Assembly: GCF_003070885.1 (NCBI RefSeq)
Contig: NZ_CP028913.1
Coordinates: 372,001-436,000, forward strand
Length of the DNA: 64,000 nt
Reading direction: 5' to 3'
Source of the DNA: Agromyces badenianii
Lineage (GTDB): Bacteria > Actinomycetota > Actinomycetes > Actinomycetales > Microbacteriaceae
Part shown: one piece after another, positions 1 through 64,000 of the stretch
Numbering within the stretch: the first letter of the stretch is position 1
How the letters are laid out: each line of letters starts with the position of its first letter
Notes under the pieces: generated by a model
What the model was told of the DNA's origin: nothing
Databases searched by the model: none
The model's input: the letters and a program-made list of their open reading frames with translations, nothing else
Position numbers and translations under genes: made by a program

Positions 1-2
1 AT

Positions 3-1481
3 CTCAAGGGGGTGCACATCCTTCCCGTCTACGGCGGTCAGGGCTACGGCGTGCAGCTGTCGGCGCTGCGCCGCGGTGTGCACATCGTCGTCGGCACCCC
101 TGGCCGCATCATGGACCACCTCGACAAGGGCACCCTCGATCTCTCGGAGCTCAAGTACCTCGTGCTCGACGAGGCCGACGAGATGCTGAAGATGGGCTTC
201 GCCGAAGACGTCGAGACGATCCTCGCCGACACTCCCGACGACAAGCAGGTCGCCCTGTTCTCGGCGACCATGCCGACCACGATCCGGCGCATGTCGAAGC
301 AGTACCTGCACGACCCCGAAGAGATCACGGTCAAGACGAAGACCACCACCTCGGCGACGATCACCCAGCGCTACCTCGTGGTGTCGTACCAGCAGAAGGT
401 CGACGCGCTGACCCGCATCCTCGAGATCGAGAACTTCGAGGGCATGATCGTCTTCGTTCGCACGAAGAACGCGACGGAGGAGCTCGCCGAGAAGCTCCGC
501 GCCCGCGGGTACTCCGCCGCCGCCATCAACGGCGACGTGCCGCAGATCCAGCGTGAGCGCACGGTCAACCAGTTGAAGTCGGGCAAGCTCGACATCCTGG
601 TGGCCACGGATGTCGCGGCGCGCGGCCTCGACGTCGAGCGCATCAGCCACGTGGTGAACTTCGACATCCCGACCGACCCCGAATCGTACGTGCACCGCAT
701 CGGCCGCACCGGCCGCGCCGGCAGAAGCGGCGATGCGATCAGCTTCGTCACCCCTCGGGAGCGCAACCTCGTCTCGTCGATCGAGCGGGCCACGCGTCAG
801 CCGCTCACGCAGATGCAGTTGCCGAGCGTCGAAGACGTGAACGTCACGCGCCTCGCCCGCTTCGACGACCGCATCACGGCGGCGCTCGGCCAGAGCGAGC
901 GCATCGACATCTTCCGTGACATCATCGCCCACTACGTGCGCAACCACGACGTGCCAGAGGTCGATGTCGCGGCGGCGCTCGCGGTCGTGGCGCAGGGCGA
1001 ATCGCCGTTGCTGCTCGAGCCCGAGCCCGAGCGTCCGCGCCGAGCCGACCGTGAGCGCGGCGATCACGCCGAGCACGGCGATCGACCGGCTCGCGGCGAG
1101 CGCTTCGACCGTGCAGATCGCGGCGATCGCGGCGACCGAGGAGACCGCCCCGAGCGTCGTCAGCGGCCGAGCAGCGGCCCGATGGCGACGTACCGCATCG
1201 CCGTCGGCAAGCGTCACAAGGTCGAGCCGCGGCAGATCGTCGGTGCGCTCGCCAACGAGGGCGGCCTGAGCCGTGGTGACTTCGGCGCCATCCAGATCCG
1301 CCCGGAGTTCTCGCTCGTCGAGCTGCCCGCCGACCTCTCGCACGAGACGCTCGAGCGCCTCGACGGAACTCGCATCTCGGGCCGGCTGATCGAGCTGCGG
1401 CCCGATCGCGGGGGCCAGGCACGCCGTGCCGACGAGGGTGAGGGCGCGAAGCCCTTCCGGAAGCCGCGTCACAAGGGCTGA
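3..1481 (+). CDS. deaD: DEAD-box ATP-dependent RNA helicase, DeaD/CsdA type (5' truncated by window edge)
   Basis: ATP-dependent RNA helicase that unwinds structured RNA, probably in ribosome assembly or mRNA decay. The frame is open from the first complete codon, so the real start and Walker A (motif I) lie upstream of the window. Visible are motif II (VLDEADEML), motif III (SAT), then motifs IV to VI of the second RecA domain, including ATDVAARGLD and HRIGRTGRAGRSG. An Arg/Asp/Glu-rich low-complexity linker follows. The last ~75 residues look like the DbpA/CsdA RNA-binding domain (starting ATYRIAVGKRHKVEP), which separates DeaD-type helicases from RhlE or SrmB. 492 residues are visible. The family is well recognised; the exact orthologue is less certain. 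Confidence 0.93.
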   Translation, partial: LKGVHILPVYGGQGYGVQLSALRRGVHIVVGTPGRIMDHLDKGTLDLSELKYLVLDEADEMLKMGFAEDVETILADTPDDKQVALFSATMPTTIRRMSKQYLHDPEEITVKTKTTTSATITQRYLVVSYQQKVDALTRILEIENFEGMIVFVRTKNATEELAEKLRARGYSAAAINGDVPQIQRERTVNQLKSGKLDILVATDVAARGLDVERISHVVNFDIPTDPESYVHRIGRTGRAGRSGDAISFVTPRERNLVSSIERATRQPLTQMQLPSVEDVNVTRLARFDDRITAALGQSERIDIFRDIIAHYVRNHDVPEVDVAAALAVVAQGESPLLLEPEPERPRRADRERGDHAEHGDRPARGERFDRADRGDRGDRGDRPERRQRPSSGPMATYRIAVGKRHKVEPRQIVGALANEGGLSRGDFGAIQIRPEFSLVELPADLSHETLERLDGTRISGRLIELRPDRGGQARRADEGEGAKPFRKPRHKG

Positions 1482-1487
1482 TCCGGC

Positions 1488-1922
1488 GTGCAGGCACGGC
1501 GGCCCCGGTCACCGGGCGGTGCGCGCGGCATCCGCGTGCGCTGCGCGGCGGCCGCGGCGGCGACCCTCGCCGTCGGGGTCGCGCTGCAGGTGCCCGAACG
1601 CACGGTGCTGATCGATCTCCTCGGCAGCGTGCTCTACGTGTGCCTCTTCGCGTTCCTCGTGCGAGCGGTGTGGCCGGCGATGGGCGCCGCCGCGTCGGCG
1701 CTCTCGGCCCTCGTCATCGCGTGCGCCGTCGAGCTGCTCCAACTCGGCGACGTGCCACGGCGCATCGTCGAGGCCTTCCCGCCGGCGAGGCTCCTTCTCG
1801 GCAGCGCCTTCGACCCCGTCGATCTGTTCGGCTACGCGGGCGGCGCGATGCTCGCGTTCACCGTGCAGCTCGCTCTGGCCGGGCGCCCGGCGCGCCCGGC
1901 GCCGGAGCCCGGCTCGAGCTGA
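1488..1922 (+). CDS. DUF2809-type small membrane protein
   Basis: Predicted 144-residue integral membrane protein of unknown biochemical role. It starts at a GTG 7 nt after the helicase stop, so it is probably co-transcribed with it. Three to four hydrophobic segments are visible (about residues 17-35, 39-56, 58-75 and 113-130). The spacing of an acidic residue at the end of the third segment (VELLQLGD) and the final DPVDLFGYAGG motif match what I recall of DUF2809. N- and C-termini are Arg/Pro-rich. The family call rests on motif memory, so it is moderate; the coding call is firmer because codon use matches the neighbours. Confidence 0.62.
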   Translation: MQARRPRSPGGARGIRVRCAAAAAATLAVGVALQVPERTVLIDLLGSVLYVCLFAFLVRAVWPAMGAAASALSALVIACAVELLQLGDVPRRIVEAFPPARLLLGSAFDPVDLFGYAGGAMLAFTVQLALAGRPARPAPEPGSS

Positions 1923-1933
1923 CGGGGCGGGCT

Positions 1934-3487
1934 TCAGCCCTCGCGGCGGAGCGCCCGGCGAACGCGGTCGATCGCGGCTGCGACGCCCATGCCCATGGAA
2001 CGCACCGGCCGGGGCAGGTCAAGCCGCGCTGCTGCGGCGCGTGCGCGCCGGAACCGGCCGCTGCTCCGTACCTGCCGCCGCACCGCGGCGTGATGCAGCT
2101 CCCGTGACCAGACACGCACCACCCGCTCCTCGTCGAAGGCACGGGCGCTGCGCACGGCACTCGCCCGCATGCGCGCGACACGTCGCGGCGACATCCTCTG
2201 CAGCCTGACGATCGCGTCGGCGAGCGCGTCGACGTCGCCGGCCGGCACCAGGAACCCGTTTCGTCCGTCGCGGATGAGGTCGGCGGGGCCGTACGGGATG
2301 TCGTAGGCGATCGGCAGGCAGCCGGCGGCCATGCTCTCGACGAGCACCAGCGGGAACCCCTCGGAGTGCGAGGTCAGCAGGAGGAAGGATGCCGCGAACA
2401 GGTGTCGCCGGGCGTCGGGATCGAACCCGTGCAGGCGCACCGCGGCCGGGTCGATGATGCGCTCCTCGAGCGCCGCACGGCTCTCACCGTCGCCGTAGAC
2501 GTCGAGGTGCACACGGACTCCGGCGTACGTGTTCGCCGCCTGCACGGCATCGATCGCGTGCGAGACGCGCTTGCGCCGGGTCAGCGCCGCGAGCACGACG
2601 CCGCGGTCGGGCTCGCGCCGCACCGGGGTTCGCGGCGAGAGCATGGGTCGAGGGTTCGGGATCACGGCGATGTGGTCGTGTCGTCCGACGATCTGCTCGA
2701 GGTCGTCGCGCTGGCGCCGGGAGAGCAGGGCGACGAGGTCGAAGCCGTCGAGTTGCTCGAGGACCTCCCGCCGCGACTGCCGGATCGGGGATGACGCGTC
2801 GGCCTCCGTGGCCCGATGCGATGCGTGCACCACGTGGGCCGTGATCGCGTGCGGCCGCCGGTACGTGAGCATGAACGGCGCGATCGTCTTGCTGTCGACG
2901 ATCAGGCAGCTCGGCCGGCCGCCGGTCACCGCGTCGAGCCACGCCCGGTACAGCGACCAGATGCGCCGCCAGGATCTGACCGGCCGCCCGTCGGCATCGC
3001 ACAGCACGATGGATCGCCCGCCGGGCACACCCCGCTCCCGCGTGTCGCGCCGGTCGCTGACGAGCAGCGTGCCGTTCTCGCGGTAGTGATCGATCTGGAG
3101 CGTGCGCCCGTCGCCGTCGAGCCGCACACGACTCATGACGGCGTCGCCCCGGCGCCGCGTCTCGGCCGCGTCGTGTGCCGCGAGCGGTGTGAACTCGTCA
3201 CCGTCCAGCTTCAGCGAACCGCCGGGCAGCGGATGCTCCCTGAGCCAGTCGTACAGGTTCGAGATGCGAACCCCGGGCGCGAGCACACCGCGTTCCCGGA
3301 GCTCCTGCTCGAGCTCGGGGGTGTCGGGGCGGTCGTCGAAGGTCAGCACCTCGACATCGACTCCGCCGACGCGATGGAATGCGGCGGAGCGTCGCAGCAG
3401 CGCGTCGGTCATGCCCCCGAATCGGTCGGGGATCGACCAGGTGACGGCGAAGTGACGGCCGGCCGGCAGCCGTGGCCCCACCGTCAT
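1934..3487 (-). CDS. GT4-family glycosyltransferase, TagE/TarM-like
   Basis: 517-residue glycosyltransferase, probably transferring a hexose from a nucleotide sugar to a wall or surface glycopolymer. The C-terminal half is a GT-B nucleotide-sugar domain with the GT4 signature EGFPLVLVESMAAG (E-x7-E) followed by a donor-site segment. The N-terminal half, with a long insert before the Rossmann repeats, resembles poly(glycerol-phosphate) alpha-glucosyltransferases (TagE, TarM). The ATG start overlaps the stop of the upstream esterase gene (ATGA, 4 nt), so the two are translationally coupled. The frame stays open well upstream, but those codons lie inside the esterase gene and are rejected. Acceptor and sugar are not determinable here. 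Confidence 0.8.
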   Translation of the reverse strand: MTVGPRLPAGRHFAVTWSIPDRFGGMTDALLRRSAAFHRVGGVDVEVLTFDDRPDTPELEQELRERGVLAPGVRISNLYDWLREHPLPGGSLKLDGDEFTPLAAHDAAETRRRGDAVMSRVRLDGDGRTLQIDHYRENGTLLVSDRRDTRERGVPGGRSIVLCDADGRPVRSWRRIWSLYRAWLDAVTGGRPSCLIVDSKTIAPFMLTYRRPHAITAHVVHASHRATEADASSPIRQSRREVLEQLDGFDLVALLSRRQRDDLEQIVGRHDHIAVIPNPRPMLSPRTPVRREPDRGVVLAALTRRKRVSHAIDAVQAANTYAGVRVHLDVYGDGESRAALEERIIDPAAVRLHGFDPDARRHLFAASFLLLTSHSEGFPLVLVESMAAGCLPIAYDIPYGPADLIRDGRNGFLVPAGDVDALADAIVRLQRMSPRRVARMRASAVRSARAFDEERVVRVWSRELHHAAVRRQVRSSGRFRRARAAAARLDLPRPVRSMGMGVAAAIDRVRRALRREG

Positions 3488-4551
3488 CGGCTCACCTCCG
3501 CGAGGAACTCGAGGGTCTCGACGAGCGCCGCCTGCGCCGCTTCGTAGTCCAAGTGGAACTGGTACTCGTGCGGCAGCGCCGGCTCGTGCGCGGCCGGCCA
3601 GAACAGCGCGGTGACGTCGACGCCCTGCTCGACGAGACGGTCCCGCATGGGCAGCGACTGGATCCAGGTGAGCGCATCGCCGTTGCCGCCGGAGATGTAC
3701 GTGGCCGGGAAGTCCGCCGTCACGAAATCGATCGTCGACATCGTCGTGCCCGATGGCCGCTGCGACCAGTCCTGTGCGCCGGTGTAGCCCCAGAGGGCGA
3801 TCTTCAGCCCCCACGCGCCGATGCCGGTGAGCTCCGACATCGCGTCGAGGTCGTAGACGCCGCAGTTGAGCACGACCCCCGCGAGCTGGTCGGCGTCGAG
3901 GGCGGGATCGATGCTGAGGAGCTCGGCGTAGTCGGGGTTCGTCGAGAGCGTGGCGAGCTGGCTCGCCAGTTGCGCGCCGGCCGAATCGCCGGCCAGCACG
4001 ATGCGCTCGGGGTCGATGCGGAACTCCTCGGCGCGGTCTTCGAGGCTTTGCAGGGCATCGTTCAGCTGGTGCACGGCCGTGGGATACGTCGCCTCGGGTC
4101 CGACCGTGTAGTTCAGACCGACGGTCGTGTATCCCTCGGCGGCGAGGATGCGCAGGTAGGGATCGACGTCCGACGAGTCGCCGGAGATCCAGGCCCCGCC
4201 GTGCACCCACACGACGGTCGGCAGCGGCTCTTCGCCGTCGGCGGGCGAGAAGACGTCGAAGGTGATGCCGCCGTCTTCAGCGCCGCCGTCGACCGGCACG
4301 TCGAGCCGAGCGGTGAGCGGGGCATCGGTCACGTACTCGTTCATCTCGGCCGCGGTCTCCCGACCGCCCTGCTCGAAGACCGCCCGGATCGCGAGCGCCG
4401 AAGGCCACGGGGTGAGGGTCAGCACCCAGGTGATCAGGAAGCTGATCACCGCGATCGAGGCGACCGTGCCGATGAAGCGCCGCTGCCCTCGAGTCAGCCA
4501 GACCTCGTTGCCCCACGACGGCAGCGCGTTGCGTGTATTCCTCGAGCCCAC
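3484..4551 (-). CDS. Membrane-anchored alpha/beta-hydrolase (esterase/lipase, HSL or BD-FAE type)
   Basis: 355-residue alpha/beta-hydrolase. One N-terminal membrane segment (about residues 27-48) would anchor the enzyme with its catalytic domain outside. Family hallmarks are visible: oxyanion-hole motif HGGAW, nucleophile elbow GDSAG, an Asp in SGGNGDAL and a late His in AAHEPALPHEY. The length fits carboxylesterases of the hormone-sensitive-lipase or BD-FAE type. It starts at GTG 4551 behind a purine-rich stretch. Coupling to the TagE-like glycosyltransferase suggests that it deacylates or edits a surface glycopolymer; that is inference and the substrate is unknown. Confidence 0.82.
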   Translation of the reverse strand: MGSRNTRNALPSWGNEVWLTRGQRRFIGTVASIAVISFLITWVLTLTPWPSALAIRAVFEQGGRETAAEMNEYVTDAPLTARLDVPVDGGAEDGGITFDVFSPADGEEPLPTVVWVHGGAWISGDSSDVDPYLRILAAEGYTTVGLNYTVGPEATYPTAVHQLNDALQSLEDRAEEFRIDPERIVLAGDSAGAQLASQLATLSTNPDYAELLSIDPALDADQLAGVVLNCGVYDLDAMSELTGIGAWGLKIALWGYTGAQDWSQRPSGTTMSTIDFVTADFPATYISGGNGDALTWIQSLPMRDRLVEQGVDVTALFWPAAHEPALPHEYQFHLDYEAAQAALVETLEFLAEVSR

Positions 4552-4742
4552 CCGTTCCCCCTCGGTCCCCTACAGGGCCATCCTGTCGGAGAATCGGCGG
4601 GCCGGAGGCCGGACGCACCGACGCCCGGAGTCTCGGCTTCCGCACATGCCGCGTTCATGATCCGTTCAGACGGGCGTGGTCGGCTAGTGTGCATGCCTGA
4701 CGCCCGAGGTTGCGCGTCGATCACCGATCGATGGGATGAATC
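4552..4742. promoter_or_regulatory. Divergent promoter region between esterase and phosphodiesterase genes
   Basis: 191-bp non-coding gap between divergent genes. On the plus strand the best -10-like hexamer is TAGTGT at 4685-4690, too far from GTG 4743 for a leaderless start; the nearest purine-rich site is GGGATGAA just before the start codon. No convincing -35 or operator is visible. Confidence 0.35.
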
Positions 4743-5699
4743 GTGACGAGCCGTACGGCCGAGTACCCTCGGCCGGACCACTTCCTCCTTCACATCAGCG
4801 ACACGCACGTGCTCGCGGGCGGTGCCATGCTCTACGACCGGGTCGCGAGCGAGCGGCATCTGCAGACGCTCTTCGACGAGTTCGAGGCATCCGGTGCCCG
4901 GCCCGACGCCATCGTCTTCACCGGCGATCTCGCCGACAAGGGCGAGCCCGACGCGTACGATCGCATCCGCCGCATCGTCGACCCCGTCGCCGAGCGGCTC
5001 GGCGCGCAGGTCATCTGGGTCATGGGCAACCACGACGACCGGTCGGCGTTCCGCCGCGGCCTGCTCGGCGAGTCCGGCGCCGGCGGCATGGGCGGGGCAC
5101 GGCCGGTCGACCGGGTCGACGACGTCGACGGACTGCGGGTGATCACCCTCGACTCGACCGTGCCCGGCCACCACCACGGCGAGATCGCACCGGCGCAGCT
5201 CGACTGGCTCGCCGAGGAGCTCGCCATCCCGGCGCCGCACGGCACGATCCTCGCGATGCATCACCCGCCGGTGCCGAGCGTGCTCGACCTCGCGGTCTCG
5301 GTGGAATTGCGCGATCAAGCCGGACTCGCCGAGGTGGTCGAGGGCAGCGACATCCGCTCGATCATCGCCGGTCACCTGCACTACTCCTCGACGGCGATGT
5401 TCGCGGGCGTTCCCGTCTCGGTGGCCTCGGCGAGCTGCTACACGCAAGATCTCAACGTGCCGGTCGGCGGCACTCGCGGGCGAGACGGCGCCCGGGCCTT
5501 CAACCTCGTGCACGTCTACCCGTCGACGGTGCTGCACTCGGTCGTGCCGCTCGGCGCGTTCCCGACGCTCGACTGGATCGACGCCGACGAGAGCGCACGG
5601 CGCCTCGGCACCTCGGGCATCAGCATCGCGGATGCCGCAGCGACGTCGGTGCCGAACGAACCTCCGTTCACCATGCCGATCCCGGTGCTCGTCGGCTGA
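4743..5699 (+). CDS. cpdA: Rv0805-type cyclic-nucleotide phosphodiesterase / metallophosphoesterase
   Basis: Binuclear metallophosphoesterase, likely hydrolysing 3',5'-cAMP or a related phosphodiester in the cytosol. All calcineurin-like metal motifs are present in order: D-x-H in SDTH (about residues 19-22), GDLADKG, GNHDD, a His in MHHPP, and GHLHYS. The protein is 318 residues, the length of M. tuberculosis Rv0805. Long stretches agree with Rv0805 as I remember it, including HPRPD-like N-terminal spacing, VFTGDLADKGEP, VPGHHHGEI, PSVLD and CYTQDLNVP. Orthology to Rv0805 is therefore well supported. In vivo substrate is less certain, because Rv0805 also acts on 2',3'-cyclic nucleotides. Confidence 0.93.
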   Translation: MTSRTAEYPRPDHFLLHISDTHVLAGGAMLYDRVASERHLQTLFDEFEASGARPDAIVFTGDLADKGEPDAYDRIRRIVDPVAERLGAQVIWVMGNHDDRSAFRRGLLGESGAGGMGGARPVDRVDDVDGLRVITLDSTVPGHHHGEIAPAQLDWLAEELAIPAPHGTILAMHHPPVPSVLDLAVSVELRDQAGLAEVVEGSDIRSIIAGHLHYSSTAMFAGVPVSVASASCYTQDLNVPVGGTRGRDGARAFNLVHVYPSTVLHSVVPLGAFPTLDWIDADESARRLGTSGISIADAAATSVPNEPPFTMPIPVLVG

Positions 5700-5727
5700 A
5701 ACGATGTCGCCGGTGTCGGGCGCGACC

Positions 5728-5756
5728 TTTCGGCCGACCCGAGGGGATGACATACT
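5728..5756 (+). promoter_or_regulatory. Candidate promoter for cardiolipin synthase
   Basis: TTTCGG (5728-5733), a 17-bp spacer and CATACT (5751-5756) form a weak -35/-10 pair in the 124-bp gap before the cls start. Prediction by eye only. Confidence 0.35.
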
Positions 5757-5823
5757 CGGTTCACTCCTGCCGACCGCAGCGCCCCTTCACGTCGCGTGAG
5801 GCGAGTCGACCATGGGAGGTCGC

Positions 5824-7293
5824 ATGAGCACCGAGCTCGCCGCACTCATCGGAGTGGCCCTGATCCTCGCGGATCTCGCCATCCGCATCGCCGCGCTCAT
5901 CATCGTGCCGCGGGAGCGCAAACCCACCGCGGCCATGGCGTGGCTGCTGGCGATCTTCCTCATTCCGTTCATCGGCATCCTCTTCTTCCTGCTGATCGGC
6001 AGCGCGAAGCTGCCGAAGCGGCGGCGCGAGCGGCAGCGCGAGATCAACGAGCTGATCGCCGCGAGGGCCGAGCGCGTCGACCTCGCCCCCGACCGGGAGA
6101 GCTGGCCCGACTGGTTCGTCTCGCTGACCGAGCAGAACCGGCGCCTCGGCGCGCTGCCCGCGATCGAGGGAAACTCCGCACAGCTCATCGGCGACTATCA
6201 GGCCTCGATCGACGCCATGACCGCCGAGATCGACACGGCCACCCGATACGTGCACGTGGAGTTCTACATCGTCTCGCACGACTCGACCACGAAGGACTTC
6301 TTCGCCGCGATGGAGCGCGCCGTGCTGCGCGGCGTCACGGTGCGGGTGCTGCTCGACTTCGTGGCCTCGAACCGCACCGCCGACCACGACGCGACCTACG
6401 CCGAGCTCGATCGCATCGGCGCCCAGTGGAGTTTCATGCTGCCGGTGCATCCGCTCAAGGGCCAGTACCAACGGCCCGATCTGCGCAATCACCGAAAGCT
6501 CGTCGTGGTCGACGGGCGGGTGGGGTTCACGGGCTCGCAGAACCTCATCGACCGCAGCTACAACTCGCCCAAGAACCTGAAGCGGGGCCTGCAGTGGCAG
6601 GAGCTCGTGGCCCGGGTCACCGGGCCGATCGTGACGGGCATCGACGCCGTGTTCCTCTCGGACTGGTATCTGGAGACCGACGAACTGATCGTCTCGGAGA
6701 GCGTGCCGGCCGCCGCGGTGCCCGCCGACCCGTCGCCCGAGGCGCTCGTCTGCCAGGTCGTGCCGAGCGGCCCGGGCTACGACGCCGAGAACAACCTGCG
6801 GCTCTTCCTCACGCTCATCAACTCGGCGCAGCGCCGGGCGATCATCACGAGTCCGTACTTCGTGCCCGACGAGGCGATGCTCTACGCGATCACTTCGGCG
6901 TGCTACCGAGGGCTCGACGTGCAGTTGTTCGTCTCGGAGATCGGCGACCAGGGCTCCGTCTGGCACGCGCAGCGTTCGTACTACCGGGACCTGTTGCGTG
7001 CGGGCGTGAAGATCTGGCTGTATCCGGGCCCGTACATCCTGCACTCGAAGCACTTGTCGATCGACGACGACGTCGCGGTGATCGGCTCGAGCAACATGGA
7101 CATCCGCTCGTTCAGCCTCAACGCCGAGATCTCGCTGCTCGTGCGGGGGGCGTCGTTCACGGCGCAGATGCGGGAGGTCGAGCAGGGCTATCGCGATGTC
7201 GGCCGGCAGCTCACGCTCGAGGAGTGGGACCGCGAGCCCGGGTCGGCGACGTTCCTCGACGGGGTGGCGCGGCTCACCTCGGCGCTGCAGTAG
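5824..7293 (+). CDS. cls: Cardiolipin synthase, phospholipase-D type
   Basis: 489-residue membrane phosphatidyltransferase making cardiolipin. The N-terminus has two hydrophobic segments (about residues 5-25 and 35-57), typical of the PLDc_N region. Two HKD catalytic motifs follow: HRKLVVVD near residue 223 and HSKHLSID near residue 407, each trailed by a G-S/GSSN segment. An ATG 12 nt upstream is in frame, but it overlaps the GGGAGGT ribosome-binding sequence that serves the chosen ATG, so 5824 is preferred. It stands alone between the phosphodiesterase and the convergent Stealth gene. Confidence 0.93.
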   Translation: MSTELAALIGVALILADLAIRIAALIIVPRERKPTAAMAWLLAIFLIPFIGILFFLLIGSAKLPKRRRERQREINELIAARAERVDLAPDRESWPDWFVSLTEQNRRLGALPAIEGNSAQLIGDYQASIDAMTAEIDTATRYVHVEFYIVSHDSTTKDFFAAMERAVLRGVTVRVLLDFVASNRTADHDATYAELDRIGAQWSFMLPVHPLKGQYQRPDLRNHRKLVVVDGRVGFTGSQNLIDRSYNSPKNLKRGLQWQELVARVTGPIVTGIDAVFLSDWYLETDELIVSESVPAAAVPADPSPEALVCQVVPSGPGYDAENNLRLFLTLINSAQRRAIITSPYFVPDEAMLYAITSACYRGLDVQLFVSEIGDQGSVWHAQRSYYRDLLRAGVKIWLYPGPYILHSKHLSIDDDVAVIGSSNMDIRSFSLNAEISLLVRGASFTAQMREVEQGYRDVGRQLTLEEWDREPGSATFLDGVARLTSALQ

Positions 7294-7324
7294 CCGGCGG
7301 GCGTCGTGTTGGTCGCGGAGGCCG

Positions 7325-9004
7325 TCAGGCGGTGAGCTCCGCCGCGTCGGCCGCCTGCTTCTCCCACGGCGCCGGGAACGGGAGGTAGCGCTCGAGGAAG
7401 TCGATCACCGCCCCCGTGCGCTCCTCGACCGAGATCTCGGGGAAGCTCCCGTCGTTCAGGCAGAACATGTCGTGGTCGCGGCGCTTCAGGAGCTGCTTCA
7501 TCGCGGGAAGCGACTGCCTGAGCGTGGTCTCGACGTACTTCACGCGGGCATCGGTCTGCACGACGGCGTGCCCGGCGAGCAGCGAGTAGTAGTGGTACAG
7601 CGAGTTCGTCACCGAGATGTCGGTGGCCGAGCGGAAGCGGCTCGCGGCGGTGCGCCGGAACTCCTCGGGGAAGGCGGCCTCGAGCTCGGCCATGACGCTC
7701 TTGCGCAGTGGTGCGGCGCAGTGCTCGAGGTGCCGGGTCGTGACCTTGCCGAACCGGTCGCGCAAGAGCGCCCGGTTGACCCGCGCGGCGTTCTCGAACC
7801 CGCTGCGGCCGGGATGCGTCGAGCCCAGCCCGATGCGCGTCGCGGCCTCGACGAACTTCGTGATGCCGCCGGGGGAGAAGAAGAGCGACGGGCTCACCGG
7901 ACGGCCGAAGAACATGTCGTCGTTCGAGTAGAGGAAGTGCTCGGCGAGGCCCTCGATGTGGTGCAGCTGGCTCTCGACGGCGTGCGAGTTGTGCGTCGGC
8001 AGCACCGAGGTGTCGGCGAACATCTCGTGGCTGCGGACGATCGTGACCTTCGGGTGCTTGGCGAGCCAGGCGGGCGCGGGCGAGTCGGTCGCGATGAATA
8101 TGCGTCGCACCCACGGGGCGAAGAGGTGCACGGAGCGCAGCGCGTACTTCAGCTCGTCGATCTGCCGGTATCGGGCCTCGGAGTCGTCGCCCTCGCCGAC
8201 GACGTAGCTCTGCATGCGCTTCGCACGCTCGCGGATGAACTCGTCGCTCGAGCCGTCGACCCAGGAGAAGACCATGTCGATGTCGAAGTCGACATCGCTG
8301 GCGAGCGGCTCGAACATGTGCTCGAGCGTCGGCCAGTCGCGACCGTACAGGTGCACCACGTCGTCGGTGGTCTCGGAGCGCGGCAGTGTGCGGCGCATCA
8401 GGGCGTTCTCGAGCGGCGCCTCGATCGTGTCGTCGCCGAATCGCCAGAACTCGAGCTGCACGGCGGTGCCGCTGCCATAGCGGAGTCGCCCGATCGGTTC
8501 GACGCGCGGGCGGTAGATGCGAAGCACCGTCGGCTTTCGCCCGGCCGAGAGCCGGCCGTCGGCGAGCAGCACGGGGTGGGTGTGGGCGGCCTGTCGTGGG
8601 GAGAGCGTCGCCGCATAGAACGGCTCGTCGGCGAAGGCGTGGGCGAAGGCCCGTGCGACCGCCTTGCGCTCGGCGCGTTCGACGGCGATGACGGGCCGGT
8701 CGTCGTTACCGCGCACGAGCAGGAACGGGATCTCGGCGGCATCGAGGGCGCCGCCCACGGCGAGCAGGTCTTCGACCATCGACTCCTGCGGGGTCATGTG
8801 ACCGTTGCGCAGCGCGTACTCGCCCTTGCGCAGCACGAGGTCGTCGCGGTCGAACCGGGATGCACGGTTCGCGGACGCCACGAGCACGAGCTCCGAGGCA
8901 TCCGCCAGCCGCATCGGCGGCGTGGGCGACGCTTCCCTCCTCGCGAACGCATGTCCATCGTGCTGGTGCCGGTCAAGGGTTCGATCGCGGTCGGGTCTCG
9001 TCAC
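7325..9004 (-). CDS. Stealth-family sugar-phosphate transferase
   Basis: 559-residue Stealth protein. The family contains hexose-1-phosphate transferases that build phosphate-linked capsular or wall polysaccharides. All four conserved regions appear in order: CR1 (DMVFSWVDGSSDE), CR2 (RYRQIDELKYALRS through IFIATDSPAP), CR3 (NSHAVE to YSNDDMFFG) and a short CR4 (FCLNDG) near the C-terminus. About 240 residues precede CR1, an N-terminal extension seen in actinobacterial members. The GTG start at 9004 has GGAGG-like sequence upstream; a later in-frame ATG is possible. It lies convergent to cls and divergent from the DJ-1/MarR unit. Donor and acceptor cannot be read from the sequence. Confidence 0.88.
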   Translation of the reverse strand: MTRPDRDRTLDRHQHDGHAFARREASPTPPMRLADASELVLVASANRASRFDRDDLVLRKGEYALRNGHMTPQESMVEDLLAVGGALDAAEIPFLLVRGNDDRPVIAVERAERKAVARAFAHAFADEPFYAATLSPRQAAHTHPVLLADGRLSAGRKPTVLRIYRPRVEPIGRLRYGSGTAVQLEFWRFGDDTIEAPLENALMRRTLPRSETTDDVVHLYGRDWPTLEHMFEPLASDVDFDIDMVFSWVDGSSDEFIRERAKRMQSYVVGEGDDSEARYRQIDELKYALRSVHLFAPWVRRIFIATDSPAPAWLAKHPKVTIVRSHEMFADTSVLPTHNSHAVESQLHHIEGLAEHFLYSNDDMFFGRPVSPSLFFSPGGITKFVEAATRIGLGSTHPGRSGFENAARVNRALLRDRFGKVTTRHLEHCAAPLRKSVMAELEAAFPEEFRRTAASRFRSATDISVTNSLYHYYSLLAGHAVVQTDARVKYVETTLRQSLPAMKQLLKRRDHDMFCLNDGSFPEISVEERTGAVIDFLERYLPFPAPWEKQAADAAELTA

Positions 9005-9104
9005 GAAGCGGTGGCCTCCAGGGGTTGGGCGGAAGTGCGCGAATTGCGCGGTGCTCTGATTCTACGCAGCATCGACACCCGCACGGCCAGACCGACGATC
9101 GCTC

Positions 9105-9148
9105 TTGACAGCACACTGTCAATAGGCGAAAATGACAGCATGCTGACA
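9105..9148 (+). promoter_or_regulatory. Leaderless promoter with two matching operators (DJ-1/MarR operon)
   Basis: The promoter is TTGACA (9105-9110), 17 bp, GAAAAT (9128-9133), with ATG 9140 only 6 nt downstream, which predicts a leaderless transcript. Operator 1 is the inverted repeat TTGACAGCACACTGTCAA (9105-9122) over the -35 box. Operator 2 is the near-palindrome TGACAGCATGCTGACA (9133-9148), which contains the start codon. The two share TGACAGCA and lie 27 bp apart. The downstream MarR-type repressor is the obvious ligand-controlled binder, giving autorepression (inference). Confidence 0.75.
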
Positions 9149-9760
9149 AACACCGACCGGAACGATCGCCTCGTGGTGCTCTATGCGACCGACACCATGG
9201 CCGACTGGGAATACGGTTACGTCGTCGCCGGGCTGGGCATGACCGGGGGTGCGTTCCCGCTCGTCTGCGCGGGCGAGACCACTGCCGAGGTTCGCACCAT
9301 GGGCGGGCTCAATCTCCGCCCCGACGCCGCCATCGCCGAACTCGATCCCGAGCGGATCGCACTGCTGGTGCTGCCCGGCGCCGACACCTGGGCCGAGGGG
9401 CACGAGCCGGTGCTCGCCCTCGCAGCACGCCTCGTCGAGGCCGGCACGCCCGTCGCTGCGATCTGCGGCGGCACGCTGGGACTCGCCCGGGCGGGTCTGC
9501 TCGACGAGCGGCGGCACACGAGCAATGCACCCGACTTCCTCCAGCAGGCGGTCGGATACACGGGGGTCGAGCACTACTCCGATGAGCGGGCGGTCGTCGA
9601 CGGCGCCGTGATCACCGCGGGGGCGACCGCGCCGGTCGACTTCGCCAGGGCGGTCTTCGAAGCGCTCGACGCCATGCCGGCACCGGTGATCGACGCGTGG
9701 TACGGCCTCTACACGACGGGTGAGCGCCGCTACTACGATGCGCTCGTCGGAGGCGTGTGA
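9140..9760 (+). CDS. DJ-1/PfpI-family protein (glutamine-amidotransferase-like fold)
   Basis: 206-residue DJ-1/PfpI protein. The nucleophile-elbow cysteine is C109 in AAICGGTLG, and an acidic residue near the N-terminus (E24 in MADWEYGYV) occupies the place of the conserved Glu/Asp. Members include deglycases, hydratases, chaperones and regulators, so the reaction is unassigned. Start ATG 9140 is chosen because it sits 6 nt after the -10 box and inside operator 2. The stop overlaps the start of the MarR gene (TGATG), so the two form one operon. A role in stress or electrophile detoxification under MarR control is plausible but inferred. Confidence 0.85.
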   Translation: MLTNTDRNDRLVVLYATDTMADWEYGYVVAGLGMTGGAFPLVCAGETTAEVRTMGGLNLRPDAAIAELDPERIALLVLPGADTWAEGHEPVLALAARLVEAGTPVAAICGGTLGLARAGLLDERRHTSNAPDFLQQAVGYTGVEHYSDERAVVDGAVITAGATAPVDFARAVFEALDAMPAPVIDAWYGLYTTGERRYYDALVGGV

Positions 9761-10224
9761 TGCCCGCTCGCACCCCGGCGGGCGACGCCCTCACCGCCCT
9801 CGTGCTGCCGGTGTTCGAGCTCAACGGCGAGTTCCTCGACGCCGCCCGCGACATCGCGGGACCTGCCGGTCTCACTCCGGCGCAATGGCAGGTGCTCGGC
9901 GCCACGCTCGACGAGGGGCTTCCCGTGGCCGAGATCGCGCGACGGGTCGGCCTCGGGCTCGCCAGGCAGAGCGTGCAGCGCACCGCCGACCTGCTCGTCG
10001 AGCGCGGATGGGCCGAGTACGCCGAGAATCCGCGGCACCGCAGGGCGAAGTTGCTGCGGCCGACGGTCGAGGGCCGCGCTGCCGTGAAGCGAAGCGCCGC
10101 CGCCCAGCACGCGTGGGCCGATGCGGTCGGCGATGCGGTCGGCGCCGAGGAGTTGCGTGCGGCCCGTGAAACGCTGCGCCGCGTCGTCGACGCTTCGCGT
10201 CGGGTTCGCGACCTCGTCGACTGA
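9760..10224 (+). CDS. MarR-family transcriptional regulator
   Basis: 154-residue winged-helix regulator. The central HTH (about residues 43-95) contains LTPAQWQVLGATLDEG, a recognition helix in VAEIARRVGLGLARQSVQRT, and the wing GWAEYAENPRHRRAK. Flanking helices make the dimer interface. It is translationally coupled to the DJ-1/PfpI gene and probably represses the shared promoter through the two TGACAGCA-containing palindromes. A GTG one codon upstream is also possible; the ATG overlapping the previous stop was taken. The effector is unknown. Confidence 0.88.
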   Translation: MPARTPAGDALTALVLPVFELNGEFLDAARDIAGPAGLTPAQWQVLGATLDEGLPVAEIARRVGLGLARQSVQRTADLLVERGWAEYAENPRHRRAKLLRPTVEGRAAVKRSAAAQHAWADAVGDAVGAEELRAARETLRRVVDASRRVRDLVD

Positions 10225-10289
10225 TGCCCGGGCGGGGGGTGGCGTTCGGGTTTTTCCAGAGTTTTCCTCACATCGAAGGCGGATGCGCG

Positions 10290-10295
10290 TACAGT
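10290..10295 (+). promoter_or_regulatory. -10 box of leaderless desaturase leader ORF
   Basis: TACAGT lies 6 nt before ATG 10302. A CTCACA hexamer at 10267-10272, spaced 17 bp, is a plausible -35. Confidence 0.55.
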
Positions 10296-10301
10296 GATGG
10301 C

Positions 10302-10367
10302 ATGCGGGCGGTCTTGCCGCCTCGCATTCGCTCCCGACCATCGCGGAGCGGGCAGGGACGATCATGA
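10302..10367 (+). CDS. Putative 21-residue leaderless upstream ORF coupled to the desaturase
   Basis: Short ORF of 21 codons with five Arg and five Ser. It starts 6 nt after a TACAGT -10 box, which fits a leaderless transcript. Its TGA overlaps the desaturase ATG in an ATGA tetranucleotide, so ribosomes finishing it would be positioned to start the desaturase. No similarity to a known leader peptide is recognised. It may be a translational coupling device or a regulatory uORF; the alternative is that ATG 10302 is unused and the desaturase simply has a 62-nt leader. Confidence 0.45.
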   Translation: MRAVLPPRIRSRPSRSGQGRS

Positions 10368-11464
10368 CCCCCGAGCCGACGCCGACGTCGATTCGCATCA
10401 CACCTCCTCAGGGAGATCGCGCGGGGTCGTCCAACAGCGACTTCACCGATCTCGCACGTCTCGTGAAGTCCGCGGGCCTGATGCGTCGTCGCTACGGCTA
10501 CTACTGGACCAAGCTCATCGCCGTGCCCGTCGCCATCGGCGGCGCCATCGCACTCTTCGTGTGGATCGGCGACACCTGGTGGCAGATGTTCACCGCGGTC
10601 GCCTTCGCCTTCCTCTTCACCCAGACGGCGTTCCTCGGCCACGACGCCGCGCACCGCCAGATCTTCCGGTCGGGGCGCTGGAACGACTGGATCAGCCTCG
10701 TGCTCGGCGACCTCTTCGTCGGCATGAGCTACGGCTGGTGGCAGCACAAGCACACCAGGCATCACGCCAACCCCAACCAGATCGGCGTCGATCCCGACAT
10801 CGACCTGCCGGTCGTCGCGTTCACGCCGGAGCAGGCGACCCGCGAGCGTGCGGCGTTCTTCCGGTGGGTGATCGCGCACCAGGGTGCGTTCTTCTTCCCG
10901 ATCCTGCTGCTCGAGGGGCTCTCGTTGCACGCGTCGAGCGTGCACCGGGTGTTCGCCCGCGAGCACGTGGCGCGACGGCCCGTCGAGATCGCCTTCCTCA
11001 CCGTTCGGGTGATCGGCTACCTCGCCCTCGTGTTCATCGTGCTCTCGCCCGACAAGGCGGTGGTCTTCCTGGCCGTCCAGCTCGGGCTGTTCGGCCTCTA
11101 CATGGGCATGTCGTTCGCACCGAACCACAAGGGCATGCCGCTCGTGCCGAAGGGCATGAAGCTCGACTTCCTTCGACGTCAAGCGCTCATGAGCCGCAAC
11201 ATCCGGGGAAACCGCGTGCTCGACTTCGCGATGGGCGGACTGAACTACCAGATCGAGCACCACCTCTTCCCGTCGATGCCGCGGCCCCATCTCCGTCTCG
11301 CGGCGCCGCTCATCGCCGAATACCTTCGCGACCATGACGTGCCGTACACGCAGACGAGCCTGTGGCGTTCGTACGCCATCGTCTTCGACTACATCAATCG
11401 CGTCGGGCTCGGTGAGCGAGACCCGTTCGAGTGTCCGCTCGTGTCGGCGCGTTCGAGCATCTGA
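10364..11464 (+). CDS. Membrane fatty-acid desaturase (acyl-CoA/acyl-lipid type)
   Basis: 366-residue di-iron desaturase that introduces a double bond into membrane acyl chains. The three histidine boxes are present: HDAAH near residue 93, HTRHH near residue 130 and QIEHH near residue 297. Hydrophobic hairpins lie between them (about residues 43-90 and 200-250). The layout matches the acyl-CoA/acyl-lipid front-end or delta-9 desaturase group, such as DesA3-like proteins. The start overlaps the stop of a 21-codon ORF. Membrane-fluidity adaptation is the likely role; regiospecificity is unknown. Confidence 0.9.
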   Translation: MTPEPTPTSIRITPPQGDRAGSSNSDFTDLARLVKSAGLMRRRYGYYWTKLIAVPVAIGGAIALFVWIGDTWWQMFTAVAFAFLFTQTAFLGHDAAHRQIFRSGRWNDWISLVLGDLFVGMSYGWWQHKHTRHHANPNQIGVDPDIDLPVVAFTPEQATRERAAFFRWVIAHQGAFFFPILLLEGLSLHASSVHRVFAREHVARRPVEIAFLTVRVIGYLALVFIVLSPDKAVVFLAVQLGLFGLYMGMSFAPNHKGMPLVPKGMKLDFLRRQALMSRNIRGNRVLDFAMGGLNYQIEHHLFPSMPRPHLRLAAPLIAEYLRDHDVPYTQTSLWRSYAIVFDYINRVGLGERDPFECPLVSARSSI

Positions 11465-11482
11465 CGTCGCGGGCAATGACGC

Positions 11483-11562
11483 CGTGTGACCCTCGGTTGA
11501 CGCGTGTGACGGTCGGTTCCCTCGTGTGACGGCCGGTTCCCTCGTGTGACGGAGGCCCTCGC
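11483..11562 (+). repeat. Four direct 20-bp iterons upstream of the monooxygenase/ABC cluster
   Basis: Four head-to-tail copies start at 11483, 11503, 11523 and 11543, exactly 20 bp apart, each opening with CGTGTGAC. The third copy reads CGTGTGACGGCCGGTTCCCT; the first and fourth diverge in their last 12 bases. The array ends 20 bp before a TAGCGT -10-like hexamer (11582-11587). Spacing of about two helical turns is what a cooperatively binding regulator would use. The regulator is unknown. Confidence 0.8.
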
Positions 11563-11606
11563 CACATCCGTTCGACCTCCCTAGCGTCGGGGCCAGGAGG
11601 TCGAAC

Positions 11607-13061
11607 ATGACACGACTCATCATCGGCGCAATGGTCAGGGCCATCGGCGCCTACCCTTCGGGGTGGCGGTATCCCGGCGCGCACCGCGACCCCCGCAGGG
11701 ACGCTGCGGTGCTCCGGCGTACCGCCCAGGTCGCCGAGGCCGCCCGCCTCGACTACCTCTTCTTCGGCGACTGGCTCGCGACCGGGCACGACCTCGAGTT
11801 CCGCGACCCGTACCTCGTCGCACGCATCGACCCGATCTCGGCGATCACCTACCTCTCGGGCATCACCTCGCGCATCGGCCTCATCGCCACCGCGAACACG
11901 AGCTACGCCGACCCCTACACGCTCGCCCGGTCGACGGCGTCGATCGACCTGCTCTCCGGCGGGCGGGCGGGCCTGAACCTCGTGACCGGGGCCGAGCCGC
12001 GCGCCGCGGGCAACCACGGGCTCGACTTCCACGCCGCGAACGAGGCGCGGTACGACCGCGCCGTCGAGTTCGAGATCGTGCTGCGGCGTCTCTGGGACTC
12101 GTTCGAAGACGATGCATTCGTTGCGGATGCCGCGAGCGGCGCGTACCTCGACCCGCAGAAGCTGCACGCCACCGACTTCCACGGCGAGCACCTGAGCGTG
12201 ACCGGTCCGCTGAACGTCGCGCGCCCGGTGCAGGGGCACCTGCCGATCGTGCACGCCGGCACCTCGCCGCGTTCGCGGCTCTTCGCCGCGCAGAGCGCCG
12301 ACCTCGCACTCGTCGCGGTCGGCGGTCTCGAACACGCCGTCGGGATCCGCGAGGAGCTGCGCTCGCTCGCGTTCGAGTCGGGTCGCGATGACCGCACCCT
12401 GAAGGTGATCGCTCCGGTGCTGCCGATCGTCGGGGAGACCCGCGAACACGCCCAATCGATCGCCGACGAGCTCAGCGAGCTCGTGCAGATCGCGGAGGAC
12501 TGGCCGGGCGGGCCCCCCTCCGCCTTTCCCGCGAACCGCTCGATCGCCCAGCTCTCGGCCCTCGTCGGGGTCGACCTCGCCGAGCTGTCGCCCGACCGGT
12601 CCGTGACCACCGAGCTCGTCGCCCAGTTCAACGCGCCCGGGCAGGAGCTCGTCGAGATCGTCGCCGAGCGCACGGGTCGCAGCCCCGGCGGCGACCGTCC
12701 GCCGACGCTGCGCCACCTCGTCGTCGCGGCGTCGGTGAACGCCTCGATGGTCGTCGGCACCGCCGACGACATCGCCGCCGAGTTCGAGGCGTGGGGCGAT
12801 GCCGGCGCCGTCGACGGGTTCAACGTGCTCTCCGCCGTGCAGCCGCAGCAGTTCGAGGCGTTCGCGCTCCAGGTCGTTCCCGAACTGCAGCGACGCGGCG
12901 TCTTCCCCACCGAGTACGAGGGCGAGACGCTGCGCGATCACCTCGGTCTCGGCCGCCCCGGCAACGTGCACGTGACGCCCGGTGACGCTGCGTTGCAGGG
13001 CGCGTCACCGCGTGACCGTGCGGGTCGCGGCGCGGTTGAGACCGCCCCGCGGCATCCGTAA
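11607..13061 (+). CDS. Flavin-dependent monooxygenase, NtaA/SnaA/DszA (bacterial luciferase-like) family
   Basis: 484-residue FMNH2-dependent monooxygenase with the TIM-barrel of the NtaA/SnaA/DszA branch. Relatives oxidise nitrilotriacetate, dibenzothiophene sulfone, or N-acetylated S-alkyl cysteines (YtnJ/CmoJ). Family motifs visible include FFGDWLATGHD near the N-terminus, IDLLSGGRAGLNLVT and GHLPIVHAGTSPRSR. A separate flavin reductase would be needed and none is encoded nearby. It starts at ATG 11607 behind AGGAGG (11595-11600). It is the first gene of the ABC/monooxygenase cluster. The last ~35 residues look like poorly conserved read-through. Substrate is unknown. Confidence 0.85.
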   Translation: MTRLIIGAMVRAIGAYPSGWRYPGAHRDPRRDAAVLRRTAQVAEAARLDYLFFGDWLATGHDLEFRDPYLVARIDPISAITYLSGITSRIGLIATANTSYADPYTLARSTASIDLLSGGRAGLNLVTGAEPRAAGNHGLDFHAANEARYDRAVEFEIVLRRLWDSFEDDAFVADAASGAYLDPQKLHATDFHGEHLSVTGPLNVARPVQGHLPIVHAGTSPRSRLFAAQSADLALVAVGGLEHAVGIREELRSLAFESGRDDRTLKVIAPVLPIVGETREHAQSIADELSELVQIAEDWPGGPPSAFPANRSIAQLSALVGVDLAELSPDRSVTTELVAQFNAPGQELVEIVAERTGRSPGGDRPPTLRHLVVAASVNASMVVGTADDIAAEFEAWGDAGAVDGFNVLSAVQPQQFEAFALQVVPELQRRGVFPTEYEGETLRDHLGLGRPGNVHVTPGDAALQGASPRDRAGRGAVETAPRHP

Positions 13062-13126
13062 CTTCAACCCAACAGCCTGCCAAGGGCTCTGCACGATCCC
13101 ATCCCTGACCGAAGGAAGACCACCAG
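13062..13126 (+). promoter_or_regulatory. Spacer before the substrate-binding protein gene
   Basis: 65-bp gap ending in a GAAGGAAG ribosome-binding site. It is short enough for co-transcription with the monooxygenase gene. No convincing promoter or known riboswitch fold is visible. Confidence 0.35.
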
Positions 13127-14770
13127 ATGTCCACCCCACGCATCCGACGCCTCGCCGCAGCAGGCACCGCCGCGCTCGCCGCCGTCGCACTGCTCGCATC
13201 GTGCGCCGCACAGTCGGGCACGACGCAGACCGCAGAAGGCGGCGACCCCGTCGAGGGCGGCACGCTCACCTACCTCGAGTACCAGGCGCACACGACCCTC
13301 TACCCGCCGCAGGCCGGCTTCTACCCCAACGGCGGCATCGTGAACTCCATCACGGCCCGCCTGACCTGGCAGGACCCGGAGTCCCTCGAGATCGAGCCGT
13401 GGGTCGCGACCGAGTGGACGGTCAACGAGGATGCCACGGAGTACACCTTCGAGCTGCGCGACGACGTGACCTTCTCCGACGGCACGGTCGTCGACGCCGC
13501 GGCGGTCGCGAAGAACTTCGACACCTACGGCCTCGGCAACAAGGAGCTCGGCCTCACGATCTCCGAGGCGATCAACAACTACGCTTCGAGCGAGGTCGTC
13601 GACGACGACACCGTGACGTTCCGATTCTCGGCACCCGCCCCCGGCTTCCTGCAGGCCACCTCGACCATCAACTCGGGCCTCCTCTCGCCCGCGACCCTCG
13701 ACCGCAAGCTCGAGGAGTTCGGCGCCGGCGCGTCGGCCGAGATCATCGGCGCCGGCCCCTTCGTCGTCACCGAAGAGGAGATCGGCACCTCGCTGCACCT
13801 CGAGGCACGTGAGGACTACGACTGGGCACCGCCGTCGTTCGAACACCAGGGTCGCGCCTACCTCGACGCGATCGACATCGTCGTGACGCCCGAAGACAGC
13901 GTGCGCATCGGCTCGCTGCTCGCCGGCCAGGCCGACGTGATCCGCTACGTGCAGGCCTTCGACGAGGCGCAGGTCGCCAGCGCCGGCTTCGAGATCGTGG
14001 CCGCCCCGACGCGTGGTGTGAACAACTCGCTCGGCCTGCGATTCACGAACCCGCTGCTGAGCGACGTGCGGGTGCGTCAGGCGCTCGTGCACGGTGTCGA
14101 CGCACAAGAGGTCGTCGACACGATCTTCACCGAGAACTACCCGGTCGCGACCTCGCAGCTCGCCTCGACGGCCGCCGGCTACAAGGACGAGTCGAAGGCA
14201 CTCGCCTTCGACCCCGAGCTCTCGGAGGAACTGCTCGACGAGGCCGGCTGGGCAGTCGGCGCCGACGGCATCCGCGAGAAGGACGGCGAGCGGCTCTCGC
14301 TCACCGTCTACGAGGCGAAGCCGCAGCCGCTCTCGAAGCAGACCCTCGAGCTCGTCAGCCAGCAGCTGGCGAAGATCGGCGTCGAACTGAACGTCAAGGC
14401 CGGCGACGCCGGCAGCTACGCCACCGACACCCTCGACCCGCTGAAGACCGCGCTGTACCACTCGATGGTCGGACGCGCCGACCACGACGTGATCAAGAGC
14501 CAGTACTTCACGAAGAACCGCAACACGCTGCTCTCGAACGACGCGAAGCTCGACGAGCTGCTGACCGCCGTGGCATCCGAGCCCGACGCCGCCGAGCGCG
14601 ACAAGGCCTCCGCCGCCGTGCAGGACTACCTCACCGAGCAGGCCTACGTGATTCCGCTCTTCGAGGAGCCGCAGGTCTACGGCGCCGCGCCGTACGTGCA
14701 CGGCTTCACGACCGAGGCCGTCGCGCGCCCGCTGTTCTACGACACCTGGGTCGAGAAGCAGAAGAAGTAG
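13127..14770 (+). CDS. Solute-binding lipoprotein of a Dpp/Opp-type ABC importer (TIGR04028-like)
   Basis: 547-residue extracytoplasmic binding protein of the SBP_bac_5 family. A lipoprotein signal is clear: basic start MSTPRIRR, hydrophobic core, and lipobox LLASC with the modified Cys at about residue 26. The mature protein opens with GGTLTYLEYQAHTTLYPP and carries the family's WTVNEDATEYTFELRDDVTF segment. Wording and neighbours match, from memory, the TIGR04028 (KPN_01854) group, defined by its company with CMD proteins. It should present a peptide-like or opine-like solute to the permeases that follow. A hairpin sits just after its stop. Confidence 0.88.
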   Translation: MSTPRIRRLAAAGTAALAAVALLASCAAQSGTTQTAEGGDPVEGGTLTYLEYQAHTTLYPPQAGFYPNGGIVNSITARLTWQDPESLEIEPWVATEWTVNEDATEYTFELRDDVTFSDGTVVDAAAVAKNFDTYGLGNKELGLTISEAINNYASSEVVDDDTVTFRFSAPAPGFLQATSTINSGLLSPATLDRKLEEFGAGASAEIIGAGPFVVTEEEIGTSLHLEAREDYDWAPPSFEHQGRAYLDAIDIVVTPEDSVRIGSLLAGQADVIRYVQAFDEAQVASAGFEIVAAPTRGVNNSLGLRFTNPLLSDVRVRQALVHGVDAQEVVDTIFTENYPVATSQLASTAAGYKDESKALAFDPELSEELLDEAGWAVGADGIREKDGERLSLTVYEAKPQPLSKQTLELVSQQLAKIGVELNVKAGDAGSYATDTLDPLKTALYHSMVGRADHDVIKSQYFTKNRNTLLSNDAKLDELLTAVASEPDAAERDKASAAVQDYLTEQAYVIPLFEEPQVYGAAPYVHGFTTEAVARPLFYDTWVEKQKK

Positions 14771-14780
14771 CGCACGCGCC

Positions 14781-14811
14781 GGTCGAGGAGCGGCTCCGCC
14801 GCTCCTCGACC
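14781..14811 (+). terminator. Intra-operon hairpin after the binding-protein gene
   Basis: Perfect 13-bp arms GGTCGAGGAGCGG (14781-14793) and CCGCTCCTCGACC (14799-14811) around a 5-nt loop, with no T-tract. It lies 10 nt after the binding-protein stop, where ABC operons often place a partial terminator or 3'-end stabiliser. It belongs to the GGTCGAG...CTCGACC type of repeat. Confidence 0.65.
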
Positions 14812-14831
14812 AGCGGTTCCACGACCGGCAT

Positions 14832-14877
14832 CTCGAACACGACCGACACCTCGAACACGACCGACACCTCGAAAGGA
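14832..14877 (+). repeat. CA-rich tandem 18-mer leader ending in a Shine-Dalgarno
   Basis: CTCGAACACGACCGACAC occurs twice in tandem (14832-14849, 14850-14867) and runs into CTCGAAAGGA (14868-14877), the ribosome-binding site of the permease gene. The stretch is nearly free of complementary sequence, so it should stay unfolded. The CMD-protein gene at 19511 has the same design. Confidence 0.7.
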
Positions 14878-14885
14878 GCATGCCC

Positions 14886-15824
14886 ATGCCGTACCTCGCA
14901 CGCCGCGTCGGGCAAGCGCTCGTCGTGCTCGTCCTCGCCTTCACCGTGACGTTCGTGCTGTTGCAGGCACTGCCCGGCGACGCGGTCCTGATCAAGTTCG
15001 AAAGCCCCGAGCTCGGGCTGTCGCCGGAAGAGATCGACGACATCAGGGCGAGCTACGGCGCGGACGTGCCGCTCTGGCAGCAGTACCTGCACACGGTCTC
15101 GGGCTTCCTCGTCGGCGACTTCGGGTACTCCGTGCAGTACGGCACGCCGGTGCACGAGCTGCTCGGCGCAGCGCTGCCCGAGACACTCGCGCTCGCGGGG
15201 CTCGGCTTCCTCGTCGCGGTGCTCCTCGCCGTCGCGCTCGCGTTCCTCTCGACGCTCGCGCCGTTCGCGTGGCTGCGGCAGGCGCTCCGTTCGCTGCCCG
15301 GCGTGTTCGTCTCGGTGCCGGTCTTCTGGCTCGGCATCGTGCTGATCCAGGTCTTCTCCTTCCAGTTGAACCTCGTGCCGGTCATCGGGGCCGACCCCGT
15401 GCAGGCGCTCATCCTGCCGGTGCTGACGCTCGCGATCCCGATCTCGGCGCCGCTCGCGCAGGTGCTCGCCCGCTCGATCGACGACGTGCAGCTGTCGCCG
15501 TTCGTCGCAGTCGTGCGAGCCAAGGGCGCCGGTCCGGCGCGAGTGCTGTGGCGGGATGTCGCGCGCAACGCCCTGCTGCCGACGATCACGATCGCGGGCG
15601 TCCTGATCGGCGAGCTCATCGGCGGCGCCGTGGTCACCGAGACCGTCTTCGGTCGGGCGGGCGTCGGTCGCCTGACCGAGCAGGCGGTCACGAATCAGGA
15701 TGTCGCGGTGCTGCAGGCCATCGTGATCCTCGCCGCGGTCGTGTTCGTCGTCGTGAACCTCGTCGTCGACCTCGTCTATCCCGTGCTCGACCCGAGACTG
15801 AAGCGGAAGGCGGTGGCGGCATGA
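14886..15824 (+). CDS. ABC importer permease, DppB type
   Basis: 312-residue inner-membrane permease (BPD_transp_1, DppB/OppB type) with about six membrane spans. The N-terminal helix (about residues 8-30) is followed by the usual large extracytoplasmic loop. The coupling-helix (EAA) region is near residue 205-225 (VVRAKGAGPARVLWRDVARN). ATG 14880 is also in frame, but it is 1 nt from AAAGGAG; the second ATG at 14886 has a proper 7-nt spacing and is chosen. The stop overlaps the next start (ATGA). Confidence 0.9.
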   Translation: MPYLARRVGQALVVLVLAFTVTFVLLQALPGDAVLIKFESPELGLSPEEIDDIRASYGADVPLWQQYLHTVSGFLVGDFGYSVQYGTPVHELLGAALPETLALAGLGFLVAVLLAVALAFLSTLAPFAWLRQALRSLPGVFVSVPVFWLGIVLIQVFSFQLNLVPVIGADPVQALILPVLTLAIPISAPLAQVLARSIDDVQLSPFVAVVRAKGAGPARVLWRDVARNALLPTITIAGVLIGELIGGAVVTETVFGRAGVGRLTEQAVTNQDVAVLQAIVILAAVVFVVVNLVVDLVYPVLDPRLKRKAVAA

Positions 15825-16756
15825 GCGTCGACAGCGAACTGGTCGGCAGCGCGATCGTCAGGAAGGCGAAGGGTCTCGCGACTCGTCCTCGTTCGTCGGA
15901 CGCTCCTCGACCGGCGGGGGCGACGGCGACGGACGTGCCTCGACCGGCGGCCGGGCACCGGCTCCGCGGCATCCGTGCCGGGCTCGTGCTCGCCTGGCTC
16001 GTCATCGCCGTCGTGATCGCGTGGGCGATCGTGCCGTGGCTCTTCACCGGACAGAACCCGATCAGCGGCGTTCCGGCCGAGAAGCTGCAGGCGCCGAGTC
16101 TCGCGCACCTCTTCGGAACCGACGCGATCGGCCGCGACCTCTTCACCCGCGTGGTCTACGGCGCGGTGAACTCACTGTCGGGCGCATTCGTCGCGGTGAC
16201 GGTCGGCCTCGTCGGCGGCACCCTGCTCGGGGTGCTCGCGGGCTCGCTCGGCGGCGTGATCGATGCGATCGTCATGCGCGTCGTCGACGTGCTGCTGTCC
16301 ATCCCCGGCCTGCTGCTCGCGCTCTCGATCATCATCCTGCTCGGCTTCGGCACCGTGACCGCGGCGATCGCCGTCGGCGTCGGCTCGATCGCGGCGTTCG
16401 CCCGCCTCTCCCGCTCCGAAGTGGTGCGAGTGCGGCAGAGCGACTACGTCGAGGCCGCGTTCGGTTCGGGTGCGAGGCTGCACACCGTGCTGTTCCGGCA
16501 CGTGCTGCCCAACTCGCTCACCGCCGTCATCGGGCTCGCCGCCCTGCAGTTCGGCGCAGCGATCCTCGCGATCTCGACGCTCGGCTTCCTCGGCTACGGC
16601 GCACCGCCGCCGACGCCCGAATGGGGTCTGCTCATCGCCGAGGGCCGCAACTACGTCGCGACCTCGTGGTGGCTCACCGTGCTGCCGGGGCTCGTGGTCG
16701 TCGCCGTCGTGCTCTCGGCCAACCGCATCAGTCACGGACTCGGGAGGAACCGATGA
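15821..16756 (+). CDS. ABC importer permease, DppC type, with repeat-derived N-terminus
   Basis: 311-residue DppC/OppC-type permease. The membrane part starts near residue 53 and has five to six spans. The FGTDAIGRDLFTRVVYGA motif and the coupling-helix segment (DYVEAAFGSGARLHTVLFRHV) are typical. Codons about 17-45 are unusual: they encode an Arg/Ser/Pro/Ala string. The underlying DNA (15872-15917) has GGTCTCG at one end and CTCCTCGACC at the other, like the dispersed hairpin repeat after the binding-protein gene. This suggests repeat insertion into the cytosolic tail. Couplings are ATGA at both ends. Confidence 0.9.
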   Translation: MSVDSELVGSAIVRKAKGLATRPRSSDAPRPAGATATDVPRPAAGHRLRGIRAGLVLAWLVIAVVIAWAIVPWLFTGQNPISGVPAEKLQAPSLAHLFGTDAIGRDLFTRVVYGAVNSLSGAFVAVTVGLVGGTLLGVLAGSLGGVIDAIVMRVVDVLLSIPGLLLALSIIILLGFGTVTAAIAVGVGSIAAFARLSRSEVVRVRQSDYVEAAFGSGARLHTVLFRHVLPNSLTAVIGLAALQFGAAILAISTLGFLGYGAPPPTPEWGLLIAEGRNYVATSWWLTVLPGLVVVAVVLSANRISHGLGRNR

Positions 16757-18405
16757 GCGCACCGCTGCTCGCGATCGAGCACCTCGACGTCGCCTACCGC
16801 ACCTCGGACGGGCCTCGCCGCGTCGTGCACGACGTCTCGTTCGACGTGCTCCCGGGCGAGGTCGTCGCCCTCGTCGGCGAGTCCGGTTCAGGCAAGACGA
16901 CCACTTCGAGCGCCGTGCTCGGGCTGCTGCCGGGTGGCGGACGCATCGAATCCGGAGCCATCCGGCTCTCGGGCACCGACATCTCGGGATGGAACGACCG
17001 GCGACTGCAGAGCGTGCGCGGCGCCCGCATCGGCTACATCCCGCAGGACCCGGTGTCGTCGCTGAACCCGGTGCGCCCCATCGGCGTGCAGCTCGCCGAC
17101 GCGTTCCGCATCCACCGTCGCGGCGACCGCCGCGACCACCGCGGCCGCGTGCTCGAACTGCTCGAGCGCGTCGGCCTCGACGACCCGGCGCTCCGCGCGA
17201 GGCAGTACCCCCATGAACTCTCGGGCGGCATGCGGCAGCGCGTGCTCATCGCGGGCGCCGTGGCCCTCGAGCCCGAGCTCGTGATCGCCGACGAGCCCAC
17301 GAGCGCCCTCGACGTGACCGTGCAGCGGCGCATCCTCGACCTGATCGACGAGCTGCGCAGCGAGCACGGCACGGCGGTGCTGTTCGTCACCCACGACCTC
17401 GGCGTGGCGGCCGAGCGCGCCGAGCGCGTCGTCGTCATGCAGAACGGCCGAGTCGTCGAGCACGGAGAGACCGGGGCGGTGCTCGACGCTCCCGCGCAGG
17501 AGTACACGAAGCAGTTGCTGGCGGATGCCCCGGGGCTCGCCGAGCACGCGTTCCGCCACCCCCGCCCACCGCTGTACCTTCGCGACGCGAGCGTCGCGGC
17601 GGCCGAGAACCCCTTCGTGCTCGAGGCATCCGGGCTCGTGAAGGAGTACTCGCTCGGCCGCGGCCGTGAGCCGTTCCGAGCCGTCGACGAGGTGTCGTTC
17701 AACGTGCTGCGCGGAACCACGCACGCGATCGTGGGGGAGTCGGGCTCGGGCAAGACGACGACCGCGCGCATCATCGCGCGATTCGTGACGCCCGACTCGG
17801 GTGACGTCAGGCTCGGCGGCGAGTCCGTGACCGCGCTCGCGGGGGCGGCCAAGCGCGCGTTCCGGCGCCGGGTGCAGCTCGTCTACCAGAACCCGTTCGC
17901 CTCGCTCGACCCGCGTCAGTCGGTCGAGGAGATCATCGCCGAGCCGCTGCGCAACTTCGGCGTCGGCGACCGACGTTCGCGGGCGGAATCCGCTCGACGG
18001 CTCATCGACCGGGTCGCGCTGCCCGAGGGAGTCGCTTCGCGCCGCCCGTCGGAGCTGTCGGGCGGGCAGCGTCAGCGCGTGGCGATCGCGCGCGCCCTCG
18101 CCCTCGAACCCGAGCTCGTCATCCTCGACGAGGCCGTGTCGGCGCTCGACGTCACCGTGCAGGCGCGCATCCTCGAGCTGCTCGAGGAGCTGCAGGGCGA
18201 ACTCGGCCTCAGCTACCTCTTCATCTCGCACGACCTCTCGGTCGTCGCCCGCCTCAGCCACTCGGTGTCGGTGATGCGCCGCGGCCGCATCGTCGAGACC
18301 GGGCCGACGGAGCGGGTCTTCCGGGCACCGCAGCACGACTACACCCGGGAACTGCTCGATGCGGTTCCCCGAAGAGCAGCACCCACAGGAAAGGCCATCG
18401 CATGA
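16753..18405 (+). CDS. Fused dual-ATPase subunit of the ABC importer (DppD-DppF fusion)
   Basis: 550-residue protein with two complete nucleotide-binding domains. Domain 1 has Walker A GESGSGKTT near residue 40, signature LSGGMRQR and Walker B LVIADEP. Domain 2 has GESGSGKTT near residue 333, signature LSGGQRQR and Walker B LVILDEA. Oligopeptide-type insertions follow the Walker A regions (VYQNPFASLDPRQS). Together with the two permeases and the lipoprotein it completes a five-domain importer. It overlaps both neighbours by 4 nt. Confidence 0.93.
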   Translation: MSAPLLAIEHLDVAYRTSDGPRRVVHDVSFDVLPGEVVALVGESGSGKTTTSSAVLGLLPGGGRIESGAIRLSGTDISGWNDRRLQSVRGARIGYIPQDPVSSLNPVRPIGVQLADAFRIHRRGDRRDHRGRVLELLERVGLDDPALRARQYPHELSGGMRQRVLIAGAVALEPELVIADEPTSALDVTVQRRILDLIDELRSEHGTAVLFVTHDLGVAAERAERVVVMQNGRVVEHGETGAVLDAPAQEYTKQLLADAPGLAEHAFRHPRPPLYLRDASVAAAENPFVLEASGLVKEYSLGRGREPFRAVDEVSFNVLRGTTHAIVGESGSGKTTTARIIARFVTPDSGDVRLGGESVTALAGAAKRAFRRRVQLVYQNPFASLDPRQSVEEIIAEPLRNFGVGDRRSRAESARRLIDRVALPEGVASRRPSELSGGQRQRVAIARALALEPELVILDEAVSALDVTVQARILELLEELQGELGLSYLFISHDLSVVARLSHSVSVMRRGRIVETGPTERVFRAPQHDYTRELLDAVPRRAAPTGKAIA

Positions 18406-19430
18406 CCCGGATCGGATTCTTCACCAGGCTGCTCGACGACGCCGGTCCCGCCGAGCGATACCGCATCGCGACCGAGCAGATCGTCGCCGCCGAGCGCCAC
18501 GGCTTCGACTCGGCCTGGGTCGCGCAGCATCACTTCCACGCCGCGGAGGGCGGGCTGCCCTCGCCGTTCGTGTTCCTCGCGCACGCGGCAGCGGCGACCA
18601 CGCGGATCCGGCTCGGCACCGCCGTGGTGACGCTGCCGCTCGAAGACCCCGTGCGCGTCGCCGAGGACGCGGTCGTGCTCGACCTGCTCTCGGGCGGGCG
18701 GGCCGAACTCGGCGTCGGCTCGGGCTCGACGCCCGCGTCGTTCCTCGCGTTCGGCGAGCGCTTCGAGGATCGCTCCGAGGTGTTCGCCGAGAAGCTCGAC
18801 GCCCTCGTGGCAGCGTTCGCCGGCGGCGCGCTCGCCGACGAGGCGAACCGTCTGCACCCTTCGGGCCGCGACCTGCTCGGCCATGTCTGGCAGGCCACGT
18901 TCTCGGCCTCGGGCGGTGCCCGCGCCGGGCGTGCCGGTCACGGCCTGATGCTCTCGCGCACGCAGCCGAGGCCGGCGGCCGCGCCTGGCGGGCCCGGGCG
19001 GCGCGCATCGATCGCGGAGCTGCAGCAGCCGATCGTCGACGCCTATCTCGAGGCGCTGCCGCACGGAGCGACCCCGCGCATCCTCGCCTCGCGCACCCTC
19101 TTCGTCGCCGACTCCCGCGATGAGGCGCGTCGCCACGCGGAGCTCGGGATCAGGCGGGCCGCGGTGATGTTCGCGCGCGCCGGGCAGCCGCCGATCGGCG
19201 ACACGCTCGACGAACTCATCGCCTCGTACGACGCGCACGTGGGCACCGTCGAGGAGGTCATCGAATCGCTCGCCGCCGACACCGTCGCCGCGCAGGCGAC
19301 CGAGGTGGCGTTCCAGGTGCACTCGGTGGACCCGCCGCATGAGCTCGTGCTCCGCTCGATCGAGCTCATCGCGAGCGAGGTCGCCCCCGCGCTCGGATGG
19401 GGAAGCCGCGTCTCCGCCGACGCCGCCTGA
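18402..19430 (+). CDS. Luciferase-like FMN-dependent monooxygenase (TIGR04027/KPN_01858-like)
   Basis: 342-residue LLM-class flavoprotein. The N-terminal barrel start MTRIGFFTRLLDDAG is followed by DSAWVAQHHFH, a typical LLM motif, and by LDLLSGGRAELGVGSG. It belongs to a different branch from the NtaA-type enzyme at the head of the cluster, so the locus encodes two distinct monooxygenases. Company with the binding protein and the two CMD genes matches the TIGR04027 family as I recall it. The reaction is unknown; an FMN/FMNH2 oxidation of the imported compound is the simplest reading. Confidence 0.87.
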   Translation: MTRIGFFTRLLDDAGPAERYRIATEQIVAAERHGFDSAWVAQHHFHAAEGGLPSPFVFLAHAAAATTRIRLGTAVVTLPLEDPVRVAEDAVVLDLLSGGRAELGVGSGSTPASFLAFGERFEDRSEVFAEKLDALVAAFAGGALADEANRLHPSGRDLLGHVWQATFSASGGARAGRAGHGLMLSRTQPRPAAAPGGPGRRASIAELQQPIVDAYLEALPHGATPRILASRTLFVADSRDEARRHAELGIRRAAVMFARAGQPPIGDTLDELIASYDAHVGTVEEVIESLAADTVAAQATEVAFQVHSVDPPHELVLRSIELIASEVAPALGWGSRVSADAA

Positions 19431-19460
19431 ACCCGACCGCCAGCAGAGCCACCACCAGAC

Positions 19461-19502
19461 CGCACGACCGAACGCACGACCAAACGCACGACCTCGAAAG
19501 GA
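19461..19502 (+). repeat. CA-rich 12-bp tandem leader ending in a Shine-Dalgarno
   Basis: CGCACGAC recurs at 19461, 19473 and 19485 (12-bp period) and runs into CTCGAAAGGA (19493-19502), identical in its last 10 bases to the leader of the DppB-type permease gene. Confidence 0.65.
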
Positions 19503-19510
19503 CGACCATC

Positions 19511-20107
19511 ATGACCGACATCATCGACCGGCTCGCGGGGGTGACACCGGGCGGGACCGTCGACGCACTGCGCCGGCACCGACCCGCCACGCGTGACAAC
19601 GCGCAGGCGAGCTACCACGCCCTGTTCGAGAACATCGAAGCGGCGAGCGCGACGCTCGCCGAACGTGCGGCCGTCGCCCAGTTCGTCGCGATCCTGCACG
19701 ACGACGAGGTGGCCGCCGCCCACTACGCCGCCCTCACCCGCGAGTCCGGCGGCGAGGCGCTCGAGCGCGCCGTCACCGAGCTCGCCGAGGCCGGTCGCAC
19801 CGAAGGGCCCTATGGCGAGTACCCGGCCGAGGGACCCCTCGTCGGCGAGAGCGTCGCGGGGCTCCGCTTCGCCGTCGACGATCACGCCCGCGAGATCTTG
19901 GGCGAGCGAACCGCAGCATCGCTCGAGCACGCACACCTGCTCGTCTTCCGCCCGCGGGAGTCCTCGGTCGCGGCGCTCACCGCGCTGGGCGCCGCGGGCT
20001 GGTCGACCGACGGCATCGTCACCCTCTCCCAGCTCGTGTCGTTCCTCGCGTTCCAACTGCGCGTCGCGGCCGGGCTCCGCCTGCTCGACACGGAGGACGC
20101 AGCATGA
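19511..20107 (+). CDS. CMD-domain protein (TIGR04029/Avi_7170-like)
   Basis: 198-residue all-helical protein related to carboxymuconolactone decarboxylase/AhpD folds. No CxxC pair is present, so it probably lacks peroxidase chemistry and may be the partner of the next protein. Start ATG 19511 is taken because an AAAGGA sits about 9 nt upstream; earlier in-frame starts fall in the repeat leader or the previous gene. The stop overlaps the next start (ATGA). Family assignment rests on cluster context and general similarity. Confidence 0.78.
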   Translation: MTDIIDRLAGVTPGGTVDALRRHRPATRDNAQASYHALFENIEAASATLAERAAVAQFVAILHDDEVAAAHYAALTRESGGEALERAVTELAEAGRTEGPYGEYPAEGPLVGESVAGLRFAVDDHAREILGERTAASLEHAHLLVFRPRESSVAALTALGAAGWSTDGIVTLSQLVSFLAFQLRVAAGLRLLDTEDAA

Positions 20108-20778
20108 CCGAACAGACGATCGACCGGGCCGAGGCGGCCACCACGTGCACGGCGGGTGCCCCGGCGCCCGCTGCCGCCGGCATCCTCAGCCACCCCGAGG
20201 CATCCGTGCCCCTGGCTTTCACGCAGGCCGAGATCGGCTGGCTGCCGTGGCTCGAGCCGGCGGAAGAGGCGACGCTCACCGAGCGTCAGTACGAGGGGCT
20301 CGTCGACCGCGGGCGTGCCAAGAGCGACTACTTCCGGCTGCTCGTGCGCGACCCCGACATCCTGAGGGCGCGCACGCTCACCGACAAGGACATCTTCTAC
20401 AACGCGAACGACGGCCTGCCCCGCGCCGAGCGCGAGCTCGCTGCAGCCGCCACGAGCCGCTTCAACGGCTGCATCTTCTGCGCATCGGTGCACGCGCGCT
20501 TCGCGACGCACCACTCGAAGCGTCATGACGACGTGCAGCGCCTGCTCGACGACGGCATCGACGCGGTGCAGGATGCCGCGTGGCGCGCCATCATCGATGC
20601 GTCCGTCGCCCTCGCAGCGACGCCGTCGCGACTCGAGACGCGGCACCTCGACGCGCTGCGAGCAGCGGGCTTCGACGAGCAGGCGGTCTCCGACGTCATC
20701 CACTCGGCGGCGTTCTTCAACTGGGCGAACCGGCTCATGCTCTCGATCGGCCAGCCCGACAACCCGCCCGGCGAGTAG
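20104..20778 (+). CDS. Alkylhydroperoxidase-domain protein (TIGR04030/Avi_7169-like)
   Basis: 224-residue AhpD-like protein. The redox motif CIFCASVH (CxxC-x2-xH) lies near residue 122, with an acidic residue about 15 positions upstream, matching the AhpD proton-relay layout. It could reduce a peroxide or sulfenate made by the flavin enzymes, or act as a thiol-disulfide partner. It is coupled to the CMD gene and ends the tightly packed part of the operon. Confidence 0.83.
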   Translation: MTEQTIDRAEAATTCTAGAPAPAAAGILSHPEASVPLAFTQAEIGWLPWLEPAEEATLTERQYEGLVDRGRAKSDYFRLLVRDPDILRARTLTDKDIFYNANDGLPRAERELAAAATSRFNGCIFCASVHARFATHHSKRHDDVQRLLDDGIDAVQDAAWRAIIDASVALAATPSRLETRHLDALRAAGFDEQAVSDVIHSAAFFNWANRLMLSIGQPDNPPGE

Positions 20779-20838
20779 GCACCGCGGAGGCCGTGTGTCG
20801 TAATGCGTCGCGGTGTGACTCAGTGCGGCGGGCGACGG

Positions 20839-20868
20839 TTGAGCGGGGTGCCCCGCGAACCGTAGCCT
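20839..20868 (+). promoter_or_regulatory. Candidate promoter of the SufS-like gene
   Basis: TTGAGC (20839-20844), an 18-bp spacer and TAGCCT (20863-20868). A GTGTGAC word (20813-20819), the same heptamer found in each 20-bp iteron of the cluster promoter, lies 20 bp upstream of the -35. Confidence 0.5.
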
Positions 20869-20900
20869 CGTCGCCAACCACCGGCAACCGAGGAGCATCC

Positions 20901-22361
20901 GTGATCGTCAGCGAGCAGCGCGCGACGGCGACCCGTCTGGGCGCTCGCCGCGTCCAGACGGTGTCCGAAGTGCTCGACGCGCTGCCCGCTGCGGCGCAGA
21001 ATGACGTCGCGATCGAGGTCGACGTGAGTGATGTGCCGGGGTCCGCACGCAGTGCGGGCCCCGGCCCCCTCGCCGCGCTCGCCGATGCCGGCCTCGAGGT
21101 TCCCGTGCTCGGCGGCGGGCTCGCGCGGCACGTGAACCTCGACATCGCAGCCTCCGCCCCGGCGTTCGACGTCGTGGCGGCGCACGTGGCCCGGGTGCTG
21201 CCGTACTACGCGAGCGTGCATCGCGGAACGGGGTACCCGTCGCAGGTGTCGACCTCGCTCGTGGAGGACGCCCGGCTCGTGGTCGCGCGGCACGTCGGCG
21301 CCCGAGACGACGACCTCGTCGTCTTCACCCGCAACACGACCGATGCGCTGAACCTGCTCGCCGGCGCGGTGCCGGGCGACACGGTGGTGCTTGACCTCGA
21401 GCACCACGCCAACCTGCTGCCGTGGCACTCGCGCCGGGTCGTCGAGGCGCAGGCGACGATCGCCGGCACGCTCGACGCCCTCGACGCCGAGCTCGCTCGG
21501 CGGCCCGCAGCACTGCTGTCGGTGACCGGCGCATCGAACGTCACCGGCGAGGTGCTGCCGATCGGATTGCTCGCCGGCATCGCGCATGCCCGCGGCGCAC
21601 GCATCGCGGTCGACGCCGCGCAACTGCTTCCGCACCGTCGCGTCGACCTCGTGGCATCCGGCATCGACTACCTCGCGTTCTCGGGTCACAAGGCGTACGC
21701 GCCGTACGGGGCCGGAGCACTCGTCGGTCGCGCCGACTGGCTCGATTCCGCCCCCGCGTACCTCGCCGGCGGCGGAGCCGTCGACACGGTGCGCATCGAC
21801 GGCGTCGATTGGAAGCGCGGTGTCGAACGCCATGAGGCGGGCACCCCGAACGTCGTCGGCATCGTTGCGCTGGCCCGCGCGCTCGCCGAACTCGAGCGGC
21901 TCGGCGACGACGCGCGCCGTGACCACGAGCACGCGCTCACCGTGCGCCTGCACGAAGGACTCGCCGCCCAGCCGGGCGTGCGGGTCATCCGCAGCTTCGC
22001 CGACACGGCGGCGGGGCTCACCGGCTCAGACGACGCAGGGCTCGGCGACCGCCTCGCGATCGCCACGATCGAACTCGAGCGCGGTTCGGTGGGCCTCCTC
22101 GCCGCGGCCCTCGGCGCGGAGCACGGCATCTCGGTGCGCGCCGGCCGATTCTGCGCGCACCCCTTCTTCGAACGCGCGGCGTCGCGCTCCAACGGACTGC
22201 GCGCGAGCCTCGGCGCAGGCAGTTCGGCCGACGACGTCGACCGATTCCTCGACGCGCTCGCCTCGCTCGTCGCCGACGGTCCGGCGCACGCCTACGAGCG
22301 TTCGCACGGCGGCTGGTGCCCGCGCGTCGACGACCGGCCTCGGCCGCACTTCGGCGACTGA
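20901..22361 (+). CDS. Class V PLP enzyme, cysteine-desulfurase/SufS-like
   Basis: 486-residue fold-type I PLP enzyme. The PLP lysine is in SGHKAYAPYG near residue 264; the phosphate-binding segment TRNTTDALN and the VDAAQLLPHRRVD aspartate motif are also present. An ~80-residue N-terminal extension and a C-terminal Cys (GGWCPR) depart from standard SufS. GTG 20901 follows GAGGAG at good spacing. No suf genes are adjacent, so it may be a dedicated C-S lyase or desulfurase serving the upstream cluster rather than Fe-S assembly (inference). Confidence 0.82.
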   Translation: MIVSEQRATATRLGARRVQTVSEVLDALPAAAQNDVAIEVDVSDVPGSARSAGPGPLAALADAGLEVPVLGGGLARHVNLDIAASAPAFDVVAAHVARVLPYYASVHRGTGYPSQVSTSLVEDARLVVARHVGARDDDLVVFTRNTTDALNLLAGAVPGDTVVLDLEHHANLLPWHSRRVVEAQATIAGTLDALDAELARRPAALLSVTGASNVTGEVLPIGLLAGIAHARGARIAVDAAQLLPHRRVDLVASGIDYLAFSGHKAYAPYGAGALVGRADWLDSAPAYLAGGGAVDTVRIDGVDWKRGVERHEAGTPNVVGIVALARALAELERLGDDARRDHEHALTVRLHEGLAAQPGVRVIRSFADTAAGLTGSDDAGLGDRLAIATIELERGSVGLLAAALGAEHGISVRAGRFCAHPFFERAASRSNGLRASLGAGSSADDVDRFLDALASLVADGPAHAYERSHGGWCPRVDDRPRPHFGD

Positions 22362-22448
22362 CGCCGAAGGCGGCGCATGTCGTCGCCCGTTCGCGTCACG
22401 ACGTGCGGGTCGGGGCGGTGCGGCGTACCGTTGAAGGCGGAGCCGTCG

Positions 22449-23318
22449 ATGGATCACGACCATGCACCTCTGACTGCCCGCCGCGACGAGTTGCGGCGCA
22501 TCGTCTACGGTGCGCCCGGTGGCCACGAGTCGAACGCCGTGGCCGAACTGGCCGACGTCGAGCGGCGGCTCGAGCAACTCGAGCAACTCGAGCAGCTCGC
22601 GCAACTCCGAGCGATGCAGGAGAGCGCGGCCGGGTCGACTGAGGGCGATCGGGCTGCGGCGGGCGGGGTCGATGACGGGGTCGTCGCCGGCACTGGCCTG
22701 TCGAGGCCGCGACGAGGACGGCCGTGGTTCGCGCGTCCCGTGGTCGCGATCCTCGGGGCGGCCGTGGCCGTCGCGGTCGGCGGCGGCCTCGCCGTGGCGC
22801 TCGATCCGTGGTCGGGCGCCGGCGAACCGCCACGGGGACTCGAGGTGTTCGAACGCGCCGACGACGACGTCGATGCGGCCCCGCGTGCGTTCGTTGCGGC
22901 GCTCGGCAGGGAAGCCGTCGCGACCTTCCGGAACATCGGCCGTGCCGTCGGGCACGACGTGTGGGTCTTCCGCGACGGCCGCGATGTCTGCATGATCGCG
23001 CAACGACGGCCCTGGAGCAGTTGGGGCGCGAACTGCGTCAGCGAGACGAAGTTCATGCGCTCGGGCATCAGCCAGTTCATCACCTACGACGAGTTCAGCG
23101 GTCAGGCGCGACCCGCGGGCCTCGACTACTCGAGCGCCGTCGAGTTGACCTGGACCAACGGATCCGCCGAGGTCGAGTGGTCGATCGTGCCCGCGTCGCG
23201 CGCAGCGGTCGACGGCGTCTGGGTGTGGGTGCCCGCCTCCGCCGATGGCGGATCGGTGCCGATGACTTACGAGGAGTGGTCGACGGTCGGGCCCGGCGCC
23301 GGCCCGAACGGCTCGTAG
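22449..23318 (+). CDS. Single-pass membrane protein, paralogue A of a family of unknown function
   Basis: 289 residues. A cytosolic N-terminus contains RRDELRRIVYG and an EQLEQLEQL coiled-coil-like stretch, then a linker, one membrane segment (about residues 97-118), then an external domain with two Cys (DVCMIAQ and GANCVSE) likely forming a disulfide. It shares RRDEL-RIVYG, the topology and the G-AVGHxxWV...CM motif with the protein at 24344. The external domain ends in a Trp-rich segment. Function is not recognised; a sensor or receptor role is possible. Confidence 0.8.
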   Translation: MDHDHAPLTARRDELRRIVYGAPGGHESNAVAELADVERRLEQLEQLEQLAQLRAMQESAAGSTEGDRAAAGGVDDGVVAGTGLSRPRRGRPWFARPVVAILGAAVAVAVGGGLAVALDPWSGAGEPPRGLEVFERADDDVDAAPRAFVAALGREAVATFRNIGRAVGHDVWVFRDGRDVCMIAQRRPWSSWGANCVSETKFMRSGISQFITYDEFSGQARPAGLDYSSAVELTWTNGSAEVEWSIVPASRAAVDGVWVWVPASADGGSVPMTYEEWSTVGPGAGPNGS

Positions 23319-23367
23319 GGGAGAATCCGCAGTACCCACGCCGCCCGCTTTGCGGCACACTGAGCGC

Positions 23368-24294
23368 ATGGGATCAGCGTTGACCACCATCGGATTGCCC
23401 GTCGCCCTCGGCATCATCATGTTCGGACTCGGCCTCTCGCTCACGCCCGGCGACTTCGCGCGCGTGGCGAAGCATCCCAAGGCGGTGATCGTCGCACTGC
23501 TCTGCCAGCTGGTGGTGCTGCCCGCGGTATGCCTCGCCCTCGTGCTGCTCTTCCGTCTGCCGCCCGTGCTCGCCGTCGGCATGATGCTGCTGGCGGCGTC
23601 GCCCGGCGGCACGACCGCGAACCTCTACAGCCACCTCTTCCGCGGCGACGTCGCCCTGAACATCTCGCTCACCGCGATCAACTCGGTGCTCGCCGTCGTC
23701 ACGCTGCCGCTCATCACGAACCTCGCGATCGGCTACTTCCTGCCGGGCGACGACACCCTCGGCCTGCAGCCGGCGAAGACCGTCGAGGTGTTCGTGATCG
23801 TGCTGCTGCCGGTCGTCGCCGGCATGCTCGTGCGCTGGGCGCGGCCCGGCTTCGCCGACCGCATGGACAAGCCCGTGCGCATCGCTTCCGTCGTGATCCT
23901 CGTGGTCGTCATCGCGGGTGCGATCGTGTCGAACCTGGGCCTGCTCCTCGAGCACGCCGGCAGCCTCGCCGGCATCACGGTGCTCTTCTGCCTGCTGAGT
24001 CTCTCCGTCGGCTACGTCGTGCCGCGGATGGTGCGGGTCGGCCCCGCCCAGTCGATCGCGAGCTCGTTCGAGATCGGCATCCACAACGCGACGCTCGCGA
24101 TCGTGATCGCGCAAACCGTCGTCGGCAGCGTCGAGATGAGCCTGCCCGCCGCGGTCTACGGCGTGCTCATGTTCTTCGTGGCACTCGGGTTCGGCTTCCT
24201 GATCAGAGGGCGGGGCACGGCGCGCGATCGAGCGGATGCCGCGACCGCGGCGGTACCCGCGACGCGATCGGGCGGGCGAGCACCCGGGGACTGA
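23368..24294 (+). CDS. Bile acid:sodium symporter (BASS) family transporter
   Basis: 308-residue transporter with nine to ten membrane spans. Family hallmarks are the glycine-rich ASPGGTTANLYSHL in the crossover region and the late FEIGIHNATLA segment. BASS proteins import organic anions such as pyruvate, pantoate or bile acids with Na+; the substrate here is unknown. ATG 23368 lies 6 nt after CACACT, suggesting a leaderless mRNA. Paralogous membrane proteins flank it on both sides. Confidence 0.88.
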   Translation: MGSALTTIGLPVALGIIMFGLGLSLTPGDFARVAKHPKAVIVALLCQLVVLPAVCLALVLLFRLPPVLAVGMMLLAASPGGTTANLYSHLFRGDVALNISLTAINSVLAVVTLPLITNLAIGYFLPGDDTLGLQPAKTVEVFVIVLLPVVAGMLVRWARPGFADRMDKPVRIASVVILVVVIAGAIVSNLGLLLEHAGSLAGITVLFCLLSLSVGYVVPRMVRVGPAQSIASSFEIGIHNATLAIVIAQTVVGSVEMSLPAAVYGVLMFFVALGFGFLIRGRGTARDRADAATAAVPATRSGGRAPGD

Positions 24295-24343
24295 GCCGCG
24301 CGGCGGCGGGATGCGCTCCGCCGCCGACGTCGTGGGGCGGGAG

Positions 24344-25186
24344 ATGGCGAGCGAGAACGAGCTGGAACGTCGTCGGGACGAACTGCAGCGCATCGTCTAC
24401 GGCTCGTCGGGTGAGCCGCCCGCCGCCGTCGTCGACGAGCTGGCCGAGGTGCAGCGGGCGCTCGCGGGTCGCGCCGGAGGCGAGCACTCGGGCCGCGCGG
24501 TGGACTCGGGCCGCGCGGCCTCGAACTCGTCGGACGGCTCGCCCGACGGCTCGGTCGGTGAATCCTCGCCCGACCCGGCGAGGGCCCGTTCGGTCGACGA
24601 CTCGCGCGCTCGCCCCGAGGTGGCGGAGGCTCGATCCGACCGTCGCCGAGCGCGGCGCTTCAGCGGACTCGCGGTGGCCGTCGCCGCGCTCCTCCTCCTG
24701 GCGGGTGGGTGGGCGGTGCTCACGCCCGTGCGGGCCGTGCTCTCGCCGCCCGGCGGCCTCGGGATCTTCGAGCGAGCCCAGAGCGCCGAGGAGCAGGAGC
24801 TCGCCGAGGAGGTCGTCGTCGGAGTGCGGCTGAACGAGGTCGAACGCAGTGGGCTCCGCGCCGTCGGCACCGCCGTCGGCCACGAGTTCTGGGTGCTACG
24901 GCGCAACGAGCGCGTCTGCATGCTCTCGCGGCGCGAGTTCTTCTTCGATTGGGTCAGCACGTGCGTATCGCTCGAGGCCTTCCGGGAGCACGGCCTCGAG
25001 CGGCGCATCCCCGCCGACGAGATCCGAGGCGGGGCGAGGCCGCCCGACGTGCAACGCGGCGACGTCGTCATTGTGAGCTGGGGCCCGGGCTCGGTCGGCG
25101 TCGATTGGCGTGTCGAGCCTGTTGCACGGCGCTACGGCACGGCCGAGTATCACCGCCCGGTGCCCCGCGAGCACTTGCTGCAGTGA
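24344..25186 (+). CDS. Single-pass membrane protein, paralogue B of a family of unknown function
   Basis: 280 residues, homologous to the protein at 22449: N-terminal ERRRDELQRIVYG, a long Ser/Asp/Gly/Arg-rich linker, one membrane span (about residues 108-128), and an external domain with VGTAVGHEFWVLRRN, VCMLSR and a second Cys in STCVSLE. The start at 24344 places the RRDEL motif nine residues in, like paralogue A; an ATG at 24311 is also possible. No function is recognised. Its conservation with paralogue A argues that it is a real gene despite the low-complexity linker. Confidence 0.78.
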   Translation: MASENELERRRDELQRIVYGSSGEPPAAVVDELAEVQRALAGRAGGEHSGRAVDSGRAASNSSDGSPDGSVGESSPDPARARSVDDSRARPEVAEARSDRRRARRFSGLAVAVAALLLLAGGWAVLTPVRAVLSPPGGLGIFERAQSAEEQELAEEVVVGVRLNEVERSGLRAVGTAVGHEFWVLRRNERVCMLSRREFFFDWVSTCVSLEAFREHGLERRIPADEIRGGARPPDVQRGDVVIVSWGPGSVGVDWRVEPVARRYGTAEYHRPVPREHLLQ

Positions 25187-25221
25187 TTCGTAGACTGGGA
25201 GGCACGCACGGAAGGGGAGGC

Positions 25222-25719
25222 ATGCAGCCGCTGGTCGAGAACGACATCGTCTCGTCGCTCGGGAACGCGCACCCCGGCGAGCTCGAGCAGCTCTCGCTCC
25301 CGGTGCGGTTCTTCCTCACCGAGTGGGCCCCGCTCGATGCGTTCGCGTGGCGCGACCCGCGCATCCCCTCGCGCGGCTACCTCGTCACCGAGCTCGAGGG
25401 CGCACCGGCCGGGGTGGTGCTCCGGGCTTCCGACCGCACGGGCTCGCACCACCGCGCCGCCATCTGCAACCTCTGCCACACGCAGCAGCCCGGCGACCAG
25501 GTCGAGCTGTTCTCGGCGCGACGCGCGGGTGTCGCGGGCGAACGCGGCGACAGCGTCGGCACCTACATCTGCGCCGACCTCGCCTGCCAGGAGACGGTGC
25601 GGCTCGGCCGCCCGCCCGCGCCGTCGGAGGTGCAGCCGAGTGCGCAGGAACTCGAGCGCATCGAGGGTCTGGCCCGCCGCACGAGGGCGTTCGTGGCCGA
25701 CGTGCTCGGGGTGCGCTGA
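25222..25719 (+). CDS. FBP-domain protein (FusB-like EF-G-binding zinc finger)
   Basis: 165-residue protein with a C-terminal treble-clef zinc finger of the FusB/FBP type: CNLCHT and a second pair in CADLACQE. Staphylococcal FusB binds EF-G and rescues it from fusidic acid; actinobacterial members probably modulate stalled translation, but this one is untested. The N-terminal half is a helical bundle. ATG 25222 follows GGGGAGG. A -10-like TAGACT at 25191-25196 lies upstream, giving a short leader. Confidence 0.8.
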   Translation: MQPLVENDIVSSLGNAHPGELEQLSLPVRFFLTEWAPLDAFAWRDPRIPSRGYLVTELEGAPAGVVLRASDRTGSHHRAAICNLCHTQQPGDQVELFSARRAGVAGERGDSVGTYICADLACQETVRLGRPPAPSEVQPSAQELERIEGLARRTRAFVADVLGVR

Positions 25720-25784
25720 GCGTGCGCCGAAGCGGAGCCCGCCGGGCTGGGCGACCATCGGCGTCGGCGCCGATGGATCAGGCG

Positions 25785-26555
25785 TCAGGCCGCGGCATCC
25801 GGAGCCACCGGATCGAGGGTCGGACGCTTCGCCGAGCGCCCGTCGCCCGATGAACGGCCGGTGAGTCGCCGCCCGATCCACGGCAGCACGAACTCGCGGT
25901 AGTAGGCCGCGGTGTTGCGGCTCCTCGGGCCGGTCGGTGCCGCGGCGACCTCGTCGACGCCCCACTCGGCGGGCACGGGCACGCCGAGGCCCGTCAGCAC
26001 ATTGCTCGCGACCCGCGCGTGGCCGAGGGCGTTCAGGTGCAGCTTGTCGGGCGACCAGTAGCGGATGTCGCGGAGTCCGCGATCGTTGAAGTTGTCGACG
26101 AAAGTGACGCCGGGGACCTCGGCGAGGTCGACGAGCGCTGCGGTGAGGCGCGCGCCGCGGGCGTCGAACAGCTTGCCCATCGGCAGGTGCTCGGTCGGAT
26201 TCGCACCGCTCAGCATGAGCACGTGGATGCCCGCGGCGCGGATGCGCTCGATCGCGTCGCGGAAGCGCGAGGCCGTGACCTGTTCGTCCATGCGGGGGCG
26301 GAGCATGTCGTTGCCGCCGCCGTTGAAGCTCAGGAGGTCGGGGCGCAGGGCGATGGCGCGATCGAGTTGCTCGTCGATGATCGGCCCGAGCTTGCGGCCG
26401 CGGATCGCGAGATTGGCGTACCTGACCGGCTCGCGCGCCGCCGCGGCGAGGCCGAGTGCGACGAAGTCGGCCCAGCCGCGCACCGATCCGTTCGGCAACT
26501 CGTCGCCGACGCCCTCAGTGAAGCTGTCGCCGATCGCCGCGTAGGAATGGAACAT
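25785..26555 (-). CDS. SGNH/GDSL-family hydrolase
   Basis: 256-residue SGNH hydrolase. Block I is GDSF (Ser near residue 11), block III is GGGND, and block V is DKLHLN with the catalytic Asp-x-x-His. No signal peptide is visible, so it should be cytosolic. Actinobacterial relatives are esterases or acyltransferases. ATG 26555 is 6 nt after TACCGT on the minus strand (26562-26567), indicating a leaderless start. Confidence 0.87.
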   Translation of the reverse strand: MFHSYAAIGDSFTEGVGDELPNGSVRGWADFVALGLAAAAREPVRYANLAIRGRKLGPIIDEQLDRAIALRPDLLSFNGGGNDMLRPRMDEQVTASRFRDAIERIRAAGIHVLMLSGANPTEHLPMGKLFDARGARLTAALVDLAEVPGVTFVDNFNDRGLRDIRYWSPDKLHLNALGHARVASNVLTGLGVPVPAEWGVDEVAAAPTGPRSRNTAAYYREFVLPWIGRRLTGRSSGDGRSAKRPTLDPVAPDAAA

Positions 26556-26614
26556 GCGTCCACGGTAGCGCCACGTGCGGAACACGGGACCGGCCCGCAC
26601 CGGCGATGCCGCAC

Positions 26615-26684
26615 ACGCGGTCGGATGCCGGAGTCAGCCGGCGTGCTGCACGCGGTCGGATGCCGGAGTCAGCCGGCGTGCTGC
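26615..26684. repeat. Perfect 35-bp tandem duplication at the end of the DUF1918 gene
   Basis: The 35-bp unit 26615-26649 is repeated exactly at 26650-26684. The second unit contains the stop codon of the DUF1918 gene (minus strand). The unit contains GGATGC, like many spacer palindromes in this window. Confidence 0.85.
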
Positions 26685-26863
26685 TGGTGCTCGAGCACGC
26701 AGTCGGCACCGGGATAGAGCAGGGTCTCGTGCCCGTCGTCGAATCGCACGAGATAGGGCGGGCCGCCGTCTTCACCGCGCACCTCGAGGATCTCGCCGCG
26801 GCGCGTGGCCTGGCCGACCTGCTTGCCATGGATGATGAGGTGTTCTCCGACGGTTGCATGCAT
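26669..26863 (-). CDS. DUF1918 small protein
   Basis: 64-residue SH3-barrel-like protein of the DUF1918 family, recognised by its opening VGEHLIIHGKQVGQ and the RxGEILEVRGEDGGPPYLVRF type core. It is common in actinobacteria and of unknown function. GGAGGAGG lies upstream of the start. The C-terminus sits inside a recent tandem duplication, which would not change the protein. Confidence 0.85.
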   Translation of the reverse strand: MHATVGEHLIIHGKQVGQATRRGEILEVRGEDGGPPYLVRFDDGHETLLYPGADCVLEHQQHAG

Positions 26864-26974
26864 CGCGTCCTCCTCCGGTTCTTCCAGCGTACGCCGGTGC
26901 CGAGGCGGGCGGTAGGCCTCGCAGACGGGCGCGCGGCGCTTCCCACGGCCGTCGTCGGCGGCTATGGTGGCCGA

Positions 26975-27020
26975 GTGGGTCAAACGTCCCACTTTGGACG
27001 ATCGGATGCCGCGGCATCCG
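26975..27020 (+). promoter_or_regulatory. Candidate operator and palindrome before the beta-glucosidase gene
   Basis: A -10-like TATGGT (26963-26968) is followed by the imperfect inverted repeat GTGGGTC-AAAC-GTCCCAC (26975-26992), where a sugar-responsive repressor could block transcription. Next comes the perfect palindrome CGGATGCCGCGGCATCCG (27003-27020), of the common GGATGC type. Confidence 0.45.
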
Positions 27021-27055
27021 CTCACCGCGAGTTGCCGACGAACAGCGAGGTTCTC

Positions 27056-28441
27056 ATGGGCGATGCCGCCACCCCCCATCACTCGGCCGAACCGGCGCCG
27101 TTCCCGCGGGGATTCCGCTGGGGTGCGGCGACCGCGGCGTTCCAGATCGAGGGCTCGACGAGCGCCGATGGCCGCGGCGAGTCGATCTGGGACGTCTTCA
27201 CGCGCACGCCCGGCCTCGTGCTCGACGGGGCGAACGCCGAACTCGCGGCCGACAGCTACCGGCGCTACCGCGACGACGTGGCACTGCTCGCCGGGCTCGG
27301 CGCCGACGACTACCGCTTCTCGATCGCCTGGCCGCGAGTGCAGCCGGGCGGCACCGGGCCGGCGAACGAGGCCGGCCTCGACGCCTACGAACGTCTCGTC
27401 GACGCGCTGCTCGCCGCGGGAATCGCTCCCGTGCCGACGCTCTACCACTGGGACCTCCCGCAGCAGCTCGAAGACGCGGGCGGCTGGCTGAACCGCGACA
27501 CCGCGTCGCGCTTCGCCGACTACGCGGCGCTCGTGGTCGACCGGCTCGGCGATCGCGTCGGCCGCTGGATCACCCTGAACGAGCCCGCCATGACGACCCT
27601 GCAGGGCTATGCGCTCGGCACCCAGGCGCCCGGCCGCGCCCTCATGCTGGGCGCGCTTCCCACCGCGCATCACCAGCTGCTCGCGCACGGGCTCGCCGTC
27701 GCCGCGATCCGGGCGCGCGGCGCCGGCGAGGTCGGCATCACGAACAACCACACCCTGGTCGTGCCGGCGACGGATGCCCCGGAGGACCGCCTGGCCGCGG
27801 GCGCCTTCGACCTCGTGGTCAACCGCATCTTCGCAGGCCCCGTGCTCGCCGGCGCCTACCCCGACCTCTCGGGATTCGGGCTCGACGCGATGCCCGGCCT
27901 CGAAGCGGGCGACCTCGACGTGATCGGCGCCCCGCTCGACTTCTACGGGGTCAACTTCTACAACCCGACGCGCGTCGCCGCGGCATCCGCCGGCTCGGAG
28001 TTCGCCGCCGCCGGCCTGCCGTTCGAGCCCGTCGACTTCGAGGGCGTGCCGACGACGGGCTTCGACTGGCCGATCGTGCCGGCGGCGTTCACCGAGCTGC
28101 TCGTGTCGCTCGGCGAGGACTACGGCGAGCGCCTGCCGCCCATCGTGATCACCGAGAACGGGGCGTCGTTCCCCGACGAGGTCGTGGGCGGCGAAGTGCA
28201 CGACGCCCGGCGCATCGCCTACCTCGAGGAGCACATCGCCGCGGTGCGCCGGGCGATCGAGCTCGGCGCCGACGTGCGCGGCTACTACCTCTGGTCGCTG
28301 CTCGACAACTTCGAGTGGGCCGAGGGCTACACGCAGCGGTTCGGGCTCGTGCACGTCGACTTCGACTCGGGGGAGCGCGTGCCGAAGGACTCGTACGCCT
28401 GGTACCGGGAGTTCATCGCGGGGGCCCGCGGTCTGAGCTGA
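27056..28441 (+). CDS. GH1 family beta-glucosidase
   Basis: 461-residue cytosolic glycoside hydrolase of family 1. The acid/base Glu is in TLNEPA (near residue 174), the nucleophile Glu in ITENG (near residue 366), and the aglycone-site W-rich segment YYLWSLLDNFEWAEG is present. The N-terminal FRWGAATAAFQIEG motif is also typical. Likely substrates are cellobiose-like beta-glucosides. No transporter or regulator gene for it is adjacent, so it may answer to a regulator elsewhere. Confidence 0.93.
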   Translation: MGDAATPHHSAEPAPFPRGFRWGAATAAFQIEGSTSADGRGESIWDVFTRTPGLVLDGANAELAADSYRRYRDDVALLAGLGADDYRFSIAWPRVQPGGTGPANEAGLDAYERLVDALLAAGIAPVPTLYHWDLPQQLEDAGGWLNRDTASRFADYAALVVDRLGDRVGRWITLNEPAMTTLQGYALGTQAPGRALMLGALPTAHHQLLAHGLAVAAIRARGAGEVGITNNHTLVVPATDAPEDRLAAGAFDLVVNRIFAGPVLAGAYPDLSGFGLDAMPGLEAGDLDVIGAPLDFYGVNFYNPTRVAAASAGSEFAAAGLPFEPVDFEGVPTTGFDWPIVPAAFTELLVSLGEDYGERLPPIVITENGASFPDEVVGGEVHDARRIAYLEEHIAAVRRAIELGADVRGYYLWSLLDNFEWAEGYTQRFGLVHVDFDSGERVPKDSYAWYREFIAGARGLS

Positions 28442-28492
28442 CGCCCGGGCGCGCGGGCGGGAGGTGTCGGGCGACGGAGCCCGGATGCCGCG

Positions 28493-30037
28493 TCAGTCGA
28501 CGGCGAGGAGCGCCGCCCACAGATCGGCCCGTGCGTGGAAGCCCGACAGGTCGCGGCCGAGGAGCCGCTCGGCGAGTGCGATGCGGCTGCGCACGGTGTG
28601 CCGGTGCACGCCGAGGGCCCGCGCGGCCCGGTCGAACTGCCCGCCGTGCTCGAGCCAGGTGCGCGTGGTCGCGAGCAACGCGGTGCCGGCCGCGGCGTCG
28701 TGCTCGGTGAGCGGGGCGAGCGTCGCGAGGGCGACGGCACGGGCATCGGTGCGGGCGAGGAACGCGAGCACCCCCTGGCGGCTGATCTCGTCGAACGGCA
28801 CGACGCCCGAACCCGACTCGCGAGCGCGCTCGAGCGCCCGCAGCGCCTGCTCGTGCGCGAGCGCGATGCCGCCCGTGGCCACCGGGTCCGAGATGCCGAC
28901 GGGCAACTCGAACTCCGTCGCGAGCTCGTCGGCGAGCCCCGCGTCGGACTCCTCGACGATGAGCACGAACTGCTCGTCGTCGCGCCCGAAGAAGAGTCGC
29001 CCGCCCCGCTCGTCGACGCGCAGTTCGAGCAGCTCGGTGAGGCGATCGGCGCTCGCGATCGGGACATCCGTCACCGCGATGCGAACCGGCGCCGCCGGGA
29101 GCGGCCCCCACATCTCGGTCGCGACCCGTTCGGCGAGCGAGAGCTCGCCCGCGAGGATGCCGCGCAGGAGCCCCGACCGGAGGTGACCCCTGGCCCGGTC
29201 GAGGTTGCGATTCTGCTCGAGCGCGAGACCCGCGAGGGCGATCACCGAGGTGACGACTTCGCGGCCGGCCTGGTCGAGCTCGGGGGAGTCGCCGATCGCG
29301 ATGACCCCGCGCAGCGCTCCGCCCGTGCCGAGGGTCTGCAGCGTCATCCGCTGCGGGGCACCGGTCGACTCGCCCGCGAGCAGCGTGCGACCGGCGCGCT
29401 GGCCGCGGCGCAGCATCGACCGCGCCTCGCCGACGACCTCGCCGAGCAGCGGCTGGTCGAGCCCGCCCGACGGAGCCTCGCGGTCGAGCGACCCGGTCGC
29501 GTCGATGAGCCCGACCCAGGCGCCGATGCGGTGCGAGAGTTCGGCGAGGGTCGCCGACAGCCCGTCGGGGCGGAGCGCCGCGAGCGAGATCGCGCGCTGA
29601 GCGCTGAGCGCCCAGGCCTGGCGGGCGTTGGCGTCTTCGGCGATGAGGTCGGCGACCGTGCGCGCGATCGCGATGAACGGCACCCGGTAGGGCACCTCGA
29701 AGAGCGGCAGGCCCTGCGCGGCGCAGGCGTCGACGAGCGACTCGGGGGTGCCCTCGCGAATCACCTCGGTGCCGAAGCCGAGGGCTGCGACACCTGTCGC
29801 GCGGAGTCGCTGCACGTAGGCCGCGGCGAATGCGGCGTCGGCGTCGTCGCCGAACTGGGTGCCGGTCGTCAGCAGCACGTGACCGGCGTCGAGGAAGGGG
29901 GTGGGGTCGGCGAGGTCGGAGCTGTGCGCCCAGACGACGGGCGCGGCGAGCGCGCCGTCGGGCAGTTCGGGCGCCTGCGTGAGCAGGCCGAGCCCGAGCT
30001 CGGGGCGGTCGAGCAGGGTCTGCACGGTGGGCTGCAC
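28493..30037 (-). CDS. PucR-family transcriptional regulator
   Basis: 514-residue PucR-type regulator: N-terminal purine-catabolism domain (about residues 1-125, with VLLTTGTQFGDDA), a GGDEF-like/CdaR central region, and a C-terminal HTH_30 with RAARALGVHRHTVRSRIALAERLLG. It is divergent from the GABA/putrescine operon and most likely activates it, as PucR-type regulators do for GabT-GabD in other actinobacteria. GTG 30037 is preceded by AGGGAG. A CTGTAC...GTACAG pair lies in the shared promoter. Confidence 0.88.
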   Translation of the reverse strand: MQPTVQTLLDRPELGLGLLTQAPELPDGALAAPVVWAHSSDLADPTPFLDAGHVLLTTGTQFGDDADAAFAAAYVQRLRATGVAALGFGTEVIREGTPESLVDACAAQGLPLFEVPYRVPFIAIARTVADLIAEDANARQAWALSAQRAISLAALRPDGLSATLAELSHRIGAWVGLIDATGSLDREAPSGGLDQPLLGEVVGEARSMLRRGQRAGRTLLAGESTGAPQRMTLQTLGTGGALRGVIAIGDSPELDQAGREVVTSVIALAGLALEQNRNLDRARGHLRSGLLRGILAGELSLAERVATEMWGPLPAAPVRIAVTDVPIASADRLTELLELRVDERGGRLFFGRDDEQFVLIVEESDAGLADELATEFELPVGISDPVATGGIALAHEQALRALERARESGSGVVPFDEISRQGVLAFLARTDARAVALATLAPLTEHDAAAGTALLATTRTWLEHGGQFDRAARALGVHRHTVRSRIALAERLLGRDLSGFHARADLWAALLAVD

Positions 30038-30050
30038 GGCGATCTCCCTG

Positions 30051-30126
30051 CTGTACGTGGTGTCGAAGAACTGCAAGCAGAGTGTACAGGCGGGCGCTCG
30101 GGCATCCGCTCCGCCCGACCTAGCAT
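30051..30126. promoter_or_regulatory. Divergent control region of the GABA/putrescine operon
   Basis: The inverted half-sites CTGTAC (30051-30056) and GTACAG (30084-30089) are spaced 33 bp centre to centre, with CTGCAAGCAG (30071-30080) between them. A -10-like TAGCAT (30121-30126) faces gabT; TACACT on the minus strand faces the PucR gene. PucR binding here is inferred from position only. Confidence 0.5.
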
Positions 30127-30167
30127 TACGGCACCAGCCACCGTCGTCAGCCTGCATCGGAGCACTC

Positions 30168-31526
30168 ATGACTCTCGTCGACACCCCGGCCATCACGACC
30201 GGGGGACCTTCGCTCGCACAGGAGCGCCGTCTCGTCACCGCCATCCCAGGCCCGCGCTCGCAGGAGCTCATGGCCCGCAAGGCCGCGGCCGTCGCCTCGG
30301 GCGTCGGCACGACCATCCCCGTCTCGGTGGTCGCAGCAGGCGGCGGCGTCATCGTCGACGCCGACGGCAACTCGCTCATCGACCTCGGCTCGGGCATCGC
30401 GGTCACCGGTGTCGGCAACGCGAACCCCCGCGTCGTCGAGGCCGTCACCGCGCAGCTGAACGCCTTCACGCACACGTGCTTCACGGTCGCCCCGTACGAC
30501 AACTACGTCGCGGTCGCCGAGAAGCTCAACGCCCTCACGCCCGGCGATCACGTCAAGCGCTCGGCCCTCTTCAACTCGGGCGCCGAGGCCGTCGAGAACG
30601 CGGTCAAGATCGCCCGCCACTACACCAAGAAGCAGGCCGTCGTCGCGTTCGACCACGCCTACCACGGACGCACGAACCTCACGATGGGGCTCACCGCGAG
30701 GAACATCCCGTACAAGAGCGGGTTCGGACCATTCGCCTCAGAGGTGTACCGCGCGCCGCTCAGCTATCCCTTCCGCGACGGCGGCCTCTCGGGCGCCGAG
30801 GCAGCGGCCCGCGCCATCTCGGTCATCGAGAAGCAGGTCGGCGCCGAGAACCTCGCCGCGATCATCATCGAGCCGATCCAGGGTGAGGGCGGGTTCATCG
30901 TTCCGGCGCAGGGCTTCCTCCCCGCGCTCGTCGAGTGGGCCCGCGCGAACGACGTCGTGTTCATCGCCGACGAGGTGCAGACCGGCTTCGCCCGCACCGG
31001 CGCCTGGTTCGCGAGCGAGCACGAGGGCATCGTGCCCGACCTCGTGGTCACGGCGAAGGGCATCGCCGGTGGCCTGCCGCTCTCGGCGGTCACGGGGCGC
31101 GCCGAGATCATGGACTCCGCGATGGCCGGCGGCCTCGGCGGCACCTACGGCGGCAACCCGCTCGCCTGCGCCGCGGCGCTCGCCACGATCGAGTCGTACG
31201 AGGAAGACGGCCTCATCGGGCGCGCTCGCGAGATCGGCGCCGTGCTGATCGGCCGGCTCAACGCCCTGCGCACGGCCGACCCCAGGATCGGCGACGTGCG
31301 CGGCCGCGGCGCGATGGTCGCGATCGAGCTCGTCGACCCCGAGACCGGCGCGCCCGACGCGGCGCTCACGAAGGCCGTCGCCGAGCACGCCCACGCGAAC
31401 GGCGTCGTCGTGCTCACCTGCGGCACCTACGGCAACGTCATCCGCTTCCTGCCGCCGCTCACGATCTCCGACGAACTGCTCGTCGACGGCCTCGGCGTCG
31501 TCGCGGAAGGACTGAAGACCGCATGA
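30168..31526 (+). CDS. gabT: 4-aminobutyrate aminotransferase
   Basis: 452-residue class III PLP aminotransferase converting GABA plus 2-oxoglutarate to succinate semialdehyde plus glutamate. The PLP Lys is in VVTAKGIAGGLPL near residue 297; FNSGAEAVENA and DEVQTGFARTG are the phosphate- and ring-binding motifs. It heads the operon, and its partner dehydrogenase is two genes on. The short spacer after it (to 31708) holds a possible remnant ORF. Assignment is strong by motif and neighbours; 5-aminovalerate or other omega-amines could also be used. Confidence 0.94.
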   Translation: MTLVDTPAITTGGPSLAQERRLVTAIPGPRSQELMARKAAAVASGVGTTIPVSVVAAGGGVIVDADGNSLIDLGSGIAVTGVGNANPRVVEAVTAQLNAFTHTCFTVAPYDNYVAVAEKLNALTPGDHVKRSALFNSGAEAVENAVKIARHYTKKQAVVAFDHAYHGRTNLTMGLTARNIPYKSGFGPFASEVYRAPLSYPFRDGGLSGAEAAARAISVIEKQVGAENLAAIIIEPIQGEGGFIVPAQGFLPALVEWARANDVVFIADEVQTGFARTGAWFASEHEGIVPDLVVTAKGIAGGLPLSAVTGRAEIMDSAMAGGLGGTYGGNPLACAAALATIESYEEDGLIGRAREIGAVLIGRLNALRTADPRIGDVRGRGAMVAIELVDPETGAPDAALTKAVAEHAHANGVVVLTCGTYGNVIRFLPPLTISDELLVDGLGVVAEGLKTA

Positions 31527-31672
31527 CCGGCCCCCTCGCGGCGAAGACGGTGCACCGGTGGCGCGCCGACGAGGCGAAGTCCAGACTGGAAGAACGGATG
31601 TGGAACGCGTCGCCGAAGCGCACGAGCTGCGCGGCCTCCACCCCTGATCGTCCGCACCGACCGAACCCCTGA
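31523..31672 (+). CDS. Possible 49-codon remnant or spurious ORF after gabT
   Basis: Begins at an ATG overlapping the gabT stop (ATGA) and ends 36 nt before gabD. It is Arg/Pro/Ser-rich with no recognised domain. The gabT-gabD spacer contains no clear promoter or terminator, so this could be an eroded gene fragment. Low confidence. Confidence 0.2.
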   Translation: MTGPLAAKTVHRWRADEAKSRLEERMWNASPKRTSCAASTPDRPHRPNP

Positions 31673-31708
31673 TCGCCACTCACGGAACATCGAACGGAAA
31701 GCACACGC

Positions 31709-33178
31709 ATGACGAACGCAACTCTGGAAGCCACGGTGCTCGACAAGGTCGACGGCGGCCTCTTCATCGGCGGCGAGTGGGTCGGGGCCGAGGGCGGCAA
31801 GACCCTCGCCGTCGTCGACCCGTCGACCGGCGAGACCATCAAGGAGATCGCGGACGCCTCCGTCGCCGACGGCATCCGCGCACTCGACGCCGCGGTGGCC
31901 GCGCAGGATGCGTGGGCCGCGACCGCCCCTCGCGAACGCGGTGAGCTGCTGCGCCGCGCCTTCGACCTGCTGCAAGAGCGCAAGGAGGAGTTCGCGCTGC
32001 TCATGACGCTCGAGATGGGCAAGCCGCTCGCCGAGGCGCGCGGCGAGGTCGCCTACGGCGGCGAGTTCCTCCGCTGGTTCAGCGAAGAGGCCGTGCGCAT
32101 CTCGGGCCGTTACGGCCTGAACCCCGAGGGCACCGGCCGCATGATCGTCTCGCAGCGCCCCGTCGGCCCGTCGTTCTTCATCACGCCGTGGAACTTCCCG
32201 CTCGCCATGGCGACGCGCAAGATCGCACCGGCACTGGCGGCGGGATGCACCGTGGTGATCAAGCCCCCGGCGCTCACGCCGCTCACGACCCTCGCGTTCG
32301 TGCAGCTGCTCGAAGAGGTCGGCCTGCCCGCCGGCGTCGTGAACGTCATCGCGACGTCGACCTCGTCGAAGGTCTCGGGCCCGATCATCGCCGACCCGCG
32401 CCTGCGCAAGCTGAGCTTCACGGGCTCGACCGAGGTGGGCCGCAGCCTCATGAAGGAGGCGGCGCAGGGCATCCTCCGCACCTCGATGGAACTCGGCGGC
32501 AATGCGCCGTTCGTGATCTTCGACGACGCCGACCTCGACAGGGCCGTCGACGGTGCGATGCTCGCGAAGTTCCGCAACATCGGGCAGGCCTGCACCGCCG
32601 CCAACCGCTTCATCGTGCACGAGTCGGTCGCTGACGAGTTCGGCACCCGGGTGGCCGAGCGCGTGCGTGCGATGCGCGTCGGGCGGGGCACCGAAGACGG
32701 CGTCGCGATCGGCCCGCTCATCGACGCGAAGGCGGTCGCCTCGACCGACGAGCTCGTCAGCGACGCGGTCGACAAGGGCGCGCGGGTGCTCGCCGGCGGC
32801 GCTCCCATCGACGGTGCCGGCACCTTCTACGCGCCGACCGTGCTCGGCTCCGTGCCGGCCGACGCCCGACTCCTCCGTGAAGAGATCTTCGGCCCGGTGC
32901 TCGGCATCACGACGTTCTCGACCGAAGACGAGGCCGTGCGCCTCGCCAACGCCACCGAATACGGCCTCGTCTCCTACGTGTTCACGCAAGACCTCGCGCG
33001 AGGTCACCGCATGATCGACCGTCTGGCCACGGGCATGATGGGCCTGAACACGGGCCTCGTCTCCAACGCGGCCGCGCCGTTCGGCGGCATCAAGCAGTCG
33101 GGCATCGGCCGCGAGGGCGGGCTCGAGGGCATCCACGAGTACCTCGACACGAAGTACACGCTCATCCCGGTGAGCTGA
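31709..33178 (+). CDS. gabD: NAD(P)-dependent succinate-semialdehyde dehydrogenase
   Basis: 489-residue aldehyde dehydrogenase oxidising succinate semialdehyde to succinate. The cofactor-site TPWNFPLAMA, general-base Glu in MELGGNAP (near residue 261) and nucleophile Cys in NIGQACTAANRF (near residue 294) are intact. One usually conserved position differs: KPPALTPLT in place of KPxELTPLT. It completes the GABA shunt with gabT. A second, more distant dehydrogenase of the same class is encoded at 59703. Confidence 0.93.
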   Translation: MTNATLEATVLDKVDGGLFIGGEWVGAEGGKTLAVVDPSTGETIKEIADASVADGIRALDAAVAAQDAWAATAPRERGELLRRAFDLLQERKEEFALLMTLEMGKPLAEARGEVAYGGEFLRWFSEEAVRISGRYGLNPEGTGRMIVSQRPVGPSFFITPWNFPLAMATRKIAPALAAGCTVVIKPPALTPLTTLAFVQLLEEVGLPAGVVNVIATSTSSKVSGPIIADPRLRKLSFTGSTEVGRSLMKEAAQGILRTSMELGGNAPFVIFDDADLDRAVDGAMLAKFRNIGQACTAANRFIVHESVADEFGTRVAERVRAMRVGRGTEDGVAIGPLIDAKAVASTDELVSDAVDKGARVLAGGAPIDGAGTFYAPTVLGSVPADARLLREEIFGPVLGITTFSTEDEAVRLANATEYGLVSYVFTQDLARGHRMIDRLATGMMGLNTGLVSNAAAPFGGIKQSGIGREGGLEGIHEYLDTKYTLIPVS

Positions 33179-33182
33179 ACCA

Positions 33183-33225
33183 GGCGAGCGGATGCCGCGG
33201 CCGCGCGCCGCGGCATCCGCTCGCC
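33183..33225. terminator. Perfect 18-bp hairpin between gabD and the amine-oxidase gene
   Basis: Arms 33183-33200 and 33208-33225 pair perfectly over 18 bp around a 7-nt loop. There is no T-tract, so it may act as a processing or partial-termination element inside the operon. It contains GGATGCC/GGCATCC, the palindrome core seen repeatedly in this window. Confidence 0.7.
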
Positions 33226-33261
33226 CATATCCAGACATCCGATTTCAGGAAAGCAGAGACC

Positions 33262-34626
33262 ATGGAACGCATCGACTGCGACGTCGTCATCGTCGGCGCC
33301 GGGGCATCCGGCCTCACCGCCGCCAACACACTGAAGGATGCCGGCAGGAGCGTCGTCGTGCTCGAGGCGCGCGAGCGCATCGGTGGCCGCCTCTGGACCG
33401 ACGACATCGACGGCGCGATGCTCGAGATCGGCGGCCAGTGGGTCTCGCCCGACCAGGATGCGCTCATCGAGACGCTCGCCGAGCTCGGCCTCGAGACGTA
33501 CTCCCGCTATCGCGAGGGCGAGAACGTCTACATCGATGCGAGCGGCGAGCGCCGGCTCTTCGAGGGCGACATCTTCCCGGTGCCCGCGAAGACCGAGAAC
33601 GAGATCGTCGGCCTCATCGAGAAGCTCGACGCGCTCGTCGCCGAGATCGACCCCGACGCACCCTGGGCGCACCCGCGCGCGAAGGAGCTCGACGAGATCT
33701 CGTTCGCGCACTGGCTCGAGACGCAGACCGACGACGAGGAGGCGCGGCTGAACATCGGCATGTTCATCGCCGGCGCCATGCTCACGAAGCCGGCGCACGC
33801 CTTCTCGGCGCTGCAGGCGCTGCTCATGGCGGCATCCGCTGGCTCGTTCTCGAACCTCGTCGACGCCGACTTCATCCTCGACCAGCGCGTCGTCGGCGGC
33901 CTGCAGCAGGTGCCGCTGCGCCTCGCCGAGCGGCTCGGCGACGCGGTGCGGCTCGGCCAGCCCGTGCGCACCGTGCGCTGGCAGCCGGATGCCCCGGCCT
34001 CGGGTGTCGTCGCGGTGACCGACTCGCTCGAGGTGCACGCCAAGCACATCGTGCTCGCGCTGCCGCCGATCCTCATCAGCCGCATCTCGTACGAGCCGCC
34101 GCTGCCGCGTCGCCAGCAGCAGCTGCACCAGCACCTGTCGATGGGGTTCGTGATCAAGGTGCACGCGGTCTACGAGACGCCGTTCTGGCGCGAGGCCGGG
34201 CTTTCGGGCACGGCGTTCAGCCCGTACGAGCTCTGCCACGAGGCCTACGACAACACCAACCACGGCGACCCGCGGGGCACGCTCGTCGGCTTCGTCTCCG
34301 ACGAGGAGGCGGACGGCGTGTTCTCGCTCACGCCCGAGGAGCGGAAGGCCCGGATCCTCGAGTCGATGTCGCACTACTACGGCCCCGAGGCACTGAACCC
34401 GGTCGTGTACTACGAGAGCGACTGGGGCTCCGAGGAGTGGACTCGCGGCGCGTACGCCGCGAGCTTCGACATGGGCGGGCTCGCACGGTACGGAGCCGAC
34501 CTGCGCACCCCGGTCGGGCCGATCCACTTCTCGTGCTCCGACATGGCGGGCAAGGGCTACCAGCACGTCGACGGGGCGATCCGGGTCGGCCGCGAGGTCG
34601 CCGCCGAGATCCTCGGGAGCAAGTGA
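33262..34626 (+). CDS. puo: Flavin monoamine oxidase, putrescine-oxidase like
   Basis: 454-residue FAD amine oxidase, likely oxidising putrescine to 4-aminobutanal and H2O2. The FAD-binding motif GAGASGLTAA opens the protein, followed by EARERIGGR; the late segment MAGKGYQHVDGAIRVGREVA completes the fold. Length and motifs match actinobacterial putrescine oxidases such as the Rhodococcus and Micrococcus enzymes. The 4-aminobutanal produced would need an additional dehydrogenase step to reach GABA. It is coupled to the next gene by TGATG. Confidence 0.9.
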   Translation: MERIDCDVVIVGAGASGLTAANTLKDAGRSVVVLEARERIGGRLWTDDIDGAMLEIGGQWVSPDQDALIETLAELGLETYSRYREGENVYIDASGERRLFEGDIFPVPAKTENEIVGLIEKLDALVAEIDPDAPWAHPRAKELDEISFAHWLETQTDDEEARLNIGMFIAGAMLTKPAHAFSALQALLMAASAGSFSNLVDADFILDQRVVGGLQQVPLRLAERLGDAVRLGQPVRTVRWQPDAPASGVVAVTDSLEVHAKHIVLALPPILISRISYEPPLPRRQQQLHQHLSMGFVIKVHAVYETPFWREAGLSGTAFSPYELCHEAYDNTNHGDPRGTLVGFVSDEEADGVFSLTPEERKARILESMSHYYGPEALNPVVYYESDWGSEEWTRGAYAASFDMGGLARYGADLRTPVGPIHFSCSDMAGKGYQHVDGAIRVGREVAAEILGSK

Positions 34627-35525
34627 TGCCCACCCGCATCGTCGTCGGCTACATCGCCAACGAGAGCGGTGCCGACGCGCTCGCCCTCGCGACCCGCATC
34701 GCCCGCGCGAGCGAGGCCGTGCTCGAGGTCGTCATCGTGCTGCCGAGCGAGGCGCGCGGCAGCGTCGTTCCGCCGGATGCCGGATACGAGCGGTTCCTCA
34801 GGGAACGCTCGCGCACGTGGCTGGCCGAGGCCTCGGCCGCGCTCGGCGACGAGGTGGCCCAGTCGCTGCACATCCGCTACGCGGAGTCGTTCGCCGAGGG
34901 CCTGATCGCGGCCGCGCACGAGTTCGAGGCGATGCTCATCGTCGTCGGCGCGGCGCGCGGCGGCATCCTCGGACGCGTTCGCATCGGTTCGGTCGCGAAC
35001 GAACTGCTGCACTCCTCCGACGTGCCGGTGGCGCTCGCCCCCGCGGGGTCGCGCGAAGTGCCGACCGGTCAGGGCGTGACCCGCATCACGGCCGCGGTCG
35101 GCACCAGGCCGGGGGCCGAGGGGCTGCTCGAGGCATCCGTGCGGCTGGCCCGGCTCACGCATGCGCCGTTGCGGCTGCTCTCCCTCGTCTCGATCGACCT
35201 GCCGGCCGGCATGGACGAGGAACTCGCCCAGCTCACGAGCACCGTGCACGCCGAGGAGGTGCTGCTGACAGCCCGGCGCGCCCTGCCCGAGAGCGTGGAG
35301 TCCACCGCGGTCACTGCGAAGGGCACGACCATCGAGGCCGCCGTGCAGTCACTCGACTGGCATGCGGGCGAGCTCGTGCTCGTCGGCTCGAACCGGCTCG
35401 CGACACCGAGCCACCTGTTCCTCGGCTCGACGGCGGCCAAGATGCTGCGCGAGCTGCCGGTGCCGATGATCGTGGTGCCGCGCACCGCGACGGCGCGCGC
35501 CACGACGCCGCGCACCACGACCTGA
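34626..35525 (+). CDS. Tandem-domain universal stress protein
   Basis: 299 residues with two UspA domains. Domain 1 ends in GAARGGILGRVRIGSVANEL and domain 2 in GSNRLATPSHLFLGSTAAKM, each close to the G-2x-G-9x-G(S) ATP-binding pattern. Found inside an amine-catabolic operon, it may sense ATP or redox state during putrescine oxidation (inference). The Thr/Ala/Arg-rich tail after residue 285 looks unstructured. Confidence 0.88.
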   Translation: MPTRIVVGYIANESGADALALATRIARASEAVLEVVIVLPSEARGSVVPPDAGYERFLRERSRTWLAEASAALGDEVAQSLHIRYAESFAEGLIAAAHEFEAMLIVVGAARGGILGRVRIGSVANELLHSSDVPVALAPAGSREVPTGQGVTRITAAVGTRPGAEGLLEASVRLARLTHAPLRLLSLVSIDLPAGMDEELAQLTSTVHAEEVLLTARRALPESVESTAVTAKGTTIEAAVQSLDWHAGELVLVGSNRLATPSHLFLGSTAAKMLRELPVPMIVVPRTATARATTPRTTT

Positions 35526-35536
35526 AAGAGACGGCA

Positions 35537-37090
35537 ATGACGCATCCCTCCGACAACCCGGCGCCGATCACCGAGGCATCCCGCGCCATCGACGGCGCGG
35601 CCGGCGGTCTCTCGAAGAAGGGCCTCTCGGCCGGTTCGGTCGGCCTCATCGGCGCGATCGTCATCGGCATCTCGTGCATCGCCCCCGCCTACACGCTGAC
35701 GGCCGCGCTCGGACCGACGGTGTCGGAGGTCGGCGTGCAAGTGCCGGCGATCATCCTCGTCGGCTTCATCCCGATGCTGCTCGTGGCGTTCGGCTATCGC
35801 GAACTCAATCGCCGCATGCCCGACTCGGGCACTTCGTTCACGTGGGCGACCCGCGCGTTCGGGCCGTGGGTGGGGTGGCTCGCCGGCTGGGGGCTCGTCG
35901 CCGCGACGATCCTCGTGCTGTCGAACCTCGCGGGCATCGCCGTGGACTTCCTCTTCCTCCTGATCTCGCAGATCGCGGGCAATCCCGACATCGCCGACAT
36001 CGCCGCGAACCCGTTCGTCAACGTCGTCACGTGCCTGCTGTTCATGCTCGGCGCGACGTGGATCTCGTATCGCGACATGCAGACGACCCAGAAGCTGCAG
36101 TACTGGCTCGTCGGCTTCCAGGTCGCCGTGCTCGTCATCTTCTCGGTCGCGGCGCTCGTCGAGGTCGCGAACGGCAACGCCTTCGACGCGACCGCGATCG
36201 AGCTCTCGTGGTTCAACCCCTTCGCCGTCGAGTCGTTCTCGGCGTTCGCCGCGGGGCTCTCGCTCTCGATCTTCATCTTCTGGGGCTGGGACGTCACGCT
36301 CACGATGAACGAGGAGACGCGCGGTTCGGAGAAGACCCCGGGCCGGGCGGCGACCATCACCGTGGTCACGATCGTGGTGCTCTACCTGCTCATCGCGGTC
36401 TCGCTCATCGCCTTCGCGGGCGTCGGCACCGGCGAGTTCGGCCTCGGCAACCCCGACATTCAAGACAACGTGTTCTTCCACCTCGCGGGCCCGATCCTCG
36501 GCCCGCTTGCGGTGCTCGTCTCGCTCGCCGTGCTCACGAGCTCGGCGTCGAGCCTGCAGTCGACCTTCGTTTCGCCCGCGCGCACCCTGCTCGCGATGGG
36601 GCACTACGGCGCCCTGCCCGAGAAGTTCGCGAAGGTCAGCCCGCGCTTCTTCACGCCCGGCTACGCGACGATCGTCTCGGCGATCGTGGCCTCGGTCTTC
36701 TACGCGGTCATGCGCTTCGTGAGCGAGAACGTGCTGTGGGACACGATCACGGCGCTCGGCATGATGATCTGCTTCTACTACGGCATCACGGCGTTCGCGT
36801 GCGTCTGGTTCTTCCGAGCGGTGTGGTTCCGTTCGGTGCGCAACGTCTTCTTCACGCTGCTGTTCCCGCTCGTCGGCGGGGTCATCCTCGCGGTGCTGTT
36901 CTTCACGACGCTGATCGACAGCATGGACCCCGACTACGGTTCCGGCTCGTCGGTCGCGGGGCTCGGGCTCGTCTTCGTGCTCGGCGTGGTCGTGCTGCTC
37001 TCGGGCGTCGTCATCATGCTGTGGCAGTGGCGGAAGCGCCCGGCGTTCTTCCGCGGCGAGACCCTCTCGCGCGCGGTCGCTGAGGACTGA
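35537..37090 (+). CDS. APC-family amino-acid/polyamine permease
   Basis: 517-residue transporter with about 12 membrane spans. The APC-family opening GLIGAIVIGISCIAPAYT contains the unwound helix-1 motif. It closes the operon and probably imports putrescine, GABA or another amine for the enzymes encoded before it. Substrate is inferred from position. Downstream lies a large inverted repeat (37161-37206). Confidence 0.9.
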   Translation: MTHPSDNPAPITEASRAIDGAAGGLSKKGLSAGSVGLIGAIVIGISCIAPAYTLTAALGPTVSEVGVQVPAIILVGFIPMLLVAFGYRELNRRMPDSGTSFTWATRAFGPWVGWLAGWGLVAATILVLSNLAGIAVDFLFLLISQIAGNPDIADIAANPFVNVVTCLLFMLGATWISYRDMQTTQKLQYWLVGFQVAVLVIFSVAALVEVANGNAFDATAIELSWFNPFAVESFSAFAAGLSLSIFIFWGWDVTLTMNEETRGSEKTPGRAATITVVTIVVLYLLIAVSLIAFAGVGTGEFGLGNPDIQDNVFFHLAGPILGPLAVLVSLAVLTSSASSLQSTFVSPARTLLAMGHYGALPEKFAKVSPRFFTPGYATIVSAIVASVFYAVMRFVSENVLWDTITALGMMICFYYGITAFACVWFFRAVWFRSVRNVFFTLLFPLVGGVILAVLFFTTLIDSMDPDYGSGSSVAGLGLVFVLGVVVLLSGVVIMLWQWRKRPAFFRGETLSRAVAED

Positions 37091-37160
37091 GCACGACCTC
37101 GAACCGCCACCGTGGGCGCGCACGATCGAACTGATCGACGCCTGGAGATCGTCCCGATCC

Positions 37161-37206
37161 GCGCATGCCAGTTCCCCCTCATCGACGAGGGAAAACTGGC
37201 ATACGC
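37161..37206. terminator. Near-perfect 20-bp inverted repeat after the permease gene
   Basis: Arms 37161-37180 and 37187-37206 around a 6-nt loop (ATCGAC) match at 17 of 20 positions. The core reads TGCCAGTT on the left and AACTGGCA on the right. No T-tract follows. It could terminate the putrescine operon, but its length suggests a mobile or regulatory repeat. Confidence 0.6.
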
Positions 37207-37327
37207 CATTCGGAGAAATGCTCGCCCATCGGTCGAAGCGGGGAGACGGACAAGCGGGCGGCGCGAGGGAGCTCGGCGGGGACGGTGTCGAGACGTGCGG
37301 TCTCGAAGGTGTGCACGGGTCCGCACG

Positions 37328-37333
37328 TAGACT
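37328..37333 (+). promoter_or_regulatory. -10 box of leaderless hadA
   Basis: TAGACT ends 6 nt before GTG 37340, so transcription should start at the start codon. Confidence 0.6.
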
Positions 37334-37339
37334 GGCGGG

Positions 37340-37786
37340 GTGCCAGTGAACCCCGAGCTGCAGGGGCGGGTCCTCCCGCCGACCGAGCCCTACCTCGTCG
37401 GTCGTGAGAAGGTGCGCGAGTTCGCCCGTGCCGTCTTCGCGACGAATCCGATCAACCTCGATCCCGAGGCCGCGCGCGCGGCCGGCTACGACGACGTGGT
37501 CGCTCCGCCGACCTTCCCGATCGTCGTGCAAGAGCTCACGCTCGCCCAATTGCTGGCCGAGCCCGACGCCGGCATCGACTTCTCCCGAGTCGTGCACGGC
37601 GATCAGCGCTTCAGCTACTCACGCCCCGTCGTCGCCGGCGACCTGCTCACCGCGACCCTGACGGTCTCGAGCGTCAAGACCCTCGGCGCGCACTCGATCG
37701 TCGTCGCCGAGTCGGTCATCGTCGATGCCGACGGCGCCCACGTGGTGACCGCCCTGTCGCAGCTCGTCGTGCGAGGAGAAGACTGA
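37340..37786 (+). CDS. hadA: MaoC-type (3R)-hydroxyacyl dehydratase subunit A
   Basis: 148-residue hot-dog protein of the FAS1-like dehydratase type, the non-catalytic partner in mycobacterial HadAB/HadBC. It would act with HadB in dehydrating (3R)-hydroxyacyl-ACP during fatty-acid elongation. The GTG start sits 6 nt after TAGACT. The hadA-hadB-murB order is conserved in actinobacteria and supports the call. The stop overlaps the hadB start (TGATG). Confidence 0.88.
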   Translation: MPVNPELQGRVLPPTEPYLVGREKVREFARAVFATNPINLDPEAARAAGYDDVVAPPTFPIVVQELTLAQLLAEPDAGIDFSRVVHGDQRFSYSRPVVAGDLLTATLTVSSVKTLGAHSIVVAESVIVDADGAHVVTALSQLVVRGED

Positions 37787-38211
37787 TGCCCGCCCCCGAC
37801 TTCGCCTCCCTCGCCGTCGGCGACATCGTCGCCGAGCAGTCGTTCCCGCTCACCCGTGACTCGCTCGTGCGTTACGCCGGCGCTTCGGGCGACTTCAACC
37901 CGATCCACTACCGCGACGACGTCGCGCACGCGGTGGGCCTTCCCGGTGTGCTCGCCCACGGCATGCTCACCATGGGGTTCGCGGTGCAGCCCGTCGTCGA
38001 CTGGGCCGGCGACCCCGGCCGCGTCGTCGACTACCAGGTGCGCTTCACCCGCCCCGTCGTCGTCGACCCCGCGATCGGCGCCGTCGTCTCGGTGATCGCG
38101 AAGGTCGGCCAGCTCGACGAAGCCGAGACCGTGGCCCGCATCGACCTGACCGTGAAGGTCGGCGAAGAGACGGTGCTCGGCAAGGCGCAAGTGCGCGTCG
38201 CGCTCGGCTGA
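37786..38211 (+). CDS. hadB: MaoC-type (3R)-hydroxyacyl dehydratase subunit B
   Basis: 141-residue catalytic hot-dog subunit. The hydratase-2 motif is intact: YAGASGDFNPIHYRDDVA supplies the Asp and His dyad, followed by LAHGMLTMGF. It pairs with HadA. It is overlapped by the previous stop and lies 1 nt before murB. Confidence 0.9.
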   Translation: MPAPDFASLAVGDIVAEQSFPLTRDSLVRYAGASGDFNPIHYRDDVAHAVGLPGVLAHGMLTMGFAVQPVVDWAGDPGRVVDYQVRFTRPVVVDPAIGAVVSVIAKVGQLDEAETVARIDLTVKVGEETVLGKAQVRVALG

Positions 38212-38212
38212 C

Positions 38213-39412
38213 ATGAGCGGCGACATCCGTTTCGCGGAGTACACGACCCTGCGGGTCGGCGGTCCGATCGATCGACTCCTCACGGCGACGACGCAGCGCG
38301 ATCTCGTCGACCTCGCCGGTGAGACCTGGGCGACGGATGCCCCGTGGCTCGCGCTCGGCGGGGGCTCCAACCTGCTGGTCGGCGACGAGGGGTTCGACGG
38401 CACGGTGATCCGCGTCGCGACGCACGGCATCGAGGTGCTGCCGGGCTCCGGTGACGAGCACTCGGTGCGCGTGCGCGTGCAGGCCGGCGAGTCGTGGGAC
38501 GACCTCGTCGCCTGGACGGTCGAGCACGGCTACTCGGGCATCGAGGCGCTCTCTGGCATTCCCGGCTCGGTCGGTGCGGCGCCGGTGCAGAACATCGGCG
38601 CCTACGGGCAGGAGCTCGCGTCGACGCTCGTCGCGATCGAGTTCCTCGACGAGGGGGCCGATGCCCCGCGACGCATGACGGCCGACGAGCTCGAGCTCGC
38701 CTATCGCACCTCGGTGCTGAAGCAGGGCCTGCGGGGCATCGTCGTGACGGTCGAGCTCGAACTGCACGACACCGCCGCCGAGCGCGAGGTGCTGGGAGAG
38801 GCACTCGGCCGGCCGATCGCCTACGGGCAGCTCGCTGCCGCGCTGCGCGTGCAGCAGGGCGACCGGGTGCCGATCGCGAAGGTTCGCGAGAGCGTGCTCG
38901 AGCTGCGCGCGTCGAAGGGCATGGTGCTCGATGCGGCCGACGCCGACTCGGTGAGCGCCGGCTCGTTCTTCACCAACCCGATCGTCGGCGAGCACGTCGC
39001 GCGCACGCTGCCCGCGGCGGCACCGCGATGGTACGTCGAACCCGAGGCGCCCGACGAGGTGATCCCGCTCGGTTCGCTCGGCTCGGAGTCGCCGCTCGAC
39101 GCCTTCCTCGCGCACCAGGCCGAGCTCGAGGCATCCGACAGCGTCTCCGCCGACCGGAACGCGAGCGAGACGGGGCCGCTCGTGAAGCTCTCGGCCGCGT
39201 GGCTGATCGAGCAGTCGGGCATCGGCCGGGGGTTCGCGCTGCCCGGTTCCCGCGCCGCGATCTCGTCGAAGCACACCCTCGCCCTCACCAATCGGGGCGA
39301 CGCCTCGGCCGACGAGATCGTGCAGCTCGCCAGATTCGTGCAGAGCCGGGTGCAGGCCGAGTTCGGCATCGTGCTGCGGCCCGAACCCGTGCTCGTCGGC
39401 GTCGAGCTCTAG
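38213..39412 (+). CDS. murB: UDP-N-acetylenolpyruvoylglucosamine reductase
   Basis: 399-residue flavoenzyme of peptidoglycan precursor synthesis, reducing UDP-GlcNAc-enolpyruvate to UDP-MurNAc. The FAD-binding motif is LALGGGSNLLV; IPGSVGAAPVQNIGAYGQE and SAGSFFTNPIV (with the catalytic Ser) are diagnostic. It is longer than the E. coli enzyme owing to a C-terminal insert before AAWLIEQSGI. Co-location with hadAB is a shared actinobacterial trait. Confidence 0.94.
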   Translation: MSGDIRFAEYTTLRVGGPIDRLLTATTQRDLVDLAGETWATDAPWLALGGGSNLLVGDEGFDGTVIRVATHGIEVLPGSGDEHSVRVRVQAGESWDDLVAWTVEHGYSGIEALSGIPGSVGAAPVQNIGAYGQELASTLVAIEFLDEGADAPRRMTADELELAYRTSVLKQGLRGIVVTVELELHDTAAEREVLGEALGRPIAYGQLAAALRVQQGDRVPIAKVRESVLELRASKGMVLDAADADSVSAGSFFTNPIVGEHVARTLPAAAPRWYVEPEAPDEVIPLGSLGSESPLDAFLAHQAELEASDSVSADRNASETGPLVKLSAAWLIEQSGIGRGFALPGSRAAISSKHTLALTNRGDASADEIVQLARFVQSRVQAEFGIVLRPEPVLVGVEL

Positions 39413-39437
39413 CGCGGTCGGTGCCGCTCGTGTCGCG

Positions 39438-39824
39438 TCAGCGGCGGGTGCGCTCGCCGCGGCGGAGGAGGCCGACGATGCCGAACATCGCCACGACCAC
39501 GCCGAGGGCGATGAACGCGTAGAGCACGGCGGCGAGCGGGCTCAAGCTGGTCAGCCACCCGCCGACGGCGTCGCGGCGAGCGGGGTCGACGACGACCCAG
39601 AGCGTCGTCGCGGCCGTCGCCCCGAAGATCAACGCCCAGACGAGTGCGCCCCAGCGCACCGTCGGCCGGGTCGTCCCACGCGCGGCGGGATCGCCGTTGT
39701 CGGGCGATATCGCCGCCGGGGCGCCTGCAGCGGGTGTGCCCCAGTCGGCCAGGATGGCGGTGACGGCGGCATCCGGTGCGGTCGTCGGCTGGCCGGAGTC
39801 CTGGTTGTTCGTGGTCATGGTCAT
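39438..39824 (-). CDS. Small two-span membrane protein of the PspC module
   Basis: 128 residues: a disordered Asp/Ala/Thr-rich N-terminus (about 50 residues), then two membrane helices (about residues 62-80 and 95-115), then a basic tail. Its start overlaps the stop of the PspC scaffold gene (ATGA). No family is recognised; by position it is a membrane component of the same envelope-stress module. Confidence 0.75.
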   Translation of the reverse strand: MTMTTNNQDSGQPTTAPDAAVTAILADWGTPAAGAPAAISPDNGDPAARGTTRPTVRWGALVWALIFGATAATTLWVVVDPARRDAVGGWLTSLSPLAAVLYAFIALGVVVAMFGIVGLLRRGERTRR

Positions 39825-41431
39825 GCTCCTTCGCGAATCTCGATGTGCACCATGCCGGACCCCTGCTCGAGCACGATCCGCGCGTCGGCATCGCCGGTGA
39901 GGTCCTCTGCGACCGCCGGCTCGCCGCCGAGCATCAGCACCCGGGAGTCCGCATCACCGAGTTGCGATGTCGACCGCACCGAGCCGTCGGGCGAGGTGAT
40001 GAAGAGCTGGACGGGCCCGGCTTCGCGCGCGTCGAGCTCGATCTCGGCGCCCTCGTCGAGCGTGATCCACGTGTCTCCGGTGCCCTGTCGAAGCTCGATG
40101 ACGGGGGTTGAATCACCGATGAGGGAAGGGGTCGCGTAGAGGTACGCGTCGCCGAACGGCTGCACGAGTCGTTGGGTACGGTCGAGCGAGACGCTGTGTC
40201 CGGGTGGTATGAGCACGCCCTGCGGCATGAACGACGACGCGAGCACGGCCACCATCATCGAGGCCGTGGCGAGCGTCGTCGTGAATGCGAGGGCGCCGCT
40301 TCGCCGGCGCCGGAGCGCGGCGATGACCATGCCGAGCGAGAGCAGCATCGTCACGGCCGCGAGGGCGATCGGGATCGCGAACCCGGCGACACTCGGTCGG
40401 CCGAGCGCCCAGACCGCCGCGATCGATCCGGCGACGAGGGCCAGACCGAGGAACGTGAACACGAACGCGGCGCTCGCCCGGGGGCGGCTGGCCCGGCGCG
40501 CGGCCCGGGCCTCATCGGCCTGGGCGGTGAGTGCGATGGCCTTCGCCTTGTTCTCGGCGGCGGCCCTGGCTCGGGCGGCCCGCTCGGCGCTCTCCTGGCC
40601 CGACTTCCACTCGGCGTGCGAGAGTCGCCACGCCTCGTGCTGCGCGCGCCACTCGGCGATGGCCGCCGCATCGGCGCCGTTCGCCGGCACGGGCGGCTCG
40701 GTGCTCGCCGCGGTTCCCGTCGTCGCCGGCGCATCCGATGCCGCGAACGCGGTCGACGCGGGATACCCCGAAGCGGCGGCGGTCGCCGCGGAAGCCATTC
40801 GCGGCCCGCCGCCGTCCGGGGGGTTCTGGGAGGCTCGCCGTGCGAGCCAGACGACGAGGGCGATGACCGCCCCGACGATGAGGAGCACCCACAGCACGCG
40901 CAGCGGCCAGGTGAGGTTGAAGCCGAAGATCGGGTCGGAGATCGTCATGTCGGGCCACCAGCGCCAGCCGAGCCATCCGCCCTGCACGAGCGGCACGAGC
41001 CCGATCACTCCCATGACGGCGATACCGACGATCGCCGGGTCGACGATGCCGCGAGTCAGCCGTTCGAAGTGGATCTCGCCGTCGGTGTCGGGCAGCAGCA
41101 GCCACGCCACGGCGTAGAGCAGCACGAGCGGGGCGCCGAGCAGGGCGATCACCACGACGATGCCACGCACGATGATCGGGTCGATGCCGAGACGGGCGGC
41201 GACGCCCGCGCAGACGCCGCCGAGCCAGCCCGAGCGACGCGGTACGCCGAGTCGGCGCAACCACGGGGAGAACCCGGTGCCGGTGCCCGGCGCGGGTGTC
41301 GCCGCGCCGGGTCCGCCGGAGGATGGAGGCGATCCCGCCGCCTCCGGGGTGGTCGGGCCGGACGCCGCGGAGTCCCCCTTCGCGTCGTCCTGCACTGGGT
41401 CCGCCTCAGGGGCGGTCGGGTTCGTCTCCAT
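39821..41431 (-). CDS. PspC-domain membrane protein with C-terminal toastrack-like domain
   Basis: 536 residues. A Pro/Ala/Gly-rich N-terminus is followed by a PspC domain (about residues 65-120: RRSGWLGGVCAGVAARLG through LLLPDTDGE), more membrane spans, an Ala-rich cytosolic stretch (about 210-310), and further spans. The last ~90 residues look like a beta-rich external domain (DTWITLDEGAEIELDA, then IVLEQGSGMVHIEI), resembling the toastrack domains paired with PspC. The ATG at 41431 lies 6 nt after CAGCAT on the minus strand. It is divergent from a PspC-histidine kinase, so it probably senses or signals envelope stress with it. Confidence 0.85.
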   Translation of the reverse strand: METNPTAPEADPVQDDAKGDSAASGPTTPEAAGSPPSSGGPGAATPAPGTGTGFSPWLRRLGVPRRSGWLGGVCAGVAARLGIDPIIVRGIVVVIALLGAPLVLLYAVAWLLLPDTDGEIHFERLTRGIVDPAIVGIAVMGVIGLVPLVQGGWLGWRWWPDMTISDPIFGFNLTWPLRVLWVLLIVGAVIALVVWLARRASQNPPDGGGPRMASAATAAASGYPASTAFAASDAPATTGTAASTEPPVPANGADAAAIAEWRAQHEAWRLSHAEWKSGQESAERAARARAAAENKAKAIALTAQADEARAARRASRPRASAAFVFTFLGLALVAGSIAAVWALGRPSVAGFAIPIALAAVTMLLSLGMVIAALRRRRSGALAFTTTLATASMMVAVLASSFMPQGVLIPPGHSVSLDRTQRLVQPFGDAYLYATPSLIGDSTPVIELRQGTGDTWITLDEGAEIELDAREAGPVQLFITSPDGSVRSTSQLGDADSRVLMLGGEPAVAEDLTGDADARIVLEQGSGMVHIEIREGA

Positions 41432-41470
41432 GCTTCGATGCTGGCAGCAACGACGGATGCCCCGCCATGG

Positions 41471-41528
41471 GGTGAATCCCTGATTCGACCCTGAGCGGGC
41501 CACCGGGGCCGGGGCGATTTCGCCCCGG
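41471..41528. promoter_or_regulatory. Divergent control region of the PspC module with two palindromes
   Basis: The inverted repeat GGT-GAATC-CCT-GATTC-GACC (41471-41490) is a candidate site for the response regulator encoded in the module. A second perfect palindrome, CCGGGGCGA-TT-TCGCCCCGG (41509-41528), lies nearer the kinase start. Both predictions are by eye. Confidence 0.5.
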
Positions 41529-41546
41529 TCTGCTTGGATGGCAGGC

Positions 41547-42791
41547 ATGGACACGCGGGCGATCGGAACGACGGATGCCGCGGCATCCGTGCCGGCCGGC
41601 GGCGTGCACCCCGGCACGGCACCGCGCATGACCCGACCCCGCGCGTGCGTTGCGACCGGGGTCTCGGCCGGGCTCGCGCGGCACCTCGGCTGGCCGGTCT
41701 GGGTCGTGCGTGCGGCATTCGTCGCGACGAGTTTCGCCAGCGGCGCCGGACTCCTGCTCTACCTCTGGCTCTGGGTGCTCACCCCGTGGGCGCCGGGCGA
41801 GTCACGGCCGACCCGGCGTGCTCCGGTCGCGTGGGTGCTCGTCGTCGCTTCGGCCGTGTCGCTCCTCGCCGCGTGGGCGACGAGCGGGCTCGTCGTGGAG
41901 ACGGACGGCACGGGGCTCGACCGGTGGATCTTCGCGGTGCTCGCGGGCGTCGGCCTCGCCGTGGCATCCGGAGCCTGGGCGACCTTCATCGATCGACCCG
42001 ACCCCGACCGCGGCCCCCGCAACGAATTCGCGATCAGGGTCGTGGCGACGTCGCTGCTCGCGATCACCGCGCTGGCCCTCGTCTTCGGTCCGAGCGCGTA
42101 CCGGTATCCCGTGCCCACGTTCGTCGCCGCGCTCGCCGCGGTCATCGGCATCGCCCTCGTCTACGTGCCGACGCTCATCGCCTCGTGGCGCGAGCTCACC
42201 GCCGAACGCACGAGGCGCATTCGCGAGGAGCAGCGCAGCGAGATCGCCGCGCACCTGCACGACTCGGTGCTCCAGACGCTCGCGCTCATCCAGAACCGGG
42301 CCGGCGCCACGAGCGAGGTCGCCCGCATCGCCCGCGCACAGGAGCGCGAGCTGCGCGACTGGCTCTTCGCCGGCGACACGCCCGCCGACAGCGATCTCGG
42401 CACCGACCTGCGCGACTTCGCGGCGGCACTGGAGATCGACTACCCGGTGACGGTCGACGTCGTCGTTGTGGGGGAGTCGCGCGAGCGCGCGAGCGGCGAG
42501 GTCGCCGCGGCGGCACGCGAGGCGATGCTCAACGCCGCCAGGCATGCGGGCGGGGAGGTGTCGGTGTACGTGGAGTCGACCCCCGAGACCGTCGAGGTGT
42601 TCGTGCGCGATCGCGGCCCGGGCTTCGCGCTCGCCGACGTGCCGCGCGACCGGCTCGGGGTGCGCGAGTCGATCATCGGCCGCATGCGCCGCGCCGGCGG
42701 ATCGGGCGAGGTGCGCCCGGGGGCAGGCGGTGTCGGCACCGAGGTGCGGCTGCGGTTCCCGGCAGAGCGCGGGGAGCCGGTTCGTGGCTGA
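41547..42791 (+). CDS. Histidine kinase with N-terminal PspC domain
   Basis: 414 residues. The N-terminus carries a PspC domain (about residues 30-85: VATGVSAGLARHLG and LLLYLWLWVLTPWAPGE) and further membrane spans to about residue 210. The kinase core follows: dimerisation helix with phospho-His in AAHLHDSVLQTLAL, and an ATPase domain with AREAMLNAARHA (N-box) and RDRGPGFAL (G1). It overlaps the response-regulator gene by 8 nt. Such PspC-kinases are known parts of actinobacterial envelope-stress systems. ATG 41538 is an alternative start. Confidence 0.88.
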   Translation: MDTRAIGTTDAAASVPAGGVHPGTAPRMTRPRACVATGVSAGLARHLGWPVWVVRAAFVATSFASGAGLLLYLWLWVLTPWAPGESRPTRRAPVAWVLVVASAVSLLAAWATSGLVVETDGTGLDRWIFAVLAGVGLAVASGAWATFIDRPDPDRGPRNEFAIRVVATSLLAITALALVFGPSAYRYPVPTFVAALAAVIGIALVYVPTLIASWRELTAERTRRIREEQRSEIAAHLHDSVLQTLALIQNRAGATSEVARIARAQERELRDWLFAGDTPADSDLGTDLRDFAAALEIDYPVTVDVVVVGESRERASGEVAAAAREAMLNAARHAGGEVSVYVESTPETVEVFVRDRGPGFALADVPRDRLGVRESIIGRMRRAGGSGEVRPGAGGVGTEVRLRFPAERGEPVRG

Positions 42792-43452
42792 GCGCGTGCG
42801 GGTCGTCATCGTCGACGACCACTCGATCTTCCGGTCGGGCCTGAAGGCCGACCTCGACGACTCGATCGAGGTCGTCGGCGAGGCGCACGATGTCGAGTCG
42901 GCGGTCGCGGCGGTGACGGATGCCGCACCCGACGTCGTGCTCCTCGACGTGCACCTGCCCGGGCTCGCGGTGCCGGCGGGCACGAGCGGCGGCGCCGAGG
43001 TGATCCGGCGCGCTGCGGCATCCGTGCCTTCGACGCGCTTTCTCGCGCTCTCGGTCTCGGACAAGGCCGAAGACGTCGTCGGCGTGATCCGTGCCGGCGC
43101 CCGCGGATACATCACGAAGGGCTCTTCGGGCACCGACGTCAGCCGTGCCGTGCACGCCGTGGCGGGCGGCGACGCGGTGTTCTCGCCGAAGCTCGCCGGC
43201 TTCGTGCTCGACGCCTTCGGCGCGGCGGTCGGGGAGACGGCGGCGGCGAGCGACGAGCTCGACCGGCTCTCGGCGCGAGAGCAGGAGGTCATGCGGCTGA
43301 TCGCCCGCGGTTACGCCTACAAGGAGGTGGCGGCCGAGCTCTTCATCTCGACGAAGACGGTCGAGACGCACGTCTCCGCGGTGCTGCGCAAGCTCCAGCT
43401 CTCGAGCCGGCACGAGCTCACGGCGTGGGCGAATGCCCGGCGGTTGCTGTGA
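42784..43452 (+). CDS. NarL/LuxR-type response regulator of the PspC kinase
   Basis: 222 residues: receiver domain with DDH acidic pair, phospho-Asp in VVLLDVHLPG (near residue 57) and Lys in YITKGSSG; C-terminal LuxR HTH with LSAREQEVMRLIARGYAYKE and TKTVETHVSAVLRKL. GTG 42784 overlaps the kinase gene. Its likely target is the divergent PspC promoter. The end overlaps the convergent PAP2-kinase gene by 35 bp. Confidence 0.9.
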   Translation: MAERVRVVIVDDHSIFRSGLKADLDDSIEVVGEAHDVESAVAAVTDAAPDVVLLDVHLPGLAVPAGTSGGAEVIRRAAASVPSTRFLALSVSDKAEDVVGVIRAGARGYITKGSSGTDVSRAVHAVAGGDAVFSPKLAGFVLDAFGAAVGETAAASDELDRLSAREQEVMRLIARGYAYKEVAAELFISTKTVETHVSAVLRKLQLSSRHELTAWANARRLL

Positions 43453-45064
43453 GCGACGTGCCGCCGGATGCATCCGGGAGTTCAGTGCTCGCCGGCCGAT
43501 AGACGTCGAGTGCCGCCGGCACGATGCGCACCGTCGTGCGGTAGCCGGGCACTGCGGTGCGCGCGGATGCCTCGGCGGGCGCCTCGATCGACACCTCGCC
43601 GTCGTGCGCGAAGCCGGGCGGCTGCCCCTGCCGAGGGCGGACGATCACCTCGATCGACTCCGTCGTGAACGATTCGAGCCGCTCCGGCAGCAGTCGTACG
43701 CGGCGGAGCACGGCACTGGTGCGCCGACCGAAGGCGAGGGCGCCGGCAGCGCGCACCCGAGATCCGGCGTGCAGCACGCGCACGTCGAGCTCCCCGCCGT
43801 CGAGCCGACGTCGCTGCATCGGAGCGGGGATGCCCGCGTCGTTGACTCCGACCCCCACGTACAGGGTCCAGACCCGGGCCCTGCGTCCGTCGACGACGAC
43901 GGTCACCGGAGCCGATCGCCGCAGCACCCGCGCCGCGGCGAGGATCGCGGCGAGCCACTTGCCCCAGTGTTCCTCGTGCCGCTCCCGCTCGGCCACGAAG
44001 TCGGGATAGAGGCCCACCGAGGCGGTGTTCAGCACCGTGATCGGCGGGCCGTCGGCGAAGCGGAGCTCCGCGACATCCGCACGCACGCCCTCGCCTCGCT
44101 GCAGGGCATCGACGGCGAGGTCGACGGATGCCGCGCCCGCCGTGCGCGCGAAGTGGTTGAACGTGCCGCCGGGCACGACGAAGAGCGGCACCCCGGCGAG
44201 TCGTGCCTCGTGCGCTACGGCGGCGACGGAACCGTCTCCGCCGCAGACTCCGACGATGGCTGGAGGGTCGTCACGGGAGAGCGCGGCACGCGCAGCCGCC
44301 TGAGGGTCTTCACCGTCGTCGAGCAGGTGGATCTCGGCGCGCGGCAGACGTCGTTCGAGCACGCGCAACGGGTCGCTGCGCAGCACGCTCGTGCCCGAGG
44401 AGCGGTTCACGACGATATAGACGCCCTCGCCGTCGGGCGACGCGGGCAGGCGGCGGTCGGTGCCGCTCGGAGCCGAGCCGTCGTCGGCGGGGGTCGTGCC
44501 GGGGCGGGCGACGAGGGCGCTGAGTCCGGCGACGCCGGCACCGAGCGCGAGTCCGCCGACGACGTCCGACAGCCAGTGCGCCCCGGTGTGCAACCGCGAG
44601 TAGCCGACGCCCAACGCGGCCGGCACGAGCGCGGCGCCGAGGCGTGGCGACTCGATCGCGATGCCGGTCGCGAAGGCGGCCGCGCTCGCCGAGTGGCCAG
44701 AGGGGAAGGACGGCGTGATCGGCGGCTTCGGCAGGTGCCGTCCGACCGGCACGTCGGCGAGCAGCGGACGGTCGCCGCCGAAGACCCGCTTGGCGATGAC
44801 GTTGGTGAGCGCGCTCGCGACGAGCAGCGATCCGAGCCCGCGCGCCGCCGCGCGGCGGCGTCCGGTGACGGCGAGCACACCCGCGATCGTCCACCAGAGC
44901 ACGCCCTTGTCGGCGAATCCCGAGACCCGAGACCAGAACCGGTCGACAGCGGGATGGCTGCGGCGGGCGTTCACCGCGCGGGCCGCCGCGGCATCCGCTT
45001 TTCGAACCCAGGAGGGCAGGATCCTCGTGCGCTGTACGGCGACTCGCACGTTCTGGAAGGGCAC
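43418..45064 (-). CDS. PAP2 phosphatase fused to diacylglycerol-kinase catalytic domain
   Basis: 548 residues joining two lipid enzymes. The N-terminal PAP2 domain has KRVFGGDRP, PSGHSASAAA and SRLHTGAHWLSD with membrane spans. The C-terminal diacylglycerol-kinase domain has NRSSGTS, CGGDGSVAAVAHEARL and PGGTFNHFAR. The PAP2 part would remove, and the kinase part add, phosphate on isoprenoid or glycerolipid substrates. A TTG 36 nt upstream is in frame, but GTG 45064 sits 6 nt after TACGAT on the minus strand (45071-45076), so a leaderless start is preferred. The fusion occurs in other actinobacteria. Confidence 0.86.
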   Translation of the reverse strand: MPFQNVRVAVQRTRILPSWVRKADAAAARAVNARRSHPAVDRFWSRVSGFADKGVLWWTIAGVLAVTGRRRAAARGLGSLLVASALTNVIAKRVFGGDRPLLADVPVGRHLPKPPITPSFPSGHSASAAAFATGIAIESPRLGAALVPAALGVGYSRLHTGAHWLSDVVGGLALGAGVAGLSALVARPGTTPADDGSAPSGTDRRLPASPDGEGVYIVVNRSSGTSVLRSDPLRVLERRLPRAEIHLLDDGEDPQAAARAALSRDDPPAIVGVCGGDGSVAAVAHEARLAGVPLFVVPGGTFNHFARTAGAASVDLAVDALQRGEGVRADVAELRFADGPPITVLNTASVGLYPDFVAERERHEEHWGKWLAAILAAARVLRRSAPVTVVVDGRRARVWTLYVGVGVNDAGIPAPMQRRRLDGGELDVRVLHAGSRVRAAGALAFGRRTSAVLRRVRLLPERLESFTTESIEVIVRPRQGQPPGFAHDGEVSIEAPAEASARTAVPGYRTTVRIVPAALDVYRPASTELPDASGGTSLTATAGHSPTP

Positions 45065-45125
45065 CCCGACATCGTAGGCGCGTGGCGTCGGCAGGCTCAA
45101 CCGCGAGCCTCGGCCGGTCGCGAGG

Positions 45126-46829
45126 TCACTTCGCGGCAGCCCGGTCGAGCAGCACGTCGCGCACCTGGCGGCGCAGCACCTTGCCGATGAGCGAGCGGGG
45201 CAGCTCGTCGAACGGCTCGATGCGTCGCGGCACCTTGTACGGCGTCAGGCTCGTGCGGCAGAACTCGCGGAGCGCGGCTTCGTCGAAGACGGCTCCCTCG
45301 CGCAGCTCGACGCCGGCGGCGACGGCCTCGCCGCCCGAGCCGCGAGGCAGGCCGACGACGGCGGCGCCGCGCACGTCGGGGTGGGCGAGCAGCGCGGCCT
45401 CGACCTCCGACGGCGAGACGTTGAAGCCGCCCGTGATGATGAGCTCCTTCACGCGGTCGACGATCGTCACGAAGCCGTCTTCGGAGACGCGCACGATGTC
45501 GCCCGTGCGCAGCCAGCCGCCGGGAAGGAGGGTCTCGGTGGTCTCCGCCGGGCGTCGCCAGTACCCCTGGAAGACCTGCGGTCCGCGCACGAGCAGCTCG
45601 CCCGGTTCGCCGACCGGCCGATCGACCTCGGGGTCGTCGGGGTCGACCACGCGGATGTCGGTGCTCGGGAACGGCACTCCGACGGTGCCGGGTCGCCGGG
45701 TCGGGCCCATCGGGTTGCCGAGGGCCACCGGCGACGACTCGGTCATGCCGTACCCCTCGACGAGCAGCCCGCCGGTTGCGCTCTCCCAGCGGTCGACGGT
45801 CGCGATCGGCAGGCTCATCGCGCCCGAGATGGCGAAGCGGATGCTCCGGAGCGCTCGCGGCTGTCGCACGGCCGCGCGCACCAGCTGGTCGTAGATCGGC
45901 GGCACCGCGGGCAGGAACGTCGGCGGCGAGTGGCGTGCCGCGTCGAGCACGAGGCCCGAGTCGAACTTCGGGAACAGCACGAGGCGCGCGCCGATGCTCA
46001 TCGCGAACGTCAGGCAGAGGGTCATGCCATAGGCGTGGAAGAGCGGCAGCACCGCGTAGAAGACTTCCTCGCCCTCGACGAGGCCCGGCACCCAGGCGCG
46101 GCCCTGCATCGCGTTGGCGCGCAGGTTGCGGTGGCTGAGCACTGCGCCCTTCGGGGAACCGGTGGTGCCGCTCGTGTACTGCAGCACGGCCGTGTCGTCG
46201 AGGGTGGGCCGTGGATGCCGCCTGGCGAGTGCTCTCCGCGAGGTGAGGTGCTCCCAGTCGACCAGGCCGCGGGCGCGCGGCGTCGTCGTCAGTGCGGCGC
46301 GGGAGCGCCGGGCCTTCGGGATCGGGAGGCGCAGGGCCATCCGCTTGCCGAACGGCAGGGCACGGGTCAGGTCGACCGCGACGATGTGCTCGGGGCGGAT
46401 GTCGCTCGGGAACTCCGCGACCGTGTCGGCCACGCTGTTCCAGACGATCGCGACGCGGGCGCCATGGTCTTCGAACTGGTGCCGCAGCTCGGGCGGCGTG
46501 TAGAGCGGGTTGTGCTCGACGACGATCGCGCCGAGCCGCAGCACGGCGTAGAACGCGACGACGTGCTGGGGGCAGTTCGGCAGCACGAGTGCGACCCGGT
46601 CGCCCGCCCGCACCCCGAGACGCCGCAGCCCCTCCGCGGCCGAGGCGATCTGCTCGCCGAGCTCTCGGTAGCTCGTCTCGGCACCGAAGAACTCGAGCGC
46701 GGTGCGCCGTCGGAATCGGCGGACGGCGTCGTCGATCATGTCGACGAGCGTCTGGCTCGGTTCGTCGATCTCGGGCGGCACGCCCTCGGCGTAGTGGGCG
46801 AGCCACGGTCGATGCTCGTACGCGTTCAT
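45126..46829 (-). CDS. Long-chain fatty-acid--CoA ligase (AMP-forming)
   Basis: 567-residue acyl-CoA synthetase. The AMP-binding P-loop is YTSGTTGSPKGAV; GYGMTESSPV is the second core motif; GWLRTGDIVRV and the hinge DRVKELIITGGFNVSPSEVE follow, and the terminal PRSLIGKVLRR contains the catalytic Lys. It activates fatty acids for degradation or lipid synthesis. A candidate -10 (TACGCT on the minus strand, 46906-46911) lies about 75 nt upstream with an AGGGGAA ribosome-binding site. Confidence 0.92.
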   Translation of the reverse strand: MNAYEHRPWLAHYAEGVPPEIDEPSQTLVDMIDDAVRRFRRRTALEFFGAETSYRELGEQIASAAEGLRRLGVRAGDRVALVLPNCPQHVVAFYAVLRLGAIVVEHNPLYTPPELRHQFEDHGARVAIVWNSVADTVAEFPSDIRPEHIVAVDLTRALPFGKRMALRLPIPKARRSRAALTTTPRARGLVDWEHLTSRRALARRHPRPTLDDTAVLQYTSGTTGSPKGAVLSHRNLRANAMQGRAWVPGLVEGEEVFYAVLPLFHAYGMTLCLTFAMSIGARLVLFPKFDSGLVLDAARHSPPTFLPAVPPIYDQLVRAAVRQPRALRSIRFAISGAMSLPIATVDRWESATGGLLVEGYGMTESSPVALGNPMGPTRRPGTVGVPFPSTDIRVVDPDDPEVDRPVGEPGELLVRGPQVFQGYWRRPAETTETLLPGGWLRTGDIVRVSEDGFVTIVDRVKELIITGGFNVSPSEVEAALLAHPDVRGAAVVGLPRGSGGEAVAAGVELREGAVFDEAALREFCRTSLTPYKVPRRIEPFDELPRSLIGKVLRRQVRDVLLDRAAAK

Positions 46830-46971
46830 GCGTTCCCCTCGAAGTCACCGCGAGTCGACCGCCGGAGCGGCCGGCCGCTGCCACGGCGTGTGCGGATGCC
46901 TCTCCAGCGTAGGCGGCGCCCGCCGTGCCCGAGCTGAGTCGCTCGCTCCCGACCACCGCCGCCCGGCGTGT

Positions 46972-47604
46972 TCAGAGAATGCCGAGTTCCATCGCCCGGG
47001 TCACGGCGCGGGTGCGATCGCGCACTTCGAGCTTCTCGAACACGTGCAGCAGGTGCGTCTTGACCGTCGCCTCGCCGATGAAGAGCGCCGCGGCGATCTC
47101 GGGGTTCGAGCGGCCCTCGGCGACGAGTCGCAGCACGTCGAGCTCGCGCGGCGAGAGCGACGGCGGGGCGACGGATGCCGCTTCGGCGCGAACCCTCGAC
47201 ACGAGCTTCGCCGCGATCGACGGGGCGAGCACGGTCTCGCCCGCGGCGACCGCGCGGATGCCCGCCAGGATCTCCGCCTGCGGGGCCGCCTTGAGCAGGT
47301 ACCCGCTCGCGCCCGCCTCGATCGCCGCGAGGATGTGGTCGTCGGTCTCGTATGTCGTGAGCACGAGCACCCGGGTCCCCGGCACCTCGGCGAGGATGCG
47401 GGCAGTCGCTGTGGCGCCGTCGAGCTGCGGCATCCGCAGGTCCATGAGCACGAGGTCGGGGCGTTCGGATGCCGCGACGGTCACGGCCTCCGCGCCGTCG
47501 GCGGCCTCGCCGACGACCGCGAGTCCGGGCTCGGCCTCGAGCAGGCCGACGATGCCGGCGCGCACGATCGGGTGGTCATCGGCGACGACGATGCGGATGC
47601 TCAT
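46972..47604 (-). CDS. NarL/LuxR-type response regulator (ABC-exporter two-component system)
   Basis: 210 residues: receiver with phospho-Asp in VLMDLRMPQLDG (near residue 54), LTTYETDD and the conserved Lys in GYLLKAAPQ, then a LuxR HTH (LSPRELDVLRLVAEGRSNPE and EATVKTHLLHVFEKL). Its partner kinase is upstream with a 22-codon micro-ORF in between. It should control the ABC exporter of the same operon, in the style of DesKR or LiaRS systems. Confidence 0.92.
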   Translation of the reverse strand: MSIRIVVADDHPIVRAGIVGLLEAEPGLAVVGEAADGAEAVTVAASERPDLVLMDLRMPQLDGATATARILAEVPGTRVLVLTTYETDDHILAAIEAGASGYLLKAAPQAEILAGIRAVAAGETVLAPSIAAKLVSRVRAEAASVAPPSLSPRELDVLRLVAEGRSNPEIAAALFIGEATVKTHLLHVFEKLEVRDRTRAVTRAMELGIL

Positions 47605-47669
47605 GCGGTGTCCTCCAGCGGCAGGGTGGTCGCGGCATCTGCTCGAGCGACGACGATGCGGATGCTCAT
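47601..47669 (-). CDS. 22-codon micro-ORF made by a duplicated kinase/regulator junction
   Basis: It begins with the same eight residues as the response regulator (MSIRIVVA) and continues with RADAA, which copies the tail of the kinase. Start and stop overlap the kinase stop and the regulator start (ATGA at both ends), so translation could hand over through it. It arose from a 65-bp tandem duplication (27 bp identical, the rest diverged). Any peptide function is doubtful; a spacer effect on kinase:regulator ratio is possible. Confidence 0.5.
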   Translation of the reverse strand: MSIRIVVARADAATTLPLEDTA

Positions 47670-48856
47670 GCGGATCCCTCCTCTTCGGCGCCGGCCGCGG
47701 CATCCGCTCGGGGGATGCCGACGCGCAGCACGGTGCCGCCCGCGGATCCTGGTTCGATCGCGAACGAGCCGCCGACGAGTGCGGTGCGGTCGCGGATGCC
47801 GGTGAGCCCGAAGCCCGAGGCGCCGGGCGTCGCAGCTCCCGGACCGACGCCGTCGTCGGAGACGGTGAGCACGACCTCGCCGTCGACAGATTCGACCGTC
47901 ACCGCTGCGTGCCGGGCGCGGGCGTGCTTGCGCACGTTCGCGAGCCCCTCCTGCGCCGAGCGCAGCAGCACGACCTCGTGTTCGCGGCTGAGGCCGGTCG
48001 CACTCGCAGACACCGTCACGACGACGCCGGTCTCGCGCTCGAAGCTCGTCGCGAGCCGCGCGAGCGCGTCGGCGAGGCCTGCCCCGGGTTCGACCGGCGC
48101 GAGCGAGGCGACGAGACCGCGCGCTTCGGTGAGCGCCTCACGCGCCATCTGCTCCATGAGCTCGAGGTCGGAGCGAGCGGATGCCGCGTCCGCCCCGTCG
48201 ACGCCGTCGAGCCGTGTGCCGGTGCGCTGCGCGACCATGACGAGCCCGGTGAGGCTCTGCGCGATCGTGTCGTGGATCTCGCGGGCGAGTCGTGCGCGCT
48301 CTTCGAGGACACCGGCATCGCGGTGCATCGCGGCGAGCTGCCCCTGCGCGGCCTGCAACTCCTCGAGGAGGCGGCCTCGCTCCTGACCGTAGACGGCGAT
48401 GTTCGTGATCCAGAGCCCGAGCGCGATGCTGAAGCCGACCGAGACCGCCGCGCTGACGAGTCCGGTCACGATGCCGCTCGGGCCGAAGTGCACGGCGTAC
48501 CCCGCCGCTAGCGCGACGCCGATGAGCACGTTCGACACGAGCGCGCTGCGGATCGACGGCGCGGTCGTCCAGATGAACGGATAGACGAACACCTGCACGA
48601 TCGCGAACGAGGGTTCGAACGAGGCGCCGACGCCGACGAGCACCGCGAACGCGATCGAGATCACGAGGTGCGGCGCAAGCCGGTCGTTGCCGAGCTGGGC
48701 CCTGGCGTAAGCGAAGTAGAAGGCGAGGAATGCGCCCGCCGTCGCCCAGACGCCCCAATCGTTCGGTCCGTACGGCGGCGGGTCGAACAGGGTGAAGAGC
48801 ACGAGGACGGATGCCACGGCGATCGCCGCGACATCCCACCATCGTCTGTTCAGCAT
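47666..48856 (-). CDS. Sensor histidine kinase, HisKA_3 type
   Basis: 396 residues: about five membrane spans (to residue 155), a coiled-coil linker, then the HisKA_3 dimerisation helix with phospho-His in REIHDTIAQSLTGL, and an ATPase domain with QEGLANVRKHA (N-box) and SDDGVGPG. Short external loops suggest intramembrane sensing, as in kinases that monitor the antibiotic or lipid handled by a partner ABC exporter. It follows the permease gene by 21 nt. Confidence 0.9.
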   Translation of the reverse strand: MLNRRWWDVAAIAVASVLVLFTLFDPPPYGPNDWGVWATAGAFLAFYFAYARAQLGNDRLAPHLVISIAFAVLVGVGASFEPSFAIVQVFVYPFIWTTAPSIRSALVSNVLIGVALAAGYAVHFGPSGIVTGLVSAAVSVGFSIALGLWITNIAVYGQERGRLLEELQAAQGQLAAMHRDAGVLEERARLAREIHDTIAQSLTGLVMVAQRTGTRLDGVDGADAASARSDLELMEQMAREALTEARGLVASLAPVEPGAGLADALARLATSFERETGVVVTVSASATGLSREHEVVLLRSAQEGLANVRKHARARHAAVTVESVDGEVVLTVSDDGVGPGAATPGASGFGLTGIRDRTALVGGSFAIEPGSAGGTVLRVGIPRADAAAGAEEEGSA

Positions 48857-48877
48857 GTTGCGAGTCTGGCACGCGCC

Positions 48878-49687
48878 CTAGGCGTCGCGCCGGATCCAGC
48901 GGAAGGTGAGGCGAGACAGCACGAACCCGACGACGAGCCAGATGCCGAGCGCGATCGCGACGCCCGCGAGGTTCCACGTGCCGCCCTGCTCCGCAGCCTC
49001 CCACCCGTCGGGCAGGAACACCGAGCGCATCCCCTGGGCGATCCACTTGAGCGGGAAGAGGCTCGCGATGTTCTGCAGCCACTCCGGCAGCATGTCCCAC
49101 TGCAGGTAGACGCCCGAGATGAACTGCAGCAGCAGCACGACGGGGATGACGACGGCGCTGGCACTCTTGCCCGAGCGCGGCAATGCCGACAGGGCGATGC
49201 CGAGGAGCGCGCACGTCGTGAGGCCGAGCACGAACACCCACGCGAACGTGAGCCACTTCGCCGGGTCGGTCGGCAGGTCGATGCCGAGCACGAGCCACCC
49301 GGCGAGTATCAGCAGCGCCGCCTGCAGCCCGCCAGTCACGAACACCTGGCCGATCTTTCCGAGGAAGTAGCCGACGGGGGAGAGGGGCGTGCCGCCGAGC
49401 CGCTTCAGGGTGCCGTTCGACTTCTCCAGCGCGATGTCGATCGCGAGGTTCTGCACGCCCGAGAGCAGGATGCCGGCGGCGATCATGCCGGGCAGGTACA
49501 ACGCGCCGATGGAGATCTCGTTGCCGGGAGGGCCGACCTCGCCCGAGGCGCTGAACGCCGCGGTGAAGATCGCGAGCATCACGAACGGGAAGAAGAACGT
49601 GAAGAAGAGCGTGTCGGGCGCCCGGAAGTAGATCTTGGTCTCGAGGCCGAGGCGCGACGCGCCCTGTGCCATCAGGTTGGTGGTCAT
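48878..49687 (-). CDS. ABC-2 type exporter permease
   Basis: 269-residue ABC-2 permease with six membrane spans. The FRAPDTLFFTFFFPFVML helix, the EKSNGTLKRLGGTPLS coupling loop and a late SVFLPDGWE-like region are typical of drug or lipid exporters. The start overlaps the stop of the ATPase gene (ATGA). Confidence 0.9.
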   Translation of the reverse strand: MTTNLMAQGASRLGLETKIYFRAPDTLFFTFFFPFVMLAIFTAAFSASGEVGPPGNEISIGALYLPGMIAAGILLSGVQNLAIDIALEKSNGTLKRLGGTPLSPVGYFLGKIGQVFVTGGLQAALLILAGWLVLGIDLPTDPAKWLTFAWVFVLGLTTCALLGIALSALPRSGKSASAVVIPVVLLLQFISGVYLQWDMLPEWLQNIASLFPLKWIAQGMRSVFLPDGWEAAEQGGTWNLAGVAIALGIWLVVGFVLSRLTFRWIRRDA

Positions 49688-50574
49688 GCGAAGGCCTCCT
49701 CGGTGGTCGCGGCCGGTGCCGTGTTCCGCACGAGCTGCAGGTAGATGTCTTCGAGCGTGGGGCGGATCACTTCGAGGCCCGCGGGCTCACCGCCGAGTTC
49801 GGCGACGACGGATGCCACGACGAGACCCGGTTCCTCGGTGCGCACCTCGCGGGGCGCACCGCCGGCATCCACCCAGCGCACGATCGGCACCCGCGCTTCG
49901 GCGCCGCCGATCTCGTGGATGCCGCCGACGTCGACGAGCCGCCCGCCGGCGATGACGCCGGCGCGATCGGCGAGCTGAGCGGCCTCGTCGAGGTAGTGGG
50001 TGGTGAGCACGATGGTCGTGCCGTCGGCCTTCAGCGAGCGGATGAGCTGCCAGAACTGCCGGCGAGCCTCGGGGTCGAAGCCCGTCGTCGGCTCATCGAG
50101 GAAGAGCAGCTCGGGCCGGCCGACGATGCCGAGCGCGACGTCGACGCGCCGCTGCTGGCCGCCCGAGAGCTTGGCGATGCGCGTCTTCGCCTTCGCCTCG
50201 AGCCCGACGGCGGCGATGACCTCGTCGATGTCGCGGGGGTTCGGGTAGAGCGAGGCGAAGTTCCGCAGGATCTCGGTCACCGTCAGAAGCCCCGTCTCGC
50301 CGGTCGACTGCAGCACGATGCCGATCCGCGACTTCCAGTCGAGGCCGCCGCGGGCCGGATCGACGCCGAGCACGCTCACCTCGCCTTCGGTGCGCACGCG
50401 GTACCCCTCCAGGATCTCGACCGTGGTCGACTTGCCCGCGCCGTTGGGCCCGAGCAGGGCGAAGGTCTCGCCGTGGGCGATGTCGAGGTCGATGCCGTCG
50501 ACGGCGGCGACCGTGCCGTAGAGCTTGCGGAGCCCGCGGATGTGCACCGCGGCATCCGTGCCTGTCATGTTCAT
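49684..50574 (-). CDS. ABC exporter ATPase (DrrA/CcmA-like)
   Basis: 296-residue ATPase: Walker A GPNGAGKSTT, signature LSGGQQRRVD, Walker B LLFLDEPTTGFD, switch His in LTTHYLDEA, and a ~60-residue C-terminal regulatory segment as in DrrA. ATG 50574 is preferred. It pairs with the ABC-2 permease; the operon's kinase and regulator probably report its need. Substrate unknown. Confidence 0.93.
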   Translation of the reverse strand: MNMTGTDAAVHIRGLRKLYGTVAAVDGIDLDIAHGETFALLGPNGAGKSTTVEILEGYRVRTEGEVSVLGVDPARGGLDWKSRIGIVLQSTGETGLLTVTEILRNFASLYPNPRDIDEVIAAVGLEAKAKTRIAKLSGGQQRRVDVALGIVGRPELLFLDEPTTGFDPEARRQFWQLIRSLKADGTTIVLTTHYLDEAAQLADRAGVIAGGRLVDVGGIHEIGGAEARVPIVRWVDAGGAPREVRTEEPGLVVASVVAELGGEPAGLEVIRPTLEDIYLQLVRNTAPAATTEEAFA

Positions 50575-50618
50575 GTGACCAGCTTCGCGCTCGCAGGCCC
50601 GGCGCGGCAGCCCCCGGC

Positions 50619-50666
50619 CGTTCGATTCCGGCATCCACCGGTCGGTGGATGGGCCGGAACCGAACG
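50619..50666. promoter_or_regulatory. Large inverted repeat upstream of the ABC-exporter operon
   Basis: Arms 50619-50640 and 50643-50666 match except for one base and a 2-nt bulge. The centre reads ATCCACCG-GT-CGGTGGAT. It may be the binding site of the operon's response regulator or a terminator for lysE. Confidence 0.55.
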
Positions 50667-50679
50667 CGGACTCGGCGCC

Positions 50680-51300
50680 TCAGTGCGGCAGCACGAGCAG
50701 CACGCCGAGGGTGACCATGACGAGCGCGATCAGCCCGTCGAGCACCCGCCACGCCCGCGGACTCGCGAGCACGCGGCCGAGCAGCCGGGCCCCGTAGGCG
50801 AGGCCGAAGAACCAGACGAGGCTCGCGAGCCCCGCCCCGGCGGCGAACGCCCACCGTTCATCGCCGTGGCCGTTCGCGACCGAGCCGAGCAGGAACACGG
50901 TGTCGAGGTACACGTGCGGGTTCAGCCAGGTCAGGGCGAGGCAGGTCAGCGCCGCTGCCGCGAGGGTCCCGGCGCCCGCGCCGGGGCTCGCCCCCGCGTC
51001 GAGGGCCGCCCCGCTCGGCCGGATCGCCCGCCGTGCCGCGAGAGCTCCGTACCCGACGAGGAACGCCGCGCCGGCCCAGCGGATGACGCCGACGAGCCAC
51101 GGCACCGCCGCGAGCACGGCGCCGATGCCCGAGACGCCGACGAGGATGAGCGCGAGGTCGCTCAGGGCGCAGATCGCGGCGACGGTGAAGACGTGCTCGC
51201 GGCGGATGCCCTGTCGCAGTACGAAGACGTTCTGGGCGCCGATCGCGACGATGAGCGAGAGGCCGAGACCGAGGCCGGCCAGCGCGGAGGAGATGGGCAC
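50680..51300 (-). CDS. lysE: LysE/ArgO-family amino-acid exporter
   Basis: 206-residue exporter with about six membrane spans; IVAIGAQNVFVLRQG and the TWLNPHVYLD motif are diagnostic for LysE/ArgO. Exports lysine and arginine. GTG 51300 sits 6 nt after TAGCGT on the minus strand (51307-51312). It is divergent from its presumed activator. Confidence 0.92.
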   Translation of the reverse strand: MPISSALAGLGLGLSLIVAIGAQNVFVLRQGIRREHVFTVAAICALSDLALILVGVSGIGAVLAAVPWLVGVIRWAGAAFLVGYGALAARRAIRPSGAALDAGASPGAGAGTLAAAALTCLALTWLNPHVYLDTVFLLGSVANGHGDERWAFAAGAGLASLVWFFGLAYGARLLGRVLASPRAWRVLDGLIALVMVTLGVLLVLPH

Positions 51301-51372
51301 GGGTCGACGCTATGCGGCCTTCCGATCATGAACCCAGCTCAAGATCCTTCAGACGCATTAGCATCGCTTCAG

Positions 51373-52278
51373 ATGGAGATCCCGCTCGACCTCGCTCGCA
51401 CGCTCGCCGTCGTCATCGACGAGGGGACCTTCGACGCGGCGGCGCGTCGGCTGCGCATCACGCCCTCGGCCGTCTCGCAGCGGGTCAAGACGCTCGAGCA
51501 GCAACTCGGCCGCGTGCTCGTGGTGCGCTCGAAACCGGCCCGGGCCACCGAGGCAGGCGCGCCGATCGTGCGGCTCGCCCGCCAGATCGCGCTGCTCGAA
51601 CACGATGCGCTCGCCGAGTTCGGGCCGCACGAGGCATCCGCTCGACCGATCTCGGTGCCGCTCGCCGTCAATGCCGACTCGCTCGCGACCTGGTTCCTCC
51701 CGGCGCTCGCCCGAGTCGGCGAGCACCACCCCGTGGTCTTCGACCTGCACCGCGACGATCAGGACTTCACCGCCGGCCTGCTCGAGTCGGGCACCGTCAT
51801 GGGCGCCGTGACCTCTCAGGCCGCACCGGTCGCCGGATGCCTCGTGCGCCCCCTCGGCGTGATGCGCTACGAAGCCGTGGCGACGCCCGCCTTCGCCGCG
51901 CGCTGGGCGCTCGCCGATCGCGACGAGGCTCGATCGGCCGCCGCGCTCGCCTCGGCACCGCTCGTCGACTTCGACCGACGCGACGACCTGCAGCGCGAGT
52001 ACCTGTCGGCGATCGGAGTCGACCCCGATGCGCCGCCGCGTCACTACGTGCCGGCCTCGCACGACTTCGCCACGGCGATCAAGCTCGGGCTCGGCTGGGG
52101 CATGCTGCCGGCGTTCCAGTCGGCCGGTGAAATAGAGCGGGGCGAGCTCGTGCGACTCGGCGGGGCGCCGATCGACGTGCCGCTCCACTGGCAGCAGTGG
52201 AACCTGCGGTCGACACTGCTCACCGCGATCGCCGACGAGCTCGCCGCAGAGGCGCGCACCGCGCTCGCGCGATCTTGA
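51373..52278 (+). CDS. lysG: LysR-type regulator, LysG/ArgP family
   Basis: 301-residue LysR-type regulator: winged HTH at residues 10-65 (FDAAARRLRITPSAVSQRVKTLEQQLG) and a periplasmic-binding-like effector domain. LysG/ArgP proteins activate lysE when lysine or arginine accumulates; the divergent gene pair fits. ATG 51373 follows TAGCAT by 8 nt, so the leader is absent or 1-2 nt; an upstream ATG at 51328 is in frame but less likely. Confidence 0.9.
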   Translation: MEIPLDLARTLAVVIDEGTFDAAARRLRITPSAVSQRVKTLEQQLGRVLVVRSKPARATEAGAPIVRLARQIALLEHDALAEFGPHEASARPISVPLAVNADSLATWFLPALARVGEHHPVVFDLHRDDQDFTAGLLESGTVMGAVTSQAAPVAGCLVRPLGVMRYEAVATPAFAARWALADRDEARSAAALASAPLVDFDRRDDLQREYLSAIGVDPDAPPRHYVPASHDFATAIKLGLGWGMLPAFQSAGEIERGELVRLGGAPIDVPLHWQQWNLRSTLLTAIADELAAEARTALARS

Positions 52279-52318
52279 GGCCTGAGGCTCGAGGCCGCTT
52301 CGCGCCTTGCGCCTCGCG

Positions 52319-53536
52319 CTAGGCGAAGAGCCGCTGCAGGCGCTGCACGCCCTCGAGCAGCGGCGCGTCGCCGAGCGCGTAGCTGAGGCGCAGGTAGCCC
52401 GAGGGGCCGAACGCCTCGCCGGGCACGGCCGCGACCTCGGCCTGCTCGAGGATCAGGTCGGCGAGCTCGAGCGAGGTGGTCGGCGTGACGCCGCCCCACT
52501 CGCGGCCGAGCAGCCCCGAGACATCGGGGTACACGTAGAACGCGCCCTGCGGAACCGGCACCGTCATGCCCTCGATCTTCGAGAGCTCGGCGACGATGGT
52601 GCGGCGGCGGCGGTCGAAGGCACGGCGCATCTCTTCGACGGCGTCTTGCGGACCGGTGAGGGCGGCGATCGCGGCGCGCTGCGAGATGTTCGCGACGTTC
52701 GACGAGAGGTGGGACTGCAGGTTCGCGGCGCCCTTGATGATGTCGGCGGGGCCGACCATCCAGCCGAGTCGCCAGCCCGTCATCGCGTAGGTCTTCGCGA
52801 CCCCGTTCACGAGGATCGTCTGGTTCGCGAGCTCGGGCACGGCCTCGACGATCGACAGTGCGCGCGGCGGCACGCCGTCGGGCTCCTCGGCGTAGGTGAG
52901 GTTCTGGTAGATCTCGTCGGAGACGACCCAGATGCCGTGCTCGAGCGCCCACTGGCCGATGGCGCGCACCTCGTCGGCCGGGTACACCGCGCCGGTCGGG
53001 TTCGACGGCGAGACGAAGAGCAGCACCTTCGTGCGGTCGGTGCGTGCGGCCTCGAGCTGGTCGACCGTGACCAGGTAGCCCTGGTCGGCGCCCGCGAACA
53101 CGTCGACCTGGCGGCCGCCCGCGAGCTTGATGACCTCGGGGTAGGTGGTCCAGTAGGGCGTCGGCACGAGCACTTCGTCGCCCGGGTCGAGCAGCGTCTG
53201 GAACGCCTGGTACACGGCCTGCTTGCCGCCGTTGGTCACGACGACCCTGCCGGGCGAGACCTCGAGGCCCGAGTCGCGCAGCGTCTTCGCGGCGATCGCC
53301 TCGCGCAGCTCGGGCAGGCCGGCCGCGGGGGTGTAGCGGTAGTTCTTCGGATCGTGCGTGGCCGCGAGCGCTGCCTCGACGATGTACTCGGGCGTCGCGA
53401 AGTCGGGCTCGCCCGCGGCGTAGGAGATGACGGGGCGACCCTCGGCCTGCAAGGCCTTCGCCTTGGCATCGACCTTCAGGGTGGCGGACTCGGCGATGGT
53501 GGCGATGCGGGCGGAAAGGCGCGGCTTCTCTGTCAC
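52319..53536 (-). CDS. aspC: Pyridoxal-phosphate aminotransferase, aspartate/alanine type
   Basis: 405-residue class I aminotransferase. The nucleotide-like cofactor site [13 protein letters not shown] Lys in [16 protein letters not shown] and the final Arg in [12 protein letters not shown] are present. It matches the actinobacterial AspC (alanine/aspartate) clade. GTG 53536 sits 7 nt after TAGGCT on the minus strand, so it is preferred over the TTG at 53542. Confidence 0.92.
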
Positions 53537-53558
53537 CTTCAACAGCCTAGAGCGAAGC

Positions 53559-53577
53559 GGATGCCCCGTGGGGCATT
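53559..53577. terminator. Palindrome between dgt and aspC
   Basis: GATGCCCC-GT-GGGGCATT forms an 8-bp-arm hairpin with one G:T-type mismatch. It belongs to the GGATGC palindrome group. It could end the dgt transcript or flank the aspC promoter. Confidence 0.45.
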
Positions 53578-53616
53578 CGATCTCCGATCGTCACATCGTG
53601 AAACGACTCATCTGCT

Positions 53617-55134
53617 TCAGAGGTTCTGGCCGATGTCCCACAGCCGGTCGGGTCGACCGTCGAGGGCCTCCGACACCGCGAGCGCCTGGTCGTCGGAGAG
53701 CGAGGCGACGTAGTCGATCACGCCGCGGCCGACGCCGAGCCGACGCACATCGCCGGCGGCGGGGATCGGCAGGGAGTCGGGCCGCGAATCGCGGAGGTGC
53801 GCGTAGCCATCGGTGGCGATCTCGACGAGTTCCTTCAGCCGTTGCGGCACCCGGTCGCGGTCGTGCTCGTCGGTCGCCCAGGCGGTGAGTCCCTTGACGG
53901 CGCGGGCGAGCACCCGGCTGAGACCGCGCTGGTACATCACGATGTCGGCGCGGTCGAGGATGAAGTGCCGGTGCACGAACTTCAGGATCTCGACCTCATG
54001 CCACGCGCGGCGATCGAGGGTCACGAGGCCCGACCGCACGACGTCGCGCGGGGCCGGCACGACGGAGGACTGGAGGTGGCTGATCCAGCGGTTCGTGAAC
54101 GACGAGAGTGCGCGTTCGGAGGAGATCGACCCGTCGAACGGGATGGCGAGCAGGCCGTCGACGAGGTCGTCGGCGACGACGTCGACCGCGTCGGCGAAGG
54201 CGTCGTCGTCGGCGACCCACGCATCGCTGCGCCAGAGCTTGCGCCGCAGCGCCTCGAGCGCGCTGCCGGGCGGCGCCGTGCGGGCGGCGAGCGCCTCGTC
54301 GTCGAGTTCGCGCAGCGACGCACCGGCCTCGACCCAGCCGCGGAACTCGCGGGCCACGGCGCCCTGACTGAGCACTCCGGCGCGGTAGAAGTCGTCGACG
54401 TCGTGGATCGAGTACGCGATGTCGTCGGCGATGTCCATGATCGAGCACTCGAGCGACTGCTGCATGGGCGGCTGCCCGGCCCTGGCCTGATCGAGGTCGG
54501 GGGCGTCGATGTCGTAGGCCGAGAACTTCAGGACGTCGATGCCGTGTTCGCTGCGACGCAGGCCCCGCGGCAGCGGGCCCCCGCCCATCGAGGCGTCGTC
54601 GATGGAACGCGTCCACGGGTACTTGGCGACCGCCGTGCGCACGGCTGCGGTGAGGTTGAGCCCCCGGGGCGCCGCCTCGCTCACGTCGAGCGCAGTGAGG
54701 ATCCGGTAGCTCTGCGCGTTGCCCTCGAAGCCGTCGACGAGGCCGAGCGTCTCGCGCGAGAGCCGGTCGAGCACGCGTTCGCCGAGGTGTCCGAACGGCG
54801 GATGCCCGAGGTCGTGCGCGCTCGCGGCCGCCTGCACGACCACGGCGTCGCAGCCGTGCTCGAGTGCGAACGCGCGGGTCGGCGCCGCGGCATCCGTCAG
54901 CTTGACGGCGATCGCGCGCGCGACGGCGGTCACCTTGATCGAGTGGGTGAGGCGGTTGTGGATGAGGGGACCGGCACCGGGTTGCGCGATCACCTGGGTG
55001 ACGGCCGACAACCGCGAGAAGTAGGGCGAGAACCGGATGCGCTCGAGGTCGAGCCGGAACTGCGAGTGCTCGCCGATGACCTCAGCGCTGCTGCGCGGCT
55101 CCGGCACCAGGCGCGACGCGCGATCGATGGGCAT
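53617..55134 (-). CDS. dgt: Deoxyguanosinetriphosphate triphosphohydrolase-like HD-domain protein
   Basis: 505-residue HD-domain dNTPase, hydrolysing dGTP or other dNTPs to nucleoside and triphosphate. Metal ligands are in NRLTHSIKV and AHDLGHPPFGH, with the final Asp in MDIADDIAYSIHDVDD. The length fits Dgt-type proteins. ATG 55134 follows TAGATT by 6 nt on the minus strand (55141-55146), so the mRNA is probably leaderless. Confidence 0.92.
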   Translation of the reverse strand: MPIDRASRLVPEPRSSAEVIGEHSQFRLDLERIRFSPYFSRLSAVTQVIAQPGAGPLIHNRLTHSIKVTAVARAIAVKLTDAAAPTRAFALEHGCDAVVVQAAASAHDLGHPPFGHLGERVLDRLSRETLGLVDGFEGNAQSYRILTALDVSEAAPRGLNLTAAVRTAVAKYPWTRSIDDASMGGGPLPRGLRRSEHGIDVLKFSAYDIDAPDLDQARAGQPPMQQSLECSIMDIADDIAYSIHDVDDFYRAGVLSQGAVAREFRGWVEAGASLRELDDEALAARTAPPGSALEALRRKLWRSDAWVADDDAFADAVDVVADDLVDGLLAIPFDGSISSERALSSFTNRWISHLQSSVVPAPRDVVRSGLVTLDRRAWHEVEILKFVHRHFILDRADIVMYQRGLSRVLARAVKGLTAWATDEHDRDRVPQRLKELVEIATDGYAHLRDSRPDSLPIPAAGDVRRLGVGRGVIDYVASLSDDQALAVSEALDGRPDRLWDIGQNL

Positions 55135-55377
55135 ACCGCCAATCTATGCCGGTCGCGCCTGCATCGCTCGCATCGAGGGGGCGCCGTGCGGCGGGTGTCG
55201 GCGGCGGCATCCGCTCGGCTTTACTCTGCCTTCCGCGTCGCATACACTTGGTGAGGTTGTTGAACTCAGCCAAGATTTTCTGCGCCTGTTTTCGGGCTCT
55301 CACCTGGTGAAGAAACGCAGTTGATCGTGGTGCACTCAGCAACCGGTGGAACAGCCCCGGTCACCCGGTCGTTCCAT
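55135..55377. promoter_or_regulatory. Divergent promoters of dgt and the tRNA-Trp/secE unit
   Basis: On the plus strand, TTTACT (55220-55225), a 17-bp spacer and TACACT (55243-55248) form a good promoter for the tRNA/secE/nusG transcript, with a ~125-nt leader to the tRNA. The minus strand carries the TAGATT box of dgt. No strong hairpin is evident in between. Confidence 0.65.
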
Positions 55378-55450
55378 AGGGCGGTGGCTCAATTGGTAGA
55401 GCAGCGGTCTCCAAAACCGCAGGTTGCAGGTTCGAGTCCTGTCCGCCCTG
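55378..55450 (+). tRNA. tRNA-Trp (anticodon CCA)
   Basis: 73-nt cloverleaf: acceptor AGGGCGG/CCGCCCT (55378-55384, 55443-55449), D-stem GCTC/GAGC, anticodon loop CTCCAAA with CCA at 55411-55413, T-arm GCAGG-TTCGAGT-CCTGT, discriminator G. CCA end not encoded. It sits just before secE, a position conserved in actinobacteria including mycobacteria. Confidence 0.97.
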
Positions 55451-55490
55451 CGAGCCGGCAGTGAATGCCGGCCCACGAAAGGTGTACGAG

Positions 55491-55766
55491 GTGGCACGGA
55501 AAGTAATCGACGAACCGAGTGAAGACGTCGTCGCCAACGCGAAGCGCGATCGCGCGGCGCGTCGGAACCCCTTTTCGCGCGTCGCCCTGTTCATCCGGCA
55601 GGTCATCGCCGAACTCAGGAAGGTCGTCACACCGACCCGCAAAGAGCTTCTCAGTTTCACGACTGTGGTGCTCGTGTTCGTCGTCATCATGATGGCGATC
55701 GTGTGGGCGTTCGACCAGGTGTTCGGCTGGGTCGTGCTGTACGTCTTCGGAACACCGGGGGTCTGA
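55491..55766 (+). CDS. secE: Preprotein translocase subunit SecE
   Basis: 91 residues: short acidic/basic N-terminus, amphipathic helix with [19 protein letters not shown], and one C-terminal membrane span (about residues 56-80). Stabilises SecY. GTG 55491 has AAAGG nine nt upstream; GTG 55482 is an alternative. It is followed by nusG. Confidence 0.95.
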
Positions 55767-55830
55767 TCGGACCTTCGGGTTCGACGGATCCGGTTCGCCG
55801 CTGGCGCACCGGAGAAAAGGATTGAGAGAA

Positions 55831-56757
55831 GTGTCAAGGACTGAGCACGACGACGTCGACTGGGCCACGGCCGCCGAGCAGTCGGCTGAAGACGACGAGG
55901 CGCAGACCGGCAGCGTGCTCGAGCACGAAGAGGAATCGGTCGAGCCGGCCGAGCAGCGGGCCGTGCACATCGTCGACGACGAAGGAAACGACGTCGACCT
56001 CGACGCCGTGCTCGACGCGATGGCCGAGTCGAGCGACCCCGAGGCAGACGCCGTGATCGACGACGCCCTCGACATCGACTCCGTCGAAGAGGCCGAGGCT
56101 GCGGCCGAAGCCGTCATCGAAGAAGAAGAGGAGCAGGCCGACCCGTACGCGGAGTTCCGCGCCGAGCTCCGCTTCCTTCCGGGCAAGTGGTACGTCATCC
56201 ACTCCTACGCGGGCTTCGAGCGCCGCGTGAAGGCGAACATCGAGCAGCGACGCGAGTCGATGGCGATGGCCGACTACATCTACCAGGTCGAAGTGCCCAT
56301 GGAAGACGTCGTCGAGATCAAGAACGGCCAGCGCAAGATGGTCACCCGAGTGCGCATCCCCGGTTACGTGCTCGTGCGCATGGACCTCAACGAGGAGAGC
56401 TGGTCGGTCATCCGCCACACTCCGGGCGTCACGGGCTTCGTCGGCAACGCGCACAACCCGACCCCCCTCCGCTTCGAAGAGGCCTTCGGCATGCTGAAGA
56501 GCCTCGTCGAGATCAAGGATGTCGCCCCCGTCAAGGGTGCGAAGGCCGGCGCCGCCACGGGTGCCGCCCGCGCGATCCCCGCCGAGGTCGACTTCGAGGT
56601 CGGCGAGACGATCACCATCAAGGACGGCTCGTTCGCGGGCCTGCCCGGCACGATCAGCGAGATCAAGCCCGAGAGCGGCAAGCTCATCGTGCTCGTCTCG
56701 CTCTTCGAGCGCGAGACCCCGGTCGAGCTCAGCTTCGACCAGGTCACCAAGCTCTAA
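55831..56757 (+). CDS. nusG: Transcription termination/antitermination protein NusG
   Basis: 308 residues. An acidic N-terminal extension of about 110 residues (Asp/Glu/Ala-rich) precedes the NGN domain ([17 protein letters not shown]) and the C-terminal KOW domain ([18 protein letters not shown]). The extension is usual in actinobacteria. GTG 55831 follows GGAGAAAAGG at good spacing; a TTG three codons upstream is also in frame. Confidence 0.95.
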
Positions 56758-56770
56758 CCTCCCAGACAGC

Positions 56771-56811
56771 ACGCAGCGGCCCTCCGGTATCATCGGAGGG
56801 TTGTGCTGCGT
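56771..56811 (+). promoter_or_regulatory. Nested hairpin in the nusG-rplK spacer
   Basis: Outer stem ACGCAGC/GCTGCGT (56771-56777, 56805-56811) encloses inner stem CCCTCCG/CGGAGGG (56780-56786, 56794-56800) around loop GTATCAT. There is no T-tract. It may be a partial attenuator or the L1-binding leader that controls rplK-rplA in other bacteria. The loop also contains a TATCAT hexamer that could be a -10 box. Confidence 0.55.
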
Positions 56812-56913
56812 CAGCAGGGTTGAAACAGTACACAGATCACCGCATCCCGGAACGGCCGGGCGTGCGGGAGAGTGCCCCGGCAACCGGGGCGTTCGAACAG
56901 AAAGAGAGAAATC

Positions 56914-57342
56914 ATGGCACCGAAGAAGAAGGTCACCGGTCTGATCAAGCTTCAGATCAAGGCCGGCGCCGCGAACCCGGCCCCGCCCATCGGCCCGGCC
57001 CTGGGTCAGCACGGCGTGAACATCATGGAGTTCTGCAAGGCCTACAACGCGGCGACCGAAGCCCAGCGCGGCAACGTCATCCCCGTTGAGATCACGGTCT
57101 ACGAAGACCGTTCGTTCACCTTCGTCCTGAAGACCCCGCCCGCCGCCGAGCTCATCAAGAAGGCCGCCGGCGTCGCCAAGGGCTCGGGCGTTCCGCACAC
57201 CACCAAGGTCGGCAAGCTGACCCAGGCGCAGGTGCGCGAGATCGCCGAGGCGAAGATGGTAGACCTCAACGCCAACGACCTCGACGCCGCGTCGAAGATC
57301 ATCGCGGGCACCGCTCGCTCGATGGGCATCACGGTCGAATAG
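56914..57342 (+). CDS. rplK: 50S ribosomal protein L11
   Basis: 142 residues, standard L11: N-terminal [20 protein letters not shown] and [19 protein letters not shown], then the RNA-binding C-terminal domain. AGAGAGAA precedes the ATG. Paired with rplA as usual. Confidence 0.98.
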
Positions 57343-57352
57343 GCCTCCGTCT

Positions 57353-57418
57353 CGCCGGTCGAGGTGCGCGAAGCGCGCGTCGAGACCCGAGACCGGCGGA
57401 TGCCACGCGGCATCCGCT
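57353..57418. repeat. Hairpin repeats in the rplK-rplA spacer
   Basis: CGCCGGTC...GACCGGCG (outer 8-bp arms, about 57353-57398) encloses GCGCGAAGCGCGC. Immediately after lies GGATGCC-ACGC-GGCATCC (57398-57415). The 146-bp spacer is unusually long for these two genes; these look like inserted repeat elements. Confidence 0.6.
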
Positions 57419-57488
57419 CACCAGAACTCAGCATCAGTGGCAGCGCCCGCCAGGCGCAGATGACCACACTCTCTCAAGGAGAAGCAAC

Positions 57489-58178
57489 ATGGCACAGAAG
57501 TCCAAGGCCTACCGCGCCGCGGCCGAGAAGATCGAAGACGGCAAGTTCTACACCCCGAGCGAGGCCGTGGCCCTCGCGAAGGAGACTGGCTCGGCGAAGT
57601 TCGACTCGACCGTCGAGGTCGCGCTGAAGCTCGGCGTCGACCCCCGCAAGGCCGACCAGATGGTGCGCGGCACCGTCATCCTCCCGCACGGCACCGGCAA
57701 GACCGCCCGCGTCATCGTGTTCGCGACCGGCCCCGCGGCCGAGGCTGCGATCGCGGCGGGCGCCGACGAGGTCGGCGGCGCCGAGCTCATCGAGAAGGTC
57801 GCCGGCGGTTACACCGCGTTCGACTCGGCGGTCTCGACCCCCGAGCTCATGGGCCAGGTCGGCCGTCTCGGCAAGGTGCTCGGCCCCCGCGGCCTCATGC
57901 CGAACCCGAAGACCGGCACCGTGACCCCGAACGTGGGCCAGGCCGTCTCCGACATCAAGGGCGGAAAGATCGAGTTCCGCGTCGACAAGCACGCCAACGT
58001 GCACTTCGTCGTCGGCAAGGCCTCCTTCACGCAGGAGCAGCTCGAGGAGAACGCCAAGGCCGCCCTCGAAGAGGTGCTGCGGCTGAAGCCGTCGAGCTCG
58101 AAGGGTCGCTACATCCAGAAGGGCGCCGTGTCGACCACGTTCGGCCCCGGCATCCCGCTGGACGTCAACGCCATCTAG
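57489..58178 (+). CDS. rplA: 50S ribosomal protein L1
   Basis: 229 residues, standard L1, with [20 protein letters not shown] and the [16 protein letters not shown] motif. AAGGAG precedes the start. A strong terminator follows, so the transcript ends here. Confidence 0.98.
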
Positions 58179-58195
58179 TCTCGAAGCAGACTGCA

Positions 58196-58229
58196 CGAAG
58201 GGCCCGCCGGTTCGCCGGCGGGCCCTTCG
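58196..58229 (+). terminator. Strong hairpin terminator after rplA
   Basis: Perfect 15-bp arms 58196-58210 and 58215-58229 around a TTCG tetraloop, 17 nt after the rplA stop. The tail is TCGTCGTCGG rather than a T-run, as in many actinobacterial terminators. Confidence 0.85.
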
Positions 58230-58303
58230 TCGTCGTCGGCGGTCGCATCGCCCCGATGGGCTCGCGCCCTTGCGCCGACAGCGGGGCGGCGTACGCTGGC
58301 GGC

Positions 58304-58375
58304 ATGAGTGAACGAACCACAGCGGTCTTCGCGTCGGTCGCCACCCTCACCGTCGCCACGGCGTACTGGACCTGA
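58304..58375 (+). CDS. Putative 23-residue leaderless small protein
   Basis: ATG 58304 sits 6 nt after TACGCT (58292-58297). The peptide has a short basic start and a mildly hydrophobic Ala/Thr/Val core ending in YWT. It is isolated between the rplA terminator and the next gene. A toxin, membrane peptide or leader ORF are all possible; it may also be chance. Confidence 0.35.
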   Translation: MSERTTAVFASVATLTVATAYWT

Positions 58376-58575
58376 CCGACACATGGCGTCACGATCGAGT
58401 ACCGAACGTCCCGAAACCGTCGATGCGGGCGGCAGGACGCCGATTTCACATCGGCCGGCGTCGCGCATCTGAGAGGATTGCTGCATGATCGGCACCCCCC
58501 TGATTCGAGACCGGGTTGCGCCGGGTGCGATGCGGCCGGCAGGCGCGGCGCACCTTCGTGGTGGAGCGTGCCCTC
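58376..58575. other. Non-coding gap before a hypothetical gene
   Basis: 200 bp with no supported gene. An ATG at 58484 opens 32 codons in another frame and is not convincing. No repeat or clear promoter is visible. Confidence 0.4.
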
Positions 58576-58896
58576 GTGCGTAAGAGCACCCTCGACCGCA
58601 TCGTCGCCGCCATCGAGGGGCCCGGTTTCCAGCACGGGATCGTCACCTCGGCCGCGCATGGGCGTCTGGTTCCGGTGTGCGCCGAGATCGACGCCGAGCT
58701 CGCCGGTCGCGGCGATTCCCGCGACGGCGGGGGGCCGCTCGACCCGGCCGTCGAACCGCTCGCCGCGACGGCTCGGGAGTGGGCCGAGCGGTTGCAGCGC
58801 GGCGCCGTCGTCGAAGCGGCAGAGGCGCGCGCACTCGCGGCGCTGCTCAGCGAACTCGCCGACGTCGTGAGCCCGATCGACGCACCTCGGCACTGA
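58576..58896 (+). CDS. Hypothetical protein
   Basis: 106-residue helical protein with alternating charged and Ala/Leu-rich stretches (AEWAERLQRG-like). No domain recognised. GTG 58576 has GGAG nine nt upstream; earlier in-frame starts exist from 58516. It ends 3 bp from the convergent acylphosphatase gene. Confidence 0.5.
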   Translation: MRKSTLDRIVAAIEGPGFQHGIVTSAAHGRLVPVCAEIDAELAGRGDSRDGGGPLDPAVEPLAATAREWAERLQRGAVVEAAEARALAALLSELADVVSPIDAPRH

Positions 58897-58899
58897 CGT

Positions 58900-59169
58900 T
58901 CAGTCCGCCACGTCGAACGCGCCTTCGCCGACCGGCTCGCGCTCCGCGACATCCATGCCCTCGACGATCGATTCGGGCGGGCCGCTCGCGAGCCATGCGA
59001 GCATCGCCTCGACAGATGCGTCGTCGCCCTCGATCTCGGCCTCGACCGTGCCGTCGGCGCGGTTTCGCACCCAGCCGCCGATGCCGAGGCGGGCGGCCTC
59101 GAGCCTGGCCGAGTAGCGGAAGCCCACGCCCTGCACCATGCCGCGCACGACGACGTGTCTGCGGATCAT
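58900..59169 (-). CDS. acyP: Acylphosphatase
   Basis: 89 residues, standard acylphosphatase: phosphate-binding GMVQGVGFRY with its Arg, and the catalytic Asn in GWVRNRADGTVE. Hydrolyses acyl phosphates. ATG 59169 sits 6 nt after TACGCT on the minus strand, so a leaderless mRNA is likely. Confidence 0.94.
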   Translation of the reverse strand: MIRRHVVVRGMVQGVGFRYSARLEAARLGIGGWVRNRADGTVEAEIEGDDASVEAMLAWLASGPPESIVEGMDVAEREPVGEGAFDVAD

Positions 59170-59283
59170 GCGTCAAGCGTAGGCCTCAGCTCCCCGGGCG
59201 GCCGCGACAGGCTCGCTCGACGACGGCCCGGATTCGCGGGGCGATCGGATGCCTCGGCAGCCGCTCGGCGTAGCATGGCGGCC

Positions 59284-59640
59284 ATGGGGGAGATGAGCGA
59301 CTACATCGCCGGGCTCGAGGAGCCCGATCGTGACGTCATCGAGCGCATCAGGGCCCGCGCGGTCGCGCTCGTGCCCGACGCCGTCGAGGGGGTCAGCTAC
59401 GGCATGCCGGCGCTGCGCTACCGGGACTCGCCGCTGCTCAGCGTCATGAAGGCCAAGGAGCACATCGGGCTCTACCCGTACAGCCCGCCCGTGATCGAGG
59501 CGGTCTCGTCGGAGCTCGACGGGTACTCGTGGGCGAAGGGCACGATCAGGTTCACGCCGGAGCATCCGCTGCCCGACTCGCTCGTCGATCGCATCATCCT
59601 GCTGCGACGCGACGAGATCGACGAGAAGAAGAAGCGCTAG
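59284..59640 (+). CDS. DUF1801 (YdhG-like) protein
   Basis: 118-residue protein of the DUF1801 family, known from EGVSYGMPALRYRDSPLL and HIGLYPYSPPVIE. Small, cytosolic, of unknown function. ATG 59284 lies 7 nt after TAGCAT; an in-frame ATG at 59275 overlaps the box and is rejected. Confidence 0.85.
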   Translation: MGEMSDYIAGLEEPDRDVIERIRARAVALVPDAVEGVSYGMPALRYRDSPLLSVMKAKEHIGLYPYSPPVIEAVSSELDGYSWAKGTIRFTPEHPLPDSLVDRIILLRRDEIDEKKKR

Positions 59641-59655
59641 CGCCGCCGAGACGAC

Positions 59656-59687
59656 GGATGCCCCGGGGCACGAGCCCCGGGGCATCC
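59656..59687. terminator. Bidirectional hairpin between convergent genes
   Basis: Perfect 14-bp arms (GGATGCCCCGGGGC and its complement) around ACGA, centred between the convergent DUF1801 and dehydrogenase genes. Well placed to terminate both. Another GGATGC...GCATCC palindrome. Confidence 0.75.
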
Positions 59688-59702
59688 GCTCTGCTTCGGC
59701 CC

Positions 59703-61067
59703 TCAGCCGATGCGGATCATCTTCTTGTTGACGAACTCGTCGGCACCGAAGCGGCCGAGCTCGCGGCCCGAGCCCGAGCGCTTGATGCCGCCGAAGGGCA
59801 GCTCGGCGCCGTCGGCGCCGACGACGTTCACGAAGACCATGCCGGCCTCGATCGAGTCGGCCACGCGCAGCGCCTGCTCGGCGTCGGTCGTGAAGACGTA
59901 GGAGCCGAGCCCGAACGGGGTGTCGTTGGCGAGCTGCACGGCCTCGGCCTCATCGGCGACCTTGAAGACCTGCGCGACCGGGCCGAAGAACTCCTCGTGG
60001 AACGCGTCGGAGCCGGGCTTCACATCGGTGAGCACGGTGCCCGCGTAGAAGTTGCCCTCGGCGGTGCCGCCCGTGACGAGGGTCGCGCCCTGGGCGACGG
60101 CCCGCTCGACCTGCTCGGTGAGCGTCTCGGTCGCCTTCGCCGACGAGAGCGGGCCGAGGCCGGTGCCCTCCTTGCTCGGGTCGCCGGTCTCGACCGCGCT
60201 GATCGCTGCGCTGAACTTGTCGAGGAACGGCTGGTAGAGCTCCTCGACGACGATGAAGCGCTTGGCGGCGTTGCAGGCCTGCCCGTTGTTGTCGAGTCGC
60301 GCGGCGACGGCCGCCTCGACGGTCGCGTCGAGGTCGTCGGTCGAGAGCAGGATGAAGGGGTCGGAGCCGCCGAGTTCGAGCACGACCTTCTTCAGGTGGC
60401 GCCCGGCGACCTCGGCGATCGCGGCGCCCGCGCGCTCGGAGCCCGTGAGCGAGACGCCCTGCACGCGCTTGTCGGCGATGACGGCGGCGATCTGGTCGTG
60501 CGAGGCGTAGATGTTGACGTAGGCGCCCTCGGGGAAGCCCGCGTCGCGGAAGATCTGCTCGATGGCCGCGGCCGACTCGGGGCACTGCTCGGCGTGCTTC
60601 AGGAGGATCGTGTTGCCGATCACGAGGTTCGGGCCGGCGAAGCGGGCGACCTGGTAGTACGGGAAGTTCCACGGCATGATGCCGAGCAGCACACCGAGCG
60701 AGCTCCGGCGGATGAGCGCCGAGCCCTCGCCCGCGAGCAGCTCGATCGACTCGTCTTTCAGCAGCGACTCGGCATTGTCGGCGTAGTACGCGTAGATGTC
60801 GGCGCTGAAATCGACCTCGGCGTAGGCCTGCTCGATCGGCTTGCCCATCTCGCGCACGATGATCGCGGCGAGCTCGTCGCGGCGCTCGAGGTGCAGTTCG
60901 CCGACGCGGCGGATGAGCGCGGCGCGCTCGCCCACGCTGGTCGAACGCGACCAGGTGCGGTGCGTCTCGTCGGCCGAGGCGATGGCGGCCTCGAGCTCGG
61001 CGTCGGTGATCGTCGGATACGTCTTGACGGTCTCTCCGGTCGCAGGATTGGTCACGGCATAGCTCAT
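59703..61067 (-). CDS. Second succinate-semialdehyde dehydrogenase (GabD2-like)
   Basis: 454-residue aldehyde dehydrogenase. The cofactor segment MPWNFPYYQVARFAGPN, Glu in LELGGSDPF and Cys in NNGQACNAAKRF are intact; it is shorter and only distantly similar to the enzyme at 31709. GAAGGAG precedes ATG 61067. It probably belongs to the regulon of the GntR/FCD protein, with which it shares an AT(G/C)ATTCAA site. Substrate could be succinate semialdehyde or another omega-aldehyde. Confidence 0.88.
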   Translation of the reverse strand: MSYAVTNPATGETVKTYPTITDAELEAAIASADETHRTWSRSTSVGERAALIRRVGELHLERRDELAAIIVREMGKPIEQAYAEVDFSADIYAYYADNAESLLKDESIELLAGEGSALIRRSSLGVLLGIMPWNFPYYQVARFAGPNLVIGNTILLKHAEQCPESAAAIEQIFRDAGFPEGAYVNIYASHDQIAAVIADKRVQGVSLTGSERAGAAIAEVAGRHLKKVVLELGGSDPFILLSTDDLDATVEAAVAARLDNNGQACNAAKRFIVVEELYQPFLDKFSAAISAVETGDPSKEGTGLGPLSSAKATETLTEQVERAVAQGATLVTGGTAEGNFYAGTVLTDVKPGSDAFHEEFFGPVAQVFKVADEAEAVQLANDTPFGLGSYVFTTDAEQALRVADSIEAGMVFVNVVGADGAELPFGGIKRSGSGRELGRFGADEFVNKKMIRIG

Positions 61068-61146
61068 GGAGTTCTCCTTCTCGGGTGCGCACACGCCAGA
61101 GCCTCGTCTGCCGCGATGCATACGCTCACTTCAAACATATAACAGC

Positions 61147-61157
61147 GGATGATTCAA
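61147..61157. promoter_or_regulatory. Candidate GntR operator before the second dehydrogenase gene
   Basis: GGATGATTCAA (61147-61157) overlaps the stop of the Cache-domain gene and lies near a TATATG-like -10 on the minus strand. It shares ATxATTCAA with the GntR/CaiB divergent promoter. Confidence 0.4.
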
Positions 61158-61906
61158 AACGACCCGGATGCCACGGGGTGAGCGACGGGTTCGACGAGCA
61201 CCCGGAACGGGGTGCCCTGGCACGCCTCGGTGAGCGCCGCGCCGCCGGTGAGCTGGCCGACCGGCAGCGCCGGATCGGTCGAGAGCACGATGCGCCCGGC
61301 CGCATTCACGAGTGCGAGCCGCTCGGGCACGTCGAGGAAGGCGGCGAGCAGCTCTCGTTCGAGGCGGCGCACCGTGATGTCGGCGCCGACGACCCCGACC
61401 ATGCCGGTGCCGGCGCCGGTGCCGGGCCTCGCGTGCACGGGCATCGTGAGCGTCAGGATGTAGTCGCACGTGCACAGGTGGTCGACGTAGGGCCCGGTCA
61501 CGTGGGTGCGGCGCGTGCTCGCCGGAATCGAGTACCACTCGAGCGCCCTGAAGTCGCGCAGGTACTCGGTGTACCCGCGGGTGGAGAGGTCGAGGCGCGT
61601 CGGCGCGGTCGTCGAGCCGAGCACCGGATTCGCCTCGAGCGCGCCGAGCCACCATGCGAAGTGCACGTCGCGGTCGCGCACGATCTCGCCGTCGGCGATG
61701 AATCCGGCGCCGACGAGCAGCGGGTCGGGCTCGGTCAGGCGGGGCAGCACGAGTTCGGCGACGACCGCGTCGAGCTCGGCGGGTCGCACCTCGGGCGAGG
61801 CGTCGACGACCGACTCGATGGGGCGGCGCCAGTCGGCGAGCTGGTCGAACACCCCCGCGAACACCTCGCCGACCCTGGCGGCCACCTCAGGCGCTGATCG
61901 GCTCAT
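61154..61906 (-). CDS. Cache-domain (PDC sensor-like) cytosolic protein
   Basis: 250 residues, with a PDC/Cache-like core: WYSIPAS, THVTGPYVDHLCTCDYILTLTMPV, GVVGADITVRRLE and LVNAAGRIVLSTD are typical ligand-binding Cache elements. No signal peptide or membrane span is visible, so it senses a cytosolic ligand or is a soluble binding protein. It overlaps the GntR gene by 20 nt, and similar GntR-Cache pairs occur in amine-catabolic loci of other actinobacteria. GGAGGT precedes ATG 61906. Confidence 0.78.
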   Translation of the reverse strand: MSRSAPEVAARVGEVFAGVFDQLADWRRPIESVVDASPEVRPAELDAVVAELVLPRLTEPDPLLVGAGFIADGEIVRDRDVHFAWWLGALEANPVLGSTTAPTRLDLSTRGYTEYLRDFRALEWYSIPASTRRTHVTGPYVDHLCTCDYILTLTMPVHARPGTGAGTGMVGVVGADITVRRLERELLAAFLDVPERLALVNAAGRIVLSTDPALPVGQLTGGAALTEACQGTPFRVLVEPVAHPVASGSF

Positions 61907-62648
61907 CGAGTGCACCTCCCCGCTCGATGCGGGCCTTGGCCGCGAGGAGGTGCTCCGAGAGGCCCCGCACGAGTCGGCCGGCCGCCTCGCGTGCGCGCGC
62001 CTGGCGGTGCGCCGCGACGGCGCGCATGATCGCCAGGTCGTGCGCCGCGACATCCGCCCGCGCCTGCTCGCCGTCGAGACCGAGCAGCAGCAGCGGGCCG
62101 AACTCGGCCTGCAGGCGGATCTGCTCGTGCACGAGCCTGGCCGACTGGCTGAGCACGGCCAGCTCGAGGAAGAAGCCGCCCTGATTGGTGCGAGCGGATG
62201 CCGCTGCGCCGAAGTCGGCGGCGGCGAGCCAGCTCGTGAGCCGCTCGGCGTCGGAGTCCGAGGCGCGCTCGGCGGCCCGCTCGACGATGCCCGCGAGGAT
62301 CACCCCGAAGTACACGGCCATGTCGCTGAGTTCGACCTGGGCGAGGCCGCGCAGTCGCGTCGTGATGAGCGAGCGGTGGTCGGCGTCGTCGGCGACGACG
62401 AAGCTGCCGCCGTCGCGGCCCCGGCGGGTCTCGACGAGTCCGGCCTCGCGCAGTATGCCGAGTCCCTCGCGCACGGTGATGAGGGCGACGCCGAAGCGAC
62501 GGGCGAGGTCGGGTTCGCTCGGCAGGCGCTCACCCGCGCCGAGCACGATGCCGTCGGTGAGGCGCTGCGCGACCTGCTCGGCTCGGCCTGTGTCGGAGAG
62601 CTGGGCGAACACGGCTTCGCGTGCCCCTGGTCCCACCCTCGATTCCAT
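61887..62648 (-). CDS. GntR/FadR-family regulator with FCD domain
   Basis: 253 residues: N-terminal GntR HTH (LPSEPDLARRFGVALITVREGLGIL) and a C-terminal all-helical FCD ligand domain with the metal/ligand His residues. ATG 62648 sits 6 nt after TAGCCT on the minus strand (62655-62660). Likely represses the divergent CoA-transferase gene and the nearby dehydrogenase. Confidence 0.88.
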   Translation of the reverse strand: MESRVGPGAREAVFAQLSDTGRAEQVAQRLTDGIVLGAGERLPSEPDLARRFGVALITVREGLGILREAGLVETRRGRDGGSFVVADDADHRSLITTRLRGLAQVELSDMAVYFGVILAGIVERAAERASDSDAERLTSWLAAADFGAAASARTNQGGFFLELAVLSQSARLVHEQIRLQAEFGPLLLLGLDGEQARADVAAHDLAIMRAVAAHRQARAREAAGRLVRGLSEHLLAAKARIERGGALDEPISA

Positions 62649-62693
62649 GCGTTCAGGCTAGTCGAGCGGGCGGGCCGGGATGGCGGCGCACGC

Positions 62694-62718
62694 GGAAATC
62701 ATTCAAGATAGGATGAAT
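62694..62718. promoter_or_regulatory. Candidate GntR operator in the GntR/CoA-transferase spacer
   Basis: ATTCA-agatagga-TGAAT (62701-62718) overlaps a TAGGAT -10 box (62709-62714) facing the CoA-transferase gene. The ATCATTCAA part (62698-62706) resembles the site before the dehydrogenase gene. Confidence 0.5.
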
Positions 62719-62759
62719 CGGAGCGGCGAAGCGGCCGCCGACATGCGAAGGCGGATGGG

Positions 62760-63962
62760 ATGCACGCGCGGCGTAGCGACGACGAGGCAGCCGTCTCCTC
62801 CGGCGCGTCGGCCGGGGTGCTCGCCGGAGTGCGCGTCGCCGACTTCTCGAGGGTGCTCGCCGGCCCCTACGCCACGATGATGCTCGCCGACTTCGGCGCC
62901 GACGTCGTGAAGATCGAGTCGCCCGCGGGCGACGACACCCGGCACTGGCGCCCGCCCGTCGACGCGAGCGGCCGGGCCACGTACTTCGGCAGCGTCAACC
63001 GCAACAAACGGTCGGTCGCACTCGACCTGACGGACGCGGCGGGGCTCGCCGAGGCGCGTCGGCTCGCGGCATCCGCAGATGTCGTCATCGAGAACTTCCG
63101 GCCCGGAGTGATGGATCGCTTCGGACTCTCGTACGACGAGGTCCGGGCGTCGAACCCGGGCGTCGTCTACTGCTCGATCACGGGCTTCGGCACGGGGGAG
63201 GGCGCCGCGCTCGCCGGCTACGACCTGCTCGTGCAGGCCGTCGGCGGGCTGATGTCGATCACGGGCGCCCCCGGCGGTGAGCCCGCGAAGGCTGGCGTCG
63301 CGCTCGTCGACGTGCTCACGGGGCAGAACGCGGTGACCGGCATCCTGCTCGCGCTCCGCGAGTGCGAACGCACCGGGCACGGCCAGCGCGTCGAGGTGAA
63401 CCTCTTGCACGGGCTGCTCTCGGCGCTCACGAACCAGGCCGCATCGACGCTCGCGACCGGCACCCCGCCCCCGCGCCTCGGCAACGCGCACCCGAGCATC
63501 GCGCCCTACGCGGTCTTCCACGCGGACGACCGCGAGCTCGTGATCGCCGTGGGCAACGACAAGCAGTTCCGGGCGCTCGCGGGGGTGCTCGGCGTCCCGA
63601 CGCTCGCCGACGACGCGCGGTTCGCGGGCAACGTCGACCGCGTCGCGCATCGCGCCGAGCTCACGGCGCTCATCGAGGAGCGGCTCGCCGGGGCATCCGC
63701 TGCGCACTGGGTCGAGGCGCTCAGCAGCGCCGGCGTGCCCGCGGGCCTCGTGAACGACGTCGCCGAGGCGATCGCGTTCGGCGAGGCGCTCGGCCTCGAG
63801 CCCGTCGCCGAGATCGGGGCAGGCGCCGCCACGAGCCGCACGATCGCGAATCCGATCGGCCTCTCGGCGAGCCCCGCCGTCTACCGCACCCCGCCGCCCG
63901 CGCTCGACGAGCATGCGGGGGCAGACTGGCATCCGACCCCTTCGAAAGGACCGCACCCGTGA
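62760..63962 (+). CDS. CaiB/BaiF-family (class III) CoA-transferase
   Basis: 400-residue class III CoA-transferase moving CoA between acyl-CoA and a carboxylic acid. It opens with the family's VADFSRVLAGPYATMMLADFG, and the catalytic Asp is in ALVDVLTGQ. The stop overlaps the next gene's start, so the two act together, probably activating and then dehydrogenating a dicarboxylate or similar acid. GAAGG precedes ATG 62760. Confidence 0.92.
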   Translation: MHARRSDDEAAVSSGASAGVLAGVRVADFSRVLAGPYATMMLADFGADVVKIESPAGDDTRHWRPPVDASGRATYFGSVNRNKRSVALDLTDAAGLAEARRLAASADVVIENFRPGVMDRFGLSYDEVRASNPGVVYCSITGFGTGEGAALAGYDLLVQAVGGLMSITGAPGGEPAKAGVALVDVLTGQNAVTGILLALRECERTGHGQRVEVNLLHGLLSALTNQAASTLATGTPPPRLGNAHPSIAPYAVFHADDRELVIAVGNDKQFRALAGVLGVPTLADDARFAGNVDRVAHRAELTALIEERLAGASAAHWVEALSSAGVPAGLVNDVAEAIAFGEALGLEPVAEIGAGAATSRTIANPIGLSASPAVYRTPPPALDEHAGADWHPTPSKGPHP

Positions 63963-64000
63963 CCCACGCTCCCACGATCGACGCCGTGTTCGACCTCGAC
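63959..64000 (+). CDS. 5' end of a following CDS, possibly an acyl-CoA dehydrogenase (3' truncated)
   Basis: GTG 63959 overlaps the CoA-transferase stop and has AAAGGA nine nt upstream. Only 14 codons (MTHAPTIDAVFDLD) are in the window. Acyl-CoA (glutaryl-CoA type) dehydrogenases often follow CaiB genes and begin with an FDLD-like motif, but 14 residues cannot prove it. Confidence 0.5.
   Translation, partial: MTHAPTIDAVFDLD

Follow-up and report, generated by a model that had tools for sequence, protein, structure and literature searches.

Results

Nine genes and a set of direct repeats, all on the forward strand, make up the locus described here, which lies in a 64,000-nucleotide window of the Agromyces badenianii genome (contig NZ_CP028913.1, positions 372,001 to 436,000; coordinates below are those of the window). 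Protein families were assigned with NCBIfam profiles at curated cut-offs and with Pfam models. The locus opens with three overlapping GTGTGAC-N13-GTGTGAC units (11484..11550), which amount to four boxes repeating every 20 bp. The proximal unit stops 56 bp short of LLM1 (11607..13061), a cysteine-free, YtnJ/CmoJ-like flavin monooxygenase of the NtaA/DmoA family (TIGR03860, 374.6 bits; cut-off 279.7). An importer follows, composed of a substrate-binding lipoprotein, SBP (13127..14770; TIGR04028, 801.9 bits; cut-off 468.5), whose sole cysteine falls within a lipobox-like LLASC; a DppB-like permease, PermB (14880..15824; NCBIfam, Pfam); a DppC-like permease, PermC (15821..16756; NCBIfam), whose ATG at 15821 overlaps the PermB stop; and a fused ABC ATPase with two ABC_tran stretches that starts at the ATG at 16753 (16753..18405; NCBIfam, Pfam).

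Downstream of the importer are a second flavin monooxygenase free of cysteine, LLM2 (18402..19430; TIGR04027, 506.5 bits; cut-off 412.9), the cysteine-free protein CMD1 (19511..20107; TIGR04029, 190.5 bits; cut-off 100.75) and an AhpD-like protein with a CxxC motif (20104..20778; TIGR04030, 272.6 bits; cut-off 233.15). CMD1 probably starts at the ATG at 19511, within a longer open reading frame from 19397. A box scan located a further copy of the repeat, with one mismatch, at 20793..20819, upstream of a SufS-like class V PLP enzyme (20901..22361; NCBIfam, Pfam) that probably begins with the GTG at 20901. For an RNA leader, Rfam gave no match at the gathering threshold within 10000-23500, and this candidate was set aside.

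An earlier note, made from the sequence alone, had assigned the cluster to the TIGR04027-04030 families and called for a search with these models; neighbouring genes pass all four curated cut-offs. Its calls for the permeases, the fused ATPase and the class V PLP enzyme agree with ours. Of its 'two CMD proteins', the first, CMD1, matched TIGR04029 but no Pfam model. The 'SufS-like' enzyme scores well under the level set for SufS itself (TIGR01979, 228.8 bits against a cut-off of 475.1); a SufS is encoded elsewhere in the genome (513.6 bits against the same cut-off). Nor is the PLP enzyme an encapsulin cargo cysteine desulfurase (NF041166, 187.1 bits against a cut-off of 800). Its SGHK lysine and FCAH cysteine are invariant in 18/18 aligned sequences, and the enzyme is therefore a predicted cysteine desulfurase by the usual marks of a PLP lysine and an active-site-loop cysteine. 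The CxxC of the AhpD-like protein is kept in 75/75 relatives, and cysteine is absent from the aligned part of CMD1 in 64 of 65; in Enterobacterales loci the AhpD-like protein is fused with the CMD1 part. NCBIfam and Pfam searches of the nine genes detected neither an N-acetyltransferase nor an M20 deacetylase.

Among solved structures, the best relative of LLM1 is YtnJ (1tvl/1yw1; 232.8 bits), followed by DszA (209.5 bits), with DmoA also among its relatives. The margin between the two is a mere 23 bits, so that LLM1 may have a different kind of substrate. LLM2 lies outside the MsnO8 subfamily (72.9 bits; cut-off 166.95), to which the monooxygenase CmoO belongs. Its own family includes the protein in PDB 8K74, residues 4-326 of which score 560.8 bits with TIGR04027; this stretch holds no cysteine and two methionines in 323 residues (counted by eye).

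The nine genes are collinear in six other Agromyces genomes, and in a seventh the PLP gene is relocated. Genes for LLM1 and the PLP enzyme also occur as a pair without the importer block. We read the pair as a module that can stand apart and shares the box, and the importer, LLM2, CMD1 and the AhpD-like protein as a widespread core. Carriers of TIGR04027-04030 include soil, plant-associated and clinical isolates. At six loci the importer is swapped for a Peripla_BP_6/BPD_transp_2 transporter of the branched-chain amino-acid type (tested at locus L077).

The repeats had been described as iterons, and repeats they are, although not of the plasmid type: the boxes stand at a constant distance upstream of the same gene in many genomes, which rules out that reading. 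Exact paired boxes are found nowhere else in the 3.05-Mb genome. Across 60 Agromyces genomes we found 21 paired-box sites, in 16 of the 60, against none for a reversed-pattern control. Eighteen of these sites lie upstream of LLM1 or the PLP gene; the other three (G025, one in G031 and one in G019) lie upstream of neither. A near-copy of the box precedes the PLP gene at another locus (L164), as it does at 20793..20819, and in two full clusters (G023 and G017) no exact box precedes LLM1. At the genome's second sulfur-like locus there is only a two-mismatch box, which is no more than chance would give: the reversed control yielded 6 sites when two mismatches were allowed. The period of a GlnR box is 22 bp rather than the 20 bp seen here, and this candidate was set aside by eye.

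The nine proteins are strikingly poor in sulfur. By raw counts, 17 of their 3448 residues are internal Cys or Met (0.49%), compared with a mean of 2.15% over 253 open reading frames of the same genome; 14 of these frames do not exceed 0.6%. This background was drawn from 20 regions, 18 roughly evenly spread and two picked for MsuE hits, and is conservative because one of the latter (L239) gave 4/14 low-sulfur frames; frames came from a simple GC-position script, so that the background and the near and far sets used below include some shadow frames. A flanking desaturase has 3.01% Cys+Met and the next gene 2.88%. The same depletion is found in relatives of SBP (0.34%, n=63), LLM2 (0.57%, n=80) and CMD1 (0.14%, n=65), against 2.94% in distant frames (n=178), and the core falls below the distant frames in 29/29 genus labels; we rely on the percentages and not on significance values, which would count related sequences as independent. 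Proteins with known sulfur roles have similar values, TauA 0.00% and a sulfonate-binding protein 0.32%. Composition of SBP alone is weak evidence, because 5/9 other Agromyces SBPs, all under the TIGR04028 cut-off, are also below 0.7%. The AhpD-like protein, at 1.79%, is the exception; the cluster otherwise has the Cys/Met-poor proteins typical of sulfur-starvation gene sets, and the available text on Gordonia sulfur-starvation oxygenases describes the same trend (PMC7661421).

Some relatives also have sulfur genes as neighbours. Taurine ABC genes adjoin the relative in Allorhizobium ampelinum S4, which we take to be the namesake Avi locus, and sulfonate ABC and NtaA genes adjoin that of Rhizobium NXC24. 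On two Pantoea plasmids a Cmo-like set (GNAT, LLM, M20, MsnO8) adjoins the operon, which itself contains an M20 hydrolase whose nearest solved chain is YxeP (358 bits; next 208). MsuE and MetQ, beside some relatives, score above cut-off, as does an encapsulin-cargo cysteine desulfurase that adjoins the core at two loci of Acidovorax; an encapsulin search in Agromyces gave no match anywhere, its controls included, and so carries no information. Rhodanese genes and SsuD-like monooxygenases (208-223 bits, under the SsuD cut-off) also adjoin some relatives. Nine of 14 annotated plasmid regions, from 126 records with a match, have no clear sulfur gene, including those of Paracoccus, Roseateles and Terrarubrum. 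Comparison of near and far Pfam families revealed only a modest excess: rhodanese occurs in 4/116 near frames and is absent from the far list, which covers 25 of 105 families and might conceal a single hit, and Bac_luciferase occurs in 4 near versus 3 far. Glyoxalase_3 accounts for 9/116 near frames, and these proteins have 0.69% Cys+Met (n=18). A word search within one text each on Serratia and Rhodococcus sulfur metabolism found no mention of TIGR04027-04030. KPN_01858 and TauC are up in Klebsiella in low-iron medium, according to the available part of a study whose replete control added Fe2(SO4)3 (PMC7194016).

Discussion

The cluster is very probably a sulfur-scavenging system. The earlier note had proposed a role in sulfur acquisition; the make-up of the proteins speaks strongly for it, as do the neighbouring genes of some relatives. 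The proposed likeness to Cmo/Ytm gains support from YtnJ as best solved relative of LLM1 and from the Cmo-like sets on the Pantoea plasmids. On balance we favour a sulfur-starvation operon for S-substituted cysteine, and our best guess for the substrate is S-substituted cysteine or a mercapturate. The YxeP-nearest M20 hydrolase, the amino-acid-type replacement transporters and the PLP desulfurase all point to an amino-acid-like substrate.

In the mechanism that we propose, the importer (the TIGR04028 lipoprotein, DppB/C-type permeases and fused ATPase) would take up a small organosulfur compound, most likely S-substituted cysteine, an N-acetylcysteine conjugate (mercapturate) or a short peptide. 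LLM2 would oxygenate it, supplied with reduced FMN by an MsuE-type reductase whose gene lies outside the cluster, and LLM1, a CmoJ/DszA relative, might next cleave the C-S bond to give a cysteine-sulfenate-like product along with a carbonyl compound. Together with its cysteine-free partner CMD1, the CxxC AhpD-like protein could reduce this sulfenate-like product or clear peroxide, and the PLP enzyme could remove sulfur from the cysteine so formed, or from its sulfinate. The GTGTGAC box may place these steps under sulfur control.

Another organosulfur class (sulfonate, sulfone, thioether or sulfated peptide) is a less likely object of such a sulfur-starvation operon. All composition evidence fits it equally well, taurine/sulfonate transporters and SsuD-like monooxygenases stand beside some relatives, and DszA and DmoA are also relatives of LLM1; the three indications of an amino-acid-like substrate named above weigh against it. 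It is improbable that the operon serves repair or detoxification, removing electrophile-damaged cysteine with only incidental recovery of sulfur. S-alkylcysteine does originate in electrophile detoxification, as the accessible text of PMC10863075 states, and the AhpD-like redox protein and Glyoxalase_3 neighbours would fit, but an importer of its own and proteins depleted in Cys/Met suggest that the operon works when sulfur is scarce, and the Glyoxalase_3 proteins are likewise sulfur-poor. Oxidation of poly(acrylic acid) or of comparable carboxylate chains, published for Klebsiella PCX02514 (PDB 8K74) with chain cleavage, binding and point mutants, is a very remote candidate despite the shared family, given a reported kcat of 0.00214 per second with NADPH and without flavin, an available text from which the word 'sulfur' is absent (PMC11354265, in part), and Cys/Met loss, extending to the Cys-free 8K74 stretch, and sulfur neighbours that it leaves unexplained. 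It is the sole published TIGR04027 activity that we found, and probably not the natural role.

More tentatively, TIGR04027-04030 could represent an unrecognised, widespread route for import and oxidative stripping of ready-made cysteine S-conjugates under sulfur starvation, in which the CxxC AhpD/dead-CMD pair takes the place of the thiol reductase that known pathways use, and polyacrylate activity is a side reaction; in Agromyces, the monooxygenase-desulfurase module would have joined it, with a dedicated activator on the 20-bp direct repeats. The analysis gives a testable role to four curated families whose function had not been known, and the published polyacrylate oxidase assignment for TIGR04027 is called into question. 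Further gains are a stand-alone monooxygenase-desulfurase pair, a small set of substrates to try with one binding protein, and a box that offers a handle for pull-down of its binding protein.

Several known systems resemble the cluster in part. Klebsiella PCX02514 shares TIGR04027 membership and differs in being published as a polyacrylate oxidase. The cysteine desulfurase cargo of Family 2A encapsulins, linked to sulfur starvation in the available portion of PMC8049743, is also a class V PLP desulfurase, but the present enzyme is without its long N-terminal domain. Ssu/Tau/Msu sulfonate scavenging likewise combines an ABC importer with a flavin-dependent monooxygenase and sulfur-poor proteins, and an MsuE-type reductase lies near some relatives of the present cluster; the transporter family and monooxygenase subfamilies are different, however, and the AhpD/CMD pair is particular to the present cluster. 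Bacillus subtilis Ytm/Cmo (Scm/Yxe) salvage of S-alkylcysteine includes an uptake system, as does the present cluster, and both have two flavin monooxygenases, one of them a YtnJ/CmoJ relative; Pantoea loci share the YxeP-nearest M20 hydrolase as well. The CmoO/CmoJ chemistry is described in the available text of PMC10863075. Compared with Ytm/Cmo, the present cluster has an SBP_bac_5 importer and a TIGR04027 LLM2 rather than MsnO8, lacks the acetyltransferase, and adds an AhpD-type CxxC protein and a SufS-like PLP enzyme.

Gene content and order of the cluster

The cluster at 11484..22361 holds the nine genes listed in the earlier note, tightly packed and mostly overlapping: the NtaA/DmoA-type flavin monooxygenase LLM1, the lipoprotein SBP, PermB, PermC, ATPase, LLM2, CMD1, an AhpD-like protein and the SufS-like class V enzyme PLP. 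Profile searches bore out the proposed family memberships, with TIGR04027 (LLM2), TIGR04028 (SBP), TIGR04029 (CMD1) and TIGR04030 (AhpD-like) all above curated cut-offs. Pfam was concordant for all of these proteins except CMD1, the first of the two CMD proteins claimed, which has no Pfam match. TIGR04028 exceeded its cut-off in 9 of 60 genomes searched (the window's own, seven of the genus and one other). In the suggested comparison of gene order, all nine homologues occur in 7/7 genus loci and the order is kept in six; in one of the seven, L035, the PLP gene is relocated and inverted. The Agromyces genome G081 has the full set with extra genes inserted ahead of PLP.

We surveyed the 80 best of at least 588 relatives as named genome loci, together with 14 plasmid regions that carry annotation, drawn from 126 matching records. 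The common core consists of SBP, two permeases, ATPase, LLM2, CMD and AhpD-like proteins, the last two being a single protein in the Enterobacterales loci examined. The importer part is absent from some surveyed loci, and in six a Peripla_BP_6/BPD_transp_2 transporter replaces it beside LLM2 (Bosea, Variovorax, Bradyrhizobium, and two MAGs or unclassified; L077 tested), one Bradyrhizobium locus additionally carrying a MetQ-type lipoprotein. The enzymes form the constant part, and the importer is exchangeable.

Depletion of cysteine and methionine

Proteins made under sulfur starvation are Cys/Met-poor, which PMC7661421 describes as a broad observation and measured in Gordonia. Cys/Met counts in the cluster are 0/3 for LLM1 (484 residues), 1/2 for SBP (547), 0/2 for PermB (314), 0/1 for a PermC fragment (302), 0/3 for an ATPase fragment (548), 0/3 for LLM2 (342), 0/1 for CMD1 (198), 3/2 for the AhpD-like protein (224) and 2/0 for a PLP fragment (489), totalling 17 in 3448 residues with six start methionines excluded. 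The own-genome background averages 2.15% over 253 ORFs, 14 of which are at or below 0.6%. Depletion ends at both cluster edges (desaturase 3.01%, next gene 2.88%), and PLP has 0.26% over the matched stretch, versus 1.45% for the genome's true SufS. Relatives show 0.34% for SBP, 0.69% for PermB, 0.76% for PermC, 0.51% for ATPase, 0.57% for LLM2 and 0.14% for CMD1, compared with 2.94% for distant ORFs (n=178); the pooled core lies below distant ORFs in 29/29 genus labels, some of which are MAGs and whose lineages are non-independent. However, five of nine other genus SBPs, all below the TIGR04028 cut-off, are also under 0.7%.

Elsewhere in the window, a MarR-type regulator upstream of the desaturase (9757-10224) is low at 0.65%. 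Further Cys/Met-poor proteins are a FAS1-type dehydratase (37340-37786), a MurB-type protein (38213-39412) and a PAP2/diacylglycerol-kinase protein (43418-45100); no sulfur link was seen for these three.

Sulfur genes near the relatives

Clear sulfur genes occur in 5 of the 14 annotated regions. Pantoea At-9b and P. dispersa have adjoining GNAT, LLM, M20 and MsnO8 LLM genes (the At-9b LLM is NtaA-type), Allorhizobium a taurine ABC transporter and SsuD-like LLM, and Rhizobium NXC24 a sulfonate ABC transporter and NtaA. The Variovorax region has a rhodanese-repeat protein, an LLM and a LysR protein scoring 391.5 bits against the CysB-family model (cut-off 402). None were found in the other nine, among which P. 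vagans has an M20 gene. Among unannotated loci, rhodanese-type genes, assigned through clusters with L057 and L226 tested, adjoin LLM1 in Paenarthrobacter, Arthrobacter and Microbacterium-like genomes. The Microbacterium yannicii locus has MsuE FMN reductase, cystathionine beta-synthase-like and gamma-synthase genes, and the G081 locus has MsuE. Across 44 dereplicated loci, a Pfam count of 116 near ORFs gave Glyoxalase_3 nine times, rhodanese four and NlpA two. The list for 116 far ORFs, which displays 25 of its 105 families, contains none of the three.

Acidovorax has an encapsulin-cargo cysteine desulfurase (L078 tested; L123 similar). According to PMC8049743, sulfur starvation induces this kind of system in Synechococcus, and its knockouts there grew without defect. 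Encapsulin shell fragments lie with the cargo enzyme near the TIGR04027 core (L078:15-2804, L123:27-2816), and in Nonomuraea some 4 kb separate the core from a family 2B encapsulin shell gene (L097:16246-17685).

The LLM1-PLP module and its upstream box

In the stretches retrieved, LLM1 is paired with PLP while the importer, LLM2, CMD1 and AhpD are all missing at five Agromyces loci (G003, G019, G031, G036, G076); G013 has LLM1, LLM2 and PLP, and G019 seems to have an LLM2 homologue elsewhere in its genome (P0023). PLP homologues (E <=1e-90) occur in 55/198 genomes of the order (19/72 genera), at 46-58% identity beyond the genus, and LLM1 homologues, under a stricter limit (1e-120), in 7/198. 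Four of 16 distant PLP loci, these four from other actinobacteria, lie near rhodanese-type and Cys/Met-metabolism genes, which adjoin PLP in L218, L220 and L222 (one family) and are about 4 kb off in L221 (another); L220 has rhodanese and O-succinylhomoserine sulfhydrylase above cut-off. Within part of its range, then, the PLP enzyme has a place of its own in sulfur metabolism. A variant locus, L208 (G008), has LLM1 and PLP adjacent by coordinates, one TGA in the LLM1 frame, and a divergent SBP/ATPase set with an LLM2-like protein (33%) alongside.

The repeat GTGTGAC-N13-GTGTGAC has 21 sites in 16/60 Agromyces genomes, and its reversed pattern none. Fifteen lie upstream of LLM1, where 56-60 bp separate the end of the proximal repeat from the start codon. 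Three lie upstream of PLP, 43-44 bp before called ORFs; in the window and G081, PLP has a one-mismatch copy. Beyond the box, the window and 8/9 Agromyces loci displayed carry a TAGCGT hexamer. L035 has neither element ahead of LLM1, and the box of L034 (G023) is imperfect. The position suggests a putative activator site. Two Agromyces genomes also have exact boxes, lacking the central GTT, beside a gene that by eye resembles serA (L157, 12004; L160, 12408).

Proposed chemistry and function

The AhpD-like CxxC is retained in 75/75 relatives despite sulfur thrift, and CMD1 lacks cysteine in 64/65, so the pair may comprise one active and one structural half. The PLP lysine and loop cysteine are kept in 18/18. 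A second own-genome locus encodes an NtaA LLM and an OAH-sulfhydrylase-type enzyme, along with a TIGR04027-like LLM that at 225 bits misses the cut-off and an MsuE reductase that passes its own and is a likely source of reduced FMN. This locus (L239:3229-13200; 545-565 kb) looks sulfur-starvation-like, its NtaA LLM having 0.23% Cys+Met. The M20 protein inside the At-9b operon is closest to YxeP, also known as ScmP. Since M20 N-acetylcysteine deacetylases are described (PMC12757645), this likeness suggests that, at least for Pantoea, the pathway includes a stage with N-acetylcysteine.

In the accessible parts of the open-licence literature on the family names, KPN_01858 and Avi_7170, no sulfur role is assigned to TIGR04027-04030. 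A Klebsiella proteomics result, the rise of KPN_01858 and TauC in low-iron medium, is suggestive but confounded by the use of ferric sulfate to supply iron in the replete control (PMC7194016). We consider it very probable that the operon serves scavenging under sulfur starvation, and we somewhat favor an S-substituted cysteine as its substrate. Among solved relatives LLM1 is closest to YtnJ and then DszA, and LLM2 shares TIGR04027 with PDB 8K74, published as a polyacrylate oxidase. The system would be a new form of flavin-dependent organosulfur scavenging.
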